Origin: Melioribacteraceae bacterium
GTDB taxonomy: Bacteria; Bacteroidota; Ignavibacteria; Ignavibacteriales; Melioribacteraceae
Length of the DNA: 64,000 bases
Direction: 5' to 3'
Assembly: GCA_021739765.1 (NCBI GenBank)
Contig: JAIPBD010000016.1
Span: 47,455-111,454, forward strand
How positions within the stretch are numbered: the first letter of the stretch is position 1; every line of letters begins with the position of its first letter. The notes beneath the pieces are model-generated. The model was given only the letters and a program-made list of their open reading frames with translations, made no database searches and had not been told where the DNA came from. Below, piece by piece: positions 1-64,000 of the stretch. A program made the position numbers and the translations under genes.

Positions 1-165
1 GACTTTAAATTTAAGGGGTTTTTAGCTTGGATGATGTGGAGCCTGGTTCACATTGCTTTTTTAATCAATTTCAGGAAACGTTATCAAGTTATGACCGAAT
101 GGATTTGGTATTATTTGAGTGACAAGCATGGTGTCAGATTAATTACGCATAAAACTGATTTGTAA
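1..165 (+). CDS. NAD(P)/FAD-dependent oxidoreductase (NDH-2-like), C-terminal fragment
   Basis: The window opens inside an open frame of 54 residues ending in TAA. The fragment reads GFLAWMMWSLVHIAFLINF, then a basic stretch, an aromatic helix around TEWIWYYLS, and finally GVRLIT. This is the pattern of the membrane-binding C-terminal helices of type II NADH:quinone dehydrogenases (single-subunit, non-proton-pumping). The FAD and NAD domains lie outside the window, so the assignment rests on the tail alone. No hairpin terminator is obvious in the 80 bp before the next gene. Confidence 0.65.
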   Translation, partial: DFKFKGFLAWMMWSLVHIAFLINFRKRYQVMTEWIWYYLSDKHGVRLITHKTDL

Positions 166-245
166 CTATTAATCCAATAAGATTGTAATATCTGGTTAAA
201 ATCTCTATCTTAATAAAGACACCAATCTCTTATTAGGAATGAAAA

Positions 246-1364
246 ATGGAAACCAAATTTGCAACACCAAATCGAACTCCGGATGATAAAATAATTTTAG
301 AAGCTGCTTTTATTAACAAAGTAGATGATCTAAAATTCTTCTTAAACACAGTTCCTAATTTTGTAGTGGTTTTAGATAAGAATCGACAAATCGTTTTCGC
401 GAACGATTTATTCAATCAATTTTTAGGTATAGAAAATGCGCAACCGTTAATTGGTCGTCGACCCGGTGAAGCGGTAAACTGTATTCACTCTGACGATGAA
501 ACCGGAGGTTGCGGAACCTCGGAAGCATGCAGGGAATGTGGTGCTGTCAGAGCAATTTTGGAAAGCCAAATTAAGAAGGTAAAGTCCCAACAAGAATGCA
601 GAATTTCATTAAAAAATGGAGACTCTTTAGACCTTATGGTTTGGGCAACCCCATATATCTCAACCGATGGGAATTACACAATTTTTTCGATGTCTGATAT
701 TAGTGCCAATAAAAGAAGAAGAGCTTTGGAAAGAATATTCTTTCATGACATTCTGAATACTGCCGGTTCCTTAAAAGGATATTTCGAAATACTCGAAGAT
801 AGCGATGAAGAGGAAAAGATAGAGTTTATTAAAACTTCTCGCGAATTATCCGAAAATTTGATTGATGAAATTCAAGCGCAAAAACAATTGCTTGCAATAG
901 AATCCGGCGAATATGATATAGAACCAAAAGCGTTTAGAAGTACGGATTTAATGATAGATGTCTATAATACATTTAGGCACAACTCGGTAGCCGATGGAAA
1001 ACAACTTATAATATCGAATGCCGAAAATGTCGACTTAGTCTCCGACGAACCTCTAATGAGAAGGGTTTTGGTAAATCTTGTTAAAAACGCTTTAGAAGCC
1101 AGTGAAAGTGGCGATCGAGTAGAAATGCTATGCAATGCAAGAGAAGGGGAAGTTGAATACGTTGTTAAAAATCCCGAAGTAATGCCTAAAAGTGTAAAGC
1201 TTCAAATTTTCCAAAGATCATTTTCGACTAAAGGTTCCGGGCGTGGATTAGGAACTTACAGTATTAAACTTCTCACCGAAAAATATTTGAAAGGAAAAGT
1301 CGAATTTGAAAGTGAAGAAGGAACAGGTACAATTTTTAGAGTTAGGTTCCCTTCGAATCTTTAG
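246..1364 (+). CDS. PAS-domain sensor histidine kinase with Cys/His-rich PAS
   Basis: This 372-residue soluble kinase has no signal peptide or membrane segment. A PAS domain spans roughly residues 30-155. It carries a Cys/His cluster (C79, H81, C89, C95, C98, the last in a CGA step) that recurs in a subset of bacterial PAS kinases and could bind a metal or cofactor; that role is inference. A HisKA-like helix follows with the likely phospho-acceptor H167 in FFHDILN. The ATPase domain has an N-box near 281-292 (NLVKNALEAS) and a G-box near 334 (GRGLGTYSIK). The ATG at 246 follows TAGGAATG. No partner regulator is adjacent, so the target is unknown. Confidence 0.85.
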   Translation: METKFATPNRTPDDKIILEAAFINKVDDLKFFLNTVPNFVVVLDKNRQIVFANDLFNQFLGIENAQPLIGRRPGEAVNCIHSDDETGGCGTSEACRECGAVRAILESQIKKVKSQQECRISLKNGDSLDLMVWATPYISTDGNYTIFSMSDISANKRRRALERIFFHDILNTAGSLKGYFEILEDSDEEEKIEFIKTSRELSENLIDEIQAQKQLLAIESGEYDIEPKAFRSTDLMIDVYNTFRHNSVADGKQLIISNAENVDLVSDEPLMRRVLVNLVKNALEASESGDRVEMLCNAREGEVEYVVKNPEVMPKSVKLQIFQRSFSTKGSGRGLGTYSIKLLTEKYLKGKVEFESEEGTGTIFRVRFPSNL

Positions 1365-1641
1365 GAACAATATTTTTATTAAATATTGATACTAAGGAGA
1401 AATTCCGCTTACTATCCCATTCGTGTATTGATCTGATCTAAACTAAAACTAACTGAAAAAGTATACCAAAGTTTAGAGGAAAAATACAAATTGGAATTTC
1501 AATTGGACGAATACTTTCTGCTGTTCTTGCCGCTATTCTTGGCAAATCGAAATCTATAGTTAAAAACATAAGCTTTGAAGCTATGATATGTTTAAGAAAA
1601 TTTGTTAAATTCCACCTCTTATCTGAATTAAAGGAGGAAAT
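1365..1641. other. Intergenic, no gene recognised
   Basis: This 277-bp AT-rich gap separates the PAS kinase from the small membrane protein. Short open stretches occur in two frames but none has a credible start with a Shine-Dalgarno sequence or a recognisable product. Near its end AAAGGAGG (about 1630-1637) is a strong ribosome-binding site for the ATG at 1642. Confidence 0.6.
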
Positions 1642-2097
1642 ATGGGTCGGAAAATTGGAGCAGTAATTGGCGGATACATAGTTATGTTTTTAACTGTGTT
1701 TATCACTTTCACAATAACATATCTACTTTTGGGAGCCGAAGGATCTTTCGAGCCGGGGACTTACGAAGTTACAACCATTTGGCTGCTGGCAAGTATTATT
1801 CTCAGCTTTATTGCGGCGGTTGTGGGTGGAATAGTTTGCGTTGCGATCGGCAAGGAGAAAAAAACGGCTAACTATCTTGCGATTTTTGTGCTCGTTTTAG
1901 GATTGTTGTTTGCGATCCCGGAATTAACTTCAGAAGATACGCGTCCTACAGTTAGAGACGGGTCAGTTGACAACATGACCGCGATGACCTACGCAAGGCA
2001 ACCAATTTGGCTCACTCTGCTAAATCCATTGATTGGAGTTGCCGGTGTATTCGTGGGAGCCGGTTTGAAGGATAATAAGGAAGAAGAATCCGCATAA
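1642..2097 (+). CDS. Small hypothetical membrane protein, about four TM segments
   Basis: The 151-residue product is highly hydrophobic. Predicted membrane segments lie near residues 5-29, 45-70, 77-94 and 125-143, with a polar loop (about 95-120) between the last two and a charged KDNKEEES tail. The start is well supported by AAAGGAGG a few bases upstream. I do not recognise a family or function. The gene stands alone and ends at a clear hairpin terminator (2108-2150). Confidence 0.75.
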   Translation: MGRKIGAVIGGYIVMFLTVFITFTITYLLLGAEGSFEPGTYEVTTIWLLASIILSFIAAVVGGIVCVAIGKEKKTANYLAIFVLVLGLLFAIPELTSEDTRPTVRDGSVDNMTAMTYARQPIWLTLLNPLIGVAGVFVGAGLKDNKEEESA

Positions 2098-2107
2098 TAA
2101 CTTTTTA

Positions 2108-2150
2108 GGATAGCATCCGAATTCAATTATTCGGGATGCTATCCGCTTTT
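2108..2150. terminator. Bidirectional hairpin terminator
   Basis: Arms GGATAGCATCCGAAT and ATTCGGGATGCTATCC pair over 15 bp with one bulged G and are followed by CTTTT. The hairpin lies between the stop of the membrane protein (+) and the end of the DUF2805 pseudogene (-), so it can serve both convergent units. Confidence 0.85.
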
Positions 2151-2406
2151 AGTATTTTTTATTCGGAGATCGAAAACGAAGAGATGCTTCCGGTGATTTT
2201 TGCTTATGCTTTGTGATTCGCCCCGATGTTCGCTTTCACCAGATCTCAAATGATGATTTTTTCAATTCTTTGCGCATCAATTTTATTACCTGGCCATTTG
2301 TTAAACCATAATTATGAAAGACTGCTTCGAATGGAGTCCTATCTTCCCAAGCCATTTCTATAATTCTACTAATATCAAATTTGTGGAATTGATCTGTGAA
2401 TTTCAT
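2149..2406 (-). pseudogene. DUF2805 (TIGR03643-type) small protein, interrupted by one in-frame TGA
   Basis: Reading from the ATG at 2406 gives 56 residues containing RIIEMAWEDRTPFEAVF, GLTNGQVIKLMRKEL and SSFEIW, then TGA (2236-2238). The same frame continues without a shift for 28 residues with KRTSGRITKHK before TAA at 2149. As I recall the family, it reads SSFRxW-R-KRVxGRxTKH, so the TGA sits where an Arg codon is expected; CGA to TGA is a single transition. Intact members are about 70-90 residues, matching the 85 codons here. TGA ends other genes in this window (for example 11648 and 28210), so recoding is unlikely. A recent nonsense mutation or a sequencing error fits best. The family's function is unknown. 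Confidence 0.75.
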
Positions 2407-2479
2407 TGTTAATAAACTATAGTTGAATAAAGTCTGTTTATTAAAACAAATTAATCTCCCAAAAATTCAAAAAAATGAT

Positions 2480-2983
2480 ATGGATAGAATAAAACCAAAA
2501 AAAATAAAACCCGAAGCCGGAATAGAATCTGTTTGGGATTATCCCCGTCCTCCCAAACTGGAAAAGTTTTCCGGTCACATTAAGATTCTTTTCAATAATG
2601 AGATTATTGCGGATACAAACTCGAGTTATCGAGTTTTAGAAACATCCCATCCACCTGTGTATTACATTCCACAATGCGATATTAAAATGCATTATTTAAG
2701 GATTTCGAGTGGAGCCAGTTATTGTGAATGGAAAGGAGATGCTTATTATTACGACTTGGATTGCGGGCAGAAAACGGTGCAACGAGCCGGATGGTTTTAT
2801 TCTAATCCCAAAAGACCCTTTCGGGAAATAAAAAATCATATTGCATTCTACGCTTATAAAATGGATGGATGTTTCGTTAATGATGAACAAGTAACTTCAC
2901 AGCCTGGTGGATTTTACGGAGGTTGGATAACAAAGAATATTGCGGGTCCATTCAAGGGTGAACCCGGAACTTGGGGATGGTAA
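2480..2983 (+). CDS. DUF427 domain-containing protein
   Basis: The 167-residue product matches the DUF427 pattern. It begins RIKPKKIKPEAGIESVWDYP, followed by a KLEKFSGHIKI strand and the VYYIPQCDI segment, and ends in a GTWGW tail. The family is a small cytosolic beta-rich fold of unknown biochemical role. I chose the ATG at 2480 because family members start next to this KPKK segment. A TTG at 2423 would add 19 non-family residues. Neither start has a strong Shine-Dalgarno sequence. The stop is 3 nt before the SDR gene, indicating an operon. Confidence 0.85.
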   Translation: MDRIKPKKIKPEAGIESVWDYPRPPKLEKFSGHIKILFNNEIIADTNSSYRVLETSHPPVYYIPQCDIKMHYLRISSGASYCEWKGDAYYYDLDCGQKTVQRAGWFYSNPKRPFREIKNHIAFYAYKMDGCFVNDEQVTSQPGGFYGGWITKNIAGPFKGEPGTWGW

Positions 2984-2986
2984 ATT

Positions 2987-4441
2987 TTGAATGATAAGAT
3001 TAAAGTTTTAGTTACCGGCGCGACCGGATATATCGGCGGAAGACTCGTTCCTCGATTAGTTGAAAAGGGATATTTTGTCCGGTGTATGGCGCGGGATGCA
3101 TCACGAATCTCAGACAGATGGCAAGGAGCCGAAACAATTGCCGGTGATGTTCTCCAGCCCGAAAGCCTTCAGGCTGTGCTCGAAGATATTGATATTGCGT
3201 ATTATTTAATTCATTCAATGTCTGCCGGTGAAGATTCATTCGGTGAATTAGATATTCAAGCGGCTCGAAATTTTTCAACCGCTGCAAAAAATTGCGGAGT
3301 AAAAAGGATAATTTATCTTGGTGGATTAGGCGCCGAAAAAAATGAACTTTCTCCCCACTTGGCGAGCAGACAAAAAACCGGAGAGATCTTAAAGGAAGCC
3401 GGTGTTCCCGTAACTGAATTTAGAGCAGGAATGATAGTTGGTTCGGGGAGTTTATCATTCGAAATGGTACGATACCTCACAGAACGTGTGCCGATTATGA
3501 TTACACCGAAATGGGTTCGCACAAAAACTCAGCCAATCGCCGTTCGAAATGTTCTGCAATATCTTATCGGTTCAATAGAAAAACCGGAAACAGCGGATAA
3601 AACATTTGAGATCGGAGGAACTGATGTTCTATCCTACGGTGATCTTATGACACAGTACGGACAGATTAGAGGACTAAAACGTATTATGATTCATGTTCCA
3701 CTTTTAACTCCGAGGCTTTCATCATACTGGGTCGATTTTGTTACACCGATTCCAAGCAGCATCGCCCGACCACTAATTGAAGGATTAAAAACCGAGTTAA
3801 TTTGTAATGATGACGCGGTTCGGAACTACTTTGATTTTGAGCTTTTCGATTATCAAACTGCGGTTAAATTAGCATTGGAGCGGGAAAGGAAAAATGAAAT
3901 TGAAACAATTTGGTCCGGAGCGATTTCCAGTATTAATCCCAAAAATATTAATTCGCTCGATCTTTCCGTGAAGGAAGGAATGATTATTGAGAAACGTGAA
4001 ATTGTGATAAACTCAAATCCTAAAAATGTTTTCGAGACCGTCTCAAAGGTTGGTGGGAAACATGGATGGTACGCCAATTTTTTATGGCAAATGAGAGGTC
4101 TGCTCGATCGATTTGTGGGAGGAGTTGGGATGAGAAGAGGGAGACGCGATCCGGATAATCTGTTAGTTGGTGATCCTCTTGATTTTTGGCGCGTTGAAGC
4201 TATTGAACAAAATCGCTTAATTCGTTTGCGTGCGGAAATGAAACTTCCCGGAAGAGCATGGTTGCAATTTAATATTTCGGAGATAGGTGACGGGAAATCA
4301 AAACTAACCCAAACCGCATTTTACGAACCGAAGGGTTTGTTTGGTTTGCTCTATTGGTATTCAATTTATTTTTTACACGGATATATTTTTGGTGGTATGA
4401 TAAAAAGCTTCAAAGAAAAAGCGGAGTTACTATCCGCTTAA
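2987..4441 (+). CDS. SDR-family NAD(P)-binding protein with C-terminal DUF2867 domain
   Basis: The N-terminal half (about residues 1-300) is an atypical extended short-chain dehydrogenase/reductase. It has the dinucleotide motif TGATGYIGG at residues 9-17, an RD pair after beta-2 and a GDV step for cofactor contacts. The C-terminal part (about 330-480) matches DUF2867, a START/SRPBCC-like ligand-binding fold, and ends in hydrophobic segments. This two-domain arrangement is common, but its substrate is unknown. The start is TTG at 2987, the only plausible initiator in frame. The gene is coupled to the DUF427 gene upstream. Its stop overlaps the convergent RDD gene by 4 bp. Confidence 0.85.
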   Translation: MNDKIKVLVTGATGYIGGRLVPRLVEKGYFVRCMARDASRISDRWQGAETIAGDVLQPESLQAVLEDIDIAYYLIHSMSAGEDSFGELDIQAARNFSTAAKNCGVKRIIYLGGLGAEKNELSPHLASRQKTGEILKEAGVPVTEFRAGMIVGSGSLSFEMVRYLTERVPIMITPKWVRTKTQPIAVRNVLQYLIGSIEKPETADKTFEIGGTDVLSYGDLMTQYGQIRGLKRIMIHVPLLTPRLSSYWVDFVTPIPSSIARPLIEGLKTELICNDDAVRNYFDFELFDYQTAVKLALERERKNEIETIWSGAISSINPKNINSLDLSVKEGMIIEKREIVINSNPKNVFETVSKVGGKHGWYANFLWQMRGLLDRFVGGVGMRRGRRDPDNLLVGDPLDFWRVEAIEQNRLIRLRAEMKLPGRAWLQFNISEIGDGKSKLTQTAFYEPKGLFGLLYWYSIYFLHGYIFGGMIKSFKEKAELLSA

Positions 4442-4959
4442 TTCTTTTCAATTTTAGTCCCGGCGAATACATCGTAAAATCCAGCTCTACCTTTTGAGAT
4501 TATAATTGTAGAGAAATACATTAAGACGATCAGCTGTGGTAAAATTAAGAAAACCCACACCCATAAAGGCTCAGGTTCGTTTATCGAAGAAAAATAAAAC
4601 ATTTGATGAACACCAAAATGAGCTGCTTCCCAGGGAAGGAATTTTAAAATGTTCCTCATTAAAATACTTCTGCTCTTGTTTAGGGTTCTAGCTTCTACAC
4701 GTAATCCCATTATTTTTTTACCGATAGTGCTTTTTTTTGCACTGTTTTCCTGGAGATAGAAATAAAGAAAAACGGGGAGAGTTAATGTTACAAATCCGAT
4801 AAATTGAGCCATGAAGGGTGAGGAACCGACTGTATTATTAACATCAACATCGAAAATACCGGTGGTTGCGAAGTAAAGTATTGACGCATAGATAATCAAC
4901 AACAGATAGTCTATTCCGAATGCTAAAAGTCTCGGACCGAGTATATTTTTCTGCTTCAT
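4438..4959 (-). CDS. RDD family membrane protein
   Basis: The 173-residue protein has the RDD hallmark near its N-terminus (GPRLLAFGIDYLLL, with Arg and Asp in helix 1), then two further helices and a KKSTIGKKIMGLRV segment after helix 2. About four membrane segments are visible. RDD proteins are inner-membrane proteins of mostly unknown function; some are Na+/H+ antiporters. The gene lies downstream of the acetyltransferase on the same strand (107 bp gap) and overlaps the SDR stop by 4 bp in convergent orientation. Confidence 0.85.
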   Translation of the reverse strand: MKQKNILGPRLLAFGIDYLLLIIYASILYFATTGIFDVDVNNTVGSSPFMAQFIGFVTLTLPVFLYFYLQENSAKKSTIGKKIMGLRVEARTLNKSRSILMRNILKFLPWEAAHFGVHQMFYFSSINEPEPLWVWVFLILPQLIVLMYFSTIIISKGRAGFYDVFAGTKIEKN

Positions 4960-5066
4960 TTAATCCTTTTTATTTGTTCAAATTTTTGACGAATATAAAA
5001 CTACTCAGTTCATTCGAAAATGAAAAATGAAATCGTTGATAGAGGATTATCCTCAATCGAGTTTTT

Positions 5067-5687
5067 TTATTGAATCTCTTTAACATTCCCCGACGTCAGA
5101 CGGTCGACATTCTTCGTGATTTTTTCCATATCCCAATCCCACCATTTGATTTTTAGAAGATGTTCAATTTCATTTTCTGAAAACCTACTCTTTATCTGCT
5201 TTGCCGGATTACCACCAACGATGGAATATGGAGCGACATCTTTCGTAACTGTTGCGTTTGTCGCGATTATGGCTCCGTCGCCAATTTTAATGCCGGGCAT
5301 TATTGTAGCGTTGAATCCAATCCAAACATCATTGCCGATTACCGTATTTCCCTTTGTCGGATAAGATTTTCCATCCATCGCGTTACTCCAATCTTTTCCG
5401 AAAATTGCAAATGGAAAAGAAGATATCGAATCTGATAAATGATTCGCTCCGTTCATAATGAATGTTACGTTAGAGGCGATCATGCAAAACTTTCCTATTA
5501 TCAGTTTGTCGCCTACGAAATCGAAGTGATATTTAACGTTTTTCTCGAAATTATTCACATCTTCGAAGTCATCGTAATAAGTATAGTCACCCACAATTAT
5601 ATTAGGATTTTTGATTATATTTTTCAAAAAACATAAACGTGTGTAATCCTCTAATGGAAATACTGAATTTTTATCGGGGATTTGCAT
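5067..5687 (-). CDS. CatB-related xenobiotic O-acetyltransferase (XAT class, Vat-like)
   Basis: The 206-residue protein has left-handed beta-helix hexapeptide repeats (IIGKFCMIASNVTF; VIGNDVWIGFNATI; KIGDGAIIATNATV). The XAT-type catalytic His is H83 in NGANH, and VGGNPAKQIKSRF closes the helix. This group transfers acetyl from acetyl-CoA to hydroxyls of chloramphenicol, streptogramin A or other small molecules. Sequence alone cannot distinguish a resistance enzyme from a housekeeping homologue. The start ATG follows GAGGTTTAC. The gene diverges from bipA across 145 bp. Confidence 0.85.
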   Translation of the reverse strand: MQIPDKNSVFPLEDYTRLCFLKNIIKNPNIIVGDYTYYDDFEDVNNFEKNVKYHFDFVGDKLIIGKFCMIASNVTFIMNGANHLSDSISSFPFAIFGKDWSNAMDGKSYPTKGNTVIGNDVWIGFNATIMPGIKIGDGAIIATNATVTKDVAPYSIVGGNPAKQIKSRFSENEIEHLLKIKWWDWDMEKITKNVDRLTSGNVKEIQ

Positions 5688-5832
5688 GTAAACCTCGTAA
5701 GTAAAAAGTATGAATAAACCAAACTAAGCTCATGAATCTTTTTATACAATGATTAGTTAACAAAAATTTATTCTGGATATGCCGCCTTATTTTACGATAT
5801 TTAAGGCTTGATTTTTTTTCAATGGAGAAAGT

Positions 5833-7641
5833 GTGAATAAGATTAGAAATATTGCAATAATTGCCCATGTTGATCATGGTAAGACTACGCTGGTAGACCA
5901 AATATTGAAACAATGCGAAGTTTTTAGAAAGAACCAAGTTGTTCAAGAAAGATTTCTTGATTCCAACGATCTCGAAAGGGAGCGTGGAATTACTATCCTT
6001 TCGAAAAATATTAGTATCCCTTACAAAGATTTTAAAATCAATTTAATTGATACACCCGGTCACGCGGATTTTGGAGGGGAAGTTGAACGGGTTCTTAAAA
6101 TGGCGGACGGAGTTTTGCTGCTTGTGGATTCATTCGAAGGTCCAATGCCGCAAACTCGTTTTGTATTGGAAAAAGCTTTAACACTGCATCTAAAACCAAT
6201 TATTGTAATCAACAAAATTGATCGGCATGATAACAGACCGGAAGAAGTGCTTGATGAAATTTATGACCTGTTTATTGATCTCGGGGCTCATGAAGATCAA
6301 CTTGATTTTCCGTTTGTTTATGCCAGCGGTCGTGATGGATGGGCTGTAAAAAGTTTGGATGATGAAAAAACAAATTTGAATCCGCTTTTGGATACAATTA
6401 TTGAAGATATTCCGGAACCAAATTCGGAAGTAGGGACAACTCAAATTCAAGTTACAACTCTTGATTATAGCGAGTATGTTGGAAGAATCGGAATAGGAAG
6501 GGTTTTCCGAGGTACACTTAAAAGAGCGCAGAAACTGTCGCTGGTAAAAAGAGATGGTTCAATCCGTGAAGCTGTGCCAAAACAATTATTTGTATTCGAT
6601 GGATTGATGCGAAGCGAAGTTGAAGAAGTTAATTGCGGAGATATTTGCGCTATCGTTGGAATTGAAGGAATTGATATCGGAGATACAATTACAGCTGCCG
6701 AAAATCCGGAACCCCTGCCGATTATCGCGATTGACGAACCGACAATAAGTATGACTTTCACAGTTAACAATTCTCCCTTTTATGGCAGAGACGGTAAGTT
6801 TGTAACTTCCAGACAAATTAGAGATCGATTATATAAAGAGTTGGAACAGAATGTCGCCTTGCGGGTTCATGATACTCCTTCGCCTGATTCTTATCGAGTA
6901 TCCGGTAGAGGAATCTTACATTTATCCATATTGATTGAAAACATGAGACGCGAAGGATATGAACTTCAAGTCCGTGAACCAAAAGTTATTTATAAAGAAA
7001 TTGACGGGAAAAAAGCCGAACCAATCGAAATTTTAGTTGTTGACGTTCCGGCTGAATCAGCAGGTAAGGTGATTGAACTTGTCGGTCAGCGAAAGGGTGA
7101 AATGATTAAAATGGAATCAAAAGGTTCTTTAAATAAACTCGAATTCCACATTCCTTCAAGAGGAATTATGGGATTAAGAACCAAGATTTTAACAGCGACC
7201 GGTGGACAGGGAATAATGCATCACAGATTTTACCAATATGAATACTTCAAGGGTTCGATCGGGAAAACCAGAAACGGTGTGCTGATTTCAATGGCAACCG
7301 GTCCATCAACTGCTTATGCAATTGATTCTTTGCAAGATCGCGGATTCTTTTTCATCGATCCGGGTGAGGAAGTTTATCAAGGCCAAATTTTAGGTGAATA
7401 TAATAAAGAGCAAGATATTGAAGTAAATGTGCAACGTGGTAAAAAATTAACCAACATGCGTGCTTCCGGTTCCGATAAAAGTGTGAAAATAACTCCTCCG
7501 AAAAAATTTACTTTGGAAGAAGCTTTAGAATATATTCAAGATGATGAAATGGTTGAGATAACACCAAAAGCTGTAAGGATGAGAAAACTATATCTTGACG
7601 CGAATGAAAGGAAAAGATTTAATTTTGGTAAAAAGGTATAA
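5833..7641 (+). CDS. bipA: Ribosome-associated translational GTPase BipA/TypA
   Basis: The full-length 602-residue GTPase has G1 AHVDHGKTT at 11-19, switch I RGIT at 51-54, G3 DTPGH at 73-77, G4 NKID at 127-130 and G5 ASG near 164-166. It then has EF-G-like domains II, III and V and the BipA-specific C-terminal domain ending in [10 protein letters not shown]. BipA binds the ribosome near the A site and supports large-subunit assembly and stress or cold growth. Translation starts at GTG 5833 behind GGAGAAA; the length matches the family. A hairpin terminator follows at 7683-7726. Confidence 0.96.
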
Positions 7642-7682
7642 CGGCCGATCAGCTAGAAAGGTGCTTGATATCAAGTAAAATG

Positions 7683-7726
7683 AATTCTTGCCAGCTTAGC
7701 GAATATTTGCTGACAAGAATTTTTTT
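7683..7726 (+). terminator. Rho-independent terminator of bipA
   Basis: Arms AATTCTTG-C-CAGC and GCTG-A-CAAGAATT form a 12-bp interrupted stem with a 13-nt loop, followed directly by a run of T (7720-7726). It begins about 40 bp after the bipA stop. Confidence 0.85.
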
Positions 7727-7883
7727 ATGGGTTTTGTATTTCTGATTAAAAGACCCAGTCCCATCGCGATATTTGTTTTTACCAACTGGGTGTGGACCAC
7801 GTATAACCTGAATTCTTTTTCCCGGCTCTACTAATCTTGAGAGTAATATTTTTAACTAATCTCTTTTGTACATTTTACTCAAA

Positions 7884-7907
7884 CAATTGAGTACTATTAC
7901 TCAATTG
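7884..7907 (-). terminator. Perfect hairpin downstream of the DUF2237 gene
   Basis: CAATTGAGTA and TACTCAATTG form a perfect 10-bp stem around CTAT, 28 bp beyond the stop of the minus-strand DUF2237 gene. On the minus strand it is followed by TTTGAGTAAAATG, a weak T-rich tract, so termination is likely but not certain. Confidence 0.55.
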
Positions 7908-7935
7908 AAAGATGAGAATCAATTTCAACACTGAA

Positions 7936-8304
7936 TTATTTGTCTATCCCAAAGTCAACCAGAGTTTCAAGTGGAACCAAATTTAGCATAGATTCATGTG
8001 TCGCTTCAAGATCAATCTTCGGTGCGACCCCATTTTCGTATGCTTCTTTCCAGCGGGAAGCACAAAGACACCATTTGTCTCCGGCTTTTAATCCTTTAAA
8101 GTTGTATTCCGGAATTGGAGTGCTGAGATCATTTCCAACACTTTTTGAGTACTCAAGAAAATCGTCGGATAAATAAACGCAGACCGTGTGTTGCCCAACA
8201 TCCTCCGGACAAGTATCACAATAACCATTTCTAAAATAACCGGTTTTGGGATTGTTGCTGCAAGGTTTTAGATTTCCACCAAGAACATTTTTGGGAACTG
8301 ACAT
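7936..8304 (-). CDS. DUF2237 family protein
   Basis: The 122-residue protein matches DUF2237: NVLGGNLKPCSNNPKTGYFRNGYC at residues 6-29, GQHTVC, FLEYSKSVGNDLSTPIPEY, the GLKAGDKWCLCASRWKEA block and LEATHESMLNLVPLE. Several Cys and His residues are conserved; no function is established. The frame is open further upstream, but family alignment and an AAAGGTG ribosome-binding site support the ATG at 8304. It follows the porin gene by 13 bp and is probably co-transcribed with it. Confidence 0.85.
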   Translation of the reverse strand: MSVPKNVLGGNLKPCSNNPKTGYFRNGYCDTCPEDVGQHTVCVYLSDDFLEYSKSVGNDLSTPIPEYNFKGLKAGDKWCLCASRWKEAYENGVAPKIDLEATHESMLNLVPLETLVDFGIDK

Positions 8305-8317
8305 AAAAACACCTTTC

Positions 8318-9526
8318 TTACAAGTTAACAATTCCCATGAAGTAAAACCATGTTGCTGTATCATTCCCCTTGGTTTCTTTAAAGATTTCACCGGGGAAAA
8401 ACAAACCGCTACCTATTTGGAAATCTACATTTTCGTCATATTTATAGTTTAATACCAAATCAAATTCGTTTCCGAAATTCCGTGAAGTCGAACCATTTAT
8501 CAAAGTATAATCAGCCGATGAATTAAAAATGTGAAACGCGGCTTGCAGCTTCATTTTTTGCAAAGGTGAAAAGTTTGTTTTAAGATGAATATCAGCAAGA
8601 CCTAATCCGTTTGTGTTAGAAGGGAAGAAATCCATATAACCATAATATTTATGTCCGGCGCCAAACCATCTGTTACCTTCTTTGTAAGTATTATCGGTCA
8701 AATTATCATCACCAGAATAATATTCAATCCCCGCAGATAACTGTGGTTTCAAATTATGATTGAAATTAAATCCAAGATTATATCCCACAAAGAAAGCATT
8801 TAGCGACTTTGGACCGTTTTCAATCTCATCGCCTAATTGATACACAAATTCGGCAGTATGAAAATAATTTTCGATGGTTCCATCAAGGTAAGTTCCAATG
8901 GCGAAAGCATTAAATGGATAAGAAGCCGCTGCGGATGTTCGGTAAAGTACGAAAGGCTGAAAATCATGATTGGAAATAAATTTTAAGTCGGCGAAAGCAC
9001 CGATCAAAGTCTCATCATTGAGATCATCAAGCTTTGAAGTCTCGGCAAGTTTAAATGCGAATAAATCGATTTTTGATTTATCATTATTGATTTGCCAGCT
9101 AAAAGTTAAACCGTCAAAACTCCTGCCAATGTTATTCCAATTATTTTTACTCATTATTCTTTGAGTACCGTATGATGCTTCCATTCTTCCAAGTTTTAAG
9201 GAAAGTGGTAAATCAAACAGATTGTCTACGAGAAAATATGCTTGATGCAAATCGAGATTGGCTGTGTTTGAAATCGTAGCCGGTTCTGAACCGAATACTC
9301 TTGAATCCTGAACTTGGAAAAAAGCGGACAAATTCTTTCTTGGTGAAAACTTAACACCGAATCGAGAACGCATTTCACTAAATGAATTCATCCCTGTGGA
9401 CGAATTAAAATCCCTGCCATCTAAAATTAATCTGGTTCTTATTTGACCTGAAAAATTCACTAAATCTTGTGCTTGTATCGTTGCGCCGAAAAGTAGAACA
9501 AACAATAAAATAATACGTGATTTCAC
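8318..9526 (-). CDS. Outer-membrane beta-barrel porin (alginate-export-like)
   Basis: The 402-residue protein has a signal peptide (about residues 1-19, cleaved after IQAQ), then regularly alternating amphipathic strands and a C-terminal strand ending in aromatic/hydrophobic residues (WFYFMGIVNL), typical of outer-membrane barrels. RTRLILDGRDF, LHQAYFLVD and LKLGRMEASYGTQRI resemble the alginate-export/OprD-like barrel group, so solute diffusion is the likely role; the substrate is unknown. The start is GTG at 9526 behind GGAGAGGTG. It diverges from the symporter operon. Confidence 0.7.
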   Translation of the reverse strand: MKSRIILLFVLLFGATIQAQDLVNFSGQIRTRLILDGRDFNSSTGMNSFSEMRSRFGVKFSPRKNLSAFFQVQDSRVFGSEPATISNTANLDLHQAYFLVDNLFDLPLSLKLGRMEASYGTQRIMSKNNWNNIGRSFDGLTFSWQINNDKSKIDLFAFKLAETSKLDDLNDETLIGAFADLKFISNHDFQPFVLYRTSAAASYPFNAFAIGTYLDGTIENYFHTAEFVYQLGDEIENGPKSLNAFFVGYNLGFNFNHNLKPQLSAGIEYYSGDDNLTDNTYKEGNRWFGAGHKYYGYMDFFPSNTNGLGLADIHLKTNFSPLQKMKLQAAFHIFNSSADYTLINGSTSRNFGNEFDLVLNYKYDENVDFQIGSGLFFPGEIFKETKGNDTATWFYFMGIVNL

Positions 9527-9684
9527 TTAAACACCTCTCCTTTTTCAAAACTATTTTGATTAAATAGTTAGGATGCGATAATCTTTAATAAGATGCAGAA
9601 ACATGCAAATTTTTTCTGACTCTACTTTTGTAAAACAAATTGGATTAATTATCTTGTTAACAAATATTCAATTTGAGGAAGTTC

Positions 9685-9951
9685 ATGAAGCATCAAGAAA
9701 AACATAAAATCTATTGGAGGAAAAATCTTCAATATTTGAGCATCCTTTTATCTATTTGGTTTGTGGTTGCTTTCTTAATAAGCATTGTATTCCGTGAAAG
9801 TTTTGATTCAATCCAAATTGCCGGATTTAAGCTTGGCTTTTGGTTCGCTCAGCAGGGCTCAATTTATGTATTTATAGTTTTGATTTTTGTCTATGTGTAT
9901 TTAATGAACAAACTCGATAAGTCGTTTAACAGTGATGAGGATAAGGGATGA
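9685..9951 (+). CDS. DUF4212 small subunit of sodium/solute symporter
   Basis: This 88-residue membrane protein has two TM segments (about 17-38 and 53-76) separated by the amphipathic IQIAGFKLGFWFAQQGS motif typical of DUF4212. These proteins are encoded with, and thought to partner, VC_2705-type members of the sodium:solute symporter family. The ATG at 9685 is preceded by GAGGAAG; an upstream TTG at 9673 overlaps that site and is less likely. The stop overlaps the symporter start by 4 bp (ATGA). Confidence 0.9.
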   Translation: MKHQEKHKIYWRKNLQYLSILLSIWFVVAFLISIVFRESFDSIQIAGFKLGFWFAQQGSIYVFIVLIFVYVYLMNKLDKSFNSDEDKG

Positions 9952-11648
9952 ATATTTTTGCGTGGACGTATATTATAGTCACATTTACATTTATCCTTTA
10001 TATCGGAATTGCAATTTGGGCGCGTGCAAAATCAACCGGGGAATTTTACATTGCCGGCAAGGGTGTGAATCCCGTTTTAAATGGAATGGCAACCGCAGCG
10101 GATTGGATGAGTGCGGCTTCGTTTATTTCGATGGCGGGAATTATATCATTTTCCGGTTATGACGGTTCGGTTTATTTATTGGGATGGACGGGCGGTTACG
10201 TTTTGCTGGCTTTACTGCTCGCCCCATATTTAAGAAAATTCGGCAAATATACGGTTCCCGATTTTGTCGGCGACAGATATTATTCTCAAACGGCGAGAGT
10301 TGTTGCCGTGCTTTGTGCGATATTTATTTCATTCACGTACGTTTCAGGTCAAATGCGCGGAGTTGGAATCGTATTCTCCCGATTCCTGGATGTGAGCATA
10401 GACGTAGGTGTAATAATCGGAATGTTGATTGTTTTCTTTTATGCTGTAATGGGTGGAATGAAAGGAATCACTTACACTCAAGTCGCGCAATATTGCGTTT
10501 TGATTTTTGCGTTTATGGTTCCGGCGATCTTTATTTCTCTACTTATAACAGGAAATCCTATTCCTCAATTAGGTTTTGGAAGCGAAACTTTGAACGGGGG
10601 ATACTTATTGGACAAGCTGGATGGATTAAATTCTCAACTTGGTTTTGCACCTTATACTGATGGCTCAAAATCCACATTGGATGTATTTTTTATAACCGCT
10701 GCATTAATGGTTGGAACTGCCGGTCTACCTCATGTGATCGTCAGATTTTACACGGTGAAGAAAGTTTCATCCGCAAGAATATCTGCCGGATGGGCTTTGC
10801 TTTTTATCGCGATTCTATACACTACGGCCCCTGCGGTCGCGGCTTTCTCAAGATTTAATTTGATTGAGACTGTCAGCGAAGCCGAATATGATAAAGTGCC
10901 GAAATGGTTTAAAACATGGGAAGAGACGAAATTGATAAAGTTTGAGGATAAAAACGGTGATGGGAAAATTCAGTATACCGGACCAAAATCCGAAATCGAA
11001 AATGAACTAACTATTGATAAAGACATAATGGTATTGGCTAATCCTGAAATCGCGAATCTACCGAATTGGGTAGTTGGCTTAATTGCAGCCGGAGGGCTGG
11101 CTGCGGCTCTTTCGACTGCGGCAGGATTATTGCTGGTTATCTCAACATCAGTTGCTCACGATTTATTCAAGAAAGGATGGAAAAAGGATTTAAGTGAAAA
11201 AAAGGAATTGCTGATCGCGAGAATAGCAGCCGGTTTTGCAGTAATAATTGCCGGACACTTTGGAATGAATCCACCGGGTTTTGTTGCTGAAGTTGTCGCT
11301 TTTGCATTTGGATTTGCAGCCGCTTCATTTTTCCCGATAATAATTATGGGAATTTTTAGTAAACGAATCAATAAGGAAGGTGCCATTGCGGGGATGATTT
11401 CCGGAATCGGAATTACCGCGGCGTATATAATTTTCTTTAAATTTTTATTCCCCGAATTAAATTCAACTGAAAATTGGTTGTGGGGAATTTCACCCGAAGG
11501 TTTTGGAACAGTTGGAATGGTTGTAAATTTTATTGTGGCAATTACAGTTTCAAAATTTACTCCCGCTCCGCCGGAAGAAGTTGGAGAAATGGTCGAGAAA
11601 ATCAGAATACCGGTAGGCGCAGGGGAATCACATGAGATAAACGCCTGA
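9948..11648 (+). CDS. Sodium:solute symporter, VC_2705/ActP-like large subunit
   Basis: The 566-residue protein has about 13 membrane segments of the SSS family. Visible motifs include NGMATAADWMSAASFI near residue 45, GYVLLALLLAPYLRKFGKYTVPDF, LPHVIVRFYTV near 262-272 and GGLAAALSTAAGLLLVIS near 384-401. It is most like acetate or small-carboxylate symporters that pair with a DUF4212 subunit. A cytoplasmic or periplasmic insert (about 325-360) contains an EF-hand-like loop DKNGDGKIQ, which I believe is usual in this subfamily. It is translationally coupled to the DUF4212 gene. Confidence 0.9.
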   Translation: MNIFAWTYIIVTFTFILYIGIAIWARAKSTGEFYIAGKGVNPVLNGMATAADWMSAASFISMAGIISFSGYDGSVYLLGWTGGYVLLALLLAPYLRKFGKYTVPDFVGDRYYSQTARVVAVLCAIFISFTYVSGQMRGVGIVFSRFLDVSIDVGVIIGMLIVFFYAVMGGMKGITYTQVAQYCVLIFAFMVPAIFISLLITGNPIPQLGFGSETLNGGYLLDKLDGLNSQLGFAPYTDGSKSTLDVFFITAALMVGTAGLPHVIVRFYTVKKVSSARISAGWALLFIAILYTTAPAVAAFSRFNLIETVSEAEYDKVPKWFKTWEETKLIKFEDKNGDGKIQYTGPKSEIENELTIDKDIMVLANPEIANLPNWVVGLIAAGGLAAALSTAAGLLLVISTSVAHDLFKKGWKKDLSEKKELLIARIAAGFAVIIAGHFGMNPPGFVAEVVAFAFGFAAASFFPIIIMGIFSKRINKEGAIAGMISGIGITAAYIIFFKFLFPELNSTENWLWGISPEGFGTVGMVVNFIVAITVSKFTPAPPEEVGEMVEKIRIPVGAGESHEINA

Positions 11649-11703
11649 CCCAGCTTTTTATTTTCACCTAACCTGGGCAAGCCATAACTAAATTATCATA
11701 TTA

Positions 11704-11734
11704 GAATGATTGAATGAGAAACATTCAATCATTC
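11704..11734. terminator. Hairpin between convergent genes
   Basis: GAATGATTGAATG and CATTCAATCATTC form a perfect 13-bp stem with loop AGAAA, midway between the symporter stop and the Na/Pi cotransporter stop. No long T tract flanks it, but position and symmetry suit a bidirectional transcription end. Confidence 0.6.
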
Positions 11735-11826
11735 ATCTTCATTCAGCCATTCTATCGTTTTTTTTGTCTCATTCATATTCTGCCAAATAATAAATGAACA
11801 TCAATATTAAGGTACTAAAGGCGTGT

Positions 11827-13599
11827 TCAAATGGAATTTCCATTACCATTTGATTCAACCCAATCAGAATCAAGATAAATTAATTCTGATACGGAAATTA
11901 ATCTTTCTACGATATCCCCAACAATCGCGCTGTCATTCATTAAAGAAGTCGCCATTTCACGGGTAATTTTTTCCTCACGAATTAATCTATCGATGGTTCC
12001 ATTTATAACGACATCATGGAGTTTAGCTTTCTCACGAAGTTGATTTAACAATCTGTGATGTTGGATTAAGTCTTCAGCATTTTGAGTGTGATAAATTTCT
12101 CTCATTACTCGAGCAATTAATTTACGCAGACTATTGTATTCAGCGCGAATACTATCATTTTGATGGTTGCCAAATTTTGCCATATTCGGTTGAATCATTT
12201 TAATGTACTTAACGATTTCAACAATATTCCGTGTGGCCATCTTAACTTTATAAATTAATCCGATATCTGCTTCTGCAATGTTTTTAGATTGAGTAATAGT
12301 CGCAGCTTCGATTATTTTGCTATAGATTATTTTGATTTTTTGTGAATACAGCCGATCAATATCAATCTCCATATTTTTAATTGAGGTCTGTACTATATCG
12401 CTCAATGGTTTTTCGGATAAAATATCGTGCCGGTGAACGTTGATTCCATGCGCAATTATTTCAAACGCGTTATCGAACAAATGTTTAGATTCTTTTATCA
12501 AAGCAGGAACCGCGGATGTTGAATGTTCGAGCGATGCCGGCGAAAGGAATTTTGGTTGAGAAATGTCCTTCTCGTCATCTTCCTTATAAAGGTTTGATAA
12601 TTTCCGTACCATAAATGGAATAGCCGGAACCATAACAATTACACCAATCAAATTAAAAAGTGTGTGAAATAAAGAGAGTTTCAAAGTGTAATCATCAGTG
12701 GCAATACCCATATGTCCGGAGAGGAAATTTACGGCATCTCGCAAATATCCGATAAAAATTAGTGCGATAGCACCGGTAGATAGATTAAATATCAAATGAG
12801 CAACGGCTAATCTTTTCCCTGCACTGTTTGAGCTCATCGCTCCAATTATTGCGGTAATGGTTGTTCCAATATTTGCACCGATGGCTAATGATAGCGCATC
12901 CACATAATTTATTTGTGAAGTTGATAATGCCGTAAGAATAATTGCCAAAGTCGCATGACTGGATTGCATGATAACAGTGGCGACAATACCAACAAAAGTA
13001 AACAGAATTAATCCCCAAAATCCTTCAACCGAATATTCCTTTAAGTCTATGGAACCTTGGTAATCTTGAAAACCTTCCTTCATAAAATGGATTCCGAGAA
13101 ATAGAAATCCGATTCCGGCAAGTACATAACCGAATCCTTTCATTTTTCTGCTTTTTTGGGTCACAAGTACAATCCCAAAAACAACCAGAGGCAGAGCGAA
13201 TGAGGATATTTTAACCTTCAGCCCGAAAATTGAGATTAACCAAGCACCCGTTGTAGTTCCGATGTTTGCGCCAAAAATTACACCGATTCCACCCGCCAGT
13301 TCAATTAATCCGGCGCTGAGAAACGAAATTGTAATTACAGATATTAACGAGCTTGATTGTAAAAGGGATGTGCTGATAACCCCAAATGAGAGACTGCGTG
13401 GTGTTGATTTTGTAGCGGCACGGAGAATTTTTTCTAGCGGGCCTCCGCTAAATGATTTAAATCCATCTTCGAGGAAAATCATCCCGAATAATAGAATTGC
13501 AACCCCAGCCGCGATTTCCTTAAAGTTCTCGGAATAAAGAAATGCAATTAATAGTACTATAAGAACTAAAGGCAGTAGTGACCGTCTTAGAATTTTCAC
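11827..13599 (-). CDS. Na+/phosphate cotransporter family protein with PhoU-like domain
   Basis: The 590-residue protein has the two inverted Na_Pi_cotrans repeats with the characteristic QSSS (about 81-84) and QSS elements, each followed by GANIGTT (about 110-116 and again near 240). These segments form the Na+/Pi pathway in NptA/YjbB-type carriers. A cytoplasmic helical domain (about 360-585) resembles PhoU. I chose the GTG at 13599 because GAAGGT lies about 6 nt upstream; a TTG at 13611 would add four residues and overlap that site. A hairpin (13620-13641) sits just upstream. Confidence 0.9.
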   Translation of the reverse strand: MKILRRSLLPLVLIVLLIAFLYSENFKEIAAGVAILLFGMIFLEDGFKSFSGGPLEKILRAATKSTPRSLSFGVISTSLLQSSSLISVITISFLSAGLIELAGGIGVIFGANIGTTTGAWLISIFGLKVKISSFALPLVVFGIVLVTQKSRKMKGFGYVLAGIGFLFLGIHFMKEGFQDYQGSIDLKEYSVEGFWGLILFTFVGIVATVIMQSSHATLAIILTALSTSQINYVDALSLAIGANIGTTITAIIGAMSSNSAGKRLAVAHLIFNLSTGAIALIFIGYLRDAVNFLSGHMGIATDDYTLKLSLFHTLFNLIGVIVMVPAIPFMVRKLSNLYKEDDEKDISQPKFLSPASLEHSTSAVPALIKESKHLFDNAFEIIAHGINVHRHDILSEKPLSDIVQTSIKNMEIDIDRLYSQKIKIIYSKIIEAATITQSKNIAEADIGLIYKVKMATRNIVEIVKYIKMIQPNMAKFGNHQNDSIRAEYNSLRKLIARVMREIYHTQNAEDLIQHHRLLNQLREKAKLHDVVINGTIDRLIREEKITREMATSLMNDSAIVGDIVERLISVSELIYLDSDWVESNGNGNSI

Positions 13600-13619
13600 G
13601 ATTACCTTCAAATAATATC

Positions 13620-13641
13620 CACCAATATATAAATATTGGTG
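13620..13641 (-). promoter_or_regulatory. Perfect hairpin just upstream of the Na/Pi cotransporter start
   Basis: CACCAATAT and ATATTGGTG pair perfectly over 9 bp around a 4-nt loop, ending about 20 nt before the GTG start. It could be the terminator of the pirin transcript, a 5'-UTR structure or a protein-binding dyad. There is no T run, so a plain terminator is the weaker option. Confidence 0.4.
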
Positions 13642-13694
13642 AACAATTCAATCATTTTGAACTGATCTGAAAGCAGGATTTTTTGGTATTTGAA

Positions 13695-14558
13695 CTAATC
13701 AAAGTCTTCGATCAGCATTCCCATTCTGCCATTTTGATAATCTCGAATCGCTCTCATTATTTCTTCTTGACTGCTCATCACGAACGGACCTTGCGCGAAA
13801 ATTTGTTCATTAGTCGGAATCCCCGCCATTAATAAAAATCTTGATTCTTCACCGGATTCAATCTCAATATTCTTGCCTTCGTTTTCAAAATGTATTAGGG
13901 CTTTCGCATTTACAGATTGTCCGTTCACATCAACTTGCCCATCAAGAAAATAGATCATGGTATTGTGGTTTTCGGGAATTTGAAAAAATATTTTTGATCC
14001 GGCGAGAACATTTCCTGTTGCGATTATTAACCGTAGCGGAGATTTTGCCGGGCCTTCAATTCCCGAAATATTTCCGCATTGAACATTCAGAAAAGAACCA
14101 CCTTCAAATTTAATTTTGGGAAGTTCATCATTTTGAAACGCTTGATAAGTAGCAGTTTTAATTTTTTCGGCTTTTGGCGTATTTATCCAAATTTGAATTA
14201 TCTCTTGTTCGCCCCCATTTTCAGCTAGTTCTTTGGATGGACGTTCGGAATGAATGACACCTTTACCCGCATTCATCCATTGAATTCCACCGGCTTTAAC
14301 AACCGAGCTGTTTCCGTGTGAGTCTCTGTGATGAACATCGCCTTTAAAAATAAAAGTAACCGGTGAAAAACCGGTGTGCGGGTGTGGTCCGATGCCTAAT
14401 CTTCGGGCATTTCCGCCGGGAGGGTGATAAACAAAATGATGATGAATTAATAAAAACGGATCCACTTGATCAAGTCCACGAAGCGGCAATGCTTGATCCA
14501 CAAGCATTCCGCTCATATCAACTTTTTCGGCTTTATATACTCTTTTTACTTTTTTCAA
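13695..14558 (-). CDS. Pirin family protein
   Basis: The 287-residue bicupin has the pirin signature. The Fe ligands expected from human pirin (H56, H58, H101, E103) correspond to H59, H61 (in GPHPHTGFSPVTF), H103 and E105 (in NAGKGVIHSE). Bacterial pirins have quercetinase activity or regulatory roles; this one's substrate is unknown. I start it at TTG 14558, 8 nt after TTAGGAG, which gives the usual pirin N-terminus (KKVKRVYKA). The frame extends to 14585 without such a site. It lies 14 bp after the amidohydrolase gene in the same operon. Confidence 0.9.
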   Translation of the reverse strand: MKKVKRVYKAEKVDMSGMLVDQALPLRGLDQVDPFLLIHHHFVYHPPGGNARRLGIGPHPHTGFSPVTFIFKGDVHHRDSHGNSSVVKAGGIQWMNAGKGVIHSERPSKELAENGGEQEIIQIWINTPKAEKIKTATYQAFQNDELPKIKFEGGSFLNVQCGNISGIEGPAKSPLRLIIATGNVLAGSKIFFQIPENHNTMIYFLDGQVDVNGQSVNAKALIHFENEGKNIEIESGEESRFLLMAGIPTNEQIFAQGPFVMSSQEEIMRAIRDYQNGRMGMLIEDFD

Positions 14559-14572
14559 ATCTTCTCCTAAAT

Positions 14573-17500
14573 CTATCTGCCGCAACTACATCTCGAATGA
14601 CTTTGTGAATTTGATTCTTCGTGCCAATCAAAACTCTGGTTGTAATTATTATTCTCCCAGAAAAATTTTCCTCTTTTAACATCATGATTACCGATTTCGT
14701 TCATTGTCTCCGCATCATAAATTCTACCATTTATCATTGTGTATTTAACAAATTCGGTATTCCTGATATTTTCGAGAGGATCGTTATCAAGTACAATTAA
14801 ATCTGCCAACTTACCGGATTCAAGCGAGCCGATTTCTTCATCCATTCCGATATATGAAGCTCCGTTCATTGTCGCGGCCCTCAGAACCTCCATGTTTGTC
14901 ATTCCACCTTGTCCGAGCATCCACATTTCCCATTGAACTCCAAGACCTTGAAGCTGGCCGTGCCCGCCCACATTTACTTTAACTCCGGCGTCGGTCAGTT
15001 TTTTAAGTGATTCAGAAACAAGAATGTGTCCGTTTTTATATTCCTCTTCGGGAATCATAGTTCTGTGGCGTGAACGGGAATCGATAATTTGACGAGGATA
15101 ATAATTTAATAATCTTTCCTTTTCCCAAACATTAGTGTGTTGGTACCAGTAATATTCTCCGGATACAGCTCCGTAAGAAACCACAAGTGTGGGAGTTGAG
15201 CCAGTTCCGCTGTTGCTCCATAAATTTATAACATCCTTGTAGAGTGGTGCAATTGGTAAATTGTGTTCAATACCGGTATGACCATCCAAAATCATTGAAA
15301 GATTGTGAAAAAATGTTGAACCGCCCTCGGGATAAACCATCACTCCATTTTCGCTCGCAGCTTTAATTACTTGCTGTCTTTGATTCCTTCGAGGTTGGTT
15401 GTAACTTTTTACAGAGAATGCGCCATAAGCTTTCATTCGTCGGATTGCTGAACGCGCGTCATCAAGATTATTTACAACGGTTTTAAAATCACCTTCAGCG
15501 CCATACAGAATAGTTCCGGTCGAATAAATTCGCGGGCCAACCATATGTCCGGCTTTTACCATTTCTGATTGTGTGAACACCATTTCGCTATTCGATGACG
15601 GATCGTGAGTGGTTGTAATTCCGTACGCGAGGTTTGCGTAATATGACCATTGTTGCTGCGGACTCAATCCATCCCGCCAAGTCCCGAGATGAGCGTGAAC
15701 ATCGATGATTCCGGGCATAATTGTTTTACCGGATACGTTTATTGTTTTTGCGTCTGAAGGAACAGTCACATTTTCAGCCGGACCAACCGCTTCAATTAGA
15801 TTTTCATTGATAACTATTGTTCCGTTTTCGATTATTTCGTCCCCGTTCATTGTAATAATTTTCGCACCCGTGAGAGCAATTCTACCACTTGGTTTGTCGG
15901 ATTCCAGGACAAGATTTATTTTTATTCCCGTTGTATCAATTGGTGGAATTGAATCCGGCGCGCCTTCAATAAACTTAAATCTATCTTGAATAGCGTTAGT
16001 GAAATATTCATTTCCGAGGGTCCAATGCAATTTTGTTCCGGATCTATTCCACTGCAAATTTATTCCTTCATCTCTGGCAACTTGTGCAATCGCAATCGCT
16101 TCCGCATTTGCGGAGAGAGTAATTTCTTTGCCAATTTCGGGGAAAGGCATAATGTATACTTTATAAAGTTCAGTGAACGCAACCCATTTGTCATCAGGAC
16201 TGATAACAAAATCATTCGCATATTTTGATTTGAAATGAGTCCGGTTTTCAAATCCTTGAAGATTTACACTTTCGTATTTTTTCCACCAGTCACCAGAATT
16301 GTTAAATCCCGTCAAATAGTAAATTCTTGTACCATCTGAGTTAAACCGAGGTTTAGAGCCCGATTCAGAAACTAATATTTCATCTCCACCGGAAGTTGAA
16401 ATTGTGTAAATACCCGGTTTTTTTGTGAAAGTATAACCCTGTTCCGAATTCCCGGATTCTTTTCGAAAAACAATAGTTTTCCCGTCAGGTGAAAATTTTG
16501 GTTCCCGGTAAATTCCTTTTTCCGTGTTCAATTTTTTGGTTGAACCGGATTTAAGATCCATTAAGATTAAAGCCCCCATTTCCAAATCATTCCAAGTAAC
16601 GTAAACCAGTTTGCTACCGTCCGGCGAGAAGGAAGGTTCGGATTCAAAATCTTTTGATTTGGTTAATCTTACCGGATTGCCATTCGGAAGAGTTTTTGTC
16701 CATAAATATCCTACAGAATTAAAAACCAGCTGTTTCTCATCGGGTGAAGTTACGGCGTGCCGCATTACGTGTGATTCGAATTTTTCAACATGAACAGGAA
16801 TTCTAAATTTTAACGCATCCGCGATTTTATGTTTGGAGGTAAGTTTAAAAGGGATGATTTCGGATTGATAAGAATTAATATTAACTTTTCTAATTTTTCC
16901 ATCAGCCCAAAACACAATTGTTTCATTATCCGGTAACCATTGGTAGTTTGGATAAACTCCAAAAATTGCCCATGCTTCTTGTTGATCTTTGCTCAACTTA
17001 TCGTAAACCGGTCTCTCTTCACCACTGTGCAAATTGTGGATGTAAAGAACAGTTTTTGTTCTTACTCGTTTAACAAATGAGAGAAATTTCCCGTTTGGTG
17101 AAAGTTGTGGCCTAACCGCTCCACCCGGTCCCGTAATTACATTTTCAATTTCGCCTCTTTCTCTGTCGTACCTTCTGATAATATAAATTTGGCTGTTCGG
17201 ATCTTTGTTGTACTGAAAATATCCACCCGGATACATATCCTCGCTGTAGTAAACAAATTTCCCGTCAGGAGAAACAACCGGTTCCCCCGCATCTTGCTGT
17301 AAGTTTTTCTTTTCGGTTAATTGAAAACCGGTTCCGCCGGATTTGTGATAAATCCACATTTCACCTGCGCCAAGAGAACGACCTGAAGTAAAATGTTTCC
17401 TCGCAACTAAATAATTCCCGTCTGGCGTCCATGTTGCATTATTGAGTAAACGAAATGATTCCTCAGTGATTTGTTTTGCGTCGGAGCCGTCAGAATTCAT

Positions 17501-17830
17501 GATCCAAATATTGTCTCCTCCACCCGCATCACTTGTAAATGAAATTTGTTGGCCGTCCGGACTAAATCTCGGTTGAACTTCAAATGCTAATCCGCCGCGT
17601 AATAACTTAGCATCCCCGCCTTCGATTGGCATGGAATAAATATCCCCGAGCAAATCAAAAACGATTTGTTTTCCGTTTGGGCTTACATCCAAATTCATCC
17701 ATGTACCTTCATCGAGTTCAAATTCTGCTTCCTTGAAAGGAACATGATGTTTTGTTACATCCCATTCTTTTTCTTGAGCAAAAACAGCGAAAGTAAAAAA
17801 TAGAATGAGCAATATTATTTTTCTAAGCAT
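14573..17830 (-). CDS. Secreted TolB-like beta-propeller / amidohydrolase fusion
   Basis: The 1085-residue protein has a signal peptide (1-18, VFAQ). Many PD40/TolB-type propeller repeats (about 40-620) follow, recognisable by recurring SPDGKxIxFxS and SPNGK motifs. An amidohydrolase domain follows, with metal motif DVHAHLG near 706-712, later metal and active-site histidines (for example GHTGIEHN and GGHGQLQG), and the closing block GSLESGKLADLIVLDNDPLENI. The arrangement matches predicted periplasmic or exported imidazolonepropionase/dipeptidase-like amidohydrolases; the substrate is unknown. The C-terminus ends in SHSRCSCGR, a short Cys/Ser-rich tail. The ATG at 17830 has GGAG six nt upstream. 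The pirin gene follows in the same operon. Confidence 0.9.
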   Translation of the reverse strand: MLRKIILLILFFTFAVFAQEKEWDVTKHHVPFKEAEFELDEGTWMNLDVSPNGKQIVFDLLGDIYSMPIEGGDAKLLRGGLAFEVQPRFSPDGQQISFTSDAGGGDNIWIMNSDGSDAKQITEESFRLLNNATWTPDGNYLVARKHFTSGRSLGAGEMWIYHKSGGTGFQLTEKKNLQQDAGEPVVSPDGKFVYYSEDMYPGGYFQYNKDPNSQIYIIRRYDRERGEIENVITGPGGAVRPQLSPNGKFLSFVKRVRTKTVLYIHNLHSGEERPVYDKLSKDQQEAWAIFGVYPNYQWLPDNETIVFWADGKIRKVNINSYQSEIIPFKLTSKHKIADALKFRIPVHVEKFESHVMRHAVTSPDEKQLVFNSVGYLWTKTLPNGNPVRLTKSKDFESEPSFSPDGSKLVYVTWNDLEMGALILMDLKSGSTKKLNTEKGIYREPKFSPDGKTIVFRKESGNSEQGYTFTKKPGIYTISTSGGDEILVSESGSKPRFNSDGTRIYYLTGFNNSGDWWKKYESVNLQGFENRTHFKSKYANDFVISPDDKWVAFTELYKVYIMPFPEIGKEITLSANAEAIAIAQVARDEGINLQWNRSGTKLHWTLGNEYFTNAIQDRFKFIEGAPDSIPPIDTTGIKINLVLESDKPSGRIALTGAKIITMNGDEIIENGTIVINENLIEAVGPAENVTVPSDAKTINVSGKTIMPGIIDVHAHLGTWRDGLSPQQQWSYYANLAYGITTTHDPSSNSEMVFTQSEMVKAGHMVGPRIYSTGTILYGAEGDFKTVVNNLDDARSAIRRMKAYGAFSVKSYNQPRRNQRQQVIKAASENGVMVYPEGGSTFFHNLSMILDGHTGIEHNLPIAPLYKDVINLWSNSGTGSTPTLVVSYGAVSGEYYWYQHTNVWEKERLLNYYPRQIIDSRSRHRTMIPEEEYKNGHILVSESLKKLTDAGVKVNVGGHGQLQGLGVQWEMWMLGQGGMTNMEVLRAATMNGASYIGMDEEIGSLESGKLADLIVLDNDPLENIRNTEFVKYTMINGRIYDAETMNEIGNHDVKRGKFFWENNNYNQSFDWHEESNSQSHSRCSCGR

Positions 17831-18181
17831 GTGTACTCCTGGTAAAAGTTACTTTATGAAAATACAATTTTAGATTGAAATCGTAAGGGAAGTGTTAAAA
17901 GATTTGGGGCAAAATAAAATCCCAAAATGTTCGCCTAACAAAAAGATATAAGATATTATTATTTGCAAAAGGTTCAAAATGAGTATTAGTGAATTTTTCT
18001 ATTATTCGAAAGTTACGCGGATATTTTACAAAGCTAATTTCTGCTTTATTTATGCAACTAAAGAAGACTTGCAATTTATTTCAAAATGTATCTTTTGTTG
18101 ATTTTCTGTAATATTGAGTAATTACTGAAGAGAAAAACAATGGACAAGTTCTAATAATAATTAATATAAGAATAGTCAATA
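17831..18181. other. Divergent intergenic region
   Basis: About 350 bp of very AT-rich sequence lies between the divergent amidohydrolase and sulfatase genes. It must contain both promoters, but no convincing -24/-12 pair, riboswitch or conserved gene fragment was seen. A 19-codon frame beginning near 18052 is not credible as a gene. Confidence 0.6.
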
Positions 18182-19783
18182 ATGAAAAAATTAACAATTA
18201 AAAAACAATTAGCAAAAAATATTATTTCAATAGGGATTGTGATTTTAATAATCTTTTTCACTTCCGCTTGTTCCAATCAAACAAATATTGTTGAGCGAAA
18301 ACCAAATATTTTATTCATTCCGGTTGATGATTTAAGGCCCGAACTCGGTTGTTACGGAAATGAAATTATTAAAACACCGAACATTGATAAATTAGCCGGC
18401 GAAGGTGTTATTTTTAAGCGGACTTACTGTCAGCAAGCCGTTTGTAATCCATCGAGAGCGAGTTTACTTACGGGTCTCAGACCGGATTCAATCAGAGTAT
18501 GGGATTTGCAGACAAAGCTCCGTGATAATGTGCCGGACGTTGTAACTCTTCCTCAATATTTCAAACAAAACGGTTATGTCTCCATCGGATTAGGAAAAAC
18601 TTTTCATAATTCGATTCCCGATAGTTTATCTTGGACAAAAAAACCACATATCGTTGGCTTTCCTTTTGATCCGGATGCGGTTTATGCTAATGAGGACAAT
18701 CTGTTAATCCAAAATCAAAAAATCGAAAAAATGAAGGCTGCAGGGAGATCGAGAATCGATCGTTACGGTCATTGGTATGTAAAAGCCAAAGCAACAGAAA
18801 ACGCGGATGTCGAAGATGACTATTATTTCGATGGAGCACAAACTACGCTCGCGATAAATATTTTACGCGAGTTGAAGAACCAAAACAATCCTTTCTTTTT
18901 ATCGGTTGGATATTACAGACCACATTTACCATTTAATGCCCCGCGGAAATATTGGGATTTGTACGACAGGGATAAAATTCCTTTGGCTGAAAATCAATTT
19001 GTACCAAAAGATGCCCCGGATTTTTCTGTGCACGGCGATGCTGAACTTAGATCGTATGTGGATAATCGTGATCTCCCTTTGCCTGATCAGAATCCATTAT
19101 CGGATGAAAGACAGAGAGAACTGAAGCACGGTTACTATGCGAGCGTATCTTACGTTGATGCTCAAATCGGCAGATTAATGAACGAGTTGGAGAAACTTGG
19201 TCTGAAGGAGAACACAATCATTGTGCTTTGGGGTGATCATGGATGGAAATTGGGCGAACACAACGGATGGGGGAAAATGACCAATTTCGAAATCGATACG
19301 AATGTTCCGCTGATTGTGAGCGGAGCAAATGTTAAAGCCAAAGGAAGTAATACTGATGCATTAACGGAGTTTGTTGATATTTATCCTTCTTTATGCGAAA
19401 TGTCGGGTTTGCCAATCCCGGAGCATTTGCAAGGGACGAGTTTTGTGCCGTTACTAGAACGGCCTGATCAAGAATGGAAAAGTGCGGCATTCAGTCAATA
19501 CTTGTTGGGCAGATTTGGTCCGATGGAAACTCGCAAACAGGAAAGAATGGGCTATTCAATCAGAACAGACCGCTACCGTTACGTTGAATGGTACAATTGG
19601 TATAAAACAGAAAACAAAGATGAAGAATATATCAGCTGTGAGCTTTACGATCATAGTAACGATTCGTTGGAAAATTTCAACATCGCCGTAAACACTGATA
19701 ATAAAAGTTTGATGGATTCGCTTTCAAACAAACTTAAGTTAGGGTGGAGAAATAGTTTACCAAAATCTGTAGCGGCCGATTAG
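18182..19783 (+). CDS. Lipoprotein sulfatase, iduronate-2-sulfatase-like
   Basis: The 533-residue sulfatase (alkaline-phosphatase fold) has an N-terminal membrane segment ending in a lipobox (TSAC, lipidated C30), placing it in the envelope. PNILFIPVDDLRPELGCYGN contains the metal-binding pair D49-D50. The formylglycine motif is CNPSR at 88-92, with C88 the residue to be converted. GDHGWKLGEHNGWGK near 360 holds the second metal site. The iduronate-2-sulfatase-like layout suggests release of sulfate from polysaccharides such as glycosaminoglycans or algal glycans. No formylglycine-generating enzyme lies in the window. The stop overlaps the convergent kinase gene by 4 bp. Confidence 0.92.
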   Translation: MKKLTIKKQLAKNIISIGIVILIIFFTSACSNQTNIVERKPNILFIPVDDLRPELGCYGNEIIKTPNIDKLAGEGVIFKRTYCQQAVCNPSRASLLTGLRPDSIRVWDLQTKLRDNVPDVVTLPQYFKQNGYVSIGLGKTFHNSIPDSLSWTKKPHIVGFPFDPDAVYANEDNLLIQNQKIEKMKAAGRSRIDRYGHWYVKAKATENADVEDDYYFDGAQTTLAINILRELKNQNNPFFLSVGYYRPHLPFNAPRKYWDLYDRDKIPLAENQFVPKDAPDFSVHGDAELRSYVDNRDLPLPDQNPLSDERQRELKHGYYASVSYVDAQIGRLMNELEKLGLKENTIIVLWGDHGWKLGEHNGWGKMTNFEIDTNVPLIVSGANVKAKGSNTDALTEFVDIYPSLCEMSGLPIPEHLQGTSFVPLLERPDQEWKSAAFSQYLLGRFGPMETRKQERMGYSIRTDRYRYVEWYNWYKTENKDEEYISCELYDHSNDSLENFNIAVNTDNKSLMDSLSNKLKLGWRNSLPKSVAAD

Positions 19784-21114
19784 AAAAATAACGAGAATGT
19801 TGTGCCTTCGTTTGGTTTTGACTGGACTCTTATATTTCCGCCGTGGGCTCTTAGGATTTGACGTGCCAAACTCAGTCCGATTCCTGAGCCACTACTTTTT
19901 GTACTGAAAAATGGGATGAATATTTTCTCTTGTACTTCGGGAGGAATGCCGGTGCCATTATCATGAATTTTGATAACAACTCTTCCTTTGTCATTCATGT
20001 TTGAACTTAATGTAATTGTTTTATCGGATTTTCCTTGCAATGCCTGAATCGAATTGATGATCATGTTTATTAAGACTTGTTCAATCATAACCTGATCAGC
20101 GGTTAATTCAAGGGAAGATGGATTTACTTCACTCGTTAAAGTAACTTTGTTCTCTTTTAGATCATTGCTTAAAAATTCGTTCAGTCTTTCAAATAAACTT
20201 TGAATTGAAATGATCTGGAAATCCGGTTTCGGTATTTTTGTTAAACTCCTGTAATTTTCAACGAATTTAATTAACCCATCACTTCTTCTGTGAATTGCGG
20301 TCAATGCGTTTTTTATATCTTCAACATCTTCAGTTTTAAGATCATTTGGATCGCCATTTGCCAGCATATTATTCACAGTGCTTGATAACGAAGAAATCGG
20401 AGTTATTGAATTCATTATTTCATGTGTCAATACACGTATTAATTTTTGCCATGATTCAAATTCTTTCTCTTCCAATTCACTTTGAATGTTTTGAACCGAA
20501 ACCAATTTGATCAGAGAATCTCTCATCTTAAATTCAGTCGCGTAAACAATTAACTGCAGAACGTCAGTTTCATCATAGATTTTAATCGTTTCCCTATCGC
20601 CGGATTTCATACTCAGAAGTTTCAGACTTAATTTATCATCAAATTGATTTAGAATATTGAGATGCGAAATATCTTTAATTCCTAACAATCTTCTGGCTGC
20701 TTGATTTACAAATTCAATTTTTCCATCGGTTTGGAACGCGATTAAACCGACTCCGACATGTCGCAGAACTGTTTGGAGATATCTGTTTTGTTCTTCTTTT
20801 TCGCCCCTCGTTTTCCTGAATTTATCCATAACTTCGTTAAACGACGCATAAAGCTCATCAAAACTTTTGCCTAATTGTTTGCTGCTAAATGTTTGCGAAA
20901 AATCAGAGTACTTTATTGATTGCAAAAAACGAGTCAAATCCTGGTTGGTTCGATCAATAGTTTTATATATCGATCTGAAGAGAAAAATAATGATAATTGT
21001 GGAAGGAATTACAAGTACTAAATGTACTTCTTGAACCGAAGAATAAAACACGATTCCCATCAAAATTGATAGCGATGTAATTTTTAATAAAAGTATAAAT
21101 TTTAGATTTCGCAT
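19780..21114 (-). CDS. NtrB-like membrane histidine kinase of the ABC-locus regulatory pair
   Basis: The 444-residue kinase has two adjacent N-terminal membrane segments (about 5-25 and 31-50), then a HAMP-like linker and a PAS domain (about 105-200). The HisKA H-box is LTHEIMNSITPISSLSS (His near 231). The HATPase domain has an N-box around MIINSIQAL, DNGTGIPPEV and GSGIGLSLARQIL. Its start codon directly follows the response-regulator stop (TAAATG), so the two are co-translated. It presumably phosphorylates the NtrC-type regulator; the stimulus is unknown but may be envelope stress or the exported substrate. Confidence 0.9.
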   Translation of the reverse strand: MRNLKFILLLKITSLSILMGIVFYSSVQEVHLVLVIPSTIIIIFLFRSIYKTIDRTNQDLTRFLQSIKYSDFSQTFSSKQLGKSFDELYASFNEVMDKFRKTRGEKEEQNRYLQTVLRHVGVGLIAFQTDGKIEFVNQAARRLLGIKDISHLNILNQFDDKLSLKLLSMKSGDRETIKIYDETDVLQLIVYATEFKMRDSLIKLVSVQNIQSELEEKEFESWQKLIRVLTHEIMNSITPISSLSSTVNNMLANGDPNDLKTEDVEDIKNALTAIHRRSDGLIKFVENYRSLTKIPKPDFQIISIQSLFERLNEFLSNDLKENKVTLTSEVNPSSLELTADQVMIEQVLINMIINSIQALQGKSDKTITLSSNMNDKGRVVIKIHDNGTGIPPEVQEKIFIPFFSTKSSGSGIGLSLARQILRAHGGNIRVQSKPNEGTTFSLFF

Positions 21115-22491
21115 TTAGAGATTATATTTCTCCATTCGTCTGTAAAGCGATGTTCTTGTGAGGCCGAGTTTTTTCGCGGCTTTTGAGATGTTTCCGTCAT
21201 TTTCCTCGAGTGCCTTCATTATGGTTATTTTCTCAATTTCTTCCAGATTCATATTAGAAAAATGTAATCCGATACCATCATTCTCTTTATTTCCGAGTGG
21301 GAAATCTCCGGGCTGAAGTGAGAGATCGTCGCTTAGAATCACAGCTCTTTCGATGGCGTGCTGAAGTTCTCGAACATTGCCCGGCCACTCATATTTTTTT
21401 AATTTATCGATAGTTTCATTTCCCAGAACAAGTTCGGGCTTGTAATATTTTTTCTTGAATGTATTTAAGAAATGTTCCGATAAAAGTTTTATATCATCTC
21501 CTCTTTCCCGGAGCGGTGGAATTTCAATTTCAACAGTTTTAATTCTATAAAGTAAATCTTGTCTAAAACTTCTCTCCGTAACTAATTTCTCAAGATTACT
21601 GTTCGTCGCACAAATCAATCGTATATCTACATCAATAATTTTTGCAGAACCGACTCTGTTTATTTGCCGGCTTTGAATTGCGGAAAGTAGTTTCGCTTGA
21701 AGTTCTAACGGAATGTTGGAGATTTCATCGAGGAATAATGTGCCGTTCGACGCTAATTCAAATCTCCCGGCGCGGCTCTCTTTTGCATCCGTAAAAGAAC
21801 CTTTAACGTGACCGAATAATTCACTTTCGAATAATGATTTGCTGATTGCGCCAAGATCCACTCCGATAAAAATATCATCTTTTCTATTTGATCTGCGATG
21901 TAAAGCTCGAGCAACAAGTTCCTTCCCGGTTCCATTTTCGCCTGTAATTAGGACGTTTGCATCCGTCCTTGCAACTTTCTCAATTAAGTTGAACACCATT
22001 TGCATTTTATTGGATTGACCTACCAAGTCGTGAAATTTTAAATCGATATCGTTGGTTAATTGTTGCTGACGCGAACGAAGATAATTCACTTCTTTGCGGG
22101 ATTCGCTCAATTTTACGGCGGCGGAGATGGTTGCAAGAAATTTTTCATTTTGCCAGGGTTTGAGTACGAAATCGGTCGCTCCTTCTTTCATCGCTTTGAC
22201 GGCTGTATCCACATCACCAAAGGCCGTTATTAGTATTACAACCGCGGTCGGTTCGATTTTAAGAATTTCCTTCAACCAGTAAAATCCTTCCTGACCGCTC
22301 GTCATATCCTGTGTAAAATTCATATCCAAAAGGATTACATCGTAACTCTCGTTCAGCAGAAGATTGGGTATAGCTGAAGGATTAGTTTCCGTGTGAATCA
22401 AACCAAAGTTGTTTTTTAGTAACAACTTAGACGCGAATAAAACATCCTCATTGTCATCTACGATTAATATTCGTCCATTTTTTTTGTTCAA
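21115..22491 (-). CDS. NtrC-family sigma-54 response regulator controlling the ABC efflux locus (predicted)
   Basis: The 458-residue protein has a receiver domain with D12/D13 and phospho-acceptor D56. A central AAA+ domain follows, with Walker A GENGTGKE near 178 and sigma-54 contact loop GSFTDA in place of the usual GAFTGA. The C-terminal Fis-type helix-turn-helix is NISKAAKKLGLTRTSLYRRM. It starts at TTG 22491. It diverges from the adaptor/ABC genes, which carry -24/-12 promoter-like sites and shared dyads upstream, so it is the likely activator of that operon. That link is inference from position and motifs. Confidence 0.9.
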   Translation of the reverse strand: MNKKNGRILIVDDNEDVLFASKLLLKNNFGLIHTETNPSAIPNLLLNESYDVILLDMNFTQDMTSGQEGFYWLKEILKIEPTAVVILITAFGDVDTAVKAMKEGATDFVLKPWQNEKFLATISAAVKLSESRKEVNYLRSRQQQLTNDIDLKFHDLVGQSNKMQMVFNLIEKVARTDANVLITGENGTGKELVARALHRRSNRKDDIFIGVDLGAISKSLFESELFGHVKGSFTDAKESRAGRFELASNGTLFLDEISNIPLELQAKLLSAIQSRQINRVGSAKIIDVDIRLICATNSNLEKLVTERSFRQDLLYRIKTVEIEIPPLRERGDDIKLLSEHFLNTFKKKYYKPELVLGNETIDKLKKYEWPGNVRELQHAIERAVILSDDLSLQPGDFPLGNKENDGIGLHFSNMNLEEIEKITIMKALEENDGNISKAAKKLGLTRTSLYRRMEKYNL

Positions 22492-22573
22492 CCCAAATCC
22501 CTTTTAATTACTAATGAGCAAAAATCGTTCCGTCTGAAATTCGCTGAAAAATAAACAATTAATTCGGAAATGT

Positions 22574-22588
22574 GTACGTAATCGAACA
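22574..22588 (+). promoter_or_regulatory. Candidate activator half-site upstream of the adaptor gene
   Basis: GTACGTAATCGAACA differs by one base from the right half of the 36-bp dyad at 33393-33428. A further AATCGAACA lies at 22642-22650 next to the putative -24 element. No matching left half is visible, so this is a half-site only. Confidence 0.5.
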
Positions 22589-22656
22589 CCAATATACGAA
22601 TCCGTGCAAAGAAAAATAAGAAAGCAATAAAAACAGACTATAATCGAACAAAATAT

Positions 22657-22672
22657 TTGGCACGAACTTAGA
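22657..22672 (+). promoter_or_regulatory. Candidate sigma-54 promoter of the adaptor/ABC operon
   Basis: TTGGCACGAACTTAGA has a perfect -24 half (TTGGCACG) and the correct 10-nt spacing to the -12 position, which reads GA instead of GC. It ends 28 nt before the adaptor ATG and lies in the region shared with a divergent sigma-54 activator gene. Confidence 0.55.
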
Positions 22673-22700
22673 CCAACACTTACTAAAAATTGAATGGAAT

Positions 22701-23951
22701 ATGGACCGAAAAATCGAAAAAAAGAAATGGACGCTGAAGAAGATAAGCTCATATCTGATAATATCGACTTTAGTTGGATTTGTGGCGTACAATTTAATCT
22801 TCTCCGATTCATCGAAAAAACTAAATGTGGAATTTGATCGTCTGTCAATATCCAAAGTTGAAAATGGAGCGTTTCAAGAGTTTACTCCGGTTACCGGAAG
22901 TGTTCAACCGATTGAAACATTTCAGTTGGATGTTTCAGAAGGCGGACGAGTAATGAAAAAATTTGTTGAAGAAGGCGCATTCCTAAATGCCGGAGAGCCA
23001 ATTATCCAATTGGATAATTCACAGTTACGACTGAGTATTATTTATAACGAAGCCAATGTATTTCAACAAATTAATAATCTTCGGTCAACAAGGCTTTCGT
23101 TTCAGCAAAGCAAATTGGATCTGCAGGGAAGAATTCTTCAAGTTGATAGAGAAATCAGAGCACAGAAACGTGAATATGAAACGAACAAAAAATTGTTTGA
23201 AAAAGGGATGTTGTCGGAAAATGAATATCTCAACTCAAAGGATGAATTTGAATATTTGCTGAAGCACAAAGAACTTACAATGGAGACATTCCGCCAGGAT
23301 TCCGTGATGCGAAAACAACAGATCGTTCAATTGGAAAAATCAGTTGGAACTTTAGAAAAAAATCTTGATATCACAAAACAACAGCTTGAAAATTTAACAG
23401 TTAAGGCACCGATAAGTGGACAGTTAACCGCATTGAACGCAGAAATTGGAGAATCGATTTCACCGGGTGAAAATGTTGGACAAATAGATAAAGTGGATTC
23501 TTTTAAAGTTCGCGCAAGTATTGATGAACATTGGATCGCAAGGGTAAACCGTGGACAGCTTGGCAGCTTTGCTTTTAACGGAGAAGAATATTCCGTAAGA
23601 GTTAAAACAGTTTTTCCGCAAGTGACCGGGGGTACTTTTCAGGTTGATTTGCTTTTTGACGGACATCAGCCGGAAGGAATTAGAAGAGGTCAGACGGTTC
23701 ATGTAAAATTGCAGCTCGGTGAACTATCAACTGCAATGTTTATTGATCGCGGAGGATTTTATCAATCAACAGGCGGGCAATGGATTTTTGTGATTGAGGA
23801 ATCCGGGGAAAAAGCAGTTAAAAGAAAAATATCGCTCGGCCGCCAAAACACACAATCTTTTGAAGTGTTAAGCGGACTGAAGAAGGGCGAAAAAGTTATT
23901 ACATCGTCATACGATAATTATGGTGACGCTGAAGTATTAATTATTAAATAA
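22701..23951 (+). CDS. HlyD/MacA-type periplasmic adaptor
   Basis: The 416-residue adaptor has an N-terminal membrane anchor (about 16-34), a first lipoyl half (about 55-100), a long alpha-helical hairpin (about 110-235) and a second lipoyl half (KAPISGQLTALNAEIGESI). A beta-barrel and membrane-proximal domain close it (GLKKGEKVITSSYDNY). Such proteins bridge a MacB-type ABC transporter and an outer-membrane channel in tripartite export. It is the first gene of the ABC locus and the only adaptor in it. No TolC homologue lies beside it; the nearest one is the CzcC-like gene 22 kb away. Confidence 0.88.
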   Translation: MDRKIEKKKWTLKKISSYLIISTLVGFVAYNLIFSDSSKKLNVEFDRLSISKVENGAFQEFTPVTGSVQPIETFQLDVSEGGRVMKKFVEEGAFLNAGEPIIQLDNSQLRLSIIYNEANVFQQINNLRSTRLSFQQSKLDLQGRILQVDREIRAQKREYETNKKLFEKGMLSENEYLNSKDEFEYLLKHKELTMETFRQDSVMRKQQIVQLEKSVGTLEKNLDITKQQLENLTVKAPISGQLTALNAEIGESISPGENVGQIDKVDSFKVRASIDEHWIARVNRGQLGSFAFNGEEYSVRVKTVFPQVTGGTFQVDLLFDGHQPEGIRRGQTVHVKLQLGELSTAMFIDRGGFYQSTGGQWIFVIEESGEKAVKRKISLGRQNTQSFEVLSGLKKGEKVITSSYDNYGDAEVLIIK

Positions 23952-23971
23952 AGCTAAAAAATGGTGAGAAA

Positions 23972-24661
23972 ATGATTAAAACAGAAAACATGAGCAAACT
24001 TTATGTAACCGAAGAGGTTGAAACAACAGCTCTTAACAATGTAAATATCCAGATTGAGGCCGGTGAATTTGTTTCGATAATGGGGCCATCCGGTTGTGGG
24101 AAATCTACTTTACTCAATATTCTTGGATTATTGGATAATCCTAACTCAGGCAAATATCACTTTCTGGATAACGAAGTTTCCGGCTATTCTGAAAGACAAA
24201 GAGCAACGTTAAGAAAAGAAAATATCGGTTTCGTATTTCAAAGTTTTAATTTAATAGATGAACTGACCGTTTTCGAAAATGTTGAGCTCCCCTTGCTTTA
24301 TTTGAAATTTACATCTTCGGAACGAAAAAAAAGGGTTCATGAAGTTTTGGAAAAAATGAACATAATGCATCGTGTGAGTCATTTCCCGCAACAATTATCG
24401 GGTGGACAGCAACAAAGAGTCGCGGTTGCCAGGGCAATTGTCAGCGATCCGAAAATAATTTTTGCTGATGAACCTACCGGAAATCTGGATTCTTCTCATG
24501 GTGATGAGGTTATGAATATGCTGACATCGCTTAACAAAGCCGGAACAACGATAGTTATGGTAACTCATTCGCCAACATACGCGGAATATGGAAACCGTAT
24601 CATCCACTTGTTTGACGGACATGTGGTCACCGAAAATATGAAAGAAGAATTCCACGTCTAA
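23972..24661 (+). CDS. ABC transporter ATP-binding protein, MacB/LolD type (ATPase 1)
   Basis: The 229-residue ATPase has Walker [10 protein letters not shown] near 38-46, Q-loop [14 protein letters not shown], signature [15 protein letters not shown], Walker B IIFADEP, D-loop GNLDS and H-loop MVTHS. All catalytic motifs are canonical for the MacB/LolD/FtsE branch, which drives mechanotransmission rather than classical transport. It follows the adaptor by 20 bp behind GGTGAGAA. It presumably energises one or more of the downstream permeases. Confidence 0.93.
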
Positions 24662-25136
24662 AACGGAGACAGATGAGCGGAAGCCGGAAACGGCAAGTAT
24701 TAAAACAATAAAGAATTAGCAAAACTTTATAAAGGCAATAAAAAATGGAAAAGAAAATTGGAAAATTCAAAGATCTAACGGTTTGGCAGGAAGGTTTAGA
24801 ATTATCCATTGAGATTTATAAAAACTTTAAAGAAAATCGTGATTTCGGTTTCAGAGACCAAATTCAAAGGTCAGCTGTTTCAATTCCATCGAATATCTCG
24901 GAAGGCTATGAAAGAAAAACTAATAAAGAGTTTATCCAGTTTTTATTTATTGCAAAGGGTTCATGTGGAGAATTAAGAACCCAGCTCTAAATTGCTAAAG
25001 AATTGCAAATGCTCGATGATAAAACTTCAAAAATATTAATAGATAAAACAAAAAAGATTTCGGCTATGCTTTACAACTTAATTGAAACTAGAAAACAAAA
25101 ATTTTAAACCGGCCTCCCGTTTCCGTACTCCGGTTT
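24661..25136 (+). repeat. Inverted-repeat-flanked insertion carrying a four-helix-bundle gene
   Basis: The sequence between the two ATPase genes is bounded by matching inverted segments. AAACGGAG (24661-24668) pairs with CTCCGGTTT (25128-25136, one bulge), and CGGAAACGG (24685-24693) pairs perfectly with CCGTTTCCG (25117-25125). In the transcript these would fold into an imperfect stem with the four-helix-bundle frame in the loop. This is the layout of intervening sequences that carry such proteins in 23S rRNA genes. Target-site duplications were not resolved. Confidence 0.5.
24745..25107 (+). pseudogene. Four helix bundle (23S-rRNA-IVS-type) protein with one in-frame stop
   Basis: The first 81 residues ([61 protein letters not shown]) are diagnostic of the S23/IVS four-helix-bundle family. 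A TAA at 24988-24990 then replaces the codon that, from memory of the family, is normally Tyr (LRTQL-Y-IA). The same frame continues 38 residues (IAKELQML ending in NLIETRKQKF) to TAA at 25107, giving the usual length of about 120 codons. One base change explains the break. The family is linked to intervening sequences in 23S rRNA and is structurally related to the retroelement accessory protein Avd; its cellular role is unclear. Confidence 0.8.
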
Positions 25137-25160
25137 ACTATATGGAAAAAGGACAGCTAC

Positions 25161-25823
25161 ATGATTTCGTTACAGAACATCGAAAAATATTACACAAACA
25201 AATTTGTGAAGACTTATGTGCTTCGGAATATAAATCTGGAAATTGAAGAGGGGGAGTTTATCTCGATAATGGGTCCTTCCGGTGCCGGTAAATCAACTCT
25301 GCTTTATCTTCTTGGTATGCTCGATAAACCCTCAGACGGTGAATATTACTTTCTGGATGAACCGGTTCACAAATTCAACGATCGAAAATTATCGGAACTG
25401 CATAAGTCATATATAGGATTTGTGTTTCAACAATATCATTTAATTGAAGAGCTGACTGTTTATGAGAACCTGGAAACTCCCTTAATTTATCAAAAGATGA
25501 ACTCCAAAGAACGTAAAGCCAGAGTTGGCGACATTTTGGATCGATTCAATATTGTCGGTAAAAAAGATCTTTTTCCAAATCAACTTTCGGGCGGACAACA
25601 ACAGCTCGTTGGTGTGGCACGTGCGGTTATTTCGGAACCCAAATTGATATTGGCAGATGAACCGACGGGCAATCTTCATACGGATCAAGGCGAAGAAATT
25701 ATGAAACTGCTCAAAAATTTAAATGAGAAAGGTACAACTGTTATCCAGGTTACGCATTCAAAAGTAAATGCCGCTTATGGAAATAGAATTGTTAATCTAA
25801 AAGATGGCTGGATAGAAAGGTAA
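25161..25823 (+). CDS. ABC transporter ATP-binding protein, MacB/LolD type (ATPase 2)
   Basis: The 220-residue ATPase has Walker A GPSGAGKST near 38-46, Q-loop FVFQQYHLIEELTV, Walker B LILADEP and H-loop QVTHS. Its signature is LSGGQQQLVGVARAV, with Leu and Gly where ATPase 1 has Arg and Ala. Its D-loop reads GNLHT instead of GNLDS. LSGGQ itself is intact, and NLH variants are, to my knowledge, known in Bacteroidota MacB-type ATPases, so it is probably active. The start follows AAAAGGA. Its stop is 5 nt before the first permease gene. Confidence 0.92.
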   Translation: MISLQNIEKYYTNKFVKTYVLRNINLEIEEGEFISIMGPSGAGKSTLLYLLGMLDKPSDGEYYFLDEPVHKFNDRKLSELHKSYIGFVFQQYHLIEELTVYENLETPLIYQKMNSKERKARVGDILDRFNIVGKKDLFPNQLSGGQQQLVGVARAVISEPKLILADEPTGNLHTDQGEEIMKLLKNLNEKGTTVIQVTHSKVNAAYGNRIVNLKDGWIER

Positions 25824-25828
25824 AAGGA

Positions 25829-28210
25829 ATGCTTAAAAATTATTTCAAAACCGGATTGAGAAATATATCTAAGCACAAGTTGTTTTCGTTTCTTAATATA
25901 ATTGGTTTATCGATCGGAATGTCTGTTACGCTGCTAATTATAGTAGTATTGGAGAATGCTTCGAATTTTGATGATTTTCAAAAAAATAAAGAAAGTATTT
26001 ATAGAGTTTACACTGAAGAAACGAATCCCGACGGAAAGATGTCCTGGGCAATCACTTTCCCGGAACTTACAAATCAGCTGGAATTAAATGAATCGATTGA
26101 AAAAATAACAAAAATCAACAGTAGTTTTAGAGGTGCATTAGATTACAAAGCAAAGGAACTTAACTTTAATGGTTACTTCGCTGATTCCAATTTCTTCAAT
26201 GTTTTCAGTTATGAATTTATTTCCGGAAATCCGAAAACAGCTTTAATGGATCCATACAAGATTATTCTATCAGAAGAAACAGCCCACAAGATTTTTGGTA
26301 ACAAAGATCCATTTGGCGAAACTCTGAATACAAAATTCGGGGATTTCACCGTAAGTGGAGTTATTAAAGAACCGGACGGGAATTCACATTTATCATTTGG
26401 CGTGTTAGGGTCATACAGTACTCTTTCCACTTTAAGAAACAAAAATCTATTAAACAAAGAGGAATGGAATTGGGAAGCTAAAAATCCCGAGTACATTTAT
26501 CTCGTAATAGATAACAAGAACGATATTAGTATTGTTAGAGATCAACTAAGCATTATTGCAAAACAAATTGAGCCGCTTGTAGAAGATGTTACATTGTCTT
26601 TTGATCTGCAAAATATGGACGATATTGTACTCGGCAAACAGATGGCGGGTTCAATCGGTCCGACTTTTGCTTTCCTGGAATCGATGATATTCCTCAGCCT
26701 TACACTTATGATTCTTTTGCCCGCTTGTTTTAATTATATAAATTTATCCATAGCACGTTCACTTGGCCGTGGAAAGGAAATTGGAATTAGAAAAATTCTT
26801 GGTGGAAATAAAAAGCAATTAGTTTTACAATTTATTATCGAAACTTTTATACTCTCCTTATTTGCTTTGATCGGTTCTATGCTGATTGTCTATTTGATAA
26901 AAGACGAATTTATAACGTTGCTCGCCTCAGGATCAAGACTTCAAATTATTGATATTTCATTCACCGGCTATTTGCTTGGTATATTGCTCGCACTGGTCAC
27001 CGCGCTTCTTGCGGGAATTATTCCCGCGGTATACTTTTCAAAACAAAATCCTTTGGAATCTCTAGCTTCCAAAGTTAAACCGGGTACGTTTGGGGCACTT
27101 AGTTTACGAAAAGGATTAGTGGTTATTCAGTTCGCACTGTCAATCGGATTTCTGATCGGTATATCAGCATTTGTAAAGCAGTATTCACACGCGCTAAATT
27201 TCGAAATGGGATTCCCCAAAGAGAATATTTTAGTTACACATTTAGCAGATGTAAATTTCAACATATTTAATAACGAGTTCCAATCTCAACCCGGAGTTAA
27301 ATCTGTTTCGTTTTCCTCTACCATTCCCGGTTCATGGGACAATTCAACAACAGTCGTTCGCCATTTGGATAGTGATGATTCATTGGAAGTACAGGAAATC
27401 TCAGTTGATGAGAAATTTTTGGAAGAGTTCGACATCAATCTTATTAAAGGAAACGGTTTTAATTCCGAAATGTCTGGCAATAATGGATTTGCTATTGTTA
27501 ATCAACAGTTCGAAAAATCATTTGGACGCTTTAACTCTAATTCTGATAATAAAAACTATTTTATTACCGAATCTGGGAGAACAGCAAAAATAATTGGTGT
27601 TGTCGAAGATTTTAACAAAACTCCTTTACAGAAGGAATCGAAGCCGATTTTGATTTGGTTTAATCCTGATAAATATAGATACGCGTTTGTTACACTTGAA
27701 TCGGACAATGTTTACGATTTACGAAATAAGCTTAAAAAAGTTTGGGCTGGATTAAGTTCAATGAATTTCGAAGCGAAATTCTTAGAGCATTATTTGGAGG
27801 AAGCCTATAATTCCTTCGAAAATGCAATCAAAGTATTAGGCTTGCAAGGAGTTTTCGTAATGGTTATTTCTTGCTTAGGATTGTTGGGCATGGTTGTGTT
27901 CAGTACAAACAATCGTATAAAAGAAATTGGAATTCGGAAAGTATTAGGAGCGTCGGAAGGAAAATTGATTTGGTTGTTAAGTAAAAGCTTTCTATCGCTG
28001 CTTTTGATCTCAACCGCTATCGGTGTCCCTATTTCCTATTTCATTTTTGATAGAATGCTTTCGCGGATGCGATATGAATATGTCGGTATCGGTTTGTTCG
28101 AAATTCTTGCGTCTGTCTCAATACTGTTCATTGCCGGCGGTTCTGTTATCCTTTGGCAAACAAAGAAGATTGCATCAATTAATCCGGTTGAAAATTTGAG
28201 AAGTGAATGA
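25829..28210 (+). CDS. FtsX/MacB-type ABC permease 1
   Basis: The 793-residue permease has two MacB_PCD-FtsX halves. It opens with LKNYFKTGLRNISKHKLFSFLN and helix 1 (about 20-42), then a periplasmic core domain (about 45-280). Three membrane helices follow (about 285-415) with coupling motif GKEIGIRKILGGNKKQ, and the second half repeats the layout with KEIGIRKVLGASEGK near 698-712. About eight TM segments are expected. It ends NPVENLRSE, the family's usual tail. It lies directly behind ATPase 2. Like MacB it should work with an ATPase dimer as a mechanotransmitter; the substrate is unknown. Confidence 0.92.
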   Translation: MLKNYFKTGLRNISKHKLFSFLNIIGLSIGMSVTLLIIVVLENASNFDDFQKNKESIYRVYTEETNPDGKMSWAITFPELTNQLELNESIEKITKINSSFRGALDYKAKELNFNGYFADSNFFNVFSYEFISGNPKTALMDPYKIILSEETAHKIFGNKDPFGETLNTKFGDFTVSGVIKEPDGNSHLSFGVLGSYSTLSTLRNKNLLNKEEWNWEAKNPEYIYLVIDNKNDISIVRDQLSIIAKQIEPLVEDVTLSFDLQNMDDIVLGKQMAGSIGPTFAFLESMIFLSLTLMILLPACFNYINLSIARSLGRGKEIGIRKILGGNKKQLVLQFIIETFILSLFALIGSMLIVYLIKDEFITLLASGSRLQIIDISFTGYLLGILLALVTALLAGIIPAVYFSKQNPLESLASKVKPGTFGALSLRKGLVVIQFALSIGFLIGISAFVKQYSHALNFEMGFPKENILVTHLADVNFNIFNNEFQSQPGVKSVSFSSTIPGSWDNSTTVVRHLDSDDSLEVQEISVDEKFLEEFDINLIKGNGFNSEMSGNNGFAIVNQQFEKSFGRFNSNSDNKNYFITESGRTAKIIGVVEDFNKTPLQKESKPILIWFNPDKYRYAFVTLESDNVYDLRNKLKKVWAGLSSMNFEAKFLEHYLEEAYNSFENAIKVLGLQGVFVMVISCLGLLGMVVFSTNNRIKEIGIRKVLGASEGKLIWLLSKSFLSLLLISTAIGVPISYFIFDRMLSRMRYEYVGIGLFEILASVSILFIAGGSVILWQTKKIASINPVENLRSE

Positions 28211-28339
28211 GCATTAAATGACCTAAAACCGGAAGTGTTAATTGGCCGGAGCTGATTCGATCGATCAGGATATTAATATTCAGTTGAAATTCTTGAATCG
28301 TGACTAAATATTACTTCCATTTATGATGATGGGGATAAA

Positions 28340-30685
28340 ATGTGGATCAATTACATTAAAACTGCATTGCGTAATTTAAGTCGAAACAAAACTTACGCGT
28401 TGATCAACTTTTTCGGTTTAGCAATTAGTATCTGTGCCGTTATCCTGATTATGCTTTATGTTCGATTTGAGTTCAATTACGATGATTTCCACCAAAATGA
28501 AATTTACCGCTTATCAGTAAAATCATTCCAAGAAAATGCAGAGAGTTATAACTCTCCTGTTTTTATACCTGCGATTGGACCGGACTTAAAAAACGAATTG
28601 CCGGAAATCAAAAATTACACTCGAATTTCTACGAAACGAACCGAGTATTTTTATAATAAGAAAGATCCGGTTCGAGTTGATGATCTGATCTATGCTGATT
28701 CAACATTTTTCGAAATATTTTCCTTTAAATTAATTTCGGGTAACTCTCAAACCGCACTTACAGCACCATACTCAATTATCCTAACGGAAGAAACAGCACT
28801 TAAAATTTTTGGTGAAACAGATGTCACGGGTCGAAGTGTTAATATGAACTTAAAAGATAATTTCATAGTGACCGGAATTGTTGAAAATCCACCTCCCAAC
28901 TCTACGGTACAATTTAACGCGTTAATTTCGTTTGAAACTTTGTACAAAGAGCCGAACAATTACATGGGCTGGTTTGGCGGGAATCAGTACATAACATATT
29001 TGCAACTTGAAGAAAATGTAACTCGTGAAACCGCTCAAGCAAAATTCCCGGATTTCCTCTGGGAAAAAATCAATAAACGACTCGTTGATTATAATGTACG
29101 ATACGAAGTTTATTTAACAGACTTGCCATCCGTTTATTTGAGCGAAACGAGTTATACAAACATTTATATTTTTACGGGAATCGCAATTTTAATTTTGCTC
29201 ATCGCGTCGATCAACTTTATCAATCTGACTACAGCACACTACACTCGAAGAGCAAAAGAAGTGGGTATCCGAAAAGTCATCGGTGCTGATCGAAAGACAC
29301 TGGTAATTCAATTCCTTTCCGAAACAATCGTGATAAGTTTTATCTCGCTTTTACTCGGCGTTGCCTTAGCGGCGCTACTTGCGCCATATTATGAAAATAT
29401 AATTCAAAAACAAGTCTATTTAAATATTCTTTTTGATTCATATGTTTTAAGCGGTTTGTTCGTTTTATTTTTCGTTGTGGGAGTTATTGCGGGCAGCTAT
29501 CCGGCATTTTATTTGTCATCATTTCAAGCTTCAAAAGCATTTAAACCAGAAACCGTTAAAAATATCGGCAGCTTTTCACTTCAAAACAGCTTGATCATCG
29601 CTCAATTCACAATTTCAATTTCTTTGATTATCACGACCTTCGTCATCAACGATCAACTTGATTTTATCCTGAACAAAGAATTGGGTTATGACAAAGACAA
29701 AATTATAATACTTTCATTGGAAAATGAATCTTCAAGAATTCAAACTGAATTGATAAAAGAGACTCTGCTCACGGTGCCCGGGGTTCAATCCGCAAGTGCT
29801 TCAACAAATTTACCGGGCGACGGTTTTAGCATGAATGGCTACAGACTTCAAGAGGAGACAACTTCGCGTTTAATAAACATCGTTGAAATTGATGACGATT
29901 ATTTAAAAACGTTGGATATCGAGTTAATTAGCGGCAGAAATTATAACGATCAATTTGAATCCGATAAATCGGCTTATCTCGTCAATAAAACATTTATCGA
30001 AACTTTTGGCCTGACTGATCCGATCGGAAAGATTGTACACAGAAATGGCGAACACAAAATAATTGGGGTTGTTGAGGATTTTCATTTTGCTCCGTTGCAC
30101 GAGAAAGTGAAGCCTTTGATACTGGGAAACAATCCGCATCTCGGTGGATTTAATTTTATTGCTTTGAAAGTCACAACCGAGAATTACAGCGATCTTCTAA
30201 AACGTATAGAAGCTGAATGGAAAAACTTAAATCCTTCTTGGCCATTCGAATACAATTTTCTCGATAAAAAGTTTGAACAAGTTTATAAATCGGAAGAAAA
30301 GTTTATGGAGTTGTTTTTCTACTTTGCTTCGTTGGCAATATTAATCGCGTCTTTGGGACTTTTCAGTTTAACTTCACTTATTGCCGAGCAGCGAACAAAG
30401 GAGATTGGAATCAGAAAAGTTTTGGGCGCAGGTGTTTTCAATTTAACAACGTTACTATCAAGAAAATTTTTAATTCTGGTTTTGGCTGCCAACATAATAG
30501 CCTGGCCGGTAGCATATTTATTCGTCCAAAATTGGCTGGAAGATTTCGCTTATCGAATTAGTTTGGATTTAAAGCCTTTTGCAGCGGCCGCTTTTATTGC
30601 TCTTTTAATCGCGATTGTTTCAGTGAGTTACAGAACAATAAAAGCCGCGTTATTAAATCCGTTAAAATCACTAAAGTATGAATAA
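28340..30685 (+). CDS. FtsX/MacB-type ABC permease 2
   Basis: The 781-residue paralogue of permease 1 has the same two-half, eight-helix layout. It starts MWINYIKTALRNLSRNKTYALIN. Coupling motifs are AKEVGIRKVIGADRKT near 305 and TKEIGIRKVLGAGVFN near 685, and the tail is NPLKSLKYE. The ATG at 28340 follows GGGGATAAA. The 129-bp gap upstream holds a dyad around TCGATCGA (28252-28268) but no convincing -24/-12 pair. The gene is followed after 15 bp by a small unknown gene. Confidence 0.92.
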   Translation: MWINYIKTALRNLSRNKTYALINFFGLAISICAVILIMLYVRFEFNYDDFHQNEIYRLSVKSFQENAESYNSPVFIPAIGPDLKNELPEIKNYTRISTKRTEYFYNKKDPVRVDDLIYADSTFFEIFSFKLISGNSQTALTAPYSIILTEETALKIFGETDVTGRSVNMNLKDNFIVTGIVENPPPNSTVQFNALISFETLYKEPNNYMGWFGGNQYITYLQLEENVTRETAQAKFPDFLWEKINKRLVDYNVRYEVYLTDLPSVYLSETSYTNIYIFTGIAILILLIASINFINLTTAHYTRRAKEVGIRKVIGADRKTLVIQFLSETIVISFISLLLGVALAALLAPYYENIIQKQVYLNILFDSYVLSGLFVLFFVVGVIAGSYPAFYLSSFQASKAFKPETVKNIGSFSLQNSLIIAQFTISISLIITTFVINDQLDFILNKELGYDKDKIIILSLENESSRIQTELIKETLLTVPGVQSASASTNLPGDGFSMNGYRLQEETTSRLINIVEIDDDYLKTLDIELISGRNYNDQFESDKSAYLVNKTFIETFGLTDPIGKIVHRNGEHKIIGVVEDFHFAPLHEKVKPLILGNNPHLGGFNFIALKVTTENYSDLLKRIEAEWKNLNPSWPFEYNFLDKKFEQVYKSEEKFMELFFYFASLAILIASLGLFSLTSLIAEQRTKEIGIRKVLGAGVFNLTTLLSRKFLILVLAANIIAWPVAYLFVQNWLEDFAYRISLDLKPFAAAAFIALLIAIVSVSYRTIKAALLNPLKSLKYE

Positions 30686-30700
30686 CATTTGGGGGAACAA

Positions 30701-30991
30701 ATGAACGATATCTGTATACCAATTCCTCGATTTAAAGAAAATGAAATAGCCGAAGTTGTTGTAACCGTAAACGGAGAAAAACGGCATTTTAATTTTCGTG
30801 TAGAATCATTTCCATGGACTTCGGAAAGTGATAAAACCAATCAATCGGAAAATACGATAAGAAGAATAGAAGAGTTGCGTCATAATATTGAAACCTATGA
30901 CAAAGAATGGGAATTAATCCAAATCTATACACCGACTGATAATGCGAATTATATCCAAGTTTTATTTAGACAAAAGTGGAATAGGTACTGA
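30701..30991 (+). CDS. Small conserved-looking hypothetical protein within the permease array
   Basis: The 96-residue soluble protein is acidic to neutral, with no signal peptide or membrane segment. An N-terminal beta-rich part (about 1-35: EVVVTVNGEKRHFNFRVESF) is followed by a helix (about 48-72) and two short strands (LIQIYTP, YIQVLFRQ). ATG 30701 follows GGGGGAAC; a TTG at 30689 is possible but less likely. Its TGA is one nucleotide before the next permease ATG, implying translational coupling. I do not recognise a named family. Its place suggests a cytoplasmic accessory factor, but that is inference. Confidence 0.75.
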   Translation: MNDICIPIPRFKENEIAEVVVTVNGEKRHFNFRVESFPWTSESDKTNQSENTIRRIEELRHNIETYDKEWELIQIYTPTDNANYIQVLFRQKWNRY

Positions 30992-30992
30992 A

Positions 30993-33392
30993 ATGTTTAG
31001 GAACAACATAAAAATTGCATTGAGAAATTTGTTAAAACAAAAGCTTTTCTCCGCAATAAATATATTCGGTTTAGCTATCGGATTGGCAGGAAGCCTTTTA
31101 ATAACGGTGTTTGTTTGGAATGAATTGAGTTATGAATCTGTGCACGAAAATGCAGATGACATTTATCGCATAGCAGTTCAATTCGGAAAATCAGACGAGA
31201 GCATGATAATGGCGGGAGCGATGCCGGCACTTGGTCCGGCGGCAAAGTCAGAGTTGCCGGAGGTTGAAGAATTCACACGAATAGTTTTAGATCGAGCCGC
31301 CCCAATAATTCTTGGCGATCAGAAATTTGATGAGAAGAAGTTTTTCTTTGCGGACGGGTCAATCTTAGATGTGTTTAATATCGATATCCTAAAAAAAGTA
31401 GACAACTCACCACTCTCAGATCCGTTTGATATTCTACTTTCTCAATCAATTGCGGAAAAGTATTTTGGCGAAAGGGAACCGATCGGACAGACATTGCGAT
31501 ATCGGGATCAAACATTAAAAATAACTGGAGTTTATGAGGATATTAGAGGTAACACCCAAATAAAACCAGAGTTAATTGCTTCCTACAAAACCAAGGAAAT
31601 CGTATTCCCGAGCAGTAATGAATGGGGAAACTTCGGTCAGGATATTACTTACCTTTTGCTAAATACCAATATGTCGGCAAAACAACTTGAGGAAAGATTA
31701 ACAACATTATTGGTCAAAAATACTTCAGAACAATTTGGGGAGATGATTCGAATTGTTCCCGAACATTTCCCCGATGTTTACTTAAACTCAATCGCGATAG
31801 GGGATTTAATAAATCACGGAAATAAAAGTTACGTCTATCTATTTACAACCGTGGCATTGTTCGTGTTAATTATCGCGTCTTTGAATTTTATTAATCTCTC
31901 CACGGCTCGTTCTTTCCGGAGATCAAGAGAAGTCGGGATCAAAAAAGTTCTCGGTGCACAACGGAAATCTCTCATTTTTCAATTTTTGGCCGAAGCTCTT
32001 GTCCTGACATTTATAGCACTGTTTTTAGGAATATTATTATTTGAATTCTTCTACCCGATCCTTACCGGTTATCTCGAAGTACAAATCGGATTTGAATATT
32101 TAAAAACCTTTGAATTTTATTTAATAATAGTCGGAGTATTTCTTACTGTTGGATTATTATCAGGATTGTATCCCGCATTTTACCTCACAAGATTCAATCC
32201 GATTAAAACAGTAAAAAATGAAGTTGAGAGTAAACCCGGTGGAGTTGGTTTCAGAAAAGTGTTGGTTGTATCTCAATTCGCGATTTCCATTCTACTAATA
32301 TTCGGTACAATTGTAATTTATCAGCAACTGGATTATATGAAAAGTTACGATATCGGCTTGGATAGAGATAATGTTGTAATTGTAAACTATTCGCCGAAAG
32401 CGGAAAACGCTGATATCAGATATGAAACTCTAAAAACTAAACTCCTTGCTTCAAACGATATAAAGAATGTTTCCGGGGTTTATACTTTACCCGGTTTAAG
32501 CAGCGTTGAAAAGCAAACTTTAAGATTAAAAGACACCCCGGAAAGTGACCAAAAAGTGATGCGTTTTAACGGAGTTGATTTTTCATTTTTACAAACGTTC
32601 GGCCTCGAACTTATTGCCGGGCGGGATTTTGATAAATCCTTTTCTACCGATCAAAAAGAGGCGGTTATAATAAATGAAACCGCGGTTAAAGAATTTGGAA
32701 TGAATAATGAAGAGATAGTTGGGAAACAAGTAATCATTCCCGGCGCGAATAATGAACAATCGCTCGTTACAGTTATTGGAGTCGTAAAAGATTTTAATGT
32801 GGAATCATTACATAAAGGAATTGAACCGGTTGTGCTTTATATAAACCCTCAGCGTTTTTACGCTGTGGCTATTAAAATTGCTCCAAACGTTTCAAGTACG
32901 GCGTTAAGTTATATCGTGGATACATGGGAAAATGTAATTCCGAATGAAGATTTTAGTTATTCATTTTTGGATGACAAGTATAACGCGTTATATTCTACTG
33001 AAGATAAAATTTTTCAAGTATTTACGATCTTTTCATTGTTGGCTATTTACATTGCCGCACTCGGTTTGTTGGGTCTAACCTCATTCACAGCTGAACAAAG
33101 AAGGAAGGAAATCGGAATCCGCAAAGTTCTCGGATCAAACGTAATCGGAATTGTAAGATTATTATCGATGGAATATTTGCGCTTAATTATTATTTCATCT
33201 GTGATCGCACTTCCGTTCTCATATTATTTGCTTAATAAATGGTTGAGTGATTTTGCTTATCGTGCCGCTATTTCGTGGATACCGTTCGCGGCGGCTTTAG
33301 TACTGGTAGCGACCGTATCATTTGTTACTATAAGCTCTCAAGCATTTAGAGCGGCAAGTGCAAATCCGATTGATTCAATTAAATACGAATAG
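30993..33392 (+). CDS. FtsX/MacB-type ABC permease 3
   Basis: The 799-residue paralogue starts at ATG 30993 (MFRNNIKIALRNLLKQKLF). The frame runs back to 30942, but those 17 codons overlap the small upstream gene and lack the family N-terminus. Coupling motifs are SREVGIKKVLGAQRKS in the first half and RKEIGIRKVLGSNVIG in the second. Periplasmic domains have the usual GVYEDI/GVVKDFNVESLH signature segments, and the tail is NPIDSIKYE. The 137-bp gap after it carries a dyad and a sigma-54-like promoter. Confidence 0.92.
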   Translation: MFRNNIKIALRNLLKQKLFSAINIFGLAIGLAGSLLITVFVWNELSYESVHENADDIYRIAVQFGKSDESMIMAGAMPALGPAAKSELPEVEEFTRIVLDRAAPIILGDQKFDEKKFFFADGSILDVFNIDILKKVDNSPLSDPFDILLSQSIAEKYFGEREPIGQTLRYRDQTLKITGVYEDIRGNTQIKPELIASYKTKEIVFPSSNEWGNFGQDITYLLLNTNMSAKQLEERLTTLLVKNTSEQFGEMIRIVPEHFPDVYLNSIAIGDLINHGNKSYVYLFTTVALFVLIIASLNFINLSTARSFRRSREVGIKKVLGAQRKSLIFQFLAEALVLTFIALFLGILLFEFFYPILTGYLEVQIGFEYLKTFEFYLIIVGVFLTVGLLSGLYPAFYLTRFNPIKTVKNEVESKPGGVGFRKVLVVSQFAISILLIFGTIVIYQQLDYMKSYDIGLDRDNVVIVNYSPKAENADIRYETLKTKLLASNDIKNVSGVYTLPGLSSVEKQTLRLKDTPESDQKVMRFNGVDFSFLQTFGLELIAGRDFDKSFSTDQKEAVIINETAVKEFGMNNEEIVGKQVIIPGANNEQSLVTVIGVVKDFNVESLHKGIEPVVLYINPQRFYAVAIKIAPNVSSTALSYIVDTWENVIPNEDFSYSFLDDKYNALYSTEDKIFQVFTIFSLLAIYIAALGLLGLTSFTAEQRRKEIGIRKVLGSNVIGIVRLLSMEYLRLIIISSVIALPFSYYLLNKWLSDFAYRAAISWIPFAAALVLVATVSFVTISSQAFRAASANPIDSIKYE

Positions 33393-33428
33393 TGTCCGGA
33401 TACGTACTAACTCGCACGTAATCGAACA
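33393..33428 (+). promoter_or_regulatory. 36-bp dyad, predicted upstream activating site
   Basis: The left half is TGTCCGGATACGTAC, the centre is 6 nt, and the right half is GCACGTAATCGAACA, whose reverse complement is TGTTCGATTACGTGC. The halves agree at 11 of 15 positions. Its centre lies about 82 bp upstream of the -12 GC of the promoter at 33479-33494. A dyad of identical length and nearly identical spacing occurs at 36071-36106. Confidence 0.65.
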
Positions 33429-33478
33429 TATATTCGGATAAAATATCTCAATAAAGACTCGTTTTCGAGTAAACGTTG

Positions 33479-33494
33479 TTGGTCTGGTTATTGC
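33479..33494 (+). promoter_or_regulatory. Candidate sigma-54 promoter of permease 4
   Basis: TTGGTCTGGTTATTGC has GG and GC separated by exactly 10 nt, and TTGC at -12 matches the consensus. It lies 35 nt upstream of the GTG start of permease 4, leaving room for a short leader with AAGGAGG at 33518-33524. Confidence 0.65.
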
Positions 33495-33529
33495 GGCAGA
33501 CTAAATAGCATTTGACTAAGGAGGCTTAA

Positions 33530-36070
33530 GTGTTTTCAAATTATTTAAAAACATTTCTCAGAAATCTAAACCGCGAAAAACTCTTCTCAACAATTAATAT
33601 TTTGAGTGTTGCCATAGGACTGTCAGCAGCAATGTTGATTCTCGTTTTTATTTTAAACGAAACCGGTTATGATTCGTATCATGAAAAAAAGGAAAGACTT
33701 TATCGCCTCTCAAATGAAATAGAACTTCTTTCGACCGGACAAAGAATAAACGTGGCTACTAGTTCTATTTTGTGGGCTCCGGTAATGAAACAAGAATTCT
33801 CGGGTATTGAAAGTTATACAAGGTTATATCAATCGGTATTAAGTCAAGAATCATATAAACAGGGTCCGATTCAACTTATGAAAGGTGACCAAATAATAGA
33901 GGAAGAAAACTATCTTTTTGCGGAAGCAAATCTTTTTCAAAATTTCTCGTGGAATTTAAAATCGGGTGACGAAATCACAGCATTGGTTGATCCATTTTCG
34001 GTTGTTCTAACGGAATCATCCGCAATTGAATATTTCGGTCATGCGGATAATGTAATCGGTAAAAGAGTTGGAGTCGTTTACAATATTGAAGACGAAGAAG
34101 GAAACAGTAAAATCGAAATAAAGGAGTTCAAAGTAACGGGAATTATGGATGAAGTTCCGGAGAAATCTCACGTGCATCCTCGTATCGTATTTTCAATTTC
34201 AACATTAAATAGTACTCTTGGAGGTAACATACTCGAAGGCTCACATCCTGAAGATTGGTTTTGGAGAGGTCGGATTGCTCATACTTATATTCTTTTAAAA
34301 GAAGGCGTTCAGCCGGAAACTTTAAATAATCAGTTTGTTTCATTTATAAAGAAATACGTTGATGAAGCGACGACAACTCGTGGTTACAAATACAATTTAA
34401 ATTTAGAACGAATTGACGAAATTCATCTTCACGCGGATGTTTATAATAACTTCGAACAGCCCACATCGAGAAGTACGCTTAACTCTCTGGGAATTTCGGC
34501 ATTGCTAATTTTGTTAATCGCTATCATCAATTTTGTGAATCTCTCTACAGCGAAATCCACAACCCGTTCAAAGGAAGTTGGAATTCGGAAAGTACTTGGA
34601 GCTACAAAAGGAAAACTTGTACTTCAATATTTGGGTGAATCTATTATGTATACATTGATAGCGTTTGCCGGCGCTTCGCTATTAGTTTATTTAGTTCAAC
34701 CTACTTTCTTTTTTTACCTTGGTAAATCATACTCACTTACGGGCATAAATCTTTTCTTTTATATTTTAATGGTCGCCGGACTCGCATTATTTGTTGGCGT
34801 AGTATCGGGCAGTTTTTCCGCTTTTATCCTTTCCGGATTATCGGTAACCAAAACATTAAAAGGCGAATTCAAATCTGGCTTAAAAGGCAACATATTAAGG
34901 AAGGGTTTGGTTGTTGCACAATTCTCGATTACTGTGATATTTATAATCTTAACAATCACAGTCTATCAACAAATTTCTTATATGCAGGATAAGGAACTTG
35001 GATTCAACAAAAATCAATTGTTGGTTATAAATCCAAGCAGCAATGAAAAGTTGTTATCGAATTTGAAAAGTGTTAAAAATGAATTGGAATCTTATTCCTC
35101 GATAAAAGATGTTTCTATTTCCAGCAGTGTTCCGGGTGCGCCGGTAGGAGGTGATATTTGGGTAAGAGAAGATCAGTCCGGAGAAGAAGCTGTTCAAATT
35201 TCCGAAATAGTTGTTGATTACAATTATTTATCAACGTTTGAAATTGAATTAATTGCCGGAAGGAACTTCAATAAAGAATTTGGGCAAGATCGATATGATG
35301 TTTACAATCCGGAAATGACGGTCGAAACTTCAATCATAATTAATGAAGCAAGTGTCAAACAATTTGGTTTTGAAGATCCACAAGATGCGATTGGGAAAGT
35401 TGTTGTTCGTGATCCGGCATCAAAAGATTTTTATGGAAGAATAATCGGCGTTGTAAAAGATTTCAATTATGATAAACTGCAGTATAAAATCAGTCCCTTG
35501 GTTATGTTTATTAGCGATTGGTATGCTTCAAACATCCGTTGTGTAACAATTAAATACAACGGTGGGGACACTCGTCCAATACTAAACTTTGCAAAATCTG
35601 TTTATTCAAAGTATAACATTGATGAAGAGTTAAGCTATTTTTTCGTTGACGAAAATTTTAATTCGCTTTATGAAGAACAAGAAAGAAGCGGAGAAATTTA
35701 CGCATATGTTTCCGGACTAACTGTCTTAATTGCTTGCATGGGATTATTCGGGCTCTCAGTTTTTTCAACACAAAGAAGAACCAAAGAGATTGCGATCCGA
35801 AAGATTGTCGGGTCATCTGTTTTTGATTTGATAAAATTGTTATCTGCCGAATTTGTTCTACTGCTTTTCATCGCTAATTTACTTGCTTTACCCGTCGCCT
35901 ACTATTTTATTCAAGATTGGCTGGAAGAATTTGCTTACAGAATAGATATCGGTGTGGATATTTTTCTGCTTGTAGCTATTTCAACAATATTTATATCATT
36001 GCTTACTGTTGGTTATCAAGTAATCAAAGTTGCAAGCGCAAATCCGATTGATTCAATTAAATATGAATAG
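33530..36070 (+). CDS. FtsX/MacB-type ABC permease 4
   Basis: At 846 residues this is the longest of the six paralogues. It starts at GTG 33530 behind AAGGAGG (FSNYLKTFLRNLNREKLFS). Coupling motifs are SKEVGIRKVLGATKGK and TKEIAIRKIVGSSVFD. The extra length lies in the periplasmic loops, for example an insertion around VYNIEDEEGNSKIEIKEF near residues 180-200 and one near 595-615. The tail is NPIDSIKYE. It has its own predicted sigma-54 promoter and dyad, so it may be transcribed separately from the upstream genes. Confidence 0.92.
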   Translation: MFSNYLKTFLRNLNREKLFSTINILSVAIGLSAAMLILVFILNETGYDSYHEKKERLYRLSNEIELLSTGQRINVATSSILWAPVMKQEFSGIESYTRLYQSVLSQESYKQGPIQLMKGDQIIEEENYLFAEANLFQNFSWNLKSGDEITALVDPFSVVLTESSAIEYFGHADNVIGKRVGVVYNIEDEEGNSKIEIKEFKVTGIMDEVPEKSHVHPRIVFSISTLNSTLGGNILEGSHPEDWFWRGRIAHTYILLKEGVQPETLNNQFVSFIKKYVDEATTTRGYKYNLNLERIDEIHLHADVYNNFEQPTSRSTLNSLGISALLILLIAIINFVNLSTAKSTTRSKEVGIRKVLGATKGKLVLQYLGESIMYTLIAFAGASLLVYLVQPTFFFYLGKSYSLTGINLFFYILMVAGLALFVGVVSGSFSAFILSGLSVTKTLKGEFKSGLKGNILRKGLVVAQFSITVIFIILTITVYQQISYMQDKELGFNKNQLLVINPSSNEKLLSNLKSVKNELESYSSIKDVSISSSVPGAPVGGDIWVREDQSGEEAVQISEIVVDYNYLSTFEIELIAGRNFNKEFGQDRYDVYNPEMTVETSIIINEASVKQFGFEDPQDAIGKVVVRDPASKDFYGRIIGVVKDFNYDKLQYKISPLVMFISDWYASNIRCVTIKYNGGDTRPILNFAKSVYSKYNIDEELSYFFVDENFNSLYEEQERSGEIYAYVSGLTVLIACMGLFGLSVFSTQRRTKEIAIRKIVGSSVFDLIKLLSAEFVLLLFIANLLALPVAYYFIQDWLEEFAYRIDIGVDIFLLVAISTIFISLLTVGYQVIKVASANPIDSIKYE

Positions 36071-36106
36071 TGTTCGCAATCGGACACGTACGTGCAATTT
36101 CGAACA
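36071..36106 (+). promoter_or_regulatory. 36-bp dyad, predicted upstream activating site
   Basis: The left half is TGTTCGCAATCGGAC, the centre is ACGTAC, and the right half is GTGCAATTTCGAACA, whose reverse complement is TGTTCGAAATTGCAC. The halves agree at 12 of 15 positions. Its centre is about 82 bp upstream of the -12 element at 36170-36171, the same geometry as the dyad at 33393. The site begins directly after the permease 4 stop. Confidence 0.65.
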
Positions 36107-36155
36107 ATATCCCTTGTTCCATCATTCGGTTTCGGCTAAAAAACGAAGGTAAATG

Positions 36156-36171
36156 TTGGTCCGGTTGTTGA
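36156..36171 (+). promoter_or_regulatory. Candidate sigma-54 promoter of permease 5
   Basis: TTGGTCCGGTTGTTGA closely resembles the permease 4 promoter (GTTGGTCYGGTTRTTG shared). The spacing between GG and the -12 dinucleotide is exactly 10 nt, but the latter is GA rather than GC. It lies 30 nt upstream of the ATG at 36202. Confidence 0.55.
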
Positions 36172-36201
36172 TTATTCAGAAGTAAAACTCGGAGAAAATT
36201 G

Positions 36202-38616
36202 ATGCTGAAGAATTACATTAAAATCGCGTTGCGAAACCTGGCAAAAAATAAACTCTACTCGGTTCTTAACATCATTGGTTTATCCATAGGAATGGTGTGC
36301 ACAATTCTTCTCCTTTTGTATGTTCAAGACGAACTTGTTTATGACAAACACCATCCATTTGCCGAAAGAACTTACCGTGTAGCCGCAGATATAAATATGA
36401 TGGGACAAAGATATGAGCTGGCTGTAGCGCCGGCACCACTGGGCAAAACGTTTGTAACTGAATTCCCGGAAGTAGTGAAATTTGCAAGATTTAGAAGTCA
36501 TGGAAGCCAAGTTATAAATTTTGGTGAAAACAATTTTAAGGAAATGAACGCGATTTTTGCCGATAACAGCGTCCTTGAAATTTTTAGTATCGATCTCTTG
36601 ATGGGCGATGAAAAAACTGCTTTGGCAAATCCTAATACAATCATTTTTTCGGAAAAAACAGCTAAAAAATATTTTGGCGATAAAAATCCTATCGGCGAAG
36701 TTATTAAAATAGACAACCAGTATGATTATAAAGTGACCGGAGTATTTAAAGAAATTCCCGCTAATACGCATTTTAATTTTGATGTGATACTCTCAATGGA
36801 ATCGCTTGAGGAATCGAGAGAAATGATCTGGTTGAGTAATAATTTTAACACATACATTGTACTTGATAAAAATGCCGATCCGGCTGAATTGGAAGCCAAA
36901 TTTCCTTCGTTTATCAAAAAATATTTCAGCGCCCAAATTGAACAAGTTATCGGTGTTCCATTCGATCAGCTTGATCCGGAAAAAATTAGCGCCAAGTTTT
37001 ACCTCCAACCTCTAACTTCAATTCACCTTTATTCTGACCTTCAGGTTGAACTTGATGCAAATGGCGACATACAGTATGTATATATCTTTTCAATAATTGC
37101 GGCGTTTATACTGATTATCGCTGCCATAAATTTCGTAAATATTTCAACGGCTCGTTCTGCAAAGAGAGCAAAGGAAGTTGGGATTAGAAAAGTGCTCGGT
37201 TCCGTTAAGAAAGAATTGATCGGTCAGTTTTTAACTGAATCTTTGTTAACAACAGTTTTTGCATTTGTAATCACACTCGGAGCTTTGGCTCTGGTGGTAC
37301 CCTGGTTTAATGAATTAACGGGAAAAGAACTTGTTATTAATCTTTTCGAAAACCCGTTTTTATTAATTCTTGGAATGGGGATGGTAATAACGGTCGGGCT
37401 TCTGGCTGGAAGCTATCCGGCGTTTATTCTTTCATCATTTACGCCGGTTCAAGTATTAAGCGGTAAAGTAAAAAACGCAACTAAGAATGGAAATTTCCGC
37501 AGCGGATTAGTTGTGTTTCAGTTTACGATTGCCATTATAATGATTATCTCAACCATTGTTGTTTATAATCAGCTGAATTTCATTCAAACGAAAAAGTTGG
37601 GTTTTGATAAAAATCATGTGGTTATTTTGAACGATGCTTTTTTGCTTGGCGATAATATTAAAGTTATGAAGAACGAAATGTTGAAATACCCGGAAGTTGT
37701 AAATGCTACAATAAGCGGTTATCTGCCAGTTCCCTCCGATTATAATAATTCAGCAATTTTTCTGCCCGGTAAACAGAATGAAATTGTTTCCGTTCAACAA
37801 TGGCGGGTGGATTATGATTATATCTCAACCATGAAAATCAAAATTAAAAAAGGCAGATATTTTTCCAAGGAATTCGGCAACGAAGAAGATAAGTTAATAA
37901 TCAACGAAGCTACCGCAAGGCAATTTGGATTTATAGAACCGCTTGGAAAAAAAATAGTTCGTTATGTCGATAAAGAGGGTGAAACAAAAACATATACTAT
38001 TATCGGTGTTGTGGAGGACTTTCATTTCGAATCGTTGCGAAAATCAATTTCACCGTTGATAATGTTTCTGGAAGATAGCTTCGGAAAAATATCCTTCCGA
38101 GTGGAAGCTTCAGATATGCCTGCATTTATAAATAAGCTAAGGGCGAAATGGAACCAACTCGCTCCTGTTCAGCCGTTTAATTATGCATTTATGGATGAAG
38201 CGTTTAATAATGTATATTTTGCCGAACAGAGAATCGGAGATGTTTTCGCGATTTTTGCCGGGCTGGCAATCTTTACCGGGTGCCTTGGTTTATTTAGTCT
38301 TTCTGCTTTTACGGCTGAGGAAAAAACTAAGGAGATCGGAATTCGTAAAGTACTTGGTTCAACAACTTCTAAAATTGTTTTTATGCTTTCTTATGAATTC
38401 TTCAAACTCATAGCAATTTCGTTTGTGATTGCCACACCAATTGCGTTTTATGTGATGCATGGCTGGCTGCAAGATTATCAGTACAGAAGTGATTTGTCAG
38501 TCGGAATATTTGTTTTTGCCGGGCTGGTTGTTTTCTCAATCGCTATGATCACCGTCAGTTATCATGCCCTAAAAGCCGCAAATATCAATCTGGTAAAAAG
38601 CTTGAAATATGAATAA
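36202..38616 (+). CDS. FtsX/MacB-type ABC permease 5
   Basis: The 804-residue paralogue starts LKNYIKIALRNLAKNKLYS after ATG 36202, with GGAG about 8 nt upstream (a TTG lies one codon earlier). Coupling motifs are AKEVGIRKVLGSVKKE and TKEIGIRKVLGSTTSK. Periplasmic domains carry GVFKEIPANTHF and GVVEDFHFESLRK, and the tail is NLVKSLKYE. It sits 18 bp before permease 6 and is probably co-transcribed with it from the predicted sigma-54 promoter. Confidence 0.92.
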   Translation: MLKNYIKIALRNLAKNKLYSVLNIIGLSIGMVCTILLLLYVQDELVYDKHHPFAERTYRVAADINMMGQRYELAVAPAPLGKTFVTEFPEVVKFARFRSHGSQVINFGENNFKEMNAIFADNSVLEIFSIDLLMGDEKTALANPNTIIFSEKTAKKYFGDKNPIGEVIKIDNQYDYKVTGVFKEIPANTHFNFDVILSMESLEESREMIWLSNNFNTYIVLDKNADPAELEAKFPSFIKKYFSAQIEQVIGVPFDQLDPEKISAKFYLQPLTSIHLYSDLQVELDANGDIQYVYIFSIIAAFILIIAAINFVNISTARSAKRAKEVGIRKVLGSVKKELIGQFLTESLLTTVFAFVITLGALALVVPWFNELTGKELVINLFENPFLLILGMGMVITVGLLAGSYPAFILSSFTPVQVLSGKVKNATKNGNFRSGLVVFQFTIAIIMIISTIVVYNQLNFIQTKKLGFDKNHVVILNDAFLLGDNIKVMKNEMLKYPEVVNATISGYLPVPSDYNNSAIFLPGKQNEIVSVQQWRVDYDYISTMKIKIKKGRYFSKEFGNEEDKLIINEATARQFGFIEPLGKKIVRYVDKEGETKTYTIIGVVEDFHFESLRKSISPLIMFLEDSFGKISFRVEASDMPAFINKLRAKWNQLAPVQPFNYAFMDEAFNNVYFAEQRIGDVFAIFAGLAIFTGCLGLFSLSAFTAEEKTKEIGIRKVLGSTTSKIVFMLSYEFFKLIAISFVIATPIAFYVMHGWLQDYQYRSDLSVGIFVFAGLVVFSIAMITVSYHALKAANINLVKSLKYE

Positions 38617-38634
38617 CTTTTTTGGGAGCGCCGA

Positions 38635-41067
38635 ATGTTTCGAAATTATTTGAAAATATCATTCCGAAATTTATATAAAGATAAACTTCACTCAACAATA
38701 AATATTCTCGGGCTTTCCATCGGAATAAGTGTTGCTGTACTGATGTTTCTGTATGTAACGAACGAATTTTCGTATGATTCATTCCACAAAAAATCAGACC
38801 GTATTTTTCAGGCTGTACATACTTTTCATGAAGAAGACGGAACACCTTCCGGAAATGCTCCACACGCTCCTATTCCATTTGGCCCGGCAATGGAAAATGA
38901 ATTTCCTGAAGTTGAATTCGCGATTCGACTAACGGAAGAAGAAACTTTTGTCAGATCTGAAAAACTCATCGCGGAGGAAGAAATTTTGATGAGCGATCGA
39001 AAGTTTTTTGAAGTTTTTACTTTTGAATTTAAATACGGCAATTCTAGTTCTGCTTTGGATGCAAAATATTCATGCGTTCTTACTCAGGATTTTGCGATAA
39101 AATACTTCGGAGATATTGATCCAACCGGAAAAACACTCGAAGTTTTAATCGGTGATGAATACATTCCGGTTACGGTCGGAGGTGTTATCACGAAAATTCC
39201 GTACAATTCGTCCCTTGAATTTAATATTGTAATGCCATACGATTTGCTGGATAGATACGAGTGGTTCCGTGAACGCCGGTTTTCGTGGAACAGCTGGAAC
39301 TCACCAACCTACATAGTGCTTAGAGAAAACGCTCAAATTGAAAATGTTGAATTAAAAATGATTGGATTCTGGGAAAAGTATTATGGAGAAAATTTTGAGG
39401 AGCAACGGACAAGCGGAAGGTGGAAGTTCGATTGGCAACCGATAAAAACAAATTTTACTCCGATTGAAAAAGTACGCTTTTCTGATCTGAAATATACCGG
39501 TATGGCGAAAACGAGCGATCCGGTTTTTGTTTACATTCTCGCAGGGATCGGACTTGGGATTTTGCTTCTTGCTTGTATCAATTTTATGAACCTTTCTATC
39601 AGCCGCGGTTCTACACGCATTAAAGAAATTGCCGTTCGAAAAGTTATTGGTGCCGAGAAAAGTTTGCTTGTTTATCAATTTTTGGGTGAAGCAATATTCG
39701 TCAGCTTCTCGGCATTGATTTTAGGAATTACATTGGTTGTACTTTTTCTTCCGACGTTTAATTCATTGGTTGAGGCAAAACTTTCGTACGATATTTTATT
39801 TAATTGGCAATCGATCGCGGGAATATTATCTATCACATTGCTTACGGGATTGATTGCGGGAAGTTACCCTGCTTTCGTTTTGTCATCGCTCAAACCCGTT
39901 ACAATTCTCTCCCGGAAATTTAAATTTGGTGGGACTAATTATTTTACAAAGGCACTAATAGTCTTGCAATTTTCTTTGGCAGTCTTCTTCATTCTTGGAA
40001 CATTGATAATCTCTGAGCAACTCGACTTTATTCAAAATAAAAATCTTGGTTTCGATGAGGAGCAGATTGTCAACATTCATGGAAATTATGAGAGTGTTGA
40101 TACCGAAAGAGTAATGAACATACTCAAAACCGAGTTCCAAAACGATACTGAAGTGATCGGTATTTCCGGTATTCGGTATTCCTTTTCCCGTGGTTATGAC
40201 CGAGTTGGATTTCATAACAGCCAAGACCAAGAAAGAAGAGCTACGGTTTTTCGTGTAGATCAAAATTTTATTGATTTTATGAGCATCGAGATTGTTGACG
40301 GAAGAAATTTTCTGCAATCATTTTCAACCGATTCCACCGATGCAGTAATAGTTAATCAAGCTCTTGTAAAAGCGTTTGAAATATCTAATCCTGTCGGTTC
40401 CCGTTTAGATGGTTTTAAAAATCGAGGACTAAACGATCCCGTAATAGTAGGAGTTGTAAAGGATTTTCATTTCTCATCACTCGAACGACCCATTGAGCCT
40501 GCGATACTTTATATCAGTCCGGTTGACGCAATCCAATACATTTATGCGAAACTCGCTCCGAATAAAATTTCCGGTGGATTGAAAAAACTTGAGCAAGCAT
40601 GGAACAGAATTCAACCCGAAATTCCATTCCAATTTTCCTTCCTCGATGAAGATTTGGACAATCAATATCAGGAAGCAGAATTGAGGAAAACTGTGATCAA
40701 TTATTCTTCAATATTTGCGATTTTTATTGCTGGAATTGGTCTGTTTGGGATGAGCTCGTTCTCTGCCGCAAGAAGAAAAAAAGAAATTGGGATTCGTAAA
40801 ATCCTGGGTGCCTCATTTTCTTCAGTTGTTAATCTAATGGGAAAAGAATTCTTGTTGCTCGTAGCGGTTTCAAATCTTATTGCCTGTCCTTTTGCATATT
40901 TGGTAATGCAAAGCTGGCTTGAAAATTATGCGTACCGAATATCCATTTCTCCCTTAATTTTTGTAACCGCCGGTATATTTGCGTTATTTATAGCCATGAT
41001 ATCAGTTGGATATCAAATTGTTGTTATTTCACTTTCTAATCCCGTAAACTCGATTCGGGAAGAATAA
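38635..41067 (+). CDS. FtsX/MacB-type ABC permease 6
   Basis: The 810-residue paralogue starts FRNYLKISFRNLYKDKLHS after ATG 38635 behind GGGAG. Coupling motifs are IKEIAVRKVIGAEKSL and KKEIGIRKILGASFSS, and the tail is NPVNSIREE. It is the last permease of the array; a strong hairpin terminator follows at 41104-41150. As in the other five, no ATPase domain is fused, so it must use ATPase 1, ATPase 2 or one encoded elsewhere. Confidence 0.92.
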   Translation: MFRNYLKISFRNLYKDKLHSTINILGLSIGISVAVLMFLYVTNEFSYDSFHKKSDRIFQAVHTFHEEDGTPSGNAPHAPIPFGPAMENEFPEVEFAIRLTEEETFVRSEKLIAEEEILMSDRKFFEVFTFEFKYGNSSSALDAKYSCVLTQDFAIKYFGDIDPTGKTLEVLIGDEYIPVTVGGVITKIPYNSSLEFNIVMPYDLLDRYEWFRERRFSWNSWNSPTYIVLRENAQIENVELKMIGFWEKYYGENFEEQRTSGRWKFDWQPIKTNFTPIEKVRFSDLKYTGMAKTSDPVFVYILAGIGLGILLLACINFMNLSISRGSTRIKEIAVRKVIGAEKSLLVYQFLGEAIFVSFSALILGITLVVLFLPTFNSLVEAKLSYDILFNWQSIAGILSITLLTGLIAGSYPAFVLSSLKPVTILSRKFKFGGTNYFTKALIVLQFSLAVFFILGTLIISEQLDFIQNKNLGFDEEQIVNIHGNYESVDTERVMNILKTEFQNDTEVIGISGIRYSFSRGYDRVGFHNSQDQERRATVFRVDQNFIDFMSIEIVDGRNFLQSFSTDSTDAVIVNQALVKAFEISNPVGSRLDGFKNRGLNDPVIVGVVKDFHFSSLERPIEPAILYISPVDAIQYIYAKLAPNKISGGLKKLEQAWNRIQPEIPFQFSFLDEDLDNQYQEAELRKTVINYSSIFAIFIAGIGLFGMSSFSAARRKKEIGIRKILGASFSSVVNLMGKEFLLLVAVSNLIACPFAYLVMQSWLENYAYRISISPLIFVTAGIFALFIAMISVGYQIVVISLSNPVNSIREE

Positions 41068-41103
41068 ATCCAAATCATAATCGTTCCTTAGCCAGAACCA
41101 TTG

Positions 41104-41150
41104 GACGGAGTTGTGTGCCTTGATCACTTGATAACTCCGTCTATTTTTAT
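41104..41150 (+). terminator. Rho-independent terminator ending the ABC locus
   Basis: GACGGAGTT and AACTCCGTC form a perfect 9-bp GC-rich stem with a 20-nt loop, followed by TATTTTTAT. It lies 37 bp after the permease 6 stop. Confidence 0.85.
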
Positions 41151-41169
41151 ATATTGAGCGATTCAAATT

Positions 41170-41892
41170 GTGGTTAAAATGGCAGCAAATCAAAAGAAAA
41201 CCGGAAAGACTTATAAAATATTGATCGTTGATGATCAATCCAGCAATGTACTGTTTTTAGAGAAAAAATTAATCAGAAGCGGTTACTCTACAATAACAGC
41301 ATTTGATGGTAATACCGCATTGGAGTTAGCCCGATCCGAAAAACCGGATTTAATTTTGCTTGATATAATGATGCCCGGACTATCGGGTTATGAAGTCTGC
41401 GAAAAACTTGTTGCTTCGAACGAAACCAAAAATATCCCAATAATACTTGTAACGGCACTGATAAGTTCATCTGATTTGGAAAAGGGATTAAATGCAGGCG
41501 CTTACGATTATATCAAAAAACCTTTCGACAATGTAGAACTTTTAGCCAGAATTAATTCGGCACTTCGATTTAGTGAGTATAATAAACTGATGCGCGAAGC
41601 TGAGAAAATCAATACGTATGCAGCTACCGTGGTCACAACCAATCACGAATTAAAACAGCCTTTAACACTGATTAATTTATCAATATCTGCGATAAGACGT
41701 GAAACCACGAAAGAAAATGTCTCAACAGATTCAATTTTAAAACGTGCTGAGATTATAGAAAATGCGACTGATCAAATTATTCAACTGATGGATAAACTTA
41801 CTTCGATTAAAAAACCGGAAATAAAAGATTATGTGAATGATTTGAAGATCATCAATCTTTCAGATCAAATTGAACGAAAAGGTAACTATTAG
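41170..41892 (+). CDS. Receiver domain fused to a HisKA-like helix, no ATPase domain
   Basis: The 240-residue protein has a receiver domain (about 14-135) with acidic pair D21/D22, phospho-acceptor D65 in LILLDIMMPG, conserved T95 and KP at 117-118. The C-terminal helical part (about 145-225) resembles a HisKA/DHp hairpin with H159 in TTNHELKQPLTLINLS. No HATPase domain follows: the protein stops at the end of the hairpin. It could be a phosphorelay intermediate or a regulator that interacts with a separate kinase. The start is GTG 41170 or ATG 41179; neither has a clear Shine-Dalgarno sequence. It lies alone after a terminator and converges on the Czc operon. Confidence 0.8.
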   Translation: MVKMAANQKKTGKTYKILIVDDQSSNVLFLEKKLIRSGYSTITAFDGNTALELARSEKPDLILLDIMMPGLSGYEVCEKLVASNETKNIPIILVTALISSSDLEKGLNAGAYDYIKKPFDNVELLARINSALRFSEYNKLMREAEKINTYAATVVTTNHELKQPLTLINLSISAIRRETTKENVSTDSILKRAEIIENATDQIIQLMDKLTSIKKPEIKDYVNDLKIINLSDQIERKGNY

Positions 41893-41917
41893 GACAATTG
41901 CTCAATAAAATATAATC

Positions 41918-44900
41918 TTACTTTTTGACTCGCTTTAAAATCTTCTCCTCAACCCAATAATAAATTATGGGCAACACTAACAAAGTCAACATCGTTGAAG
42001 TGATTAAACCGCCAATAACTACGGTTGCAAGAGGGCGTTGAACTTCGGAACCCGGACCCGTATTAAAAGCCATCGGAATAAAACCCAAACTTGCTACAAG
42101 TGCCGTCATCAGAACCGGCCTCAATCTGTCAGCAGATCCTTTAATTATCGATTCTTTCAAATCTAAATTAGTTTTTCTCAGATCGTTTAGATGAGATACC
42201 AAAACGATTCCGTTCAATACTGCAACCCCAAACAGAGCGACAAAGCCGATTGACGCGGAAACTGAAAGGTATAAATCCCTTGCCCACAGCAGAATCACAC
42301 CGCCGGAAAGCGCGAAGGGTAGATTTAACAAAATAAGTAGGGCGAAGCGTATTTCCCCGAACATCAAATACATTAAACCTATAATTATAAATAATGAGAG
42401 CGGAACGACAACCATTAAATGATTCATTGCCCGCTGTTGGTTTTCAAATGCACCGCCATATTCCAGAAAGTACCCGGACGGAATTTCCAGTTTAGTTTCA
42501 ATCGCGGATTGAAGATTTTGTACGTAAGTCCCGATATCAATATCAGCAAGATTAACGCCAACTATTACACGCCTCCAACCATTTTCTCTTTGAATTTCTC
42601 TCGGACCTTCTTGAGCAACAACATTTGCGATTCTTTTCAAAGCGATAAAATCACCGTTTGGAAGATAAACCGGCAAATCAAGTATTTTTGAAAATGAATC
42701 TCTAATATTTTCAGGAAACCGAATTACAATATCAAATCGTCGCTGTCCTTCAAAAACTTCACCGGCTATTTCACCGCCTATTCCCGCTTCGATTACTGTT
42801 TGAACATCATCAACATTCAAACCGTAAGAAGCTACGAGTTCCCTGTCAATTTCAATGGTCAAGTATGGCTGACCAATCGGTTGTTCGAGATAATAGTTAT
42901 CTGATCCTTCGAGATTTTGAATTAATGAGATAATATCTTCACCGATCGCACTAAGTTCGGTCAGTTCCTCGCCGTAAATTTTAACGGCAACATCCGATTT
43001 AACACCAGAAGTCAGCTCATCAACTCTCATAGCTATTGGTTGAGTGAAATTATAAGATAATCCCGGTTCAGTTTGTAAATACGGTTCAATTTCGTCGATG
43101 ATATCATTTTTAGAAAATCCGTCCCGCCATTCATCCATTGGTTTTAACAAAACCCAAACATCGGTTTGATGCACGCCCATCCAATCGTTGGCAAGATCGG
43201 AGCGACCGGTTTTGGGAACTACTGTTTTAATTTCGGGTATTTTATTCATTAAAATACCGGCGAGCCAATTCGCATTTTCAATCGATTCTTCAAGTGTAAC
43301 CGAAGGCATTCTAACTTGTTCAATCAAAATTGAACCCTCATCAAGCTCGGGCAAAAATTCCGTTCCGAGAGTCATCATCACGAACAACGATGCAATAAAA
43401 ACAGACATCGCTGATGAAATTACAACCAATCGTTTCTCCAAAAATTTCTGAAGGAAGAATTCGTATTTCGGTTTTAACCAATCCAACACATAATTTTTCC
43501 GGATTTTAATTCCCTTTCTAAAAACCAAAGCGGAAACTGCGGGAATGTAAACAAGGGCAAGTATTAATGAGCCCAAAACTGCCGTCGCAACAGTAATTGC
43601 CATCGGACGGTATAGAATTCCTTCCATTCCTTCAAATGTCATTATCGGAACATAAACCATTAAAATTATTAAAACTCCGAAGAAAATGGGACGTGCAACT
43701 TGTTTTGACGCTTCCAAAACGGCATCATCAATGTTTATATTTTTTTCCTTCTGCAATCGATGGATAATATTTTCGACCATTACCACCGATCCGTCCACAA
43801 CCATACCAAAATCGATTGCGCCGAGACTCATCAGATTCGCAGCCAATCCAAATTCTCGCATTCCGATAAACGCAAACAGCATCGAAAACGGAATAACCGA
43901 TGCGACTATTATCGCACCGCGAATTTCTCCAAGTAAAAGGAGAAGGACAGCCATCACAAAAAATCCGCCTTCGATCAAGTTTGTGGAGACAGTTGAAGTA
44001 GTTCGATCAATCAATTCGGCTTGATCGTAAAATTTATCTATAGTAACGTTTGCCGGTAAACCTTTATTAATCTGCTCGATTTTTTCTTCGATGTTAAGAA
44101 TAACTTCACGTCCGTTACCACCCCGTAGCATCATAATTATGCCGGTAACGATCTCACCGTTTCCATCTTGAGTAACCCCGCCTTGCCGAAGTTGCCGCCC
44201 CAATTTAATATCAGCGAGATCTTTTATAAAAACCGGTTTATTTTCGATTGTTTTTACAATAATATTTCCGACATCTTCTTGTCTGCGGATCTGACCAAAA
44301 CCACGAATTATATACTGCTCACGGTTGTGTTCAAGATAATTTCCTCCGGAAACGCTGTTATTATTTGATATCGCGGCAAATATATCCATTAAGCTAATAT
44401 TGTAAGCTCTTAGTCTTCCCGGATAAACAATTACATCATATTGTTTTACAAATCCGCCAAATGAATTTATCTCGGTTACGCCCTTGATGGTTTTTAATTG
44501 AGGCGCTATTAACCAGTCTTGTATTGTTCTCAGTTCTGTTAATGAGTAGTTTTCTCCTCGGACGGCGTATTGGTAAATCTCACCCAATGCTGTTGAAATT
44601 GGACCGAGCTGAGGCGATGAAACCCCATCCGGTAATTCATCCATAATGGATTGCAATCTTTGGCTGACCATTTGCCGTGCGAAATAAATATCAGTTGCTT
44701 CTTCAAATTCAACTGTAACAGCCGAAAGCCCGAATTGAGATATTGAACGAACTTCTTTCACATCGGGCAAGCCGTTCATCGCGGTTTCGATCGGATAACT
44801 GACCAATTTTTCAACATCGTAAGGTGAATATCTTCCGGCTTTTGTGATAACGAGAACCTGGACAGGGGTTACGTCCGGAAGTGAATTAATCGGGATATTT

Positions 44901-44995
44901 AACAGCGCGGAAACTCCGCCGGCTGCCATTAAAATTACAAGTGAAATCGCGACAAATTTCTGCTTGATACTAAATTCAACAATTCTATCTAACAT
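41918..44995 (-). CDS. czcA: Heavy-metal efflux RND pump, CzcA type
   Basis: The 1025-residue inner-membrane transporter has 12 expected TM helices and two large periplasmic loops, as in HME-RND pumps. The proton-relay motif DFGMVVDGSVVMVEN places D395, D401 and E408 where CzcA has D402, D408 and E415. This matches the divalent-metal (Zn/Co/Cd/Ni) branch rather than the Cu/Ag branch (CusA). The N-terminus (SLPDVTPVQVLVITKAGRYS) and the ending LPIIYYWVEEKI are typical. It is the last gene of a CzcC-B-A operon preceded by a two-component system. Exact metal specificity is not decidable here. Confidence 0.92.
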   Translation of the reverse strand: MLDRIVEFSIKQKFVAISLVILMAAGGVSALLNIPINSLPDVTPVQVLVITKAGRYSPYDVEKLVSYPIETAMNGLPDVKEVRSISQFGLSAVTVEFEEATDIYFARQMVSQRLQSIMDELPDGVSSPQLGPISTALGEIYQYAVRGENYSLTELRTIQDWLIAPQLKTIKGVTEINSFGGFVKQYDVIVYPGRLRAYNISLMDIFAAISNNNSVSGGNYLEHNREQYIIRGFGQIRRQEDVGNIIVKTIENKPVFIKDLADIKLGRQLRQGGVTQDGNGEIVTGIIMMLRGGNGREVILNIEEKIEQINKGLPANVTIDKFYDQAELIDRTTSTVSTNLIEGGFFVMAVLLLLLGEIRGAIIVASVIPFSMLFAFIGMREFGLAANLMSLGAIDFGMVVDGSVVMVENIIHRLQKEKNINIDDAVLEASKQVARPIFFGVLIILMVYVPIMTFEGMEGILYRPMAITVATAVLGSLILALVYIPAVSALVFRKGIKIRKNYVLDWLKPKYEFFLQKFLEKRLVVISSAMSVFIASLFVMMTLGTEFLPELDEGSILIEQVRMPSVTLEESIENANWLAGILMNKIPEIKTVVPKTGRSDLANDWMGVHQTDVWVLLKPMDEWRDGFSKNDIIDEIEPYLQTEPGLSYNFTQPIAMRVDELTSGVKSDVAVKIYGEELTELSAIGEDIISLIQNLEGSDNYYLEQPIGQPYLTIEIDRELVASYGLNVDDVQTVIEAGIGGEIAGEVFEGQRRFDIVIRFPENIRDSFSKILDLPVYLPNGDFIALKRIANVVAQEGPREIQRENGWRRVIVGVNLADIDIGTYVQNLQSAIETKLEIPSGYFLEYGGAFENQQRAMNHLMVVVPLSLFIIIGLMYLMFGEIRFALLILLNLPFALSGGVILLWARDLYLSVSASIGFVALFGVAVLNGIVLVSHLNDLRKTNLDLKESIIKGSADRLRPVLMTALVASLGFIPMAFNTGPGSEVQRPLATVVIGGLITSTMLTLLVLPIIYYWVEEKILKRVKK

Positions 44996-45007
44996 TTAAT
45001 AAACCTT

Positions 45008-46216
45008 TTATTCTTCGGCGAATTCTTCAAATCTGTAAAGAGCTTTTAAGCTGAAAATCTGATTTATGGCGATCAGTTCGTTCTCTTTCAATCCATCTTT
45101 TACAACAACGCTTTCGTTATTTATTGATTCGATTTCAATCACTCGTTTTTCGAATTCGGATTCTGAAATTTTAACAAATACGATAGGATTTTCATTTTCG
45201 TATGCTACAGCCGACATTGGCAGCGTAACAATTTCTCGGACTGTTTCTGATTCTATTTCCATCCTTACATTGCTTCCGGGTTTCGGCCAACCATCTTTAG
45301 TTGAGAGAATTACATTCACAACTATCGATTTGTTATTTTCATCAAGCGCGGGATTAATTGAAGCGATTTCACCATTTATATTTTTCGAACGATTTTCATT
45401 CAAAGTGATTTGAATTTTGTCACCGGCTTTTAGCGAAGTTCCATCTTCGGGAGATACAAAACCCCGAATCAATACCTTTTGTGTATTAATAATTGTCGCG
45501 AGTTTATCGTATGCATTTACGGATTCACCAAGATCAATCAGATGCTGGTCGATTATACCGTTTATCGGAGAATATATTTTCAACTTTGTATCGATTGATG
45601 TTTGGAATTCGAGCTGACTAATTAATTCGCTACCGGTACCGACCGCTTTCAGTTTTGAATAAGCCGCGTTTACAGCTGATTTAGCTCTCGAATATTCGGC
45701 TTCCACTTTATCAAGCTCACTCTTTGTCGAAATCTTTTTCTCAACAAGTGAACTGATTCGCTCTTTTGTATTCTTTTGATAATTTTCCTCAGCTTTCGCT
45801 TGCAAATATTCGGCAATTATGTTTCCATACTGAATACTTTCGATCTCCGCGATAATTTCGCCCTTCTTAACTTTTTCCCCTTCGTGAGCATAAATTTCTA
45901 CAATCCTTCCATCGAGTGGAGCGCTGACTACAGCGTAGTTTTCAGGTGCGGGATAAACAAACGCCGGCGCATAAATATTTAAGGATGTTTGCTCAAGATT
46001 TACGCTAACGGTTTTTATCTTTAGCTCATCAACTTGTTTCTGAGTGAGCAGGATTTTGTTAGCTGAAGTTTTCTCCTCTTCATTTATTGAAGGGGGCGAT
46101 TCAAATGATTCTTTGTTCGTATTCATCTGGGATTGATCGTCACCACATGAAATTATTCCAATACTGACAATAGGAATTAAAAGATGTAAAAAAGTTTTTT
46201 GTAATACTGATTTCAT
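45008..46216 (-). CDS. czcB: Heavy-metal RND periplasmic adaptor, CzcB type (lipoprotein)
   Basis: The 402-residue adaptor has a lipoprotein signal peptide (lipobox IISC, lipidated C24). It has a biotinyl-lipoyl-like half (ISAPLDGRIVEIYAHEGEKVKKGEI-type segment near 82-107), a helical hairpin (about 115-190), a second lipoyl half (YSPINGIIDQHL) and beta-barrel domains ending in KALYRFEEFAEE. It links the CzcA pump to the outer-membrane channel. The gene lies 12 bp upstream of czcA and 15 bp after the CzcC-like gene. Confidence 0.9.
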   Translation of the reverse strand: MKSVLQKTFLHLLIPIVSIGIISCGDDQSQMNTNKESFESPPSINEEEKTSANKILLTQKQVDELKIKTVSVNLEQTSLNIYAPAFVYPAPENYAVVSAPLDGRIVEIYAHEGEKVKKGEIIAEIESIQYGNIIAEYLQAKAEENYQKNTKERISSLVEKKISTKSELDKVEAEYSRAKSAVNAAYSKLKAVGTGSELISQLEFQTSIDTKLKIYSPINGIIDQHLIDLGESVNAYDKLATIINTQKVLIRGFVSPEDGTSLKAGDKIQITLNENRSKNINGEIASINPALDENNKSIVVNVILSTKDGWPKPGSNVRMEIESETVREIVTLPMSAVAYENENPIVFVKISESEFEKRVIEIESINNESVVVKDGLKENELIAINQIFSLKALYRFEEFAEE

Positions 46217-46231
46217 AAAATTATCCGGTAA

Positions 46232-47488
46232 TTAATAAACCAATTCTTCGTCGAGATATTTTTCCAATTCAATCAATTGAAAATAGTAGTCGCGCAGTGC
46301 GCTGAAATAGTTATTTCTTGTTCTTAAATACGTTTGCTGAGCAGTAATTAAATCGAACAGACTTATCTCTCCTGCGCTATATCCTTCAGTGGTCAGAGTT
46401 AATAATTCCGATGATTTATTTTGAATATTTTGCTCGAAACGTTTCATATTTTTTAGGCTGGCTTCGTATCCATGCCAAGTTTTTTCGATTACTTCTTTGT
46501 ATCTGAGGTAGATTTCACGTTTTTGGAATTCCAGCTTTTTTACTTCAATACCCGCGATCTCAATTTCGGGTTGTTGGTTAAAGACAAACCAGATCGGGAC
46601 ATTCAATCCAATTTCGAATCCGTTGAAATTGTAAGAACTTCCATAATCCTGCCAGTAATAACGAAATTCAAGATCGGGCAGCAGTGAACTCCACGATGCC
46701 GATTGTTTATAATTTTTCGATTTTTGCTCGGCTTCCATAGCTAAATACTCGGGCTGTAGTTTTATTCTCGAAATCGCTTCTTCTTGATCGATTTCGATGG
46801 CGCGGTAACTGAGGGTGTCGGTAAAATAAGTAGAGTACGACTGCTCCTCGGGGTCCAATCCAATAATTGAAAACAACTCATATCGCGTGTCATGATAATT
46901 TTTGTATGAGTTCTCCAATTCGTTTTCAGCCTCTGATTTTTGAATTTCAGCCCTCAGGAGATCTAATTCCGAGCTTACACCAACTTCGGTTCTGGCTTTA
47001 ACTGCATCATGCAATTTTTGGCTGAGTCTTAGTTGTTCATCCATAAGTTCAATTTTCCGATAGGCATAAACGAGTTTAACATAGCTTCGTTTTACATCTG
47101 CAATTAAAGCTTTTTCTTCGGATTGAATTTTATAACTGATCGCTGTTTCTTCGGAGGAAATCGAATTCAAATTATAAATTGTTTTTAACGGGAAATCCAA
47201 CTTTTGTGAGATTGTCCAACGCCTCTCTGCAAAACTATCTCCGGTTTTATCAATCCCTTCTTTCATATATGAAATATTTGGTGAATAAATCCCAAACGAT
47301 TTGAAATATGATGATTTTGCTAAATTTAGATTTTCGCGAAGAGAGTTCAATCCGGGATTAAATTCAACTGCAGTTTTTACCGCATCGTTAATTGTTAGTA
47401 ACTCACCCTTAAAACTTGGATTATTCTGCTCTTGGGCATAGGCGGCCGTAAAGTGCGAAATTAGAATTAGGATCAATGCTTTTTTCAT
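46232..47488 (-). CDS. czcC: Outer-membrane efflux protein, CzcC/TolC type
   Basis: The 418-residue protein has a signal peptide (1-18, AYAQ) and two OEP repeats of coiled-coil helices and barrel strands. A conserved early GLNSLRENLNLAKSSYF helix is followed by the second-half EISLFDLITAQQTYLRTRNNYFSALRDYY helix (given in part: DLITAQQTYLRTR). It forms the outer-membrane duct of the tripartite CzcCBA pump. It is the first gene of the czc operon; the HK stop lies 164 bp upstream, so a promoter responsive to the adjacent CzcRS-like pair is expected in that gap. Confidence 0.88.
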   Translation of the reverse strand: MKKALILILISHFTAAYAQEQNNPSFKGELLTINDAVKTAVEFNPGLNSLRENLNLAKSSYFKSFGIYSPNISYMKEGIDKTGDSFAERRWTISQKLDFPLKTIYNLNSISSEETAISYKIQSEEKALIADVKRSYVKLVYAYRKIELMDEQLRLSQKLHDAVKARTEVGVSSELDLLRAEIQKSEAENELENSYKNYHDTRYELFSIIGLDPEEQSYSTYFTDTLSYRAIEIDQEEAISRIKLQPEYLAMEAEQKSKNYKQSASWSSLLPDLEFRYYWQDYGSSYNFNGFEIGLNVPIWFVFNQQPEIEIAGIEVKKLEFQKREIYLRYKEVIEKTWHGYEASLKNMKRFEQNIQNKSSELLTLTTEGYSAGEISLFDLITAQQTYLRTRNNYFSALRDYYFQLIELEKYLDEELVY

Positions 47489-47651
47489 TATTTCTTTTTT
47501 TTAATTTGTTAGATACAACGATAAATGAAAGGATTCATACGCGAAAATTTTGTAAATAAATTCAACGATTCAGATAATTTATACAAACCCAAAACTAAGA
47601 TTTTTAGATTATCGATTTATTAAAACCAACTTAAAAATATATTTGAGACAT

Positions 47652-49025
47652 CTATTTGAAATAAATCTTAAAAACTGTTTTGGAATCCCCGGTTGTAGAG
47701 AGGTCGAATTTTATCTTCTGGATATCTAAAAATCTTTTTACAATGGAAAGCCCCAATCCCGCTCCGGAGATATTCGAATTTCTGACGTTTTCTACTCTAT
47801 AGAATCTTTCAAAAACACTCGCTATTTCTTTTTGGGGAATGCTCTCTCCGGAATTAATAATCGAGACTTGCTTTAAATCGGCGTCGACATCAATCAGAAT
47901 TTCGGATGCATTTAAACTGTATTTAATCGCGTTGGCTAATATGTTGTTAAAAGCAATTTCGGTCAGTTCTTGATCAAATTCTGTCTCCAATTCATCAAAC
48001 GAAGTATACACGACATCAATATTTTTATTTAGTAGTAGGGGCTCAAATCGTTGAATCACTCGAGTTAATAAAGAGTTTATGGAAGAGTTTTGCTTTCTAA
48101 CTATTTTTTCAATTGAATCAACACGAGCTAACAGGAGAAGTTGATCGACAAGAATAGTAATCTTATTCACTTCCTCAAGCAGTTGGGGCAGTTTATCTTC
48201 GTAATATTCGGTTGTTCGCGGTCGTCTTAAAATTACTTCCAATGTTCCTTTAAGTGCTGTGAGGGGAGTTCTCAACTCATGCGATGCATCAGCAGTAAAT
48301 TGTTTTTCAACCAATAACGCTTTTTGTAATCTATCCAAAAGATCATTTAATGATTCAGTCAGGAAGTAGAGCTCGTCGCGGTGTTTTGGAATTGGCAGCC
48401 TTTTATCCAAATTCTTTTGAGTAACATTTTGAGCCGTTTCAATTATTGTTTTAACGGGTGAAATACTGCTTCCGGCGATTATCTTGCTCAAAACAAACGC
48501 GATTAAAAGCGAGAACGGAAAAATGATTATAAGTGTGATTCGTAAATTCTTAAGCAGTTGTTCAATCTCATTCCGTGAAACCGCAACCAATAAATGACCG
48601 ATTATTTTACCCTTGGTGTTTGTAATTTGCTTTTGTAATTGGCGCACAGGAAACTGAGCGAGGGAGGTTTGGTAGATCTTTCCACTTGTTAGATTTGTCT
48701 GGGGTGTAAGGTAATCTAAACCCAAATTCTCAGACTTCTCGGCGGTAGTAAAGTCCGGATTGAAAATTTGAATAAAAATCGGATTTATCGTGGTTTCGGC
48801 GTGTTCAGCCTCATGCCATTCCTGGTAATTCTTAATTTTTACCGAATCGGCATCAAGATCAAGTCCGGCCTGAATTTCTTCCGACTCGGCGACTAATTTA
48901 GAATCTAAGGACGTAATTAGGGAATTATTAACAATTTTGTAGATGCCGAAAAAGCTAATTGCTAAAATCATTGCTAGAATAATCGTGTAATAAATAGCTA
49001 TACGATTGCGAAGTTTAAGATTCAA
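47652..49025 (-). CDS. Membrane sensor histidine kinase (CusS/CzcS-like)
   Basis: The 457-residue kinase has TM1 (about 9-31), a periplasmic sensor domain (about 32-160), TM2 (about 165-187) and a HAMP domain. HisKA has DASHELRTPLTALKGT (His near 250), and the HATPase domain has NNILANAIKYS, an INSGESIP step and GAGLGLSIVKRFL. The start is set at TTG 49025, which follows AGGAG; an upstream GTG (49052) would overlap the regulator further without a site. It overlaps the OmpR-type regulator by 11 bp. Position next to czcCBA suggests metal sensing. Confidence 0.9.
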   Translation of the reverse strand: MNLKLRNRIAIYYTIILAMILAISFFGIYKIVNNSLITSLDSKLVAESEEIQAGLDLDADSVKIKNYQEWHEAEHAETTINPIFIQIFNPDFTTAEKSENLGLDYLTPQTNLTSGKIYQTSLAQFPVRQLQKQITNTKGKIIGHLLVAVSRNEIEQLLKNLRITLIIIFPFSLLIAFVLSKIIAGSSISPVKTIIETAQNVTQKNLDKRLPIPKHRDELYFLTESLNDLLDRLQKALLVEKQFTADASHELRTPLTALKGTLEVILRRPRTTEYYEDKLPQLLEEVNKITILVDQLLLLARVDSIEKIVRKQNSSINSLLTRVIQRFEPLLLNKNIDVVYTSFDELETEFDQELTEIAFNNILANAIKYSLNASEILIDVDADLKQVSIINSGESIPQKEIASVFERFYRVENVRNSNISGAGLGLSIVKRFLDIQKIKFDLSTTGDSKTVFKIYFK

Positions 49026-49692
49026 GGTTCTCCTCAGCCAAATATCCCACACCTCTAATTGTTCTAATTTGTTGCTGATTTGCGTTCAAATTTATTTTTT
49101 TTCTTAGGAAGTTGATATAAACATCAATCACAGAAGTATCTGTTTCAAAATTTATATCCCAAACGTATTCAAAAATTCTGTTTCGAGTCGCAACTTTCCC
49201 CTTGTTGAGCACAAGAAATTCAAACAAGTCATATTCCTTTTGAGTCAAATCAATCTGCTTCTCTTTTTGGAAAATTGTCCTGGTGAACGTATCAATTTTG
49301 ATATTGCCCAATGTAAGGAATTGTTCCTGAGGCAATTTATCCCTCAGCTGCACTCTGATTCTCGCGAGTAGCTCCTCGAATGAGAACGGTTTCTTGATAT
49401 AATCGTTCGCGCCGCTTTCCAGACCATGAATTGTATCTTGAACAGTATCCTTTGCGGTAAGGAATATTATTGGAACGGATTTGTCATTTTCCCTAATTCT
49501 TTTAGTTATTTCAATTCCGCTTTTGCCAGGAAGCATCCAATCCAGAAGAATTAACTCATAATTCCGTTCGAGAGCTAATTCAAGGGCATCACTTCCATTC
49601 TCGAACGCGTCAATAGAAAATCCTTCTTCTTCCAATCCTTCTTTTATAAATTTTCGAATGCCGGAATCATCTTCAACAAGCAGTATTTTCAT
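49015..49692 (-). CDS. OmpR-family response regulator (CusR/CzcR-like)
   Basis: The 225-residue regulator has a receiver domain with E7/D8/D9, phospho-acceptor D51 in ELILLDWMLPG, T79 and K101. A winged-helix DNA-binding domain follows (about 130-222), with the typical LTQKEYDLFEFLVLNKGKV and RTIRGVGYL elements. It is most like metal-responsive CusR/CopR/CzcR regulators. It begins 24 bp after the outer-membrane barrel gene of the cytochrome cluster with no visible terminator, so read-through from that cluster is possible. Confidence 0.92.
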   Translation of the reverse strand: MKILLVEDDSGIRKFIKEGLEEEGFSIDAFENGSDALELALERNYELILLDWMLPGKSGIEITKRIRENDKSVPIIFLTAKDTVQDTIHGLESGANDYIKKPFSFEELLARIRVQLRDKLPQEQFLTLGNIKIDTFTRTIFQKEKQIDLTQKEYDLFEFLVLNKGKVATRNRIFEYVWDINFETDTSVIDVYINFLRKKINLNANQQQIRTIRGVGYLAEENLES

Positions 49693-49715
49693 AACACCTC
49701 GGGGGAAAATTCAAC

Positions 49716-51308
49716 TTAAAACCGTTGAGAAAGATTAACATAAATTCGGTTGAAAGTTTTAGTCCGGTCAAATATACCTTCATAATTCATGTTGCAATAT
49801 AAACTTTCAAAAAGTCTAATTGAGGTTTCGAATGATAAAATATCCTGGTTTAATTCAGAATTTACATTTACGAATTTGTAAGCAACATTTTTATAAGAAA
49901 TTCCGACACTCAACAAATTATCGAAAAAGTACTTTCTCAATCTTAAACTCCAGATCAATCCATCCAAATAATTCGATTTTAAAGTATAGAAGGAGAATGA
50001 AGTTGATGAATTTATATATGGAACCCGGCTGTAAGAAATGTTTCCTCCATAATTTTTACTCGGTCGCGGATCGCCCGATAAGAATCTGTAATTAACATTT
50101 CCGGAAATCATTAGTTTATTCAACGGTCGAAGAGTGACGCGAAACTTCAATCCTTGCCTTGTTTCGGCATCAAGTAAACTATCGGCTAAATTTTTGTACG
50201 TCTCATAATAGATTACGTTTTTGCGTGCATCATAGGAAGCCGAAACAGAAACTAATCTAATCGGGGAATAACGGACCGAAAGAAAAATACTTGTAAGATC
50301 AAAAGTATTTTCGACTAATCCTTTTCTCCGTTTATACAAATCAAGTTCGCTCGAAGCAAAAATGGAAGTGTTTTCCAATAAAAAATTGGAGTGCTGTAAA
50401 TAGATAAAACGTCTATCAGTATTAAAATTGTTCGTTTGTTCGAAAATTGCTACTGAACTTTGAGCGGGGCGGCTGTTCAAAGTATCGGTTCTGGCATAAT
50501 ATAATCCGGTTTGAAACATTTTGAAATTGAGACCATAATCAGAAGGGTTCGGTCTGCTTCCGATTATCATTCCAACTTCGTTATTGTCGAAATTGTAATT
50601 GTAACTTATGCCGTCAAAAGCTCCAATGTTATTAACATTCCTGTTAATCATTCGTCCGAAAATTAAATTATGGTTCTCCATATCATACTTAAACGAAAGC
50701 GTGTAAATTTTCAGGGCTTTCCCAAGGTTAGACTTAACATCCTGCCATTGGTAAGTGCTGTAACGAAAAGTGAAATAAGCTTCAGATGAGAAGTTGGAGT
50801 TGGCAATATTTTCCCAATCATACGATAATTTGTATCGCCATCTCTGGGTTGCCCGGATTTTATAATTTGCCATATTTGTGTACGAGGCAATTCCAAACTT
50901 CCCTCTAAATTTAGAATTGGATTCCGTACTTCTAACTTTCTTAAAGTTTGATATTTGGAGTGAGTCTTTTTGGGTAAGTTTAAATTTGGTTTCTAAAACT
51001 GTCTCAACGTCTTCGCTTATTTTAGCGAAAAGCACATCATCAATTTTTAATGTAATTCCTTCGAGAATTTTTCCTGAGCAGGAGCGGGATGATAGATTTT
51101 CGACTACAACTCCGGCTTTCAGCGATGAATTAAATTCCATAAAAAGAGTATCACCTTTACTTATTCCATCAGTCCCATCAAATTTAACATAAACGTTTTG
51201 CGACGAAAGGTAAGAAACGTGTCCCTTTTTCAATGTATGATTAGTTTGCCCGAACATGATAATCGGGCATAATATTAAGAAGAATAGCTTTGAAAAATTC
51301 TTAGTCAT
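49716..51308 (-). CDS. Outer-membrane beta-barrel protein paired with multiheme cytochromes
   Basis: The 530-residue protein has a signal peptide (about 1-20, IMFGQ). A small beta-rich N-terminal domain (about 25-100; KKGHVSYLSSQNVYVKF, ISKGDTLFME, SRSCSGKILEG) looks SH3-like. A long region of alternating amphipathic strands (about 130-530) ends in FNRIYVNLSQRF, a typical outer-membrane barrel C-terminus. The start ATG at 51308 follows GGAGG and overlaps the stop of the 37-heme cytochrome gene by 8 bp. By position it could sheath or anchor a heme conduit as MtrB/PioB-type porins do, but it is shorter and I cannot show homology. Calling it a cytochrome-associated porin is inference. Confidence 0.7.
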   Translation of the reverse strand: MTKNFSKLFFLILCPIIMFGQTNHTLKKGHVSYLSSQNVYVKFDGTDGISKGDTLFMEFNSSLKAGVVVENLSSRSCSGKILEGITLKIDDVLFAKISEDVETVLETKFKLTQKDSLQISNFKKVRSTESNSKFRGKFGIASYTNMANYKIRATQRWRYKLSYDWENIANSNFSSEAYFTFRYSTYQWQDVKSNLGKALKIYTLSFKYDMENHNLIFGRMINRNVNNIGAFDGISYNYNFDNNEVGMIIGSRPNPSDYGLNFKMFQTGLYYARTDTLNSRPAQSSVAIFEQTNNFNTDRRFIYLQHSNFLLENTSIFASSELDLYKRRKGLVENTFDLTSIFLSVRYSPIRLVSVSASYDARKNVIYYETYKNLADSLLDAETRQGLKFRVTLRPLNKLMISGNVNYRFLSGDPRPSKNYGGNISYSRVPYINSSTSFSFYTLKSNYLDGLIWSLRLRKYFFDNLLSVGISYKNVAYKFVNVNSELNQDILSFETSIRLFESLYCNMNYEGIFDRTKTFNRIYVNLSQRF

Positions 51309-54132
51309 CATCACCTCCGGCACCATCTTCCGTTCCATCGGGGTGGCAATCGTAACATGAAGTTGGTGTGTAACTATAATTGTTTACTCCATTGTGCTCA
51401 GAATCCATTTCACTTTTATTGTTATGCTCGTGGCAATCAATACAAGTAAACTGATTATAATCCGTCGCGACATTGTGGCAATCCGAACAATTATTCCATT
51501 CACCGTTATGTTCTCCCGAATATATAGGGAACAATTGTAAATCATGGTCGAATGTTGATGGCTCCCAGGCATTCTGGGAATGGCACGATTCGCAATCTGT
51601 AGAAAATCCCGGATTATGCTGCGGATCAGAGACTGAATTGTAATCTGATGAATGACATCCAAAACAAGTATTAGGAGTGCTGCTATAGTTATTATTGTGG
51701 CAATCGTTGCAGTTATTTGCTATAGCCGTATGCGCACCGATAATTGGGAAAACATCGTTGTGATCGGTGTAAGAGGCCGGTGTCCAGCCCGGATTTGTTG
51801 TATGGCAGCTTTCACAATCTGTTGTCAAACCGGCAGTTTGATGATTAGGGTTACTTGTTGCTTGATAGTCAGCAGAATGGCAATCGTTGCACTCTGATTT
51901 ATTGCTGGTGTAATTTCCCTCATGGCAAGAATTACAGTCTGATGCGATAGTATTATGTGCACCTGTTAAAGAATAAAAATCCGAGTGATTACTCATAATA
52001 GCGGGTGACCAGCCCTGCTGGGTTGTATGGCACTCGTCACACGTTTGTGAAAATGAAAGAGTTTGATGGTTTGGATTAGTTGTGGAAGTATATTCGGAAC
52101 TATGACAACTAACACAATCGGAACTTGTGTTTGTGTAACCGGTGGCGTGGCAATCGTTGCACGAATTTTCCACATGAGCGCCATCAATAGGAAATCCGGT
52201 CGATGCATGGTCGAAAGTTCCCTCTTTTTCTCCGGTAGGATGGCAGGCGTAGCATGAGTTACTTTCATAAGAATATCCGTTTATTCCGGCGTGTTCGGAA
52301 TTCATGTCGGTTTGATTGTGTTCATGACAATCAATGCATGTAAAAACTTGATAACTTGATGGTACATTATGGCAATCCGAACAATTATCCCATTCACCGG
52401 AATGTTTACCAAGATAAATCGGAAAGAATTGGTTATCGTGATCAAAAGTTGATGGCTCCCAGGCATTCGGGTTATGACAATCTTCGCAATTTTGTGAAAA
52501 TCCCGCCGATAAATGCGCCGGATCACCTGTGGAGTTATAATCGGTTTCGTGACAACCAAAGCATGTATTCGGGGTATTATTGTAATCCGTATGGCAGTCA
52601 TTACAATTATTTGCTATTACCGCATGTGCTCCAACAAGCGGATAAACATTGTCGTGATTTGTATATGACGCGGGAGACCATCCCGGTTGCGTTGTATGGC
52701 ATTCGTCACAAGTTTGCGGAAATGAAAGAGCAAGATGATTTGGATCAGTAGTTGAGTTGAAATTTGTTGTATGGCAACTGATACAATCAGAAGATGTATT
52801 TGAAAATCCTGAAGCGTGACAATCCTCGCACGTATTAGCGACGTGCGCTCCTTCAAGCGGGAAACCTGTATTTGAATGATTAAAACTGCTCTCCTCACTT
52901 CCGGTCGGGTGGCAGGAATAACACGCGGTACTTTGATAACTATAACCATTAATTCCGCTATGTTCTGAATTCATTTCATTTTGATTGTGTTCGTGACAAT
53001 CTGTGCAAGTGAAAACTTGGAAATTAGTCGGATTAGTGTGGCAATCCGAACATTTGTCCCATTCTCCCGTATGTTCACCGCTGTAAATTGGGAAATTCTG
53101 ATTGTCATGATCGAACGTTGAAGGTTCCCAAGCATTTTGGCTGTGACACTCCTCGCAATCCTGAGAAAAATTACTTGATAAATGCGAAGGGTCGTTTGTC
53201 GCATTATAGTCTGATTCATGACAACCAAAACATGTGTTTGGAGTTCCTTGGAAACCTTGAGAATGGCAACTGTTGCAATCTTGCGCTATTGCGGCATGAG
53301 CGCCAAGCAATTCATAAAAATCATTATGAGATAAAAACTGAGCCGGACTCCAACCCGGATTTGTTGTATGGCACTGGATACAGTCCGTAGGGAATCCGAG
53401 GGCGATATGATTTAAATCCGTCGTCGTATTATAATCTTGCTCGTGACAAGAAAAACAATCTTGAGATAAGCCGGAATATGTGTCCTGGCTGTGACATGAA
53501 AAACAATCGGAAATATTATGACCGCCGGTTAACGGGAAAAATTCATGCGAAGTGCTTACAAAGCTCCATTCTGTTTCCGTAAGAATGTGGCATTCAACGC
53601 AATCTGTCGAAAATCCGGCTTGTGCATGATTCGGATCGTTTGTTGCTAAGTAATCCTTCCGGTGACAATCAACACACTCAATTCCCACCGTTTGAAATTT
53701 TAGTTCTTGCGAGGAAATATGACAATCTTGGCAATCCGCCGTTAAATGGTTGCCAAGTAAAGGAAATCTGCTTCTTTCATGAAGCGAGTTTATATCGGCG
53801 ACAATCCAAGTATTTGTTTGATGACAATCCTCGCAGTTTATTCCCACACTATTCTGATGAATGTCATTGTGACATGAACTGCATTCTGATTTTGCTTCAG
53901 CGAAAACAAGACTTTCATGGCAAGAAGCGCAATCAACCAACGAATGCATACCGTCAAGTTCAAAACTCGTTTCTGAATGATCGAACTTCATATCGGAGGA
54001 GTTAATTTGCCAACCTTGTGTCGAATGGCAATTAGAACATTCTAGTTCAAAATTTTCACCGTGTGGTGACTGTTGTGCTGCCAAAGTTCCGGCGAGCATA
54101 ATTATAATTAAGATGTGTGACAATCGGCGCAT
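51301..54132 (-). CDS. 37-heme c-type cytochrome with internal repeats
   Basis: The 943-residue exported protein has a signal peptide (1-20, LAAQ). I count 37 CXXCH motifs, about one per 25 residues, spread over the whole chain. A block containing QNAWEPSTFDHD, GEWDxCSDCH, FTCxDCHEHN, CHPTG, TCDECHTTQ and TPNTCFGCH occurs three times (anchors near nt 53125, 52456 and 51562), so the protein grew by internal duplication. The tail is acidic (EDGAGGDDD). It should be a periplasmic or surface heme wire. It overlaps the 20-heme gene by 25 bp and the barrel gene by 8 bp. No catalytic CX2CK or CX15CH heme motif was seen, so a carrier role is likelier than nitrite or sulfite reduction. Confidence 0.9.
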   Translation of the reverse strand: MRRLSHILIIIMLAGTLAAQQSPHGENFELECSNCHSTQGWQINSSDMKFDHSETSFELDGMHSLVDCASCHESLVFAEAKSECSSCHNDIHQNSVGINCEDCHQTNTWIVADINSLHERSRFPLLGNHLTADCQDCHISSQELKFQTVGIECVDCHRKDYLATNDPNHAQAGFSTDCVECHILTETEWSFVSTSHEFFPLTGGHNISDCFSCHSQDTYSGLSQDCFSCHEQDYNTTTDLNHIALGFPTDCIQCHTTNPGWSPAQFLSHNDFYELLGAHAAIAQDCNSCHSQGFQGTPNTCFGCHESDYNATNDPSHLSSNFSQDCEECHSQNAWEPSTFDHDNQNFPIYSGEHTGEWDKCSDCHTNPTNFQVFTCTDCHEHNQNEMNSEHSGINGYSYQSTACYSCHPTGSEESSFNHSNTGFPLEGAHVANTCEDCHASGFSNTSSDCISCHTTNFNSTTDPNHLALSFPQTCDECHTTQPGWSPASYTNHDNVYPLVGAHAVIANNCNDCHTDYNNTPNTCFGCHETDYNSTGDPAHLSAGFSQNCEDCHNPNAWEPSTFDHDNQFFPIYLGKHSGEWDNCSDCHNVPSSYQVFTCIDCHEHNQTDMNSEHAGINGYSYESNSCYACHPTGEKEGTFDHASTGFPIDGAHVENSCNDCHATGYTNTSSDCVSCHSSEYTSTTNPNHQTLSFSQTCDECHTTQQGWSPAIMSNHSDFYSLTGAHNTIASDCNSCHEGNYTSNKSECNDCHSADYQATSNPNHQTAGLTTDCESCHTTNPGWTPASYTDHNDVFPIIGAHTAIANNCNDCHNNNYSSTPNTCFGCHSSDYNSVSDPQHNPGFSTDCESCHSQNAWEPSTFDHDLQLFPIYSGEHNGEWNNCSDCHNVATDYNQFTCIDCHEHNNKSEMDSEHNGVNNYSYTPTSCYDCHPDGTEDGAGGDDD

Positions 54133-55694
54133 TTAAAACTCTCAAATTTAAATTGAATGAAAGTGACCCCTTTCTTCGTAATTGGTTTATGACATGCTTC
54201 GCATTCTAAATTTTGATGTTTGCCATCAAGCTTAAAACTTGTATTATCGTGATTAAACTTCGAAGGTTCCCAATTGTTCGGTGTATGGCATTCCGAACAA
54301 TTAACAAAACTCTCCGCAGTAAACTGACCCTGGTGAATATCTTTATGACAAGTTGCACACTCGGTATTTAATCCTTCAAACTGATGTTTCTCAATTCCAA
54401 AATCGTCGGTAACGTAATGACAATCTCGGCAACTTGTTGTTTTGTGTTTCCCGATTAAATCAAAAGATGTTAAAGAATGATTAAAATCAATGGTTGACCA
54501 GGATTCGGTCGTATGACATTTTTTACATTCACTGTTGCCAAAAAATTTAAAACTGATTGAATTACCATGAACATTTTCGTGACAAGTTTTACATTGGGAT
54601 GATTCAAAAATGAAGACCCAATCTTCATTTTTACGGTGGCAATCGGAACACGGTACCGCAAGGTGACTTTCCAACAGCGGGAAAAGCCCTTCATTATGTT
54701 GCTCAATCGAATAATTGGAGGGAGAAAATCCTTCAACGGTATGGCATTTTTCGCAATCTTGAATTCGTCCGTTTTTAGTCAGTTGACCTTTATGGTAATC
54801 TTCATGACAATCGAAACACAAGTCGTGTTTTGGTCTGGAACTAAGATTTGTTTTATGGCAGTTTGCGCAATTAACGTCGATGTGCTTTCCGAGCAGCGGA
54901 AATCCGGTTAAATTATGATCAAAGGTCGATAAATTGGTACTTTCCCTAAAACTTGCAGTGTTATGGCAGCTTTCGCAATTTGTACCCAATTTCCCTTTGT
55001 GATAATCTTCATGACACGAAATACAGCTTGAGAAAGCAATCCCTTTAAATTTTTGAAAATCTTTTTCTTCAGGATTCTCAAAAGGATGACATTTTTCACA
55101 ATCTACTTTTTGATGCGCTCCGGTTAATTTGAACTGAGATTTTGAATGATCGAATAACGGTGCCGGTCGAAAGCTTTCAGTTCCGTGACAATCCGCGCAA
55201 TTTTCGCCTAAGCTGTTTCTGTGAAAATCATCATGGCAGCTTTTACAATCCTGTTCTAAACCCAGAAACGTATCGTTATCTTTTTTTAGTTCATCATCTA
55301 AAATAAAATCAGCTTTGTGACAATTAGCGCAATCAGTATCAGCGTGTTTCCCCGTAAGTTTATATCCTGTCAAATTATGATCGAAAGCGTCTTTGTCAAA
55401 CCGGATGATCTGAAACTCACGCCCGAAATGTTCACTATGGCATTTGTAACAGTTTTCTTTTTTTACCTCTTCGCTTGAATGATAACCACGATTATTTTCG
55501 ATCAAAGATTTTATTTCCGTATGGCATTCAATACATTTTTGATTCGAAACATCTTTGCCTAAGTCATGGCATTCGGTGCAGTTCGACATCCCTTCAAATT
55601 TCGAATGATATTTCGATAAATCACCCGGTGAAATTTGAGCATACAATGCGGAGGATGTGAAGAAAATAATCAATATAAATTTTAATGTTTTAAT
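54108..55694 (-). CDS. 20-heme c-type cytochrome, predicted ATT start
   Basis: I count 20 CXXCH motifs in about 520 residues, evenly spaced with alternating GKHxxxxCxxCH and HEDYHKG elements, as in cytochrome c3/NrfB-like multiheme wires. The last motif lies three residues before the stop. The conventional start would be TTG 55673, which gives a truncated signal peptide. Seven codons upstream, ATT at 55694 gives MKTLKFILIIFFTSSALYAQ, a complete signal peptide, with GGAGAGG spaced 4 nt before it. No ATG, GTG or TTG occurs between, so I favour ATT. The start overlaps the flavoprotein stop by 13 bp. Confidence 0.88.
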   Translation of the reverse strand: MKTLKFILIIFFTSSALYAQISPGDLSKYHSKFEGMSNCTECHDLGKDVSNQKCIECHTEIKSLIENNRGYHSSEEVKKENCYKCHSEHFGREFQIIRFDKDAFDHNLTGYKLTGKHADTDCANCHKADFILDDELKKDNDTFLGLEQDCKSCHDDFHRNSLGENCADCHGTESFRPAPLFDHSKSQFKLTGAHQKVDCEKCHPFENPEEKDFQKFKGIAFSSCISCHEDYHKGKLGTNCESCHNTASFRESTNLSTFDHNLTGFPLLGKHIDVNCANCHKTNLSSRPKHDLCFDCHEDYHKGQLTKNGRIQDCEKCHTVEGFSPSNYSIEQHNEGLFPLLESHLAVPCSDCHRKNEDWVFIFESSQCKTCHENVHGNSISFKFFGNSECKKCHTTESWSTIDFNHSLTSFDLIGKHKTTSCRDCHYVTDDFGIEKHQFEGLNTECATCHKDIHQGQFTAESFVNCSECHTPNNWEPSKFNHDNTSFKLDGKHQNLECEACHKPITKKGVTFIQFKFESFKCADCHTS

Positions 55695-57013
55695 ACCGCC
55701 TCTCCGAATTTTTTGGTCACTTCGATTCCAATTGATTGCAGAAACTGATTTGGCAATTCACCACCGGCAAATACATAGACCAAATCATTTTCAAGAATTA
55801 GGTTATTTTCATCTCCATCTTTCTTGATAACAACTTCGGTATCAGTAATCTCTTTCACATTTGATTCGAAAAGTACCGAAAGCTCATTATTATCGATCGC
55901 ATTGTTTATCCTTTCTAGATTCCGAGGTTTTATTCTGCTAAAATTGTTTTTCCGATATGAAAGAGTAACTTCGTTTCCCTCTGATGCAAGCAACATTGCT
56001 GATTCGATTGCTGAATCGCCGCCGCCTACTACGAGTACCTTTTTCTCCTTAATTCTTTCAGGTTCCAGTAACCGATACGCTACTTTTTCATAGTTTTCGC
56101 CCGTCACACCTAATTTTCTCGGGGTTCCTCTTCTGCCGATGGCCAGCAAAACTGTTGCCGCGGAATATTTCCCCTTGTTCGTTTCGATATCAAAAATAAC
56201 TTTGCTTTTTGAAATACTGTTTACCTTTTCATTTTCCGAAATTGTAATTTGATTTTTCGAAAGAACATCTCGCCAAAGTTCGAGTAATTCTGTTTTACTC
56301 GTTTCAACCAATTTAACATTCCCGTATAAAGGCAATTCCATGGGAGAGGTCATAACTATTTTGGCTCGTGGGAAAGTAAAAACCGTTCCCCCGAGTGTGT
56401 CTTGCTCAACAGTCTTAAATTTCAGATTGTTCTTTTTTGCGGCTAACGAAGCTCCAATGCCTGCCGGTCCCGCTCCAATTATTAGCAAGTCATAATCAGC
56501 ATTATGGTTTTTAGGTATATTTGAAGTTATACTCGCAATTGCCAAAGTGCCTTGTTCAACAGCATTTTTTATCAAACCCATTCCACCGAGTTCGCCAGCG
56601 ATATAAATTCCGGAAACGTTTGTTTCGTAATTGGGTTTTACATGAGGCAATTCAACTCCGCGTTTCTCGGTTCCCATAACCAAAGTTATTGCTTCCACCG
56701 GACAAGAATGAAAACAAGCACCATGACCGACGCATTGGGAGGCGTTTATGGTTGCTCCTTTTCCTTTCATCCATCCAAGAATATCTTGCTCCGGACAAAC
56801 GGCAATGCACGCTCCGCTTCCGATACATTTGTTCATATCAATTACGGGATGCAATGAGACAGGTTCGTATAATCCGAATTCCTTGGCTTTGTTTATTTTT
56901 TCTTTTACAACCGCGGAAACGTTGTTGATTTTTTTAAAATAAAGGTATAGCACCAACGCGACAATTAAGAAAACGAATAAGTAGATTACCCAGCCTTCGA
57001 AAAGAAATGACAT
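55682..57013 (-). CDS. Membrane-anchored Fe-S / FAD-NAD(P) oxidoreductase
   Basis: The 443-residue protein has an N-terminal TM helix (about 5-26) and a two-cluster ferredoxin-like domain. A thioredoxin-reductase/YpdA-like flavin domain follows, with FAD motif IIGAGPAG near 178-185 and NAD(P) motif VVGGGDSAIESAM near 335. The Fe-S motifs are CIGSGACIAVCP (C63, C69, C73) and CVGHGACFHSCP (C94, C100, C104): the second Cys of each usual CxxCxxC is Ser or His. I recall this variant in related proteins, so it looks like a family trait. ATG 57013 follows AGAGGT, 10 bp after the membrane cytochrome gene. It could pass electrons between NAD(P)H and the heme proteins. Confidence 0.85.
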   Translation of the reverse strand: MSFLFEGWVIYLFVFLIVALVLYLYFKKINNVSAVVKEKINKAKEFGLYEPVSLHPVIDMNKCIGSGACIAVCPEQDILGWMKGKGATINASQCVGHGACFHSCPVEAITLVMGTEKRGVELPHVKPNYETNVSGIYIAGELGGMGLIKNAVEQGTLAIASITSNIPKNHNADYDLLIIGAGPAGIGASLAAKKNNLKFKTVEQDTLGGTVFTFPRAKIVMTSPMELPLYGNVKLVETSKTELLELWRDVLSKNQITISENEKVNSISKSKVIFDIETNKGKYSAATVLLAIGRRGTPRKLGVTGENYEKVAYRLLEPERIKEKKVLVVGGGDSAIESAMLLASEGNEVTLSYRKNNFSRIKPRNLERINNAIDNNELSVLFESNVKEITDTEVVIKKDGDENNLILENDLVYVFAGGELPNQFLQSIGIEVTKKFGEAVLKH

Positions 57014-57023
57014 TTTGTACCTC

Positions 57024-57899
57024 TTAGAATATCCAGGTGTAACCGAAAACGATCGAAACCCCAACATGAATTATCATAATTATCAGCATGATTAGCGCAA
57101 AAGGAAGGTGGGCAACATGCCAATAATTGAATAATTTCTGCATCAGATTCAACATTCCGATTTTTCGGCCCAATGTGTATTTTGTATTAATAAGTTTTGA
57201 TATTGACTTCTTTTCGGTACGACTAACGTTTTTAGATCCGATGTTTGCGATCATCTCTTTTTTGAACGCAACCATTTCTTTTTTATCGGCAATTATTCTT
57301 GTAAAAAAATCTTTAATCCCAATTCCACGATAGTTGCTAATTATTTTATCTAAGTTCAGCTTATTTAATAATGAATCATCGATATCGTACTTAGCACTTA
57401 AAGCTTCGCTTATTTTATTACCTTCTCCAATAAGTTGGCTTATTCCTATTTCATTTCCTTCAATTGTTCTTGGAATCTGCATGTAGATAAAACGGCCGAG
57501 GATTCCGCTTAAAAAAACTGCAACCATGCTCCAAAAACTGATCGCGACAATTCCGCCAAATTTAAATGAGGTATGAAACAGAACCAGAATTGGACCCATT
57601 GTGCATAAAAAGATGTGAAGTTCTAACCAATATTTAAGAACCCCGAGTCGATGAAAAGTTTTTACACGTTTTCTTAACATATAAATGCCGACACCAATTA
57701 CCATAAACAACGAACCGATAATTCCAAATCCATGTCCGTATAGTCCGGAGGGTTTTAGTGTTGTATGTAAATCGTGAAAAACACGTTCAGATAATGGTTG
57801 GGAGTAGTAGGAATATCCCGCGTATGTTATATAAAGAAGAGTTGCAGCGATTATGATTGCGTAAAATGCAATAACGAAATTATGGATTAGTCCTTTCAT
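57024..57899 (-). CDS. b-type-cytochrome-like integral membrane protein
   Basis: The 291-residue protein has about five TM segments (7-29, 55-76, 88-110, 115-138, 262-288) and a cytoplasmic domain (about 140-258). Histidines sit in or near helices at H56, H95, H109, H261, H264 and H278, which could ligate one or two b hemes as in ferric-reductase, cytochrome b561 or NarI-like proteins. I cannot assign a precise family. It heads the cytochrome gene set, 150 bp downstream of the kinase-receiver gene. A quinol or flavoprotein to periplasm electron entry role is inference from context. Confidence 0.7.
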   Translation of the reverse strand: MKGLIHNFVIAFYAIIIAATLLYITYAGYSYYSQPLSERVFHDLHTTLKPSGLYGHGFGIIGSLFMVIGVGIYMLRKRVKTFHRLGVLKYWLELHIFLCTMGPILVLFHTSFKFGGIVAISFWSMVAVFLSGILGRFIYMQIPRTIEGNEIGISQLIGEGNKISEALSAKYDIDDSLLNKLNLDKIISNYRGIGIKDFFTRIIADKKEMVAFKKEMIANIGSKNVSRTEKKSISKLINTKYTLGRKIGMLNLMQKLFNYWHVAHLPFALIMLIIMIIHVGVSIVFGYTWIF

Positions 57900-58047
57900 T
57901 TCAATTTTTATTCATCCATTGTTATATAGATATAAAAATAAATTTAGGGTGAAAGACTATTCTTAAAATTTCCTTAAAAGACCGGCTTTGTTTTTGGAAG
58001 TGACTTGAATCAAAGTGAACAAATATTGGTCTTGCAATGGTTTATAG

Positions 58048-59079
58048 TTAAGACTTGTTTTGTATTATTTCCATTAATTCTTCCGTTCTAAACGGTTTCT
58101 TGATAAGATGAAAATCAAGATTTGCTTCGCTTTCGAACTCCTCAGTGCTCGCGCCTGTCATCAAAATAATTGGAATTTTAATCTTATTTTCTCGAATTTC
58201 TTTGATTAATGTAATACCGTTTTTCCCCGGCATTTTATTATCAAGTATCAGCAAAGAGTAATTTTTTGAGGAATATAATTTTTCAAGAATTTTGCTGCCA
58301 TCGGATACCGAATCGATTTCAAATCCGTAATCAAAAAATGTATCGGTTAATAATGAATTGAGCGTGGGATCATCCTCGGCAAGTAATATTTTTTTATCCG
58401 ATGCAGCTCGAATTTTGGAATCATTTAAAGTAAAAATGATTGTAAAAGTTGTACCAACATTTTTAACGCTTTTGCAAGATAATTCGGCTCTGTGTTTTTT
58501 AAGTATCTCTCTGGAATGACTGAGACCAAGACCCGAATTACCAGAAACGGATTTTGTGGTAAATCCGGTTTTGAATATATTTTTAATTTCAGATTCGGAT
58601 ATTCCAACGCCGGTATCTGTTATTTCCAGCATTGTTTCACCTTCACGGGGGGAAGAAATTTTTACAATTATTCTCCCACTATTTTCAATCGATTCCACAG
58701 CGTTAAGTATTAAATTATGAACAACACGCCTTATTTGGAAATCATCAACATTAACGACGGATGAATTTTCGGCGGCGACAAACTTAAAATCTATATTCTT
58801 TTTTGTTACTAAACGGAATTCCGAAAGAACCCCTTTGCATATTTGATCAAGCGAAGTTGGTTTGAGGTTTAAGTCTGAAGGATGTAAAATGTTTTCTAAT
58901 AATCTGGCAGATGTAAGGGAATTTGAGATAATTATTTCGATGTAATCATTTAAATTTTTTGAATCGCTTCGAATAAATTCAGCACTTTTAAGAATATTTG
59001 ATAAAAGATTATTTACATCGTGAATAATACTTTTAGCGTTACTATTAAATTTGTCCTCATTCATACTGCGATAAATCAT
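58048..59079 (-). CDS. Soluble hybrid histidine kinase with C-terminal receiver
   Basis: The 343-residue protein has a HisKA-like helix with H20 in SIIHDVNNLLSNIL and no sensor domain before it. A HATPase domain follows (NLILNAVESIE near 124-134, DTGVGISESEI, GNSGLGLSHSREIL), then a receiver (about 225-340) with D281-region acceptor LLILDNKMPGKNG and K near 327. It starts at ATG 59079 or ATG 59064; both overlap the upstream NtrC-type gene. With no input domain it must take its signal from a partner or from its receiver. It probably acts with the adjacent activator on nearby genes such as the cytochrome set. Confidence 0.88.
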   Translation of the reverse strand: MIYRSMNEDKFNSNAKSIIHDVNNLLSNILKSAEFIRSDSKNLNDYIEIIISNSLTSARLLENILHPSDLNLKPTSLDQICKGVLSEFRLVTKKNIDFKFVAAENSSVVNVDDFQIRRVVHNLILNAVESIENSGRIIVKISSPREGETMLEITDTGVGISESEIKNIFKTGFTTKSVSGNSGLGLSHSREILKKHRAELSCKSVKNVGTTFTIIFTLNDSKIRAASDKKILLAEDDPTLNSLLTDTFFDYGFEIDSVSDGSKILEKLYSSKNYSLLILDNKMPGKNGITLIKEIRENKIKIPIILMTGASTEEFESEANLDFHLIKKPFRTEELMEIIQNKS

Positions 59080-60436
59080 ACTTTTTAATTTTTGAATAGA
59101 GCGTTTTTTGGCTTACGCCTAATGCTCTTGCCGAATTTTCACGATTCCATTCAAATTGATCCAATACTTTTTTGTAGTGAATTCTTTCGATATCCTCAAT
59201 TTTTACAATGTTGGATGGAATGTAACTTTCAGTCTGACTTGAAGTTTGAATACTTATTGGTGTATTTGGCAAGTTCAAATTTTCAACTTCAATTGTATCT
59301 GAATTACTGAATATAATTGCCCTCTCTATTATATGCTGCAACTCCCTAATATTTCCCGGATAATCGTAGGAAATTAAAACCTCTTTTGATTGGCCGGATA
59401 ATTTTTTTGGTGATCGAACAGGTGATTTCTTTTTTAGAAAATATTCAGCGAGCAAAGGAATATCCTCTCTTCTTTCCCTGAGTGGAGGCAAGGTAAGTGT
59501 TATAACATTTAATCTATAAAGCAAATCACGCCTAAATGTGTTTGCTTGAACTTCATCTTCAAGATTCCGATTTGTGGCGGCAATAATTCTTACATTTGAC
59601 CTGAGATTTTGAATTCCACCAACCCGTCTAAATTCTCCTTTTTCCAAAAATCTCAATAATTTCGGTTGAATTGTGAGACTCAGTTCACCGATTTCATCCA
59701 AAAATAATGAACCATCATTCGCGATTTCTACCAATCCTTGCTTACCCGATTTTGCGTCGGTGAAAGCCCCTTTCTCGTGTCCAAAAAGCTCGCTTTCAAT
59801 CAATTGATCAGGAAGTGAAGCGCAGTTAACAGTGATAAACGGTTTCGGTTTTCTACCGGAATGGTTATGAATAAACTCGGCGAATAATTCCTTTCCGGTT
59901 CCCGTCTCACCTTGAATCAAAATATTAGAATCAGCTGCCGCGGCTCTGATTCCGAGATTAAGCAATCCTTTTAATGCTTTACTTTCACCGATCATATCTC
60001 CCGGATTTATCTGCTCAACTTTCGATTGCAGAATCGCGTTTCGAACCATCAGTTCACGATGTTTCACCGCTCGTTCGATAATTACCATGAGCTGGTCATA
60101 CTCGTATGGTTTTGTGACAAAATCGTAAGCTCCGAGTTTCATACAATCAACCGCGGTTCGAATATCGGTTTTCCCCGTCAGCACAATAACCTGAAGCGAC
60201 GGTTTGTTTTCGCGGACGTACTTAAGAACATCCTCGCCTTGAATCCGACGCATTTCAAGATCTAACAGAATAATGTCGTAAGGTTTGTTTTTAATACTCT
60301 CAATCGCTTCCGAGCCATCTAAAACAGTTTCAACATTATACCCGTCGTGACTCAGTTCGTCCTGTAAAAGATCACAAAGCACTTTGTCATCATCAGCGAT
60401 TAATATTTTCGCACGGTCGTTTTTAAAGAAATTCAT
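59057..60436 (-). CDS. NtrC-family sigma-54 response regulator
   Basis: The 459-residue activator has a receiver with D15-D17 and phospho-acceptor D59. The AAA+ domain has Walker A GETGTGKE near 176-183, sigma-54 loop GAFTDA (usual GAFTGA), Walker B GSLFLDEIGEL and GNIRELQHIIERAIIF. A Fis-type helix-turn-helix (NSARALGVSQKTLYSKIKKY) closes it. It is overlapped by the kinase-receiver gene downstream. No clear -24/-12 element was found in front of the cytochrome genes, so its targets are unproven. Confidence 0.92.
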   Translation of the reverse strand: MNFFKNDRAKILIADDDKVLCDLLQDELSHDGYNVETVLDGSEAIESIKNKPYDIILLDLEMRRIQGEDVLKYVRENKPSLQVIVLTGKTDIRTAVDCMKLGAYDFVTKPYEYDQLMVIIERAVKHRELMVRNAILQSKVEQINPGDMIGESKALKGLLNLGIRAAAADSNILIQGETGTGKELFAEFIHNHSGRKPKPFITVNCASLPDQLIESELFGHEKGAFTDAKSGKQGLVEIANDGSLFLDEIGELSLTIQPKLLRFLEKGEFRRVGGIQNLRSNVRIIAATNRNLEDEVQANTFRRDLLYRLNVITLTLPPLRERREDIPLLAEYFLKKKSPVRSPKKLSGQSKEVLISYDYPGNIRELQHIIERAIIFSNSDTIEVENLNLPNTPISIQTSSQTESYIPSNIVKIEDIERIHYKKVLDQFEWNRENSARALGVSQKTLYSKIKKYDLSQYE

Positions 60437-60584
60437 CTATAAAAATACCTATTTATTGTGAATATTGTCGTTTTCAGATTTCAATCTACCAATTAACCAG
60501 AATTTGTTTGGAATCTCTAACCAATTTTTGATTCAGAGATAAAAATGATAATTTTCTTTTCCATTTATTATTGATCGGGAATTA

Positions 60585-61502
60585 ATGTTACGCAACTCTC
60601 TGCCTTCCGGACTTTTTGTCGGTTTGGCAACACTCGATATATTTTATCAGGTCGATGAATTTTTAGAGCGAAATAAAAAAGCTTTTGCTAATCACTCATT
60701 GGTAACTTCCGGCGGACCTGCGACAAACGCTGCGATCACTTTTAAATATTTAGGTGGAAAAGCAACTTTATTAACCGCGCTCGGAACAAGTGAAACCGCG
60801 AGAATAATTAAAAATGATATCCGGCAACTTGGTGTGGAAGTTATTGATGTTTTGAATTCGGATCAATCCGAACCGGTGGTCGCGAGTATAATATCATCAT
60901 CTTCGAACGGCGATAGAACTGTTCTAACCACCCGGTTAAATGGATTGGGAAAGGTTGAACAATCATTTTTCGAAAATGTGGGAGATTACGATTTTGTCCT
61001 ATTAGACGGATATTTCCCGGAATTATACCTGCCGGCTTCGGAGAGAGCAAAAATCAATAAAATTCCCGTTATTTTGGATGGCGGAAGCTGGAAACCGAAT
61101 CTGGAAAAAGTTTTATGGAATTGTGATTATGCTCTTGTTTCCGCTAATTTTCACCCCCCATCAACTTCAAATTCGGACGATGTATTTGAATTTATCAGGA
61201 GTCATGAAATTATTTTCTCGGCAATTACACATGGCGGGAATAAAATTCAAATGGAGGAAAGAGGTCTAAAGAATTTCGTATTTCCGCCCAAGATTAAAGC
61301 AATTGATACATTAGGCGCGGGCGATATTTTTCATGGCGCTTTTGCTTATTATTTCGCTTTAGGAAATAATTTTTCTGAATCCATCAAATTAGCGTCTTCA
61401 GTTGCCGCTTTCTCTTGCCGAACTTTTGGTACGCGCGAGTGGATGGAAACTCCCTGGAACAATCAAAAAGAAACAATTTTATCAAACAATTTTGGTGAAT
61501 AA
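60585..61502 (+). CDS. PfkB-family sugar/nucleoside kinase
   Basis: The 305-residue ribokinase-fold enzyme has N-terminal substrate motif VTSGGPATNAAITFKYLGG (about 40-58) and C-terminal signature DTLGAGDIFHGAF (about 243-255) with the catalytic Asp near 249 in GAGD. PfkB kinases phosphorylate sugars or nucleosides with ATP. The substrate cannot be named from sequence. It is 5 bp upstream of the membrane-protein gene, and the three genes 60585-63494 look like one operon. Confidence 0.9.
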   Translation: MLRNSLPSGLFVGLATLDIFYQVDEFLERNKKAFANHSLVTSGGPATNAAITFKYLGGKATLLTALGTSETARIIKNDIRQLGVEVIDVLNSDQSEPVVASIISSSSNGDRTVLTTRLNGLGKVEQSFFENVGDYDFVLLDGYFPELYLPASERAKINKIPVILDGGSWKPNLEKVLWNCDYALVSANFHPPSTSNSDDVFEFIRSHEIIFSAITHGGNKIQMEERGLKNFVFPPKIKAIDTLGAGDIFHGAFAYYFALGNNFSESIKLASSVAAFSCRTFGTREWMETPWNNQKETILSNNFGE

Positions 61503-61507
61503 GAATA

Positions 61508-62335
61508 ATGAAAAAATCAATTTTACTTTGGGTTATCGCTTTTTTAATTACCGCCGGAACAGCTGTTTATCAACGAATGACCGGACCAACGTACCCGATT
61601 AGCGGGGAAGTTGTGTTCAAAGCGAAAAAAATCCCTTATAAATTTTTAAGGACAGAAGAAGTTGGAACAGATCTTGAGGTCAGCATCGAAACAAATGACA
61701 GGAACATCGAAGGAATTATTTTCTGGAAGCGTTTCAAAACTGATGATAATTGGACACAAACCCGGATGAACTATGAGAATGGCGAAATTATTGGCTATTT
61801 GCCAACTCAGCCGGCTGCCGGAAAACTCGAATATCATGTGAAATTATATTTTGTTCGAGAGCAATTAAAAGTGCCCGAAGAAGAAAATGTTGTCGCGAGG
61901 TATAAGGGCGCTGTTCCGATTGGCGTTATTATTCCCCATGTATTTTTTATGTTTACTGCGATGCTGCTCTCCACACGTACACTTTTAGAAGCCTTAACGA
62001 AAAATGCAAAGCTGTACAAATTAACGCTTTGGACAATCGGATTTCTCTTTATCGGCGGATTAATTCTCGGACCGATTGTTCAAAAATATGCTTTCGATGC
62101 TTATTGGACGGGATTTCCCTTTGGTTACGATCTCACAGACAATAAAACTTTGATCGCGTTTATAGCTTGGGGCGCCGCTTTCTTTCTTTCACAAAAAGGG
62201 AGGAAAAAACTTTGGATAATTATTGCGGCGGTGATAATGTTTGTAATATTTTTAATTCCACACAGTATGATGGGCTCCGAATTAGATTACAACAAGTTGG
62301 ATCAACAACAATCGACAAATCAAATCGTGGAATAA
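61508..62335 (+). CDS. Hypothetical membrane protein with N-terminal extracytoplasmic domain
   Basis: The 275-residue protein has an N-terminal membrane anchor (about 4-20) and a beta-rich extracytoplasmic domain (about 30-130, including an FWKRFKTDDNW segment). Four membrane helices follow (about 135-155, 172-192, 210-232, 238-256) and a short polar tail (DQQQSTNQ). I do not recognise a named family. Its close coupling to a PfkB kinase (5 bp) and an aminotransferase-fold gene (4 bp) gives no clear function. Confidence 0.75.
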   Translation: MKKSILLWVIAFLITAGTAVYQRMTGPTYPISGEVVFKAKKIPYKFLRTEEVGTDLEVSIETNDRNIEGIIFWKRFKTDDNWTQTRMNYENGEIIGYLPTQPAAGKLEYHVKLYFVREQLKVPEEENVVARYKGAVPIGVIIPHVFFMFTAMLLSTRTLLEALTKNAKLYKLTLWTIGFLFIGGLILGPIVQKYAFDAYWTGFPFGYDLTDNKTLIAFIAWGAAFFLSQKGRKKLWIIIAAVIMFVIFLIPHSMMGSELDYNKLDQQQSTNQIVE

Positions 62336-62339
62336 TTCA

Positions 62340-63494
62340 GTGCAGAATAATTCAATAATTAAAGGAAATATCGAATCTGTACGAAAAATATTCCCGCACA
62401 TCCGGAAAGGGAAGATTTATTTCAATCATGCGGCAATAGGTCCGTTATCAAAACTTGTTGTTAATGATTTGGAAAAGTATCTCTCTGAGAGAAGTTTTGG
62501 TACTATAAAAAATTATGATCATTATTTAAAAATTGCTTCAGAGCTAAAATCGAGATTAGCTCATGTATTTAATACCGATCCTAAAAGATTTGCGCTTGTT
62601 GAGAATGTAGCTTTTGGTATGAACACTCTGGCAAATGGATTGAATTGGAATGTTGGCGATCATATCATCCTAAACGACCTTGAATTTCCTTCCAATGTTT
62701 ATCCATTCCTAAATCTCAAAAATCAAGGTGTTAATATTGAATTGGTAAAATCGACAGACGGGAAAGTATCGGTTCAATCGATTGAAGAAAAAATAACTGA
62801 TCGAACAAAATTGATTAGCATCTCGGCGGTTCAATTTCTAACCGGTTATCGAGCGGATTTGCAAAAAATCGGTGAGGTCTGTAAACGAAATAATATCGTT
62901 TTTGCTGTTGATTCAATACAAGCAGCAGGAGCTGTTAATATTGATATCCCAAAATGTAATATAGATTTCCTCACCGGTGGAAGTCAAAAGTGGCTAATGG
63001 GATTGCAAGGAGCTTCTTTTTTTTATATCTCCGAGGAGCTTCAAAGTAAAATGGAGCAAAAATTTGTTGGCTGGAATTCGTATAAATCAGCTTGGGAATT
63101 AATAAATTATGATGAAGTCTTAAAGCCGGATGCTGAGCGATTTCAAAACGGGACATTAAATGTGATCGGGTTTACTGCTTTTAACAGCTCACTCAGCATG
63201 TTTTTAGAGTTTGGTTTAGACAACATCGAAAAAATAATTCTAAACAATACAGACTATTTTATAAAAACGTTTAACGGGATTGGCATTTCACCTTTGTTGA
63301 ATGGAGTCGATCAGAAAAATTTGTCGGGGATAATATCTGTGAGAATTAATAATGCCGATCAGATTAAATCGGCACTTGAAAAGCAAAACATATTTGTTGA
63401 AGTAAGAGAAGGATTGCTGAGAATATCACCCCATTTTTACAATACAAGAGATGAAATTGATAGAGTAATTAAAGAGATCGCCGCTCTGGTTTAA
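62340..63494 (+). CDS. Class V aminotransferase-fold PLP enzyme
   Basis: The 384-residue fold-type I PLP enzyme is of the NifS/CsdA/isopenicillin-N-epimerase group. It opens with IYFNHAAIGPLSKLV near 23-37. FALVENVAFGMNTLANGL binds the PLP phosphate, the Asp in FAVDSIQAAG is near 200, and the Schiff-base lysine is K217 in GGSQKWLMG. No conserved Cys loop of a cysteine desulfurase is evident, so a lyase or transaminase role is equally possible. Translation starts at GTG 62340, 4 bp after the membrane-protein stop. Confidence 0.88.
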   Translation: MQNNSIIKGNIESVRKIFPHIRKGKIYFNHAAIGPLSKLVVNDLEKYLSERSFGTIKNYDHYLKIASELKSRLAHVFNTDPKRFALVENVAFGMNTLANGLNWNVGDHIILNDLEFPSNVYPFLNLKNQGVNIELVKSTDGKVSVQSIEEKITDRTKLISISAVQFLTGYRADLQKIGEVCKRNNIVFAVDSIQAAGAVNIDIPKCNIDFLTGGSQKWLMGLQGASFFYISEELQSKMEQKFVGWNSYKSAWELINYDEVLKPDAERFQNGTLNVIGFTAFNSSLSMFLEFGLDNIEKIILNNTDYFIKTFNGIGISPLLNGVDQKNLSGIISVRINNADQIKSALEKQNIFVEVREGLLRISPHFYNTRDEIDRVIKEIAALV

Positions 63495-63575
63495 GCTGCG
63501 AATTCTTTTGTTTTTGAAAATATATTTTTTGCGAACATCCATCATTCCTCTACAATAAAAATGATAACTGAAGTC

Positions 63576-63804
63576 TTGACAGCCGAGGAAAGAATATTTC
63601 TACTTTAACGCAGAGGGCAAAAACCACTTTTTGCCCTTGAAGGCAGAAGAATATAAATACTCTAGTGCAAGGAATTATGTAAATCAAGATCATAGATTAA
63701 TAGATGTTGAGACTTGGTGGGGAGGAGTTGAGATTAAGTGGTAGCTAACCTTGGGTGTGTGCCGAGTTCATGTGTCAAAGCATGGGCTTTGACAGCCGAG
63801 GAAA
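63576..63804. repeat. 16-bp direct repeat pair
   Basis: TTGACAGCCGAGGAAA occurs at 63576-63591 and again at 63789-63804, 213 bp apart, both followed by AGA/AAGAT-like sequence. Nothing between them codes for a recognisable protein. Confidence 0.7.
63615..63636. terminator. Hairpin downstream of the PfkB/aminotransferase operon
   Basis: GGGCAAAAA and TTTTTGCCC pair perfectly around CCAC, about 120 bp after the aminotransferase stop. The distance and the lack of a trailing T run make termination uncertain; it may belong to the repeat region. Confidence 0.4.
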
Positions 63805-64000
63805 AGATTACGCGAAGAGCGCGGAGGTGAATTTATGCTTCCAATTATCAGAGCTTAATTAAAGAGACTGTAAAATATTTTGTGTAAATGGAAAAAGTTA
63901 TATTGAGTCATTAAACCTGTCCTCAAAATAAATTGAAAAATTGGAAAGAACAAGTGCCCAATTTCTAATCGGCATAGTCCATTTTTTTGATAAATCCCTA

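Follow-up and report, generated by a model that had tools for sequence, protein, structure and literature searches.

Do five tightly packed genes in a Melioribacteraceae genome encode an electron conduit of an undescribed kind, or a member of a known family with one unusual part? The window analyzed here (the whole stretch of 64,000 nucleotides) has five same-strand open reading frames between 49716 and 57899, on the minus strand, and their coordinates were confirmed. Three junctions are overlaps (44, 25, and 38 bp) and one is a gap of 8 bp, so that the close packing given in a preliminary description of this DNA (overlaps, or distances within about 10 bp) is seen. The genes are the following:

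57024..57899, minus strand: PCC3-type inner-membrane protein (IMP), predicted to be a di-heme b protein from five hydrophobic regions and His-pair motifs
55682..57067, minus strand: N-terminally anchored Fe-S flavoprotein, with ferredoxin motifs and a permuted YpdA/TrxR-like FAD/NAD(P)H domain
54108..55673, minus strand: 20-heme cytochrome c, predicted periplasm-spanning wire, from its CXXCH count and a profile match to PCC3
51301..54132, minus strand: 37-heme cytochrome c, predicted outer-surface wire, from its triheme repeats and CXXCH count
49716..51338, minus strand: predicted outer-membrane beta-barrel, from a structure model and a profile match to PCC3 porins

The preliminary description took the set for an undescribed module, which is wrong for four of the five genes. 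These fit PCC3 (He et al. 2017, PMC5566968), and on its sequence the locus is a new branch of this known putative porin-cytochrome family. In its passages on PCC3, that paper describes a putative porin-cytochrome c complex 3 of four genes in Alpha-, Beta-, and Gammaproteobacteria, with a porin of up to 42 transmembrane regions, an IMP of about 300 amino acids and 5 TM segments (WX3HX13H on TM3 and TM5, SGXXG on TM4), and periplasmic and outer cytochromes with median heme numbers of 21 and 34 and about 26 residues per heme. The window locus shares the porin, the periplasmic and outer multiheme cytochromes, the five-helix IMP with the same motifs, and the residue-to-heme ratio. It differs in having a fifth gene inside the operon, a host in the Bacteroidota-type phylum of the window, and a shorter barrel.

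The IMP has the two WX3HX13H motifs and the SGXXG motif by which PCC3 membrane proteins are defined (PMC5566968), as W91-x3-H95-x13-H109, S131-G-x2-G135, and W260-x3-H264-x13-H278, its five helices being counted by eye from hydropathy peaks. The intramembrane histidines previously pointed out are thus present as pairs, and they are invariant in the aligned relatives. Among 31 rows including the window, H95, H109, S131, G132, G135, W260, H264, and H278 are invariant and W91 is conserved in at least 90%; among 26 cross-phylum rows, H95, H109, G132, G135, W260, H264, and H278 are invariant, and W91 and S131 are conserved in at least 90%. The profile aligns with the PCC3 IMPs of Gallionellaceae, including those taken as Sideroxydans ES-1, at an hhalign E of 1.7e-29. 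Neither the window IMP nor the IMP of locus L186 has a Pfam match at E ≤ 0.01, ferric reductase domain PF01794 included. Searched against the PDB, the profile of the IMP found only chance matches (best E 0.25), to coiled coils and designed helices. The conserved histidine pairs suggest that the IMP binds heme b.

The CXXCH counts of 20 and 37 proved exact by recount. All cysteines of both cytochromes (40 and 74) lie within these motifs, whereas in 2000 shuffles of the residues the motif occurs on average 0.24 and 0.49 times and at most 3 and 4 times. The additional histidines (22 and 41, respectively) are enough for bis-His ligation of every heme, and there are 26 and 25.5 residues per heme. 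The 37-heme cytochrome is built of triheme repeats, mostly of 74–75 residues, giving 3n+1 hemes, and it has no lipobox Cys because each Cys sits in a CXXCH. Across the phylum of the window the heme number of the first wire is about 20 or 23, and that of the second ranges from 10 to 70, mostly 3n+1. A fixed first and a stepwise second heme number together offer a rule, open to testing, for telling which of the two cytochromes crosses the periplasm. Porins and cytochromes were compared with PCC3 sets from Gallionellaceae and one further Gammaproteobacterium (L161). The 20-heme protein matches the periplasmic cytochromes of proteobacterial PCC3 at an hhalign E of 7e-84, a kind of score that CXXCH periodicity inflates, and the 37-heme protein fits the PCC3 outer cytochrome by heme content only. 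The former would be periplasmic and the latter would lie on the outer surface.

MtrCAB, MtoAB, and PioAB use decahemes and a CymA-like quinol dehydrogenase. The likeness of the window locus to them lies in the general principle of a porin with multiheme cytochromes: the DmsE/MtrA-type decaheme model TIGR03508 gives 40.1 bits for the 20-heme cytochrome, far below the cut-off of 192.2, and 42.3 bits for the 37-heme one.

The 20-heme gene has no convincing start codon, the candidates being TTG at 55673 or an ATT 21 nt upstream. ATT-AAA is found in 16 of 60 distinct 20-heme genes, 7 of which have no ATG, GTG, or TTG in the scanned range (about 15–32 residues before SPG). The idea of a conserved AUU start with a Shine-Dalgarno sequence was largely withdrawn, as the conserved DNA is the end of the overlapping flavoprotein gene (FGEAVLKH-stop).

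The predicted barrel likewise emerged from structure modeling (pLDDT 83.2, pTM 0.64): a beta domain at the N-terminus is followed by 22 long strands, counted from the list of elements, and the protein ends in a C-terminal Phe. Its match to the porins of proteobacterial PCC3 is modest (hhalign E 2.8e-7, 93% probability) and may be helped by generic barrel likeness. It has 540 amino acids, against 748–862 in the five Gallionellaceae loci in which the porin was read.

The odd part, as the preliminary description had it, is the NAD(P)-linked flavoprotein. It goes unmentioned in the passages on PCC3 covered in the main text of PMC5566968, whose supplementary tables may hold it, and in the passages covered of PMC10734462, PMC8788666, PMC12442390, PMC12016527, PMC13322032, PMC11475568, and PMC5615132. 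The anchor, the ferredoxin-type motifs, and the pyridine-nucleotide flavoprotein domain ascribed to it are all found: a single hydrophobic segment lies at the N-terminus (residues 26–44), followed by C81-S84-C87-C91 and C112-H115-C118-C122. The second cluster motif is of the 3Cys+His type, an invariant His replacing one Cys in all 41 aligned rows. The real start is probably Met19 (about 57013), near which most relatives start, and the 44-bp overlap would therefore probably be an effect of the ORF caller. The flavin domain has its best sequence and fold match in the bacillithiol disulfide reductase YpdA (PDB 7apr, 7a7b, 7a76), and an IAGELGG-type motif precedes the FAD motif in 39 of the 41 rows, the other 2 being unmatched. 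The curated YpdA model gives 176.4 bits for the native order and 188.3 after re-permutation, both below its cut-off of 339.9. The permutation was judged by profiles because Foldseek aligned the flavin domain sequentially and is blind to permutation. By these comparisons the protein is a circularly permuted YpdA-like dehydrogenase; it belongs to the same flavin-domain family as YpdA and differs from it by the permutation and by the fused, anchored ferredoxin domain. The likely substrate is NADPH, which is favored because Arg372 is invariant and Arg378 nearly so.

A TrxR/YpdA-type flavin domain could also belong to a maturation factor, a thioredoxin-reductase relative that holds the 114 Cys of the cytochromes in the reduced state needed for attaching heme. 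In Emticicia the module has a cytochrome biogenesis gene next to it, and some modules have neighboring TPR proteins that weakly match CcmH/CycH-TPR. Thioredoxin reductases, however, have a redox-active CXXC, which the flavin domain lacks throughout (0 of 41 rows); the flavoprotein has two Fe-S motifs, and its membrane partner carries the His pairs expected of a heme-b protein and, among the aligned relatives, no conserved Cys pair. Such a role is very improbable.

The co-occurrence of the flavoprotein with the IMP is near-obligate. Among 395 genomes of the phylum, 39 of 40 IMP carriers have it, and no genome has it without the IMP. Among 100 Gallionellaceae genomes it is again found in 39 of 40 IMP carriers; G515 has the IMP with no flavoprotein match, and G443, G456, and G526 have a flavoprotein match with no IMP. 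In this family an IMP gene is found no more than 10 kb away from 36 of the 43 flavoprotein genes. Of 53 IMP matches, 17, spread over 14 genomes and including pieces cut by contig ends, lack a flavoprotein gene at that distance, and 13 of these 14 genomes carry one elsewhere. In the genome taken as ES-1, a second flavoprotein gene is located apart from PCC3. The IMP is present in 68 of 80 named loci, and a cytochrome of at least 10 hemes in 63. Nine of the 12 genomes whose named locus has no nearby IMP have one elsewhere, the genomes of L144, L157, and L163 having the flavoprotein and no IMP match, and in L146 and L153 the IMP adjoins the flavoprotein gene with no large cytochrome in the DNA examined there. 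Absences are less sure than presences, because only the best few candidates were scored per genome. Conservation of the five genes as a set is borne out by these locus and genome comparisons. The earlier argument that gene order follows the electron path is rejected, since the order in L099–L101 and L103 is membrane protein, 20-heme cytochrome, further cytochrome(s), barrel, and flavoprotein, and since the 10 loci of Alpha-, Beta-, and Gammaproteobacteria that show both genes have the flavoprotein encoded on the opposite strand.

Similar pairings occur elsewhere. According to passages of PMC5566968, another redox protein adjoins the IMP in PCC4 and most other IMP clusters, where a protein of five helices that shares the His pairs of the PCC3 IMP stands beside this redox protein and cytochromes; the membrane proteins of PCC3 and PCC4 have no significant overall homology. 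In the Methylophaga, Acetobacter, and Alteromonas plasmids examined, an FNR-type NAD(P)H-FAD-2Fe2S reductase adjoins a related short IMP (weak matches, E 4e-8, 6e-9, and 7e-4). These modules differ from the window locus in their FNR-type enzyme with 2Fe-2S, small cytochromes, and lack of large wires. Ferric reductases and NADPH oxidases (FRE/NOX), too, combine a di-heme unit with a flavoprotein that uses NAD(P)H. The resemblance is in the di-heme-b transmembrane unit with HX13H pairs (passages of PMC5566968), but the window IMP has no Pfam match, its flavoprotein is of another superfamily, and the electrons would continue into c-type wires. Among closer hosts, passages of PMC7399161, where porins were sought with Mtr/Omb/Ext models, report 40- and 33-heme cytochromes and porin-cytochrome clusters in anode-biofilm Ignavibacteria, and passages of PMC6344600 report unassigned PCC types in Bacteroidetes; in the passages covered these clusters are not named PCC3 and include no flavoprotein.

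These data bear on where the IMP gets its electrons. The model of He et al. links PCC3 to the quinone pool, because the HX13H pairs resemble cytochrome b subunits (PMC5566968). The di-heme b protein would then trade electrons with the pool, and the flavoprotein would feed or drain the pool or serve another cytosolic need. We find this unlikely: the flavoprotein accompanies the membrane protein almost without exception, is anchored, and has its own Fe-S relay, and related membrane proteins are paired with another NAD(P)H-FAD-FeS enzyme that is unrelated to it. The locus is instead probably a PCC3-type conduit with a dedicated, anchored flavoprotein of the Fe-S type that links the conduit's inner-membrane end to NAD(P)H in the cytosol. 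A hydride from NAD(P)H, with NADPH favored, would pass to the FAD, and single electrons would go from there through the ferredoxin domain to the pair of b hemes in the IMP. The b hemes would carry them across the membrane as in ferric reductases and NADPH oxidases and deliver them to the 20-heme wire bridging the periplasm, from which they would proceed via the barrel and, on the outer side, the 37-heme wire to an acceptor outside the cell. Direct contact between flavoprotein and membrane protein is suggested by their co-occurrence, which does not prove it. The trans-envelope conduit first proposed thus stands as the best reading of a conserved gene set, with a function that we still infer. 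PCC3 is called functionally unverified in a passage of PMC12442390, and the literature passages covered hold no PCC3 biochemistry.

The direction of flow is not set by the sequence, and outward flow has about even odds. Electrons leaving NADPH for the outside would cross the membrane at the expense of membrane potential, and their inward transfer from Fe(II) to NAD(P)+ is thermodynamically very unfavorable. In the inward case Fe(II), minerals, electrodes, or partner cells would feed the wires and the flavoprotein would make NAD(P)H. PCC3 was first noticed in iron oxidizers (passages of PMC5566968), the gene set occurs in Gallionellaceae, and the membrane-protein gene of PCC3 copy 2 in Sideroxydans CL21 is significantly up in iron-oxidation-capable cells (passages of PMC12442390). 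However, in the passages covered, the PCC3 genes of ES-1 are down-regulated on Fe(II) and its PCC3 proteins either differ little between magnetite and other samples or mostly escape detection; many carriers, moreover, are not titled iron oxidizers. Together with the energetic cost, this makes electron uptake decidedly unlikely.

If an NAD(P)H enzyme feeds the wires, the energetics of PCC3 change, toward reductant disposal or redox balancing and away from plain respiration. Tentatively, and with somewhat more doubt than confidence, PCC3 in ten or more phyla may be direct trans-envelope NADPH dehydrogenases, in which the permuted Fe-S flavoprotein, with its His-bearing cluster motif, and the di-heme-b protein form a NOX/FRE-like pair that skips the quinone pool and discharges reductant from the cytosol through an outer heme wire evolving by triheme gain and loss. 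Targets for knockouts exist in named carriers, Emticicia oligotrophica DSM 17448 and Arenibacter sp. F20364 (L137) among them, and the NAD(P)H link would make PCC3 function assayable with NADPH.

The five-gene set is real and conserved. In the window it consists of five open reading frames (ORFs) on one strand, as the preliminary description had stated:

57024-57899, minus strand, inner-membrane protein (IMP), ORF of 291 aa
55682-57067, minus strand, Fe-S flavoprotein, ORF of 461 aa
54108-55673, minus strand, 20-heme cytochrome, ORF of 521 aa
51301-54132, minus strand, 37-heme cytochrome, ORF of 943 aa
49716-51338, minus strand, barrel protein, ORF of 540 aa

The heme counts given earlier are exact: the two cytochromes have 20 and 37 CXXCH motifs, which hold all their cysteines, and shuffled versions (2000 each) have at most 3 and 4, respectively. 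No other frame of the window has more than one CXXCH, judging by all open stretches >60 aa in six frames. By Pfam, both cytochromes have c7/c3 domains, and the flavoprotein has a pyridine-nucleotide flavin domain along with ferredoxin-type motifs; the barrel and the IMP have no Pfam match at E ≤ 0.01. No start codon of the 20-heme gene (54108-55694) is convincing. A TTG start would lose the basic n-region of the signal peptide, which an upstream ATT would restore; ATT-AAA is found at this start in 16 of 60 distinct genes, 7 of the 16 lacking a usual start in the scanned range, but the flavoprotein gene also ends in this conserved DNA. Adjoining the barrel gene (45008-49692) is a two-component system, followed by a protein that by eye resembles outer-membrane factors and by an efflux protein of CusB/HlyD type.

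Conservation of the five genes as a set, the check proposed in the preliminary description, is borne out. Of 59 genomes searched, 30 have the IMP at E ≤ 0.001, counting the window's own, and 28 have matches below 1e-60. Surroundings were taken for 23 of the 27 genomes that make up these 28 with the window's own (loci L062-L081 and L086-L088): 22 have the flavoprotein, in L078 about 15 kb from the IMP, and 18 have a full-length recognized barrel. Four loci end before the barrel (contig end or limit of the stretch taken), and L088 (genome G038, contig C56) is a remnant, with a stop-interrupted IMP beside a 94-aa barrel fragment and no large cytochrome or flavoprotein within the 18 kb examined. 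Plasmid pEMTOL02 of Emticicia oligotrophica carries all five genes in the window's order, its cytochromes having 23 and 40 hemes; a gene with ResB and cytochrome-c-assembly domains precedes them. In several modules the IMP gene adjoins one for a TPR protein that weakly matches CcmH/CycH-TPR and, by eye, has a hydrophobic segment at its N-terminus:

L107, 9399-9989, TPR protein adjoining the IMP gene
L089, 11236-11829, TPR protein adjoining the IMP gene
L161, 9333-9839, TPR protein adjoining the IMP gene

This protein may handle apocytochrome; the window has no TPR gene between IMP and flavoprotein. Upstream of the L107 module (6310-8437) lie an FMN_bind-domain protein and a barrel that resembles porins (weak Pfam match).

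The association of flavoprotein and IMP was examined in two genome sets by searches that scored the best first-look candidates (at most 4 or 6 per genome in the first set, 17 or 23 in the second), which makes absences less sure. Among 395 genomes of the phylum, the flavoprotein is found in 39 and the IMP (E ≤ 1e-20) in 40, including all 39 (Fisher 3e-53, ignoring shared ancestry); the exception is G038, the remnant genome. This count takes only matches including the Fe-S part: 98 genomes have some flavoprotein match at 1e-30, and the 59 with flavin-domain paralogs only were excluded. In G327, the two genes are on separate contigs. Among 100 Gallionellaceae genomes, the IMP is found in 40 (46 minus six with weak or partial matches only), the flavoprotein in 42, and both in 39 (Fisher 5e-23, again ignoring shared ancestry). 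Here 36 of 43 flavoprotein genes lie no more than 10 kb from an IMP gene, always on the opposite strand, and 17 of 53 IMP matches have no flavoprotein gene within 10 kb.

A scan of named genomes confirmed at least 544 relatives. In the best 80 of these, a sample leaning to close relatives, the IMP is found in 68 loci, a cytochrome with at least 10 hemes in 63, both in 59, and a window-type barrel in 41. According to record titles (mostly metagenome bins, single placements being possibly wrong), the 80 include Ignavibacteria, Bacteroidetes, Chlorobiota, Kryptoniota, Calditrichota, Neomarinimicrobiota, Acidobacteria, Gemmatimonadota, Nitrospirae, Nitrospinales, Zixiibacteriota, Myxococcales, Deltaproteobacteria, and Alpha-, Beta-, and Gammaproteobacteria. 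Twelve loci have no IMP close by; nine of them are in genomes carrying it elsewhere, and none was found in the genomes of L144, L157, and L163. In L146 and L153, IMP and flavoprotein genes stand side by side with no large cytochrome in the DNA examined, which ends 2.8 and 5.7 kb downstream. Hence, the IMP–flavoprotein pair, not the multiheme cytochromes ("wires"), looks like the tightest unit.

The preliminary description recognized no described module, a view that does not hold for four of the five genes. He et al. 2017 (PMC5566968) describe the putative porin-cytochrome complex PCC3 as a porin, an outer multiheme cytochrome (median 34 hemes), a periplasmic one (median 21), and an IMP of ~300 aa; PCC3 and PCC4 IMPs have five helices, with WX3HX13H on helices 3 and 5 and SGXXG on helix 4. 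In the window IMP, the corresponding motifs are WLELH-X13-H (91-109), SGILG (131-135), and WHVAH-X13-H (260-278), conserved across 31 rows of one alignment and 26 cross-phylum rows. PCC3 profiles were built from G487 and two further Gallionellaceae, plus L161 for porin and cytochrome. We identified G487 as Sideroxydans lithotrophicus ES-1 because its two clusters, with 17/21 and 24/28 CXXCH, equal the counts published for Slit_0867-0870 and Slit_1446-1449. These profiles match the window's IMP family (E = 1.7e-29), its 20-heme family (periplasmic cytochrome, 7e-84, helped by CXXCH periodicity), and its barrel family (porin, 2.8e-7, 93%); the second cytochrome was likened to PCC3 by heme content only. 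The set is thus a relative of PCC3. The flavoprotein families of the window group and the named proteobacterial loci also match (profile, 8e-168). In L186, the flavoprotein gene is directly beside the porin gene, convergent and ~40 bp apart, just outside the four published PCC3 genes; that genome has a second copy elsewhere. The passages on PCC3 consulted here do not name the flavoprotein. The occurrence of such systems in Ignavibacteria and Bacteroidetes is not itself new, since anode Ignavibacteria have been described with porin clusters and with large cytochromes of 40 and 33 hemes (PMC7399161), and Bacteroidetes with unassigned porin clusters (PMC6344600).

The model of the predicted outer-membrane barrel (540 aa, pLDDT 83.2, pTM 0.64) has an N-terminal β domain (35-107), then 22 long strands (manual count) from 143 to the C-terminal Phe. 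The Foldseek matches are outer-membrane ushers and porins with low TM-scores, 0.46 (by query length) being the best listed.

The flavoprotein has one hydrophobic segment (26-44) followed by a basic stretch, so that by the positive-inside rule it should face the cytosol. Its AlphaFold2 model is confident (pLDDT 90.5, pTM 0.81), and YpdA is nearest to its flavin domain. The segment ETNVSGIYIAGELGG, resembling the C-terminal FAD motif of YpdA/TrxR, precedes the GAGPAG motif (156 versus 198). When residues 141-188 were transferred to the far end of the flavin domain in the search sequence, the YpdA profile scored 188.3 instead of 169.3 bits (covering 1-313 of 316 instead of 1-265), and the TrxR profile 104.7 instead of 90.9 bits (1-298 of 300 instead of 1-251). 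By sequence, the flavin domain is thus circularly permuted. TrxR-like disulfide reduction is unlikely, as none of 41 rows has CXXC after the FAD motif. His occupies the second ligand position of the second ferredoxin motif (C-x2-H-x2-C-x3-C) in 41/41 rows; in the first motif, this position is Ser (19), Cys (17), Thr (4), or Gly (1). If the clusters resemble those of 2[4Fe-4S] ferredoxins, 3Cys+His would ligate one of them, and 3Cys plus a variable ligand the other. Conservation of Arg372 (41/41) and Arg378 (40/41) suggests NADPH as the favored substrate. An 828-aa paralog in the window's genome (L104:4855-7341, contig C4), aligned over residues 140-450, permuted segment included, has C-terminal Fer4_5 and dicluster ferredoxin domains.

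Wire pairs were taken as a 17-25-heme cytochrome plus the next large one, excluding contig-cut proteins, duplicates, and loci with fewer than two large cytochromes. In 53 pairs from loci below L144 (window's phylum or Bacteroidota-type titles), the first wire has 20 (37 cases), 23 (14), or 19 (2) hemes, and the second 10 to 70. Second wires have 3n+1 hemes in 46/53 pairs (binomial p = 1e-15 versus one third, ignoring ancestry), or 51/53 when CX3CH/CX4CH are counted; the other two look like split genes (L079; L127, pieces totaling 31). Only the window's group shows the rule clearly, as the remaining loci, a few of them of the same phylum, give 10/18. In the 37-heme protein, the three-heme distance is mostly 74-75 residues (range 66-79). 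A first wire of fixed length and a second varying stepwise would fit a periplasm-spanning wire followed by a free outer one. Saprospiraceae second cytochromes reach 70 hemes (L122) and at least 78 (L138, cut by the locus end).

The flavoprotein would feed NADPH electrons to the IMP directly, without a quinone link, a route favored by the tight IMP–flavoprotein linkage and by other redox enzymes beside IMPs. PMC5566968 notes another redox protein adjoining the IMP, both in PCC4 and in the majority of the other IMP clusters. Three plasmids (Methylophaga, Acetobacter, and Alteromonas, the last one of seven Alteromonas matches) have a weakly related short IMP next to an NAD(P)H-FAD-2Fe2S enzyme of cytosolic type; this enzyme is of FNR type, unrelated to the window flavoprotein:

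L083-L085, plasmid FNR-type 2Fe-2S reductase, short IMP, and small cytochrome-like gene

The small downstream gene has a cytochrome c7 match in Methylophaga and a cytochrome c3 annotation in Alteromonas. Neighboring genes in L083-L085 are for metal transport and cytochrome maturation, copper resistance, or hydrogenase.

Electrons would flow outward from NADPH through the conduit, a direction to which we give about an even chance; it is downhill, and uptake from Fe(II) to NADP+ is uphill. It was also chosen because PCC3 expression in ES-1 is described as not following Fe(II). An opposing observation is from Sideroxydans CL21, in which one PCC3 membrane-protein gene is described as up with iron-oxidizing ability. 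Two COX1-family (heme-copper oxidase type) genes are present in the window genome, along with three other frames that have c7-type matches, so the organism may also respire oxygen or nitrogen oxides. The window module is a new PCC3 variant, presumably NAD(P)H-linked, and its flavoprotein is a conserved component uncounted in the passages on PCC3 consulted here.
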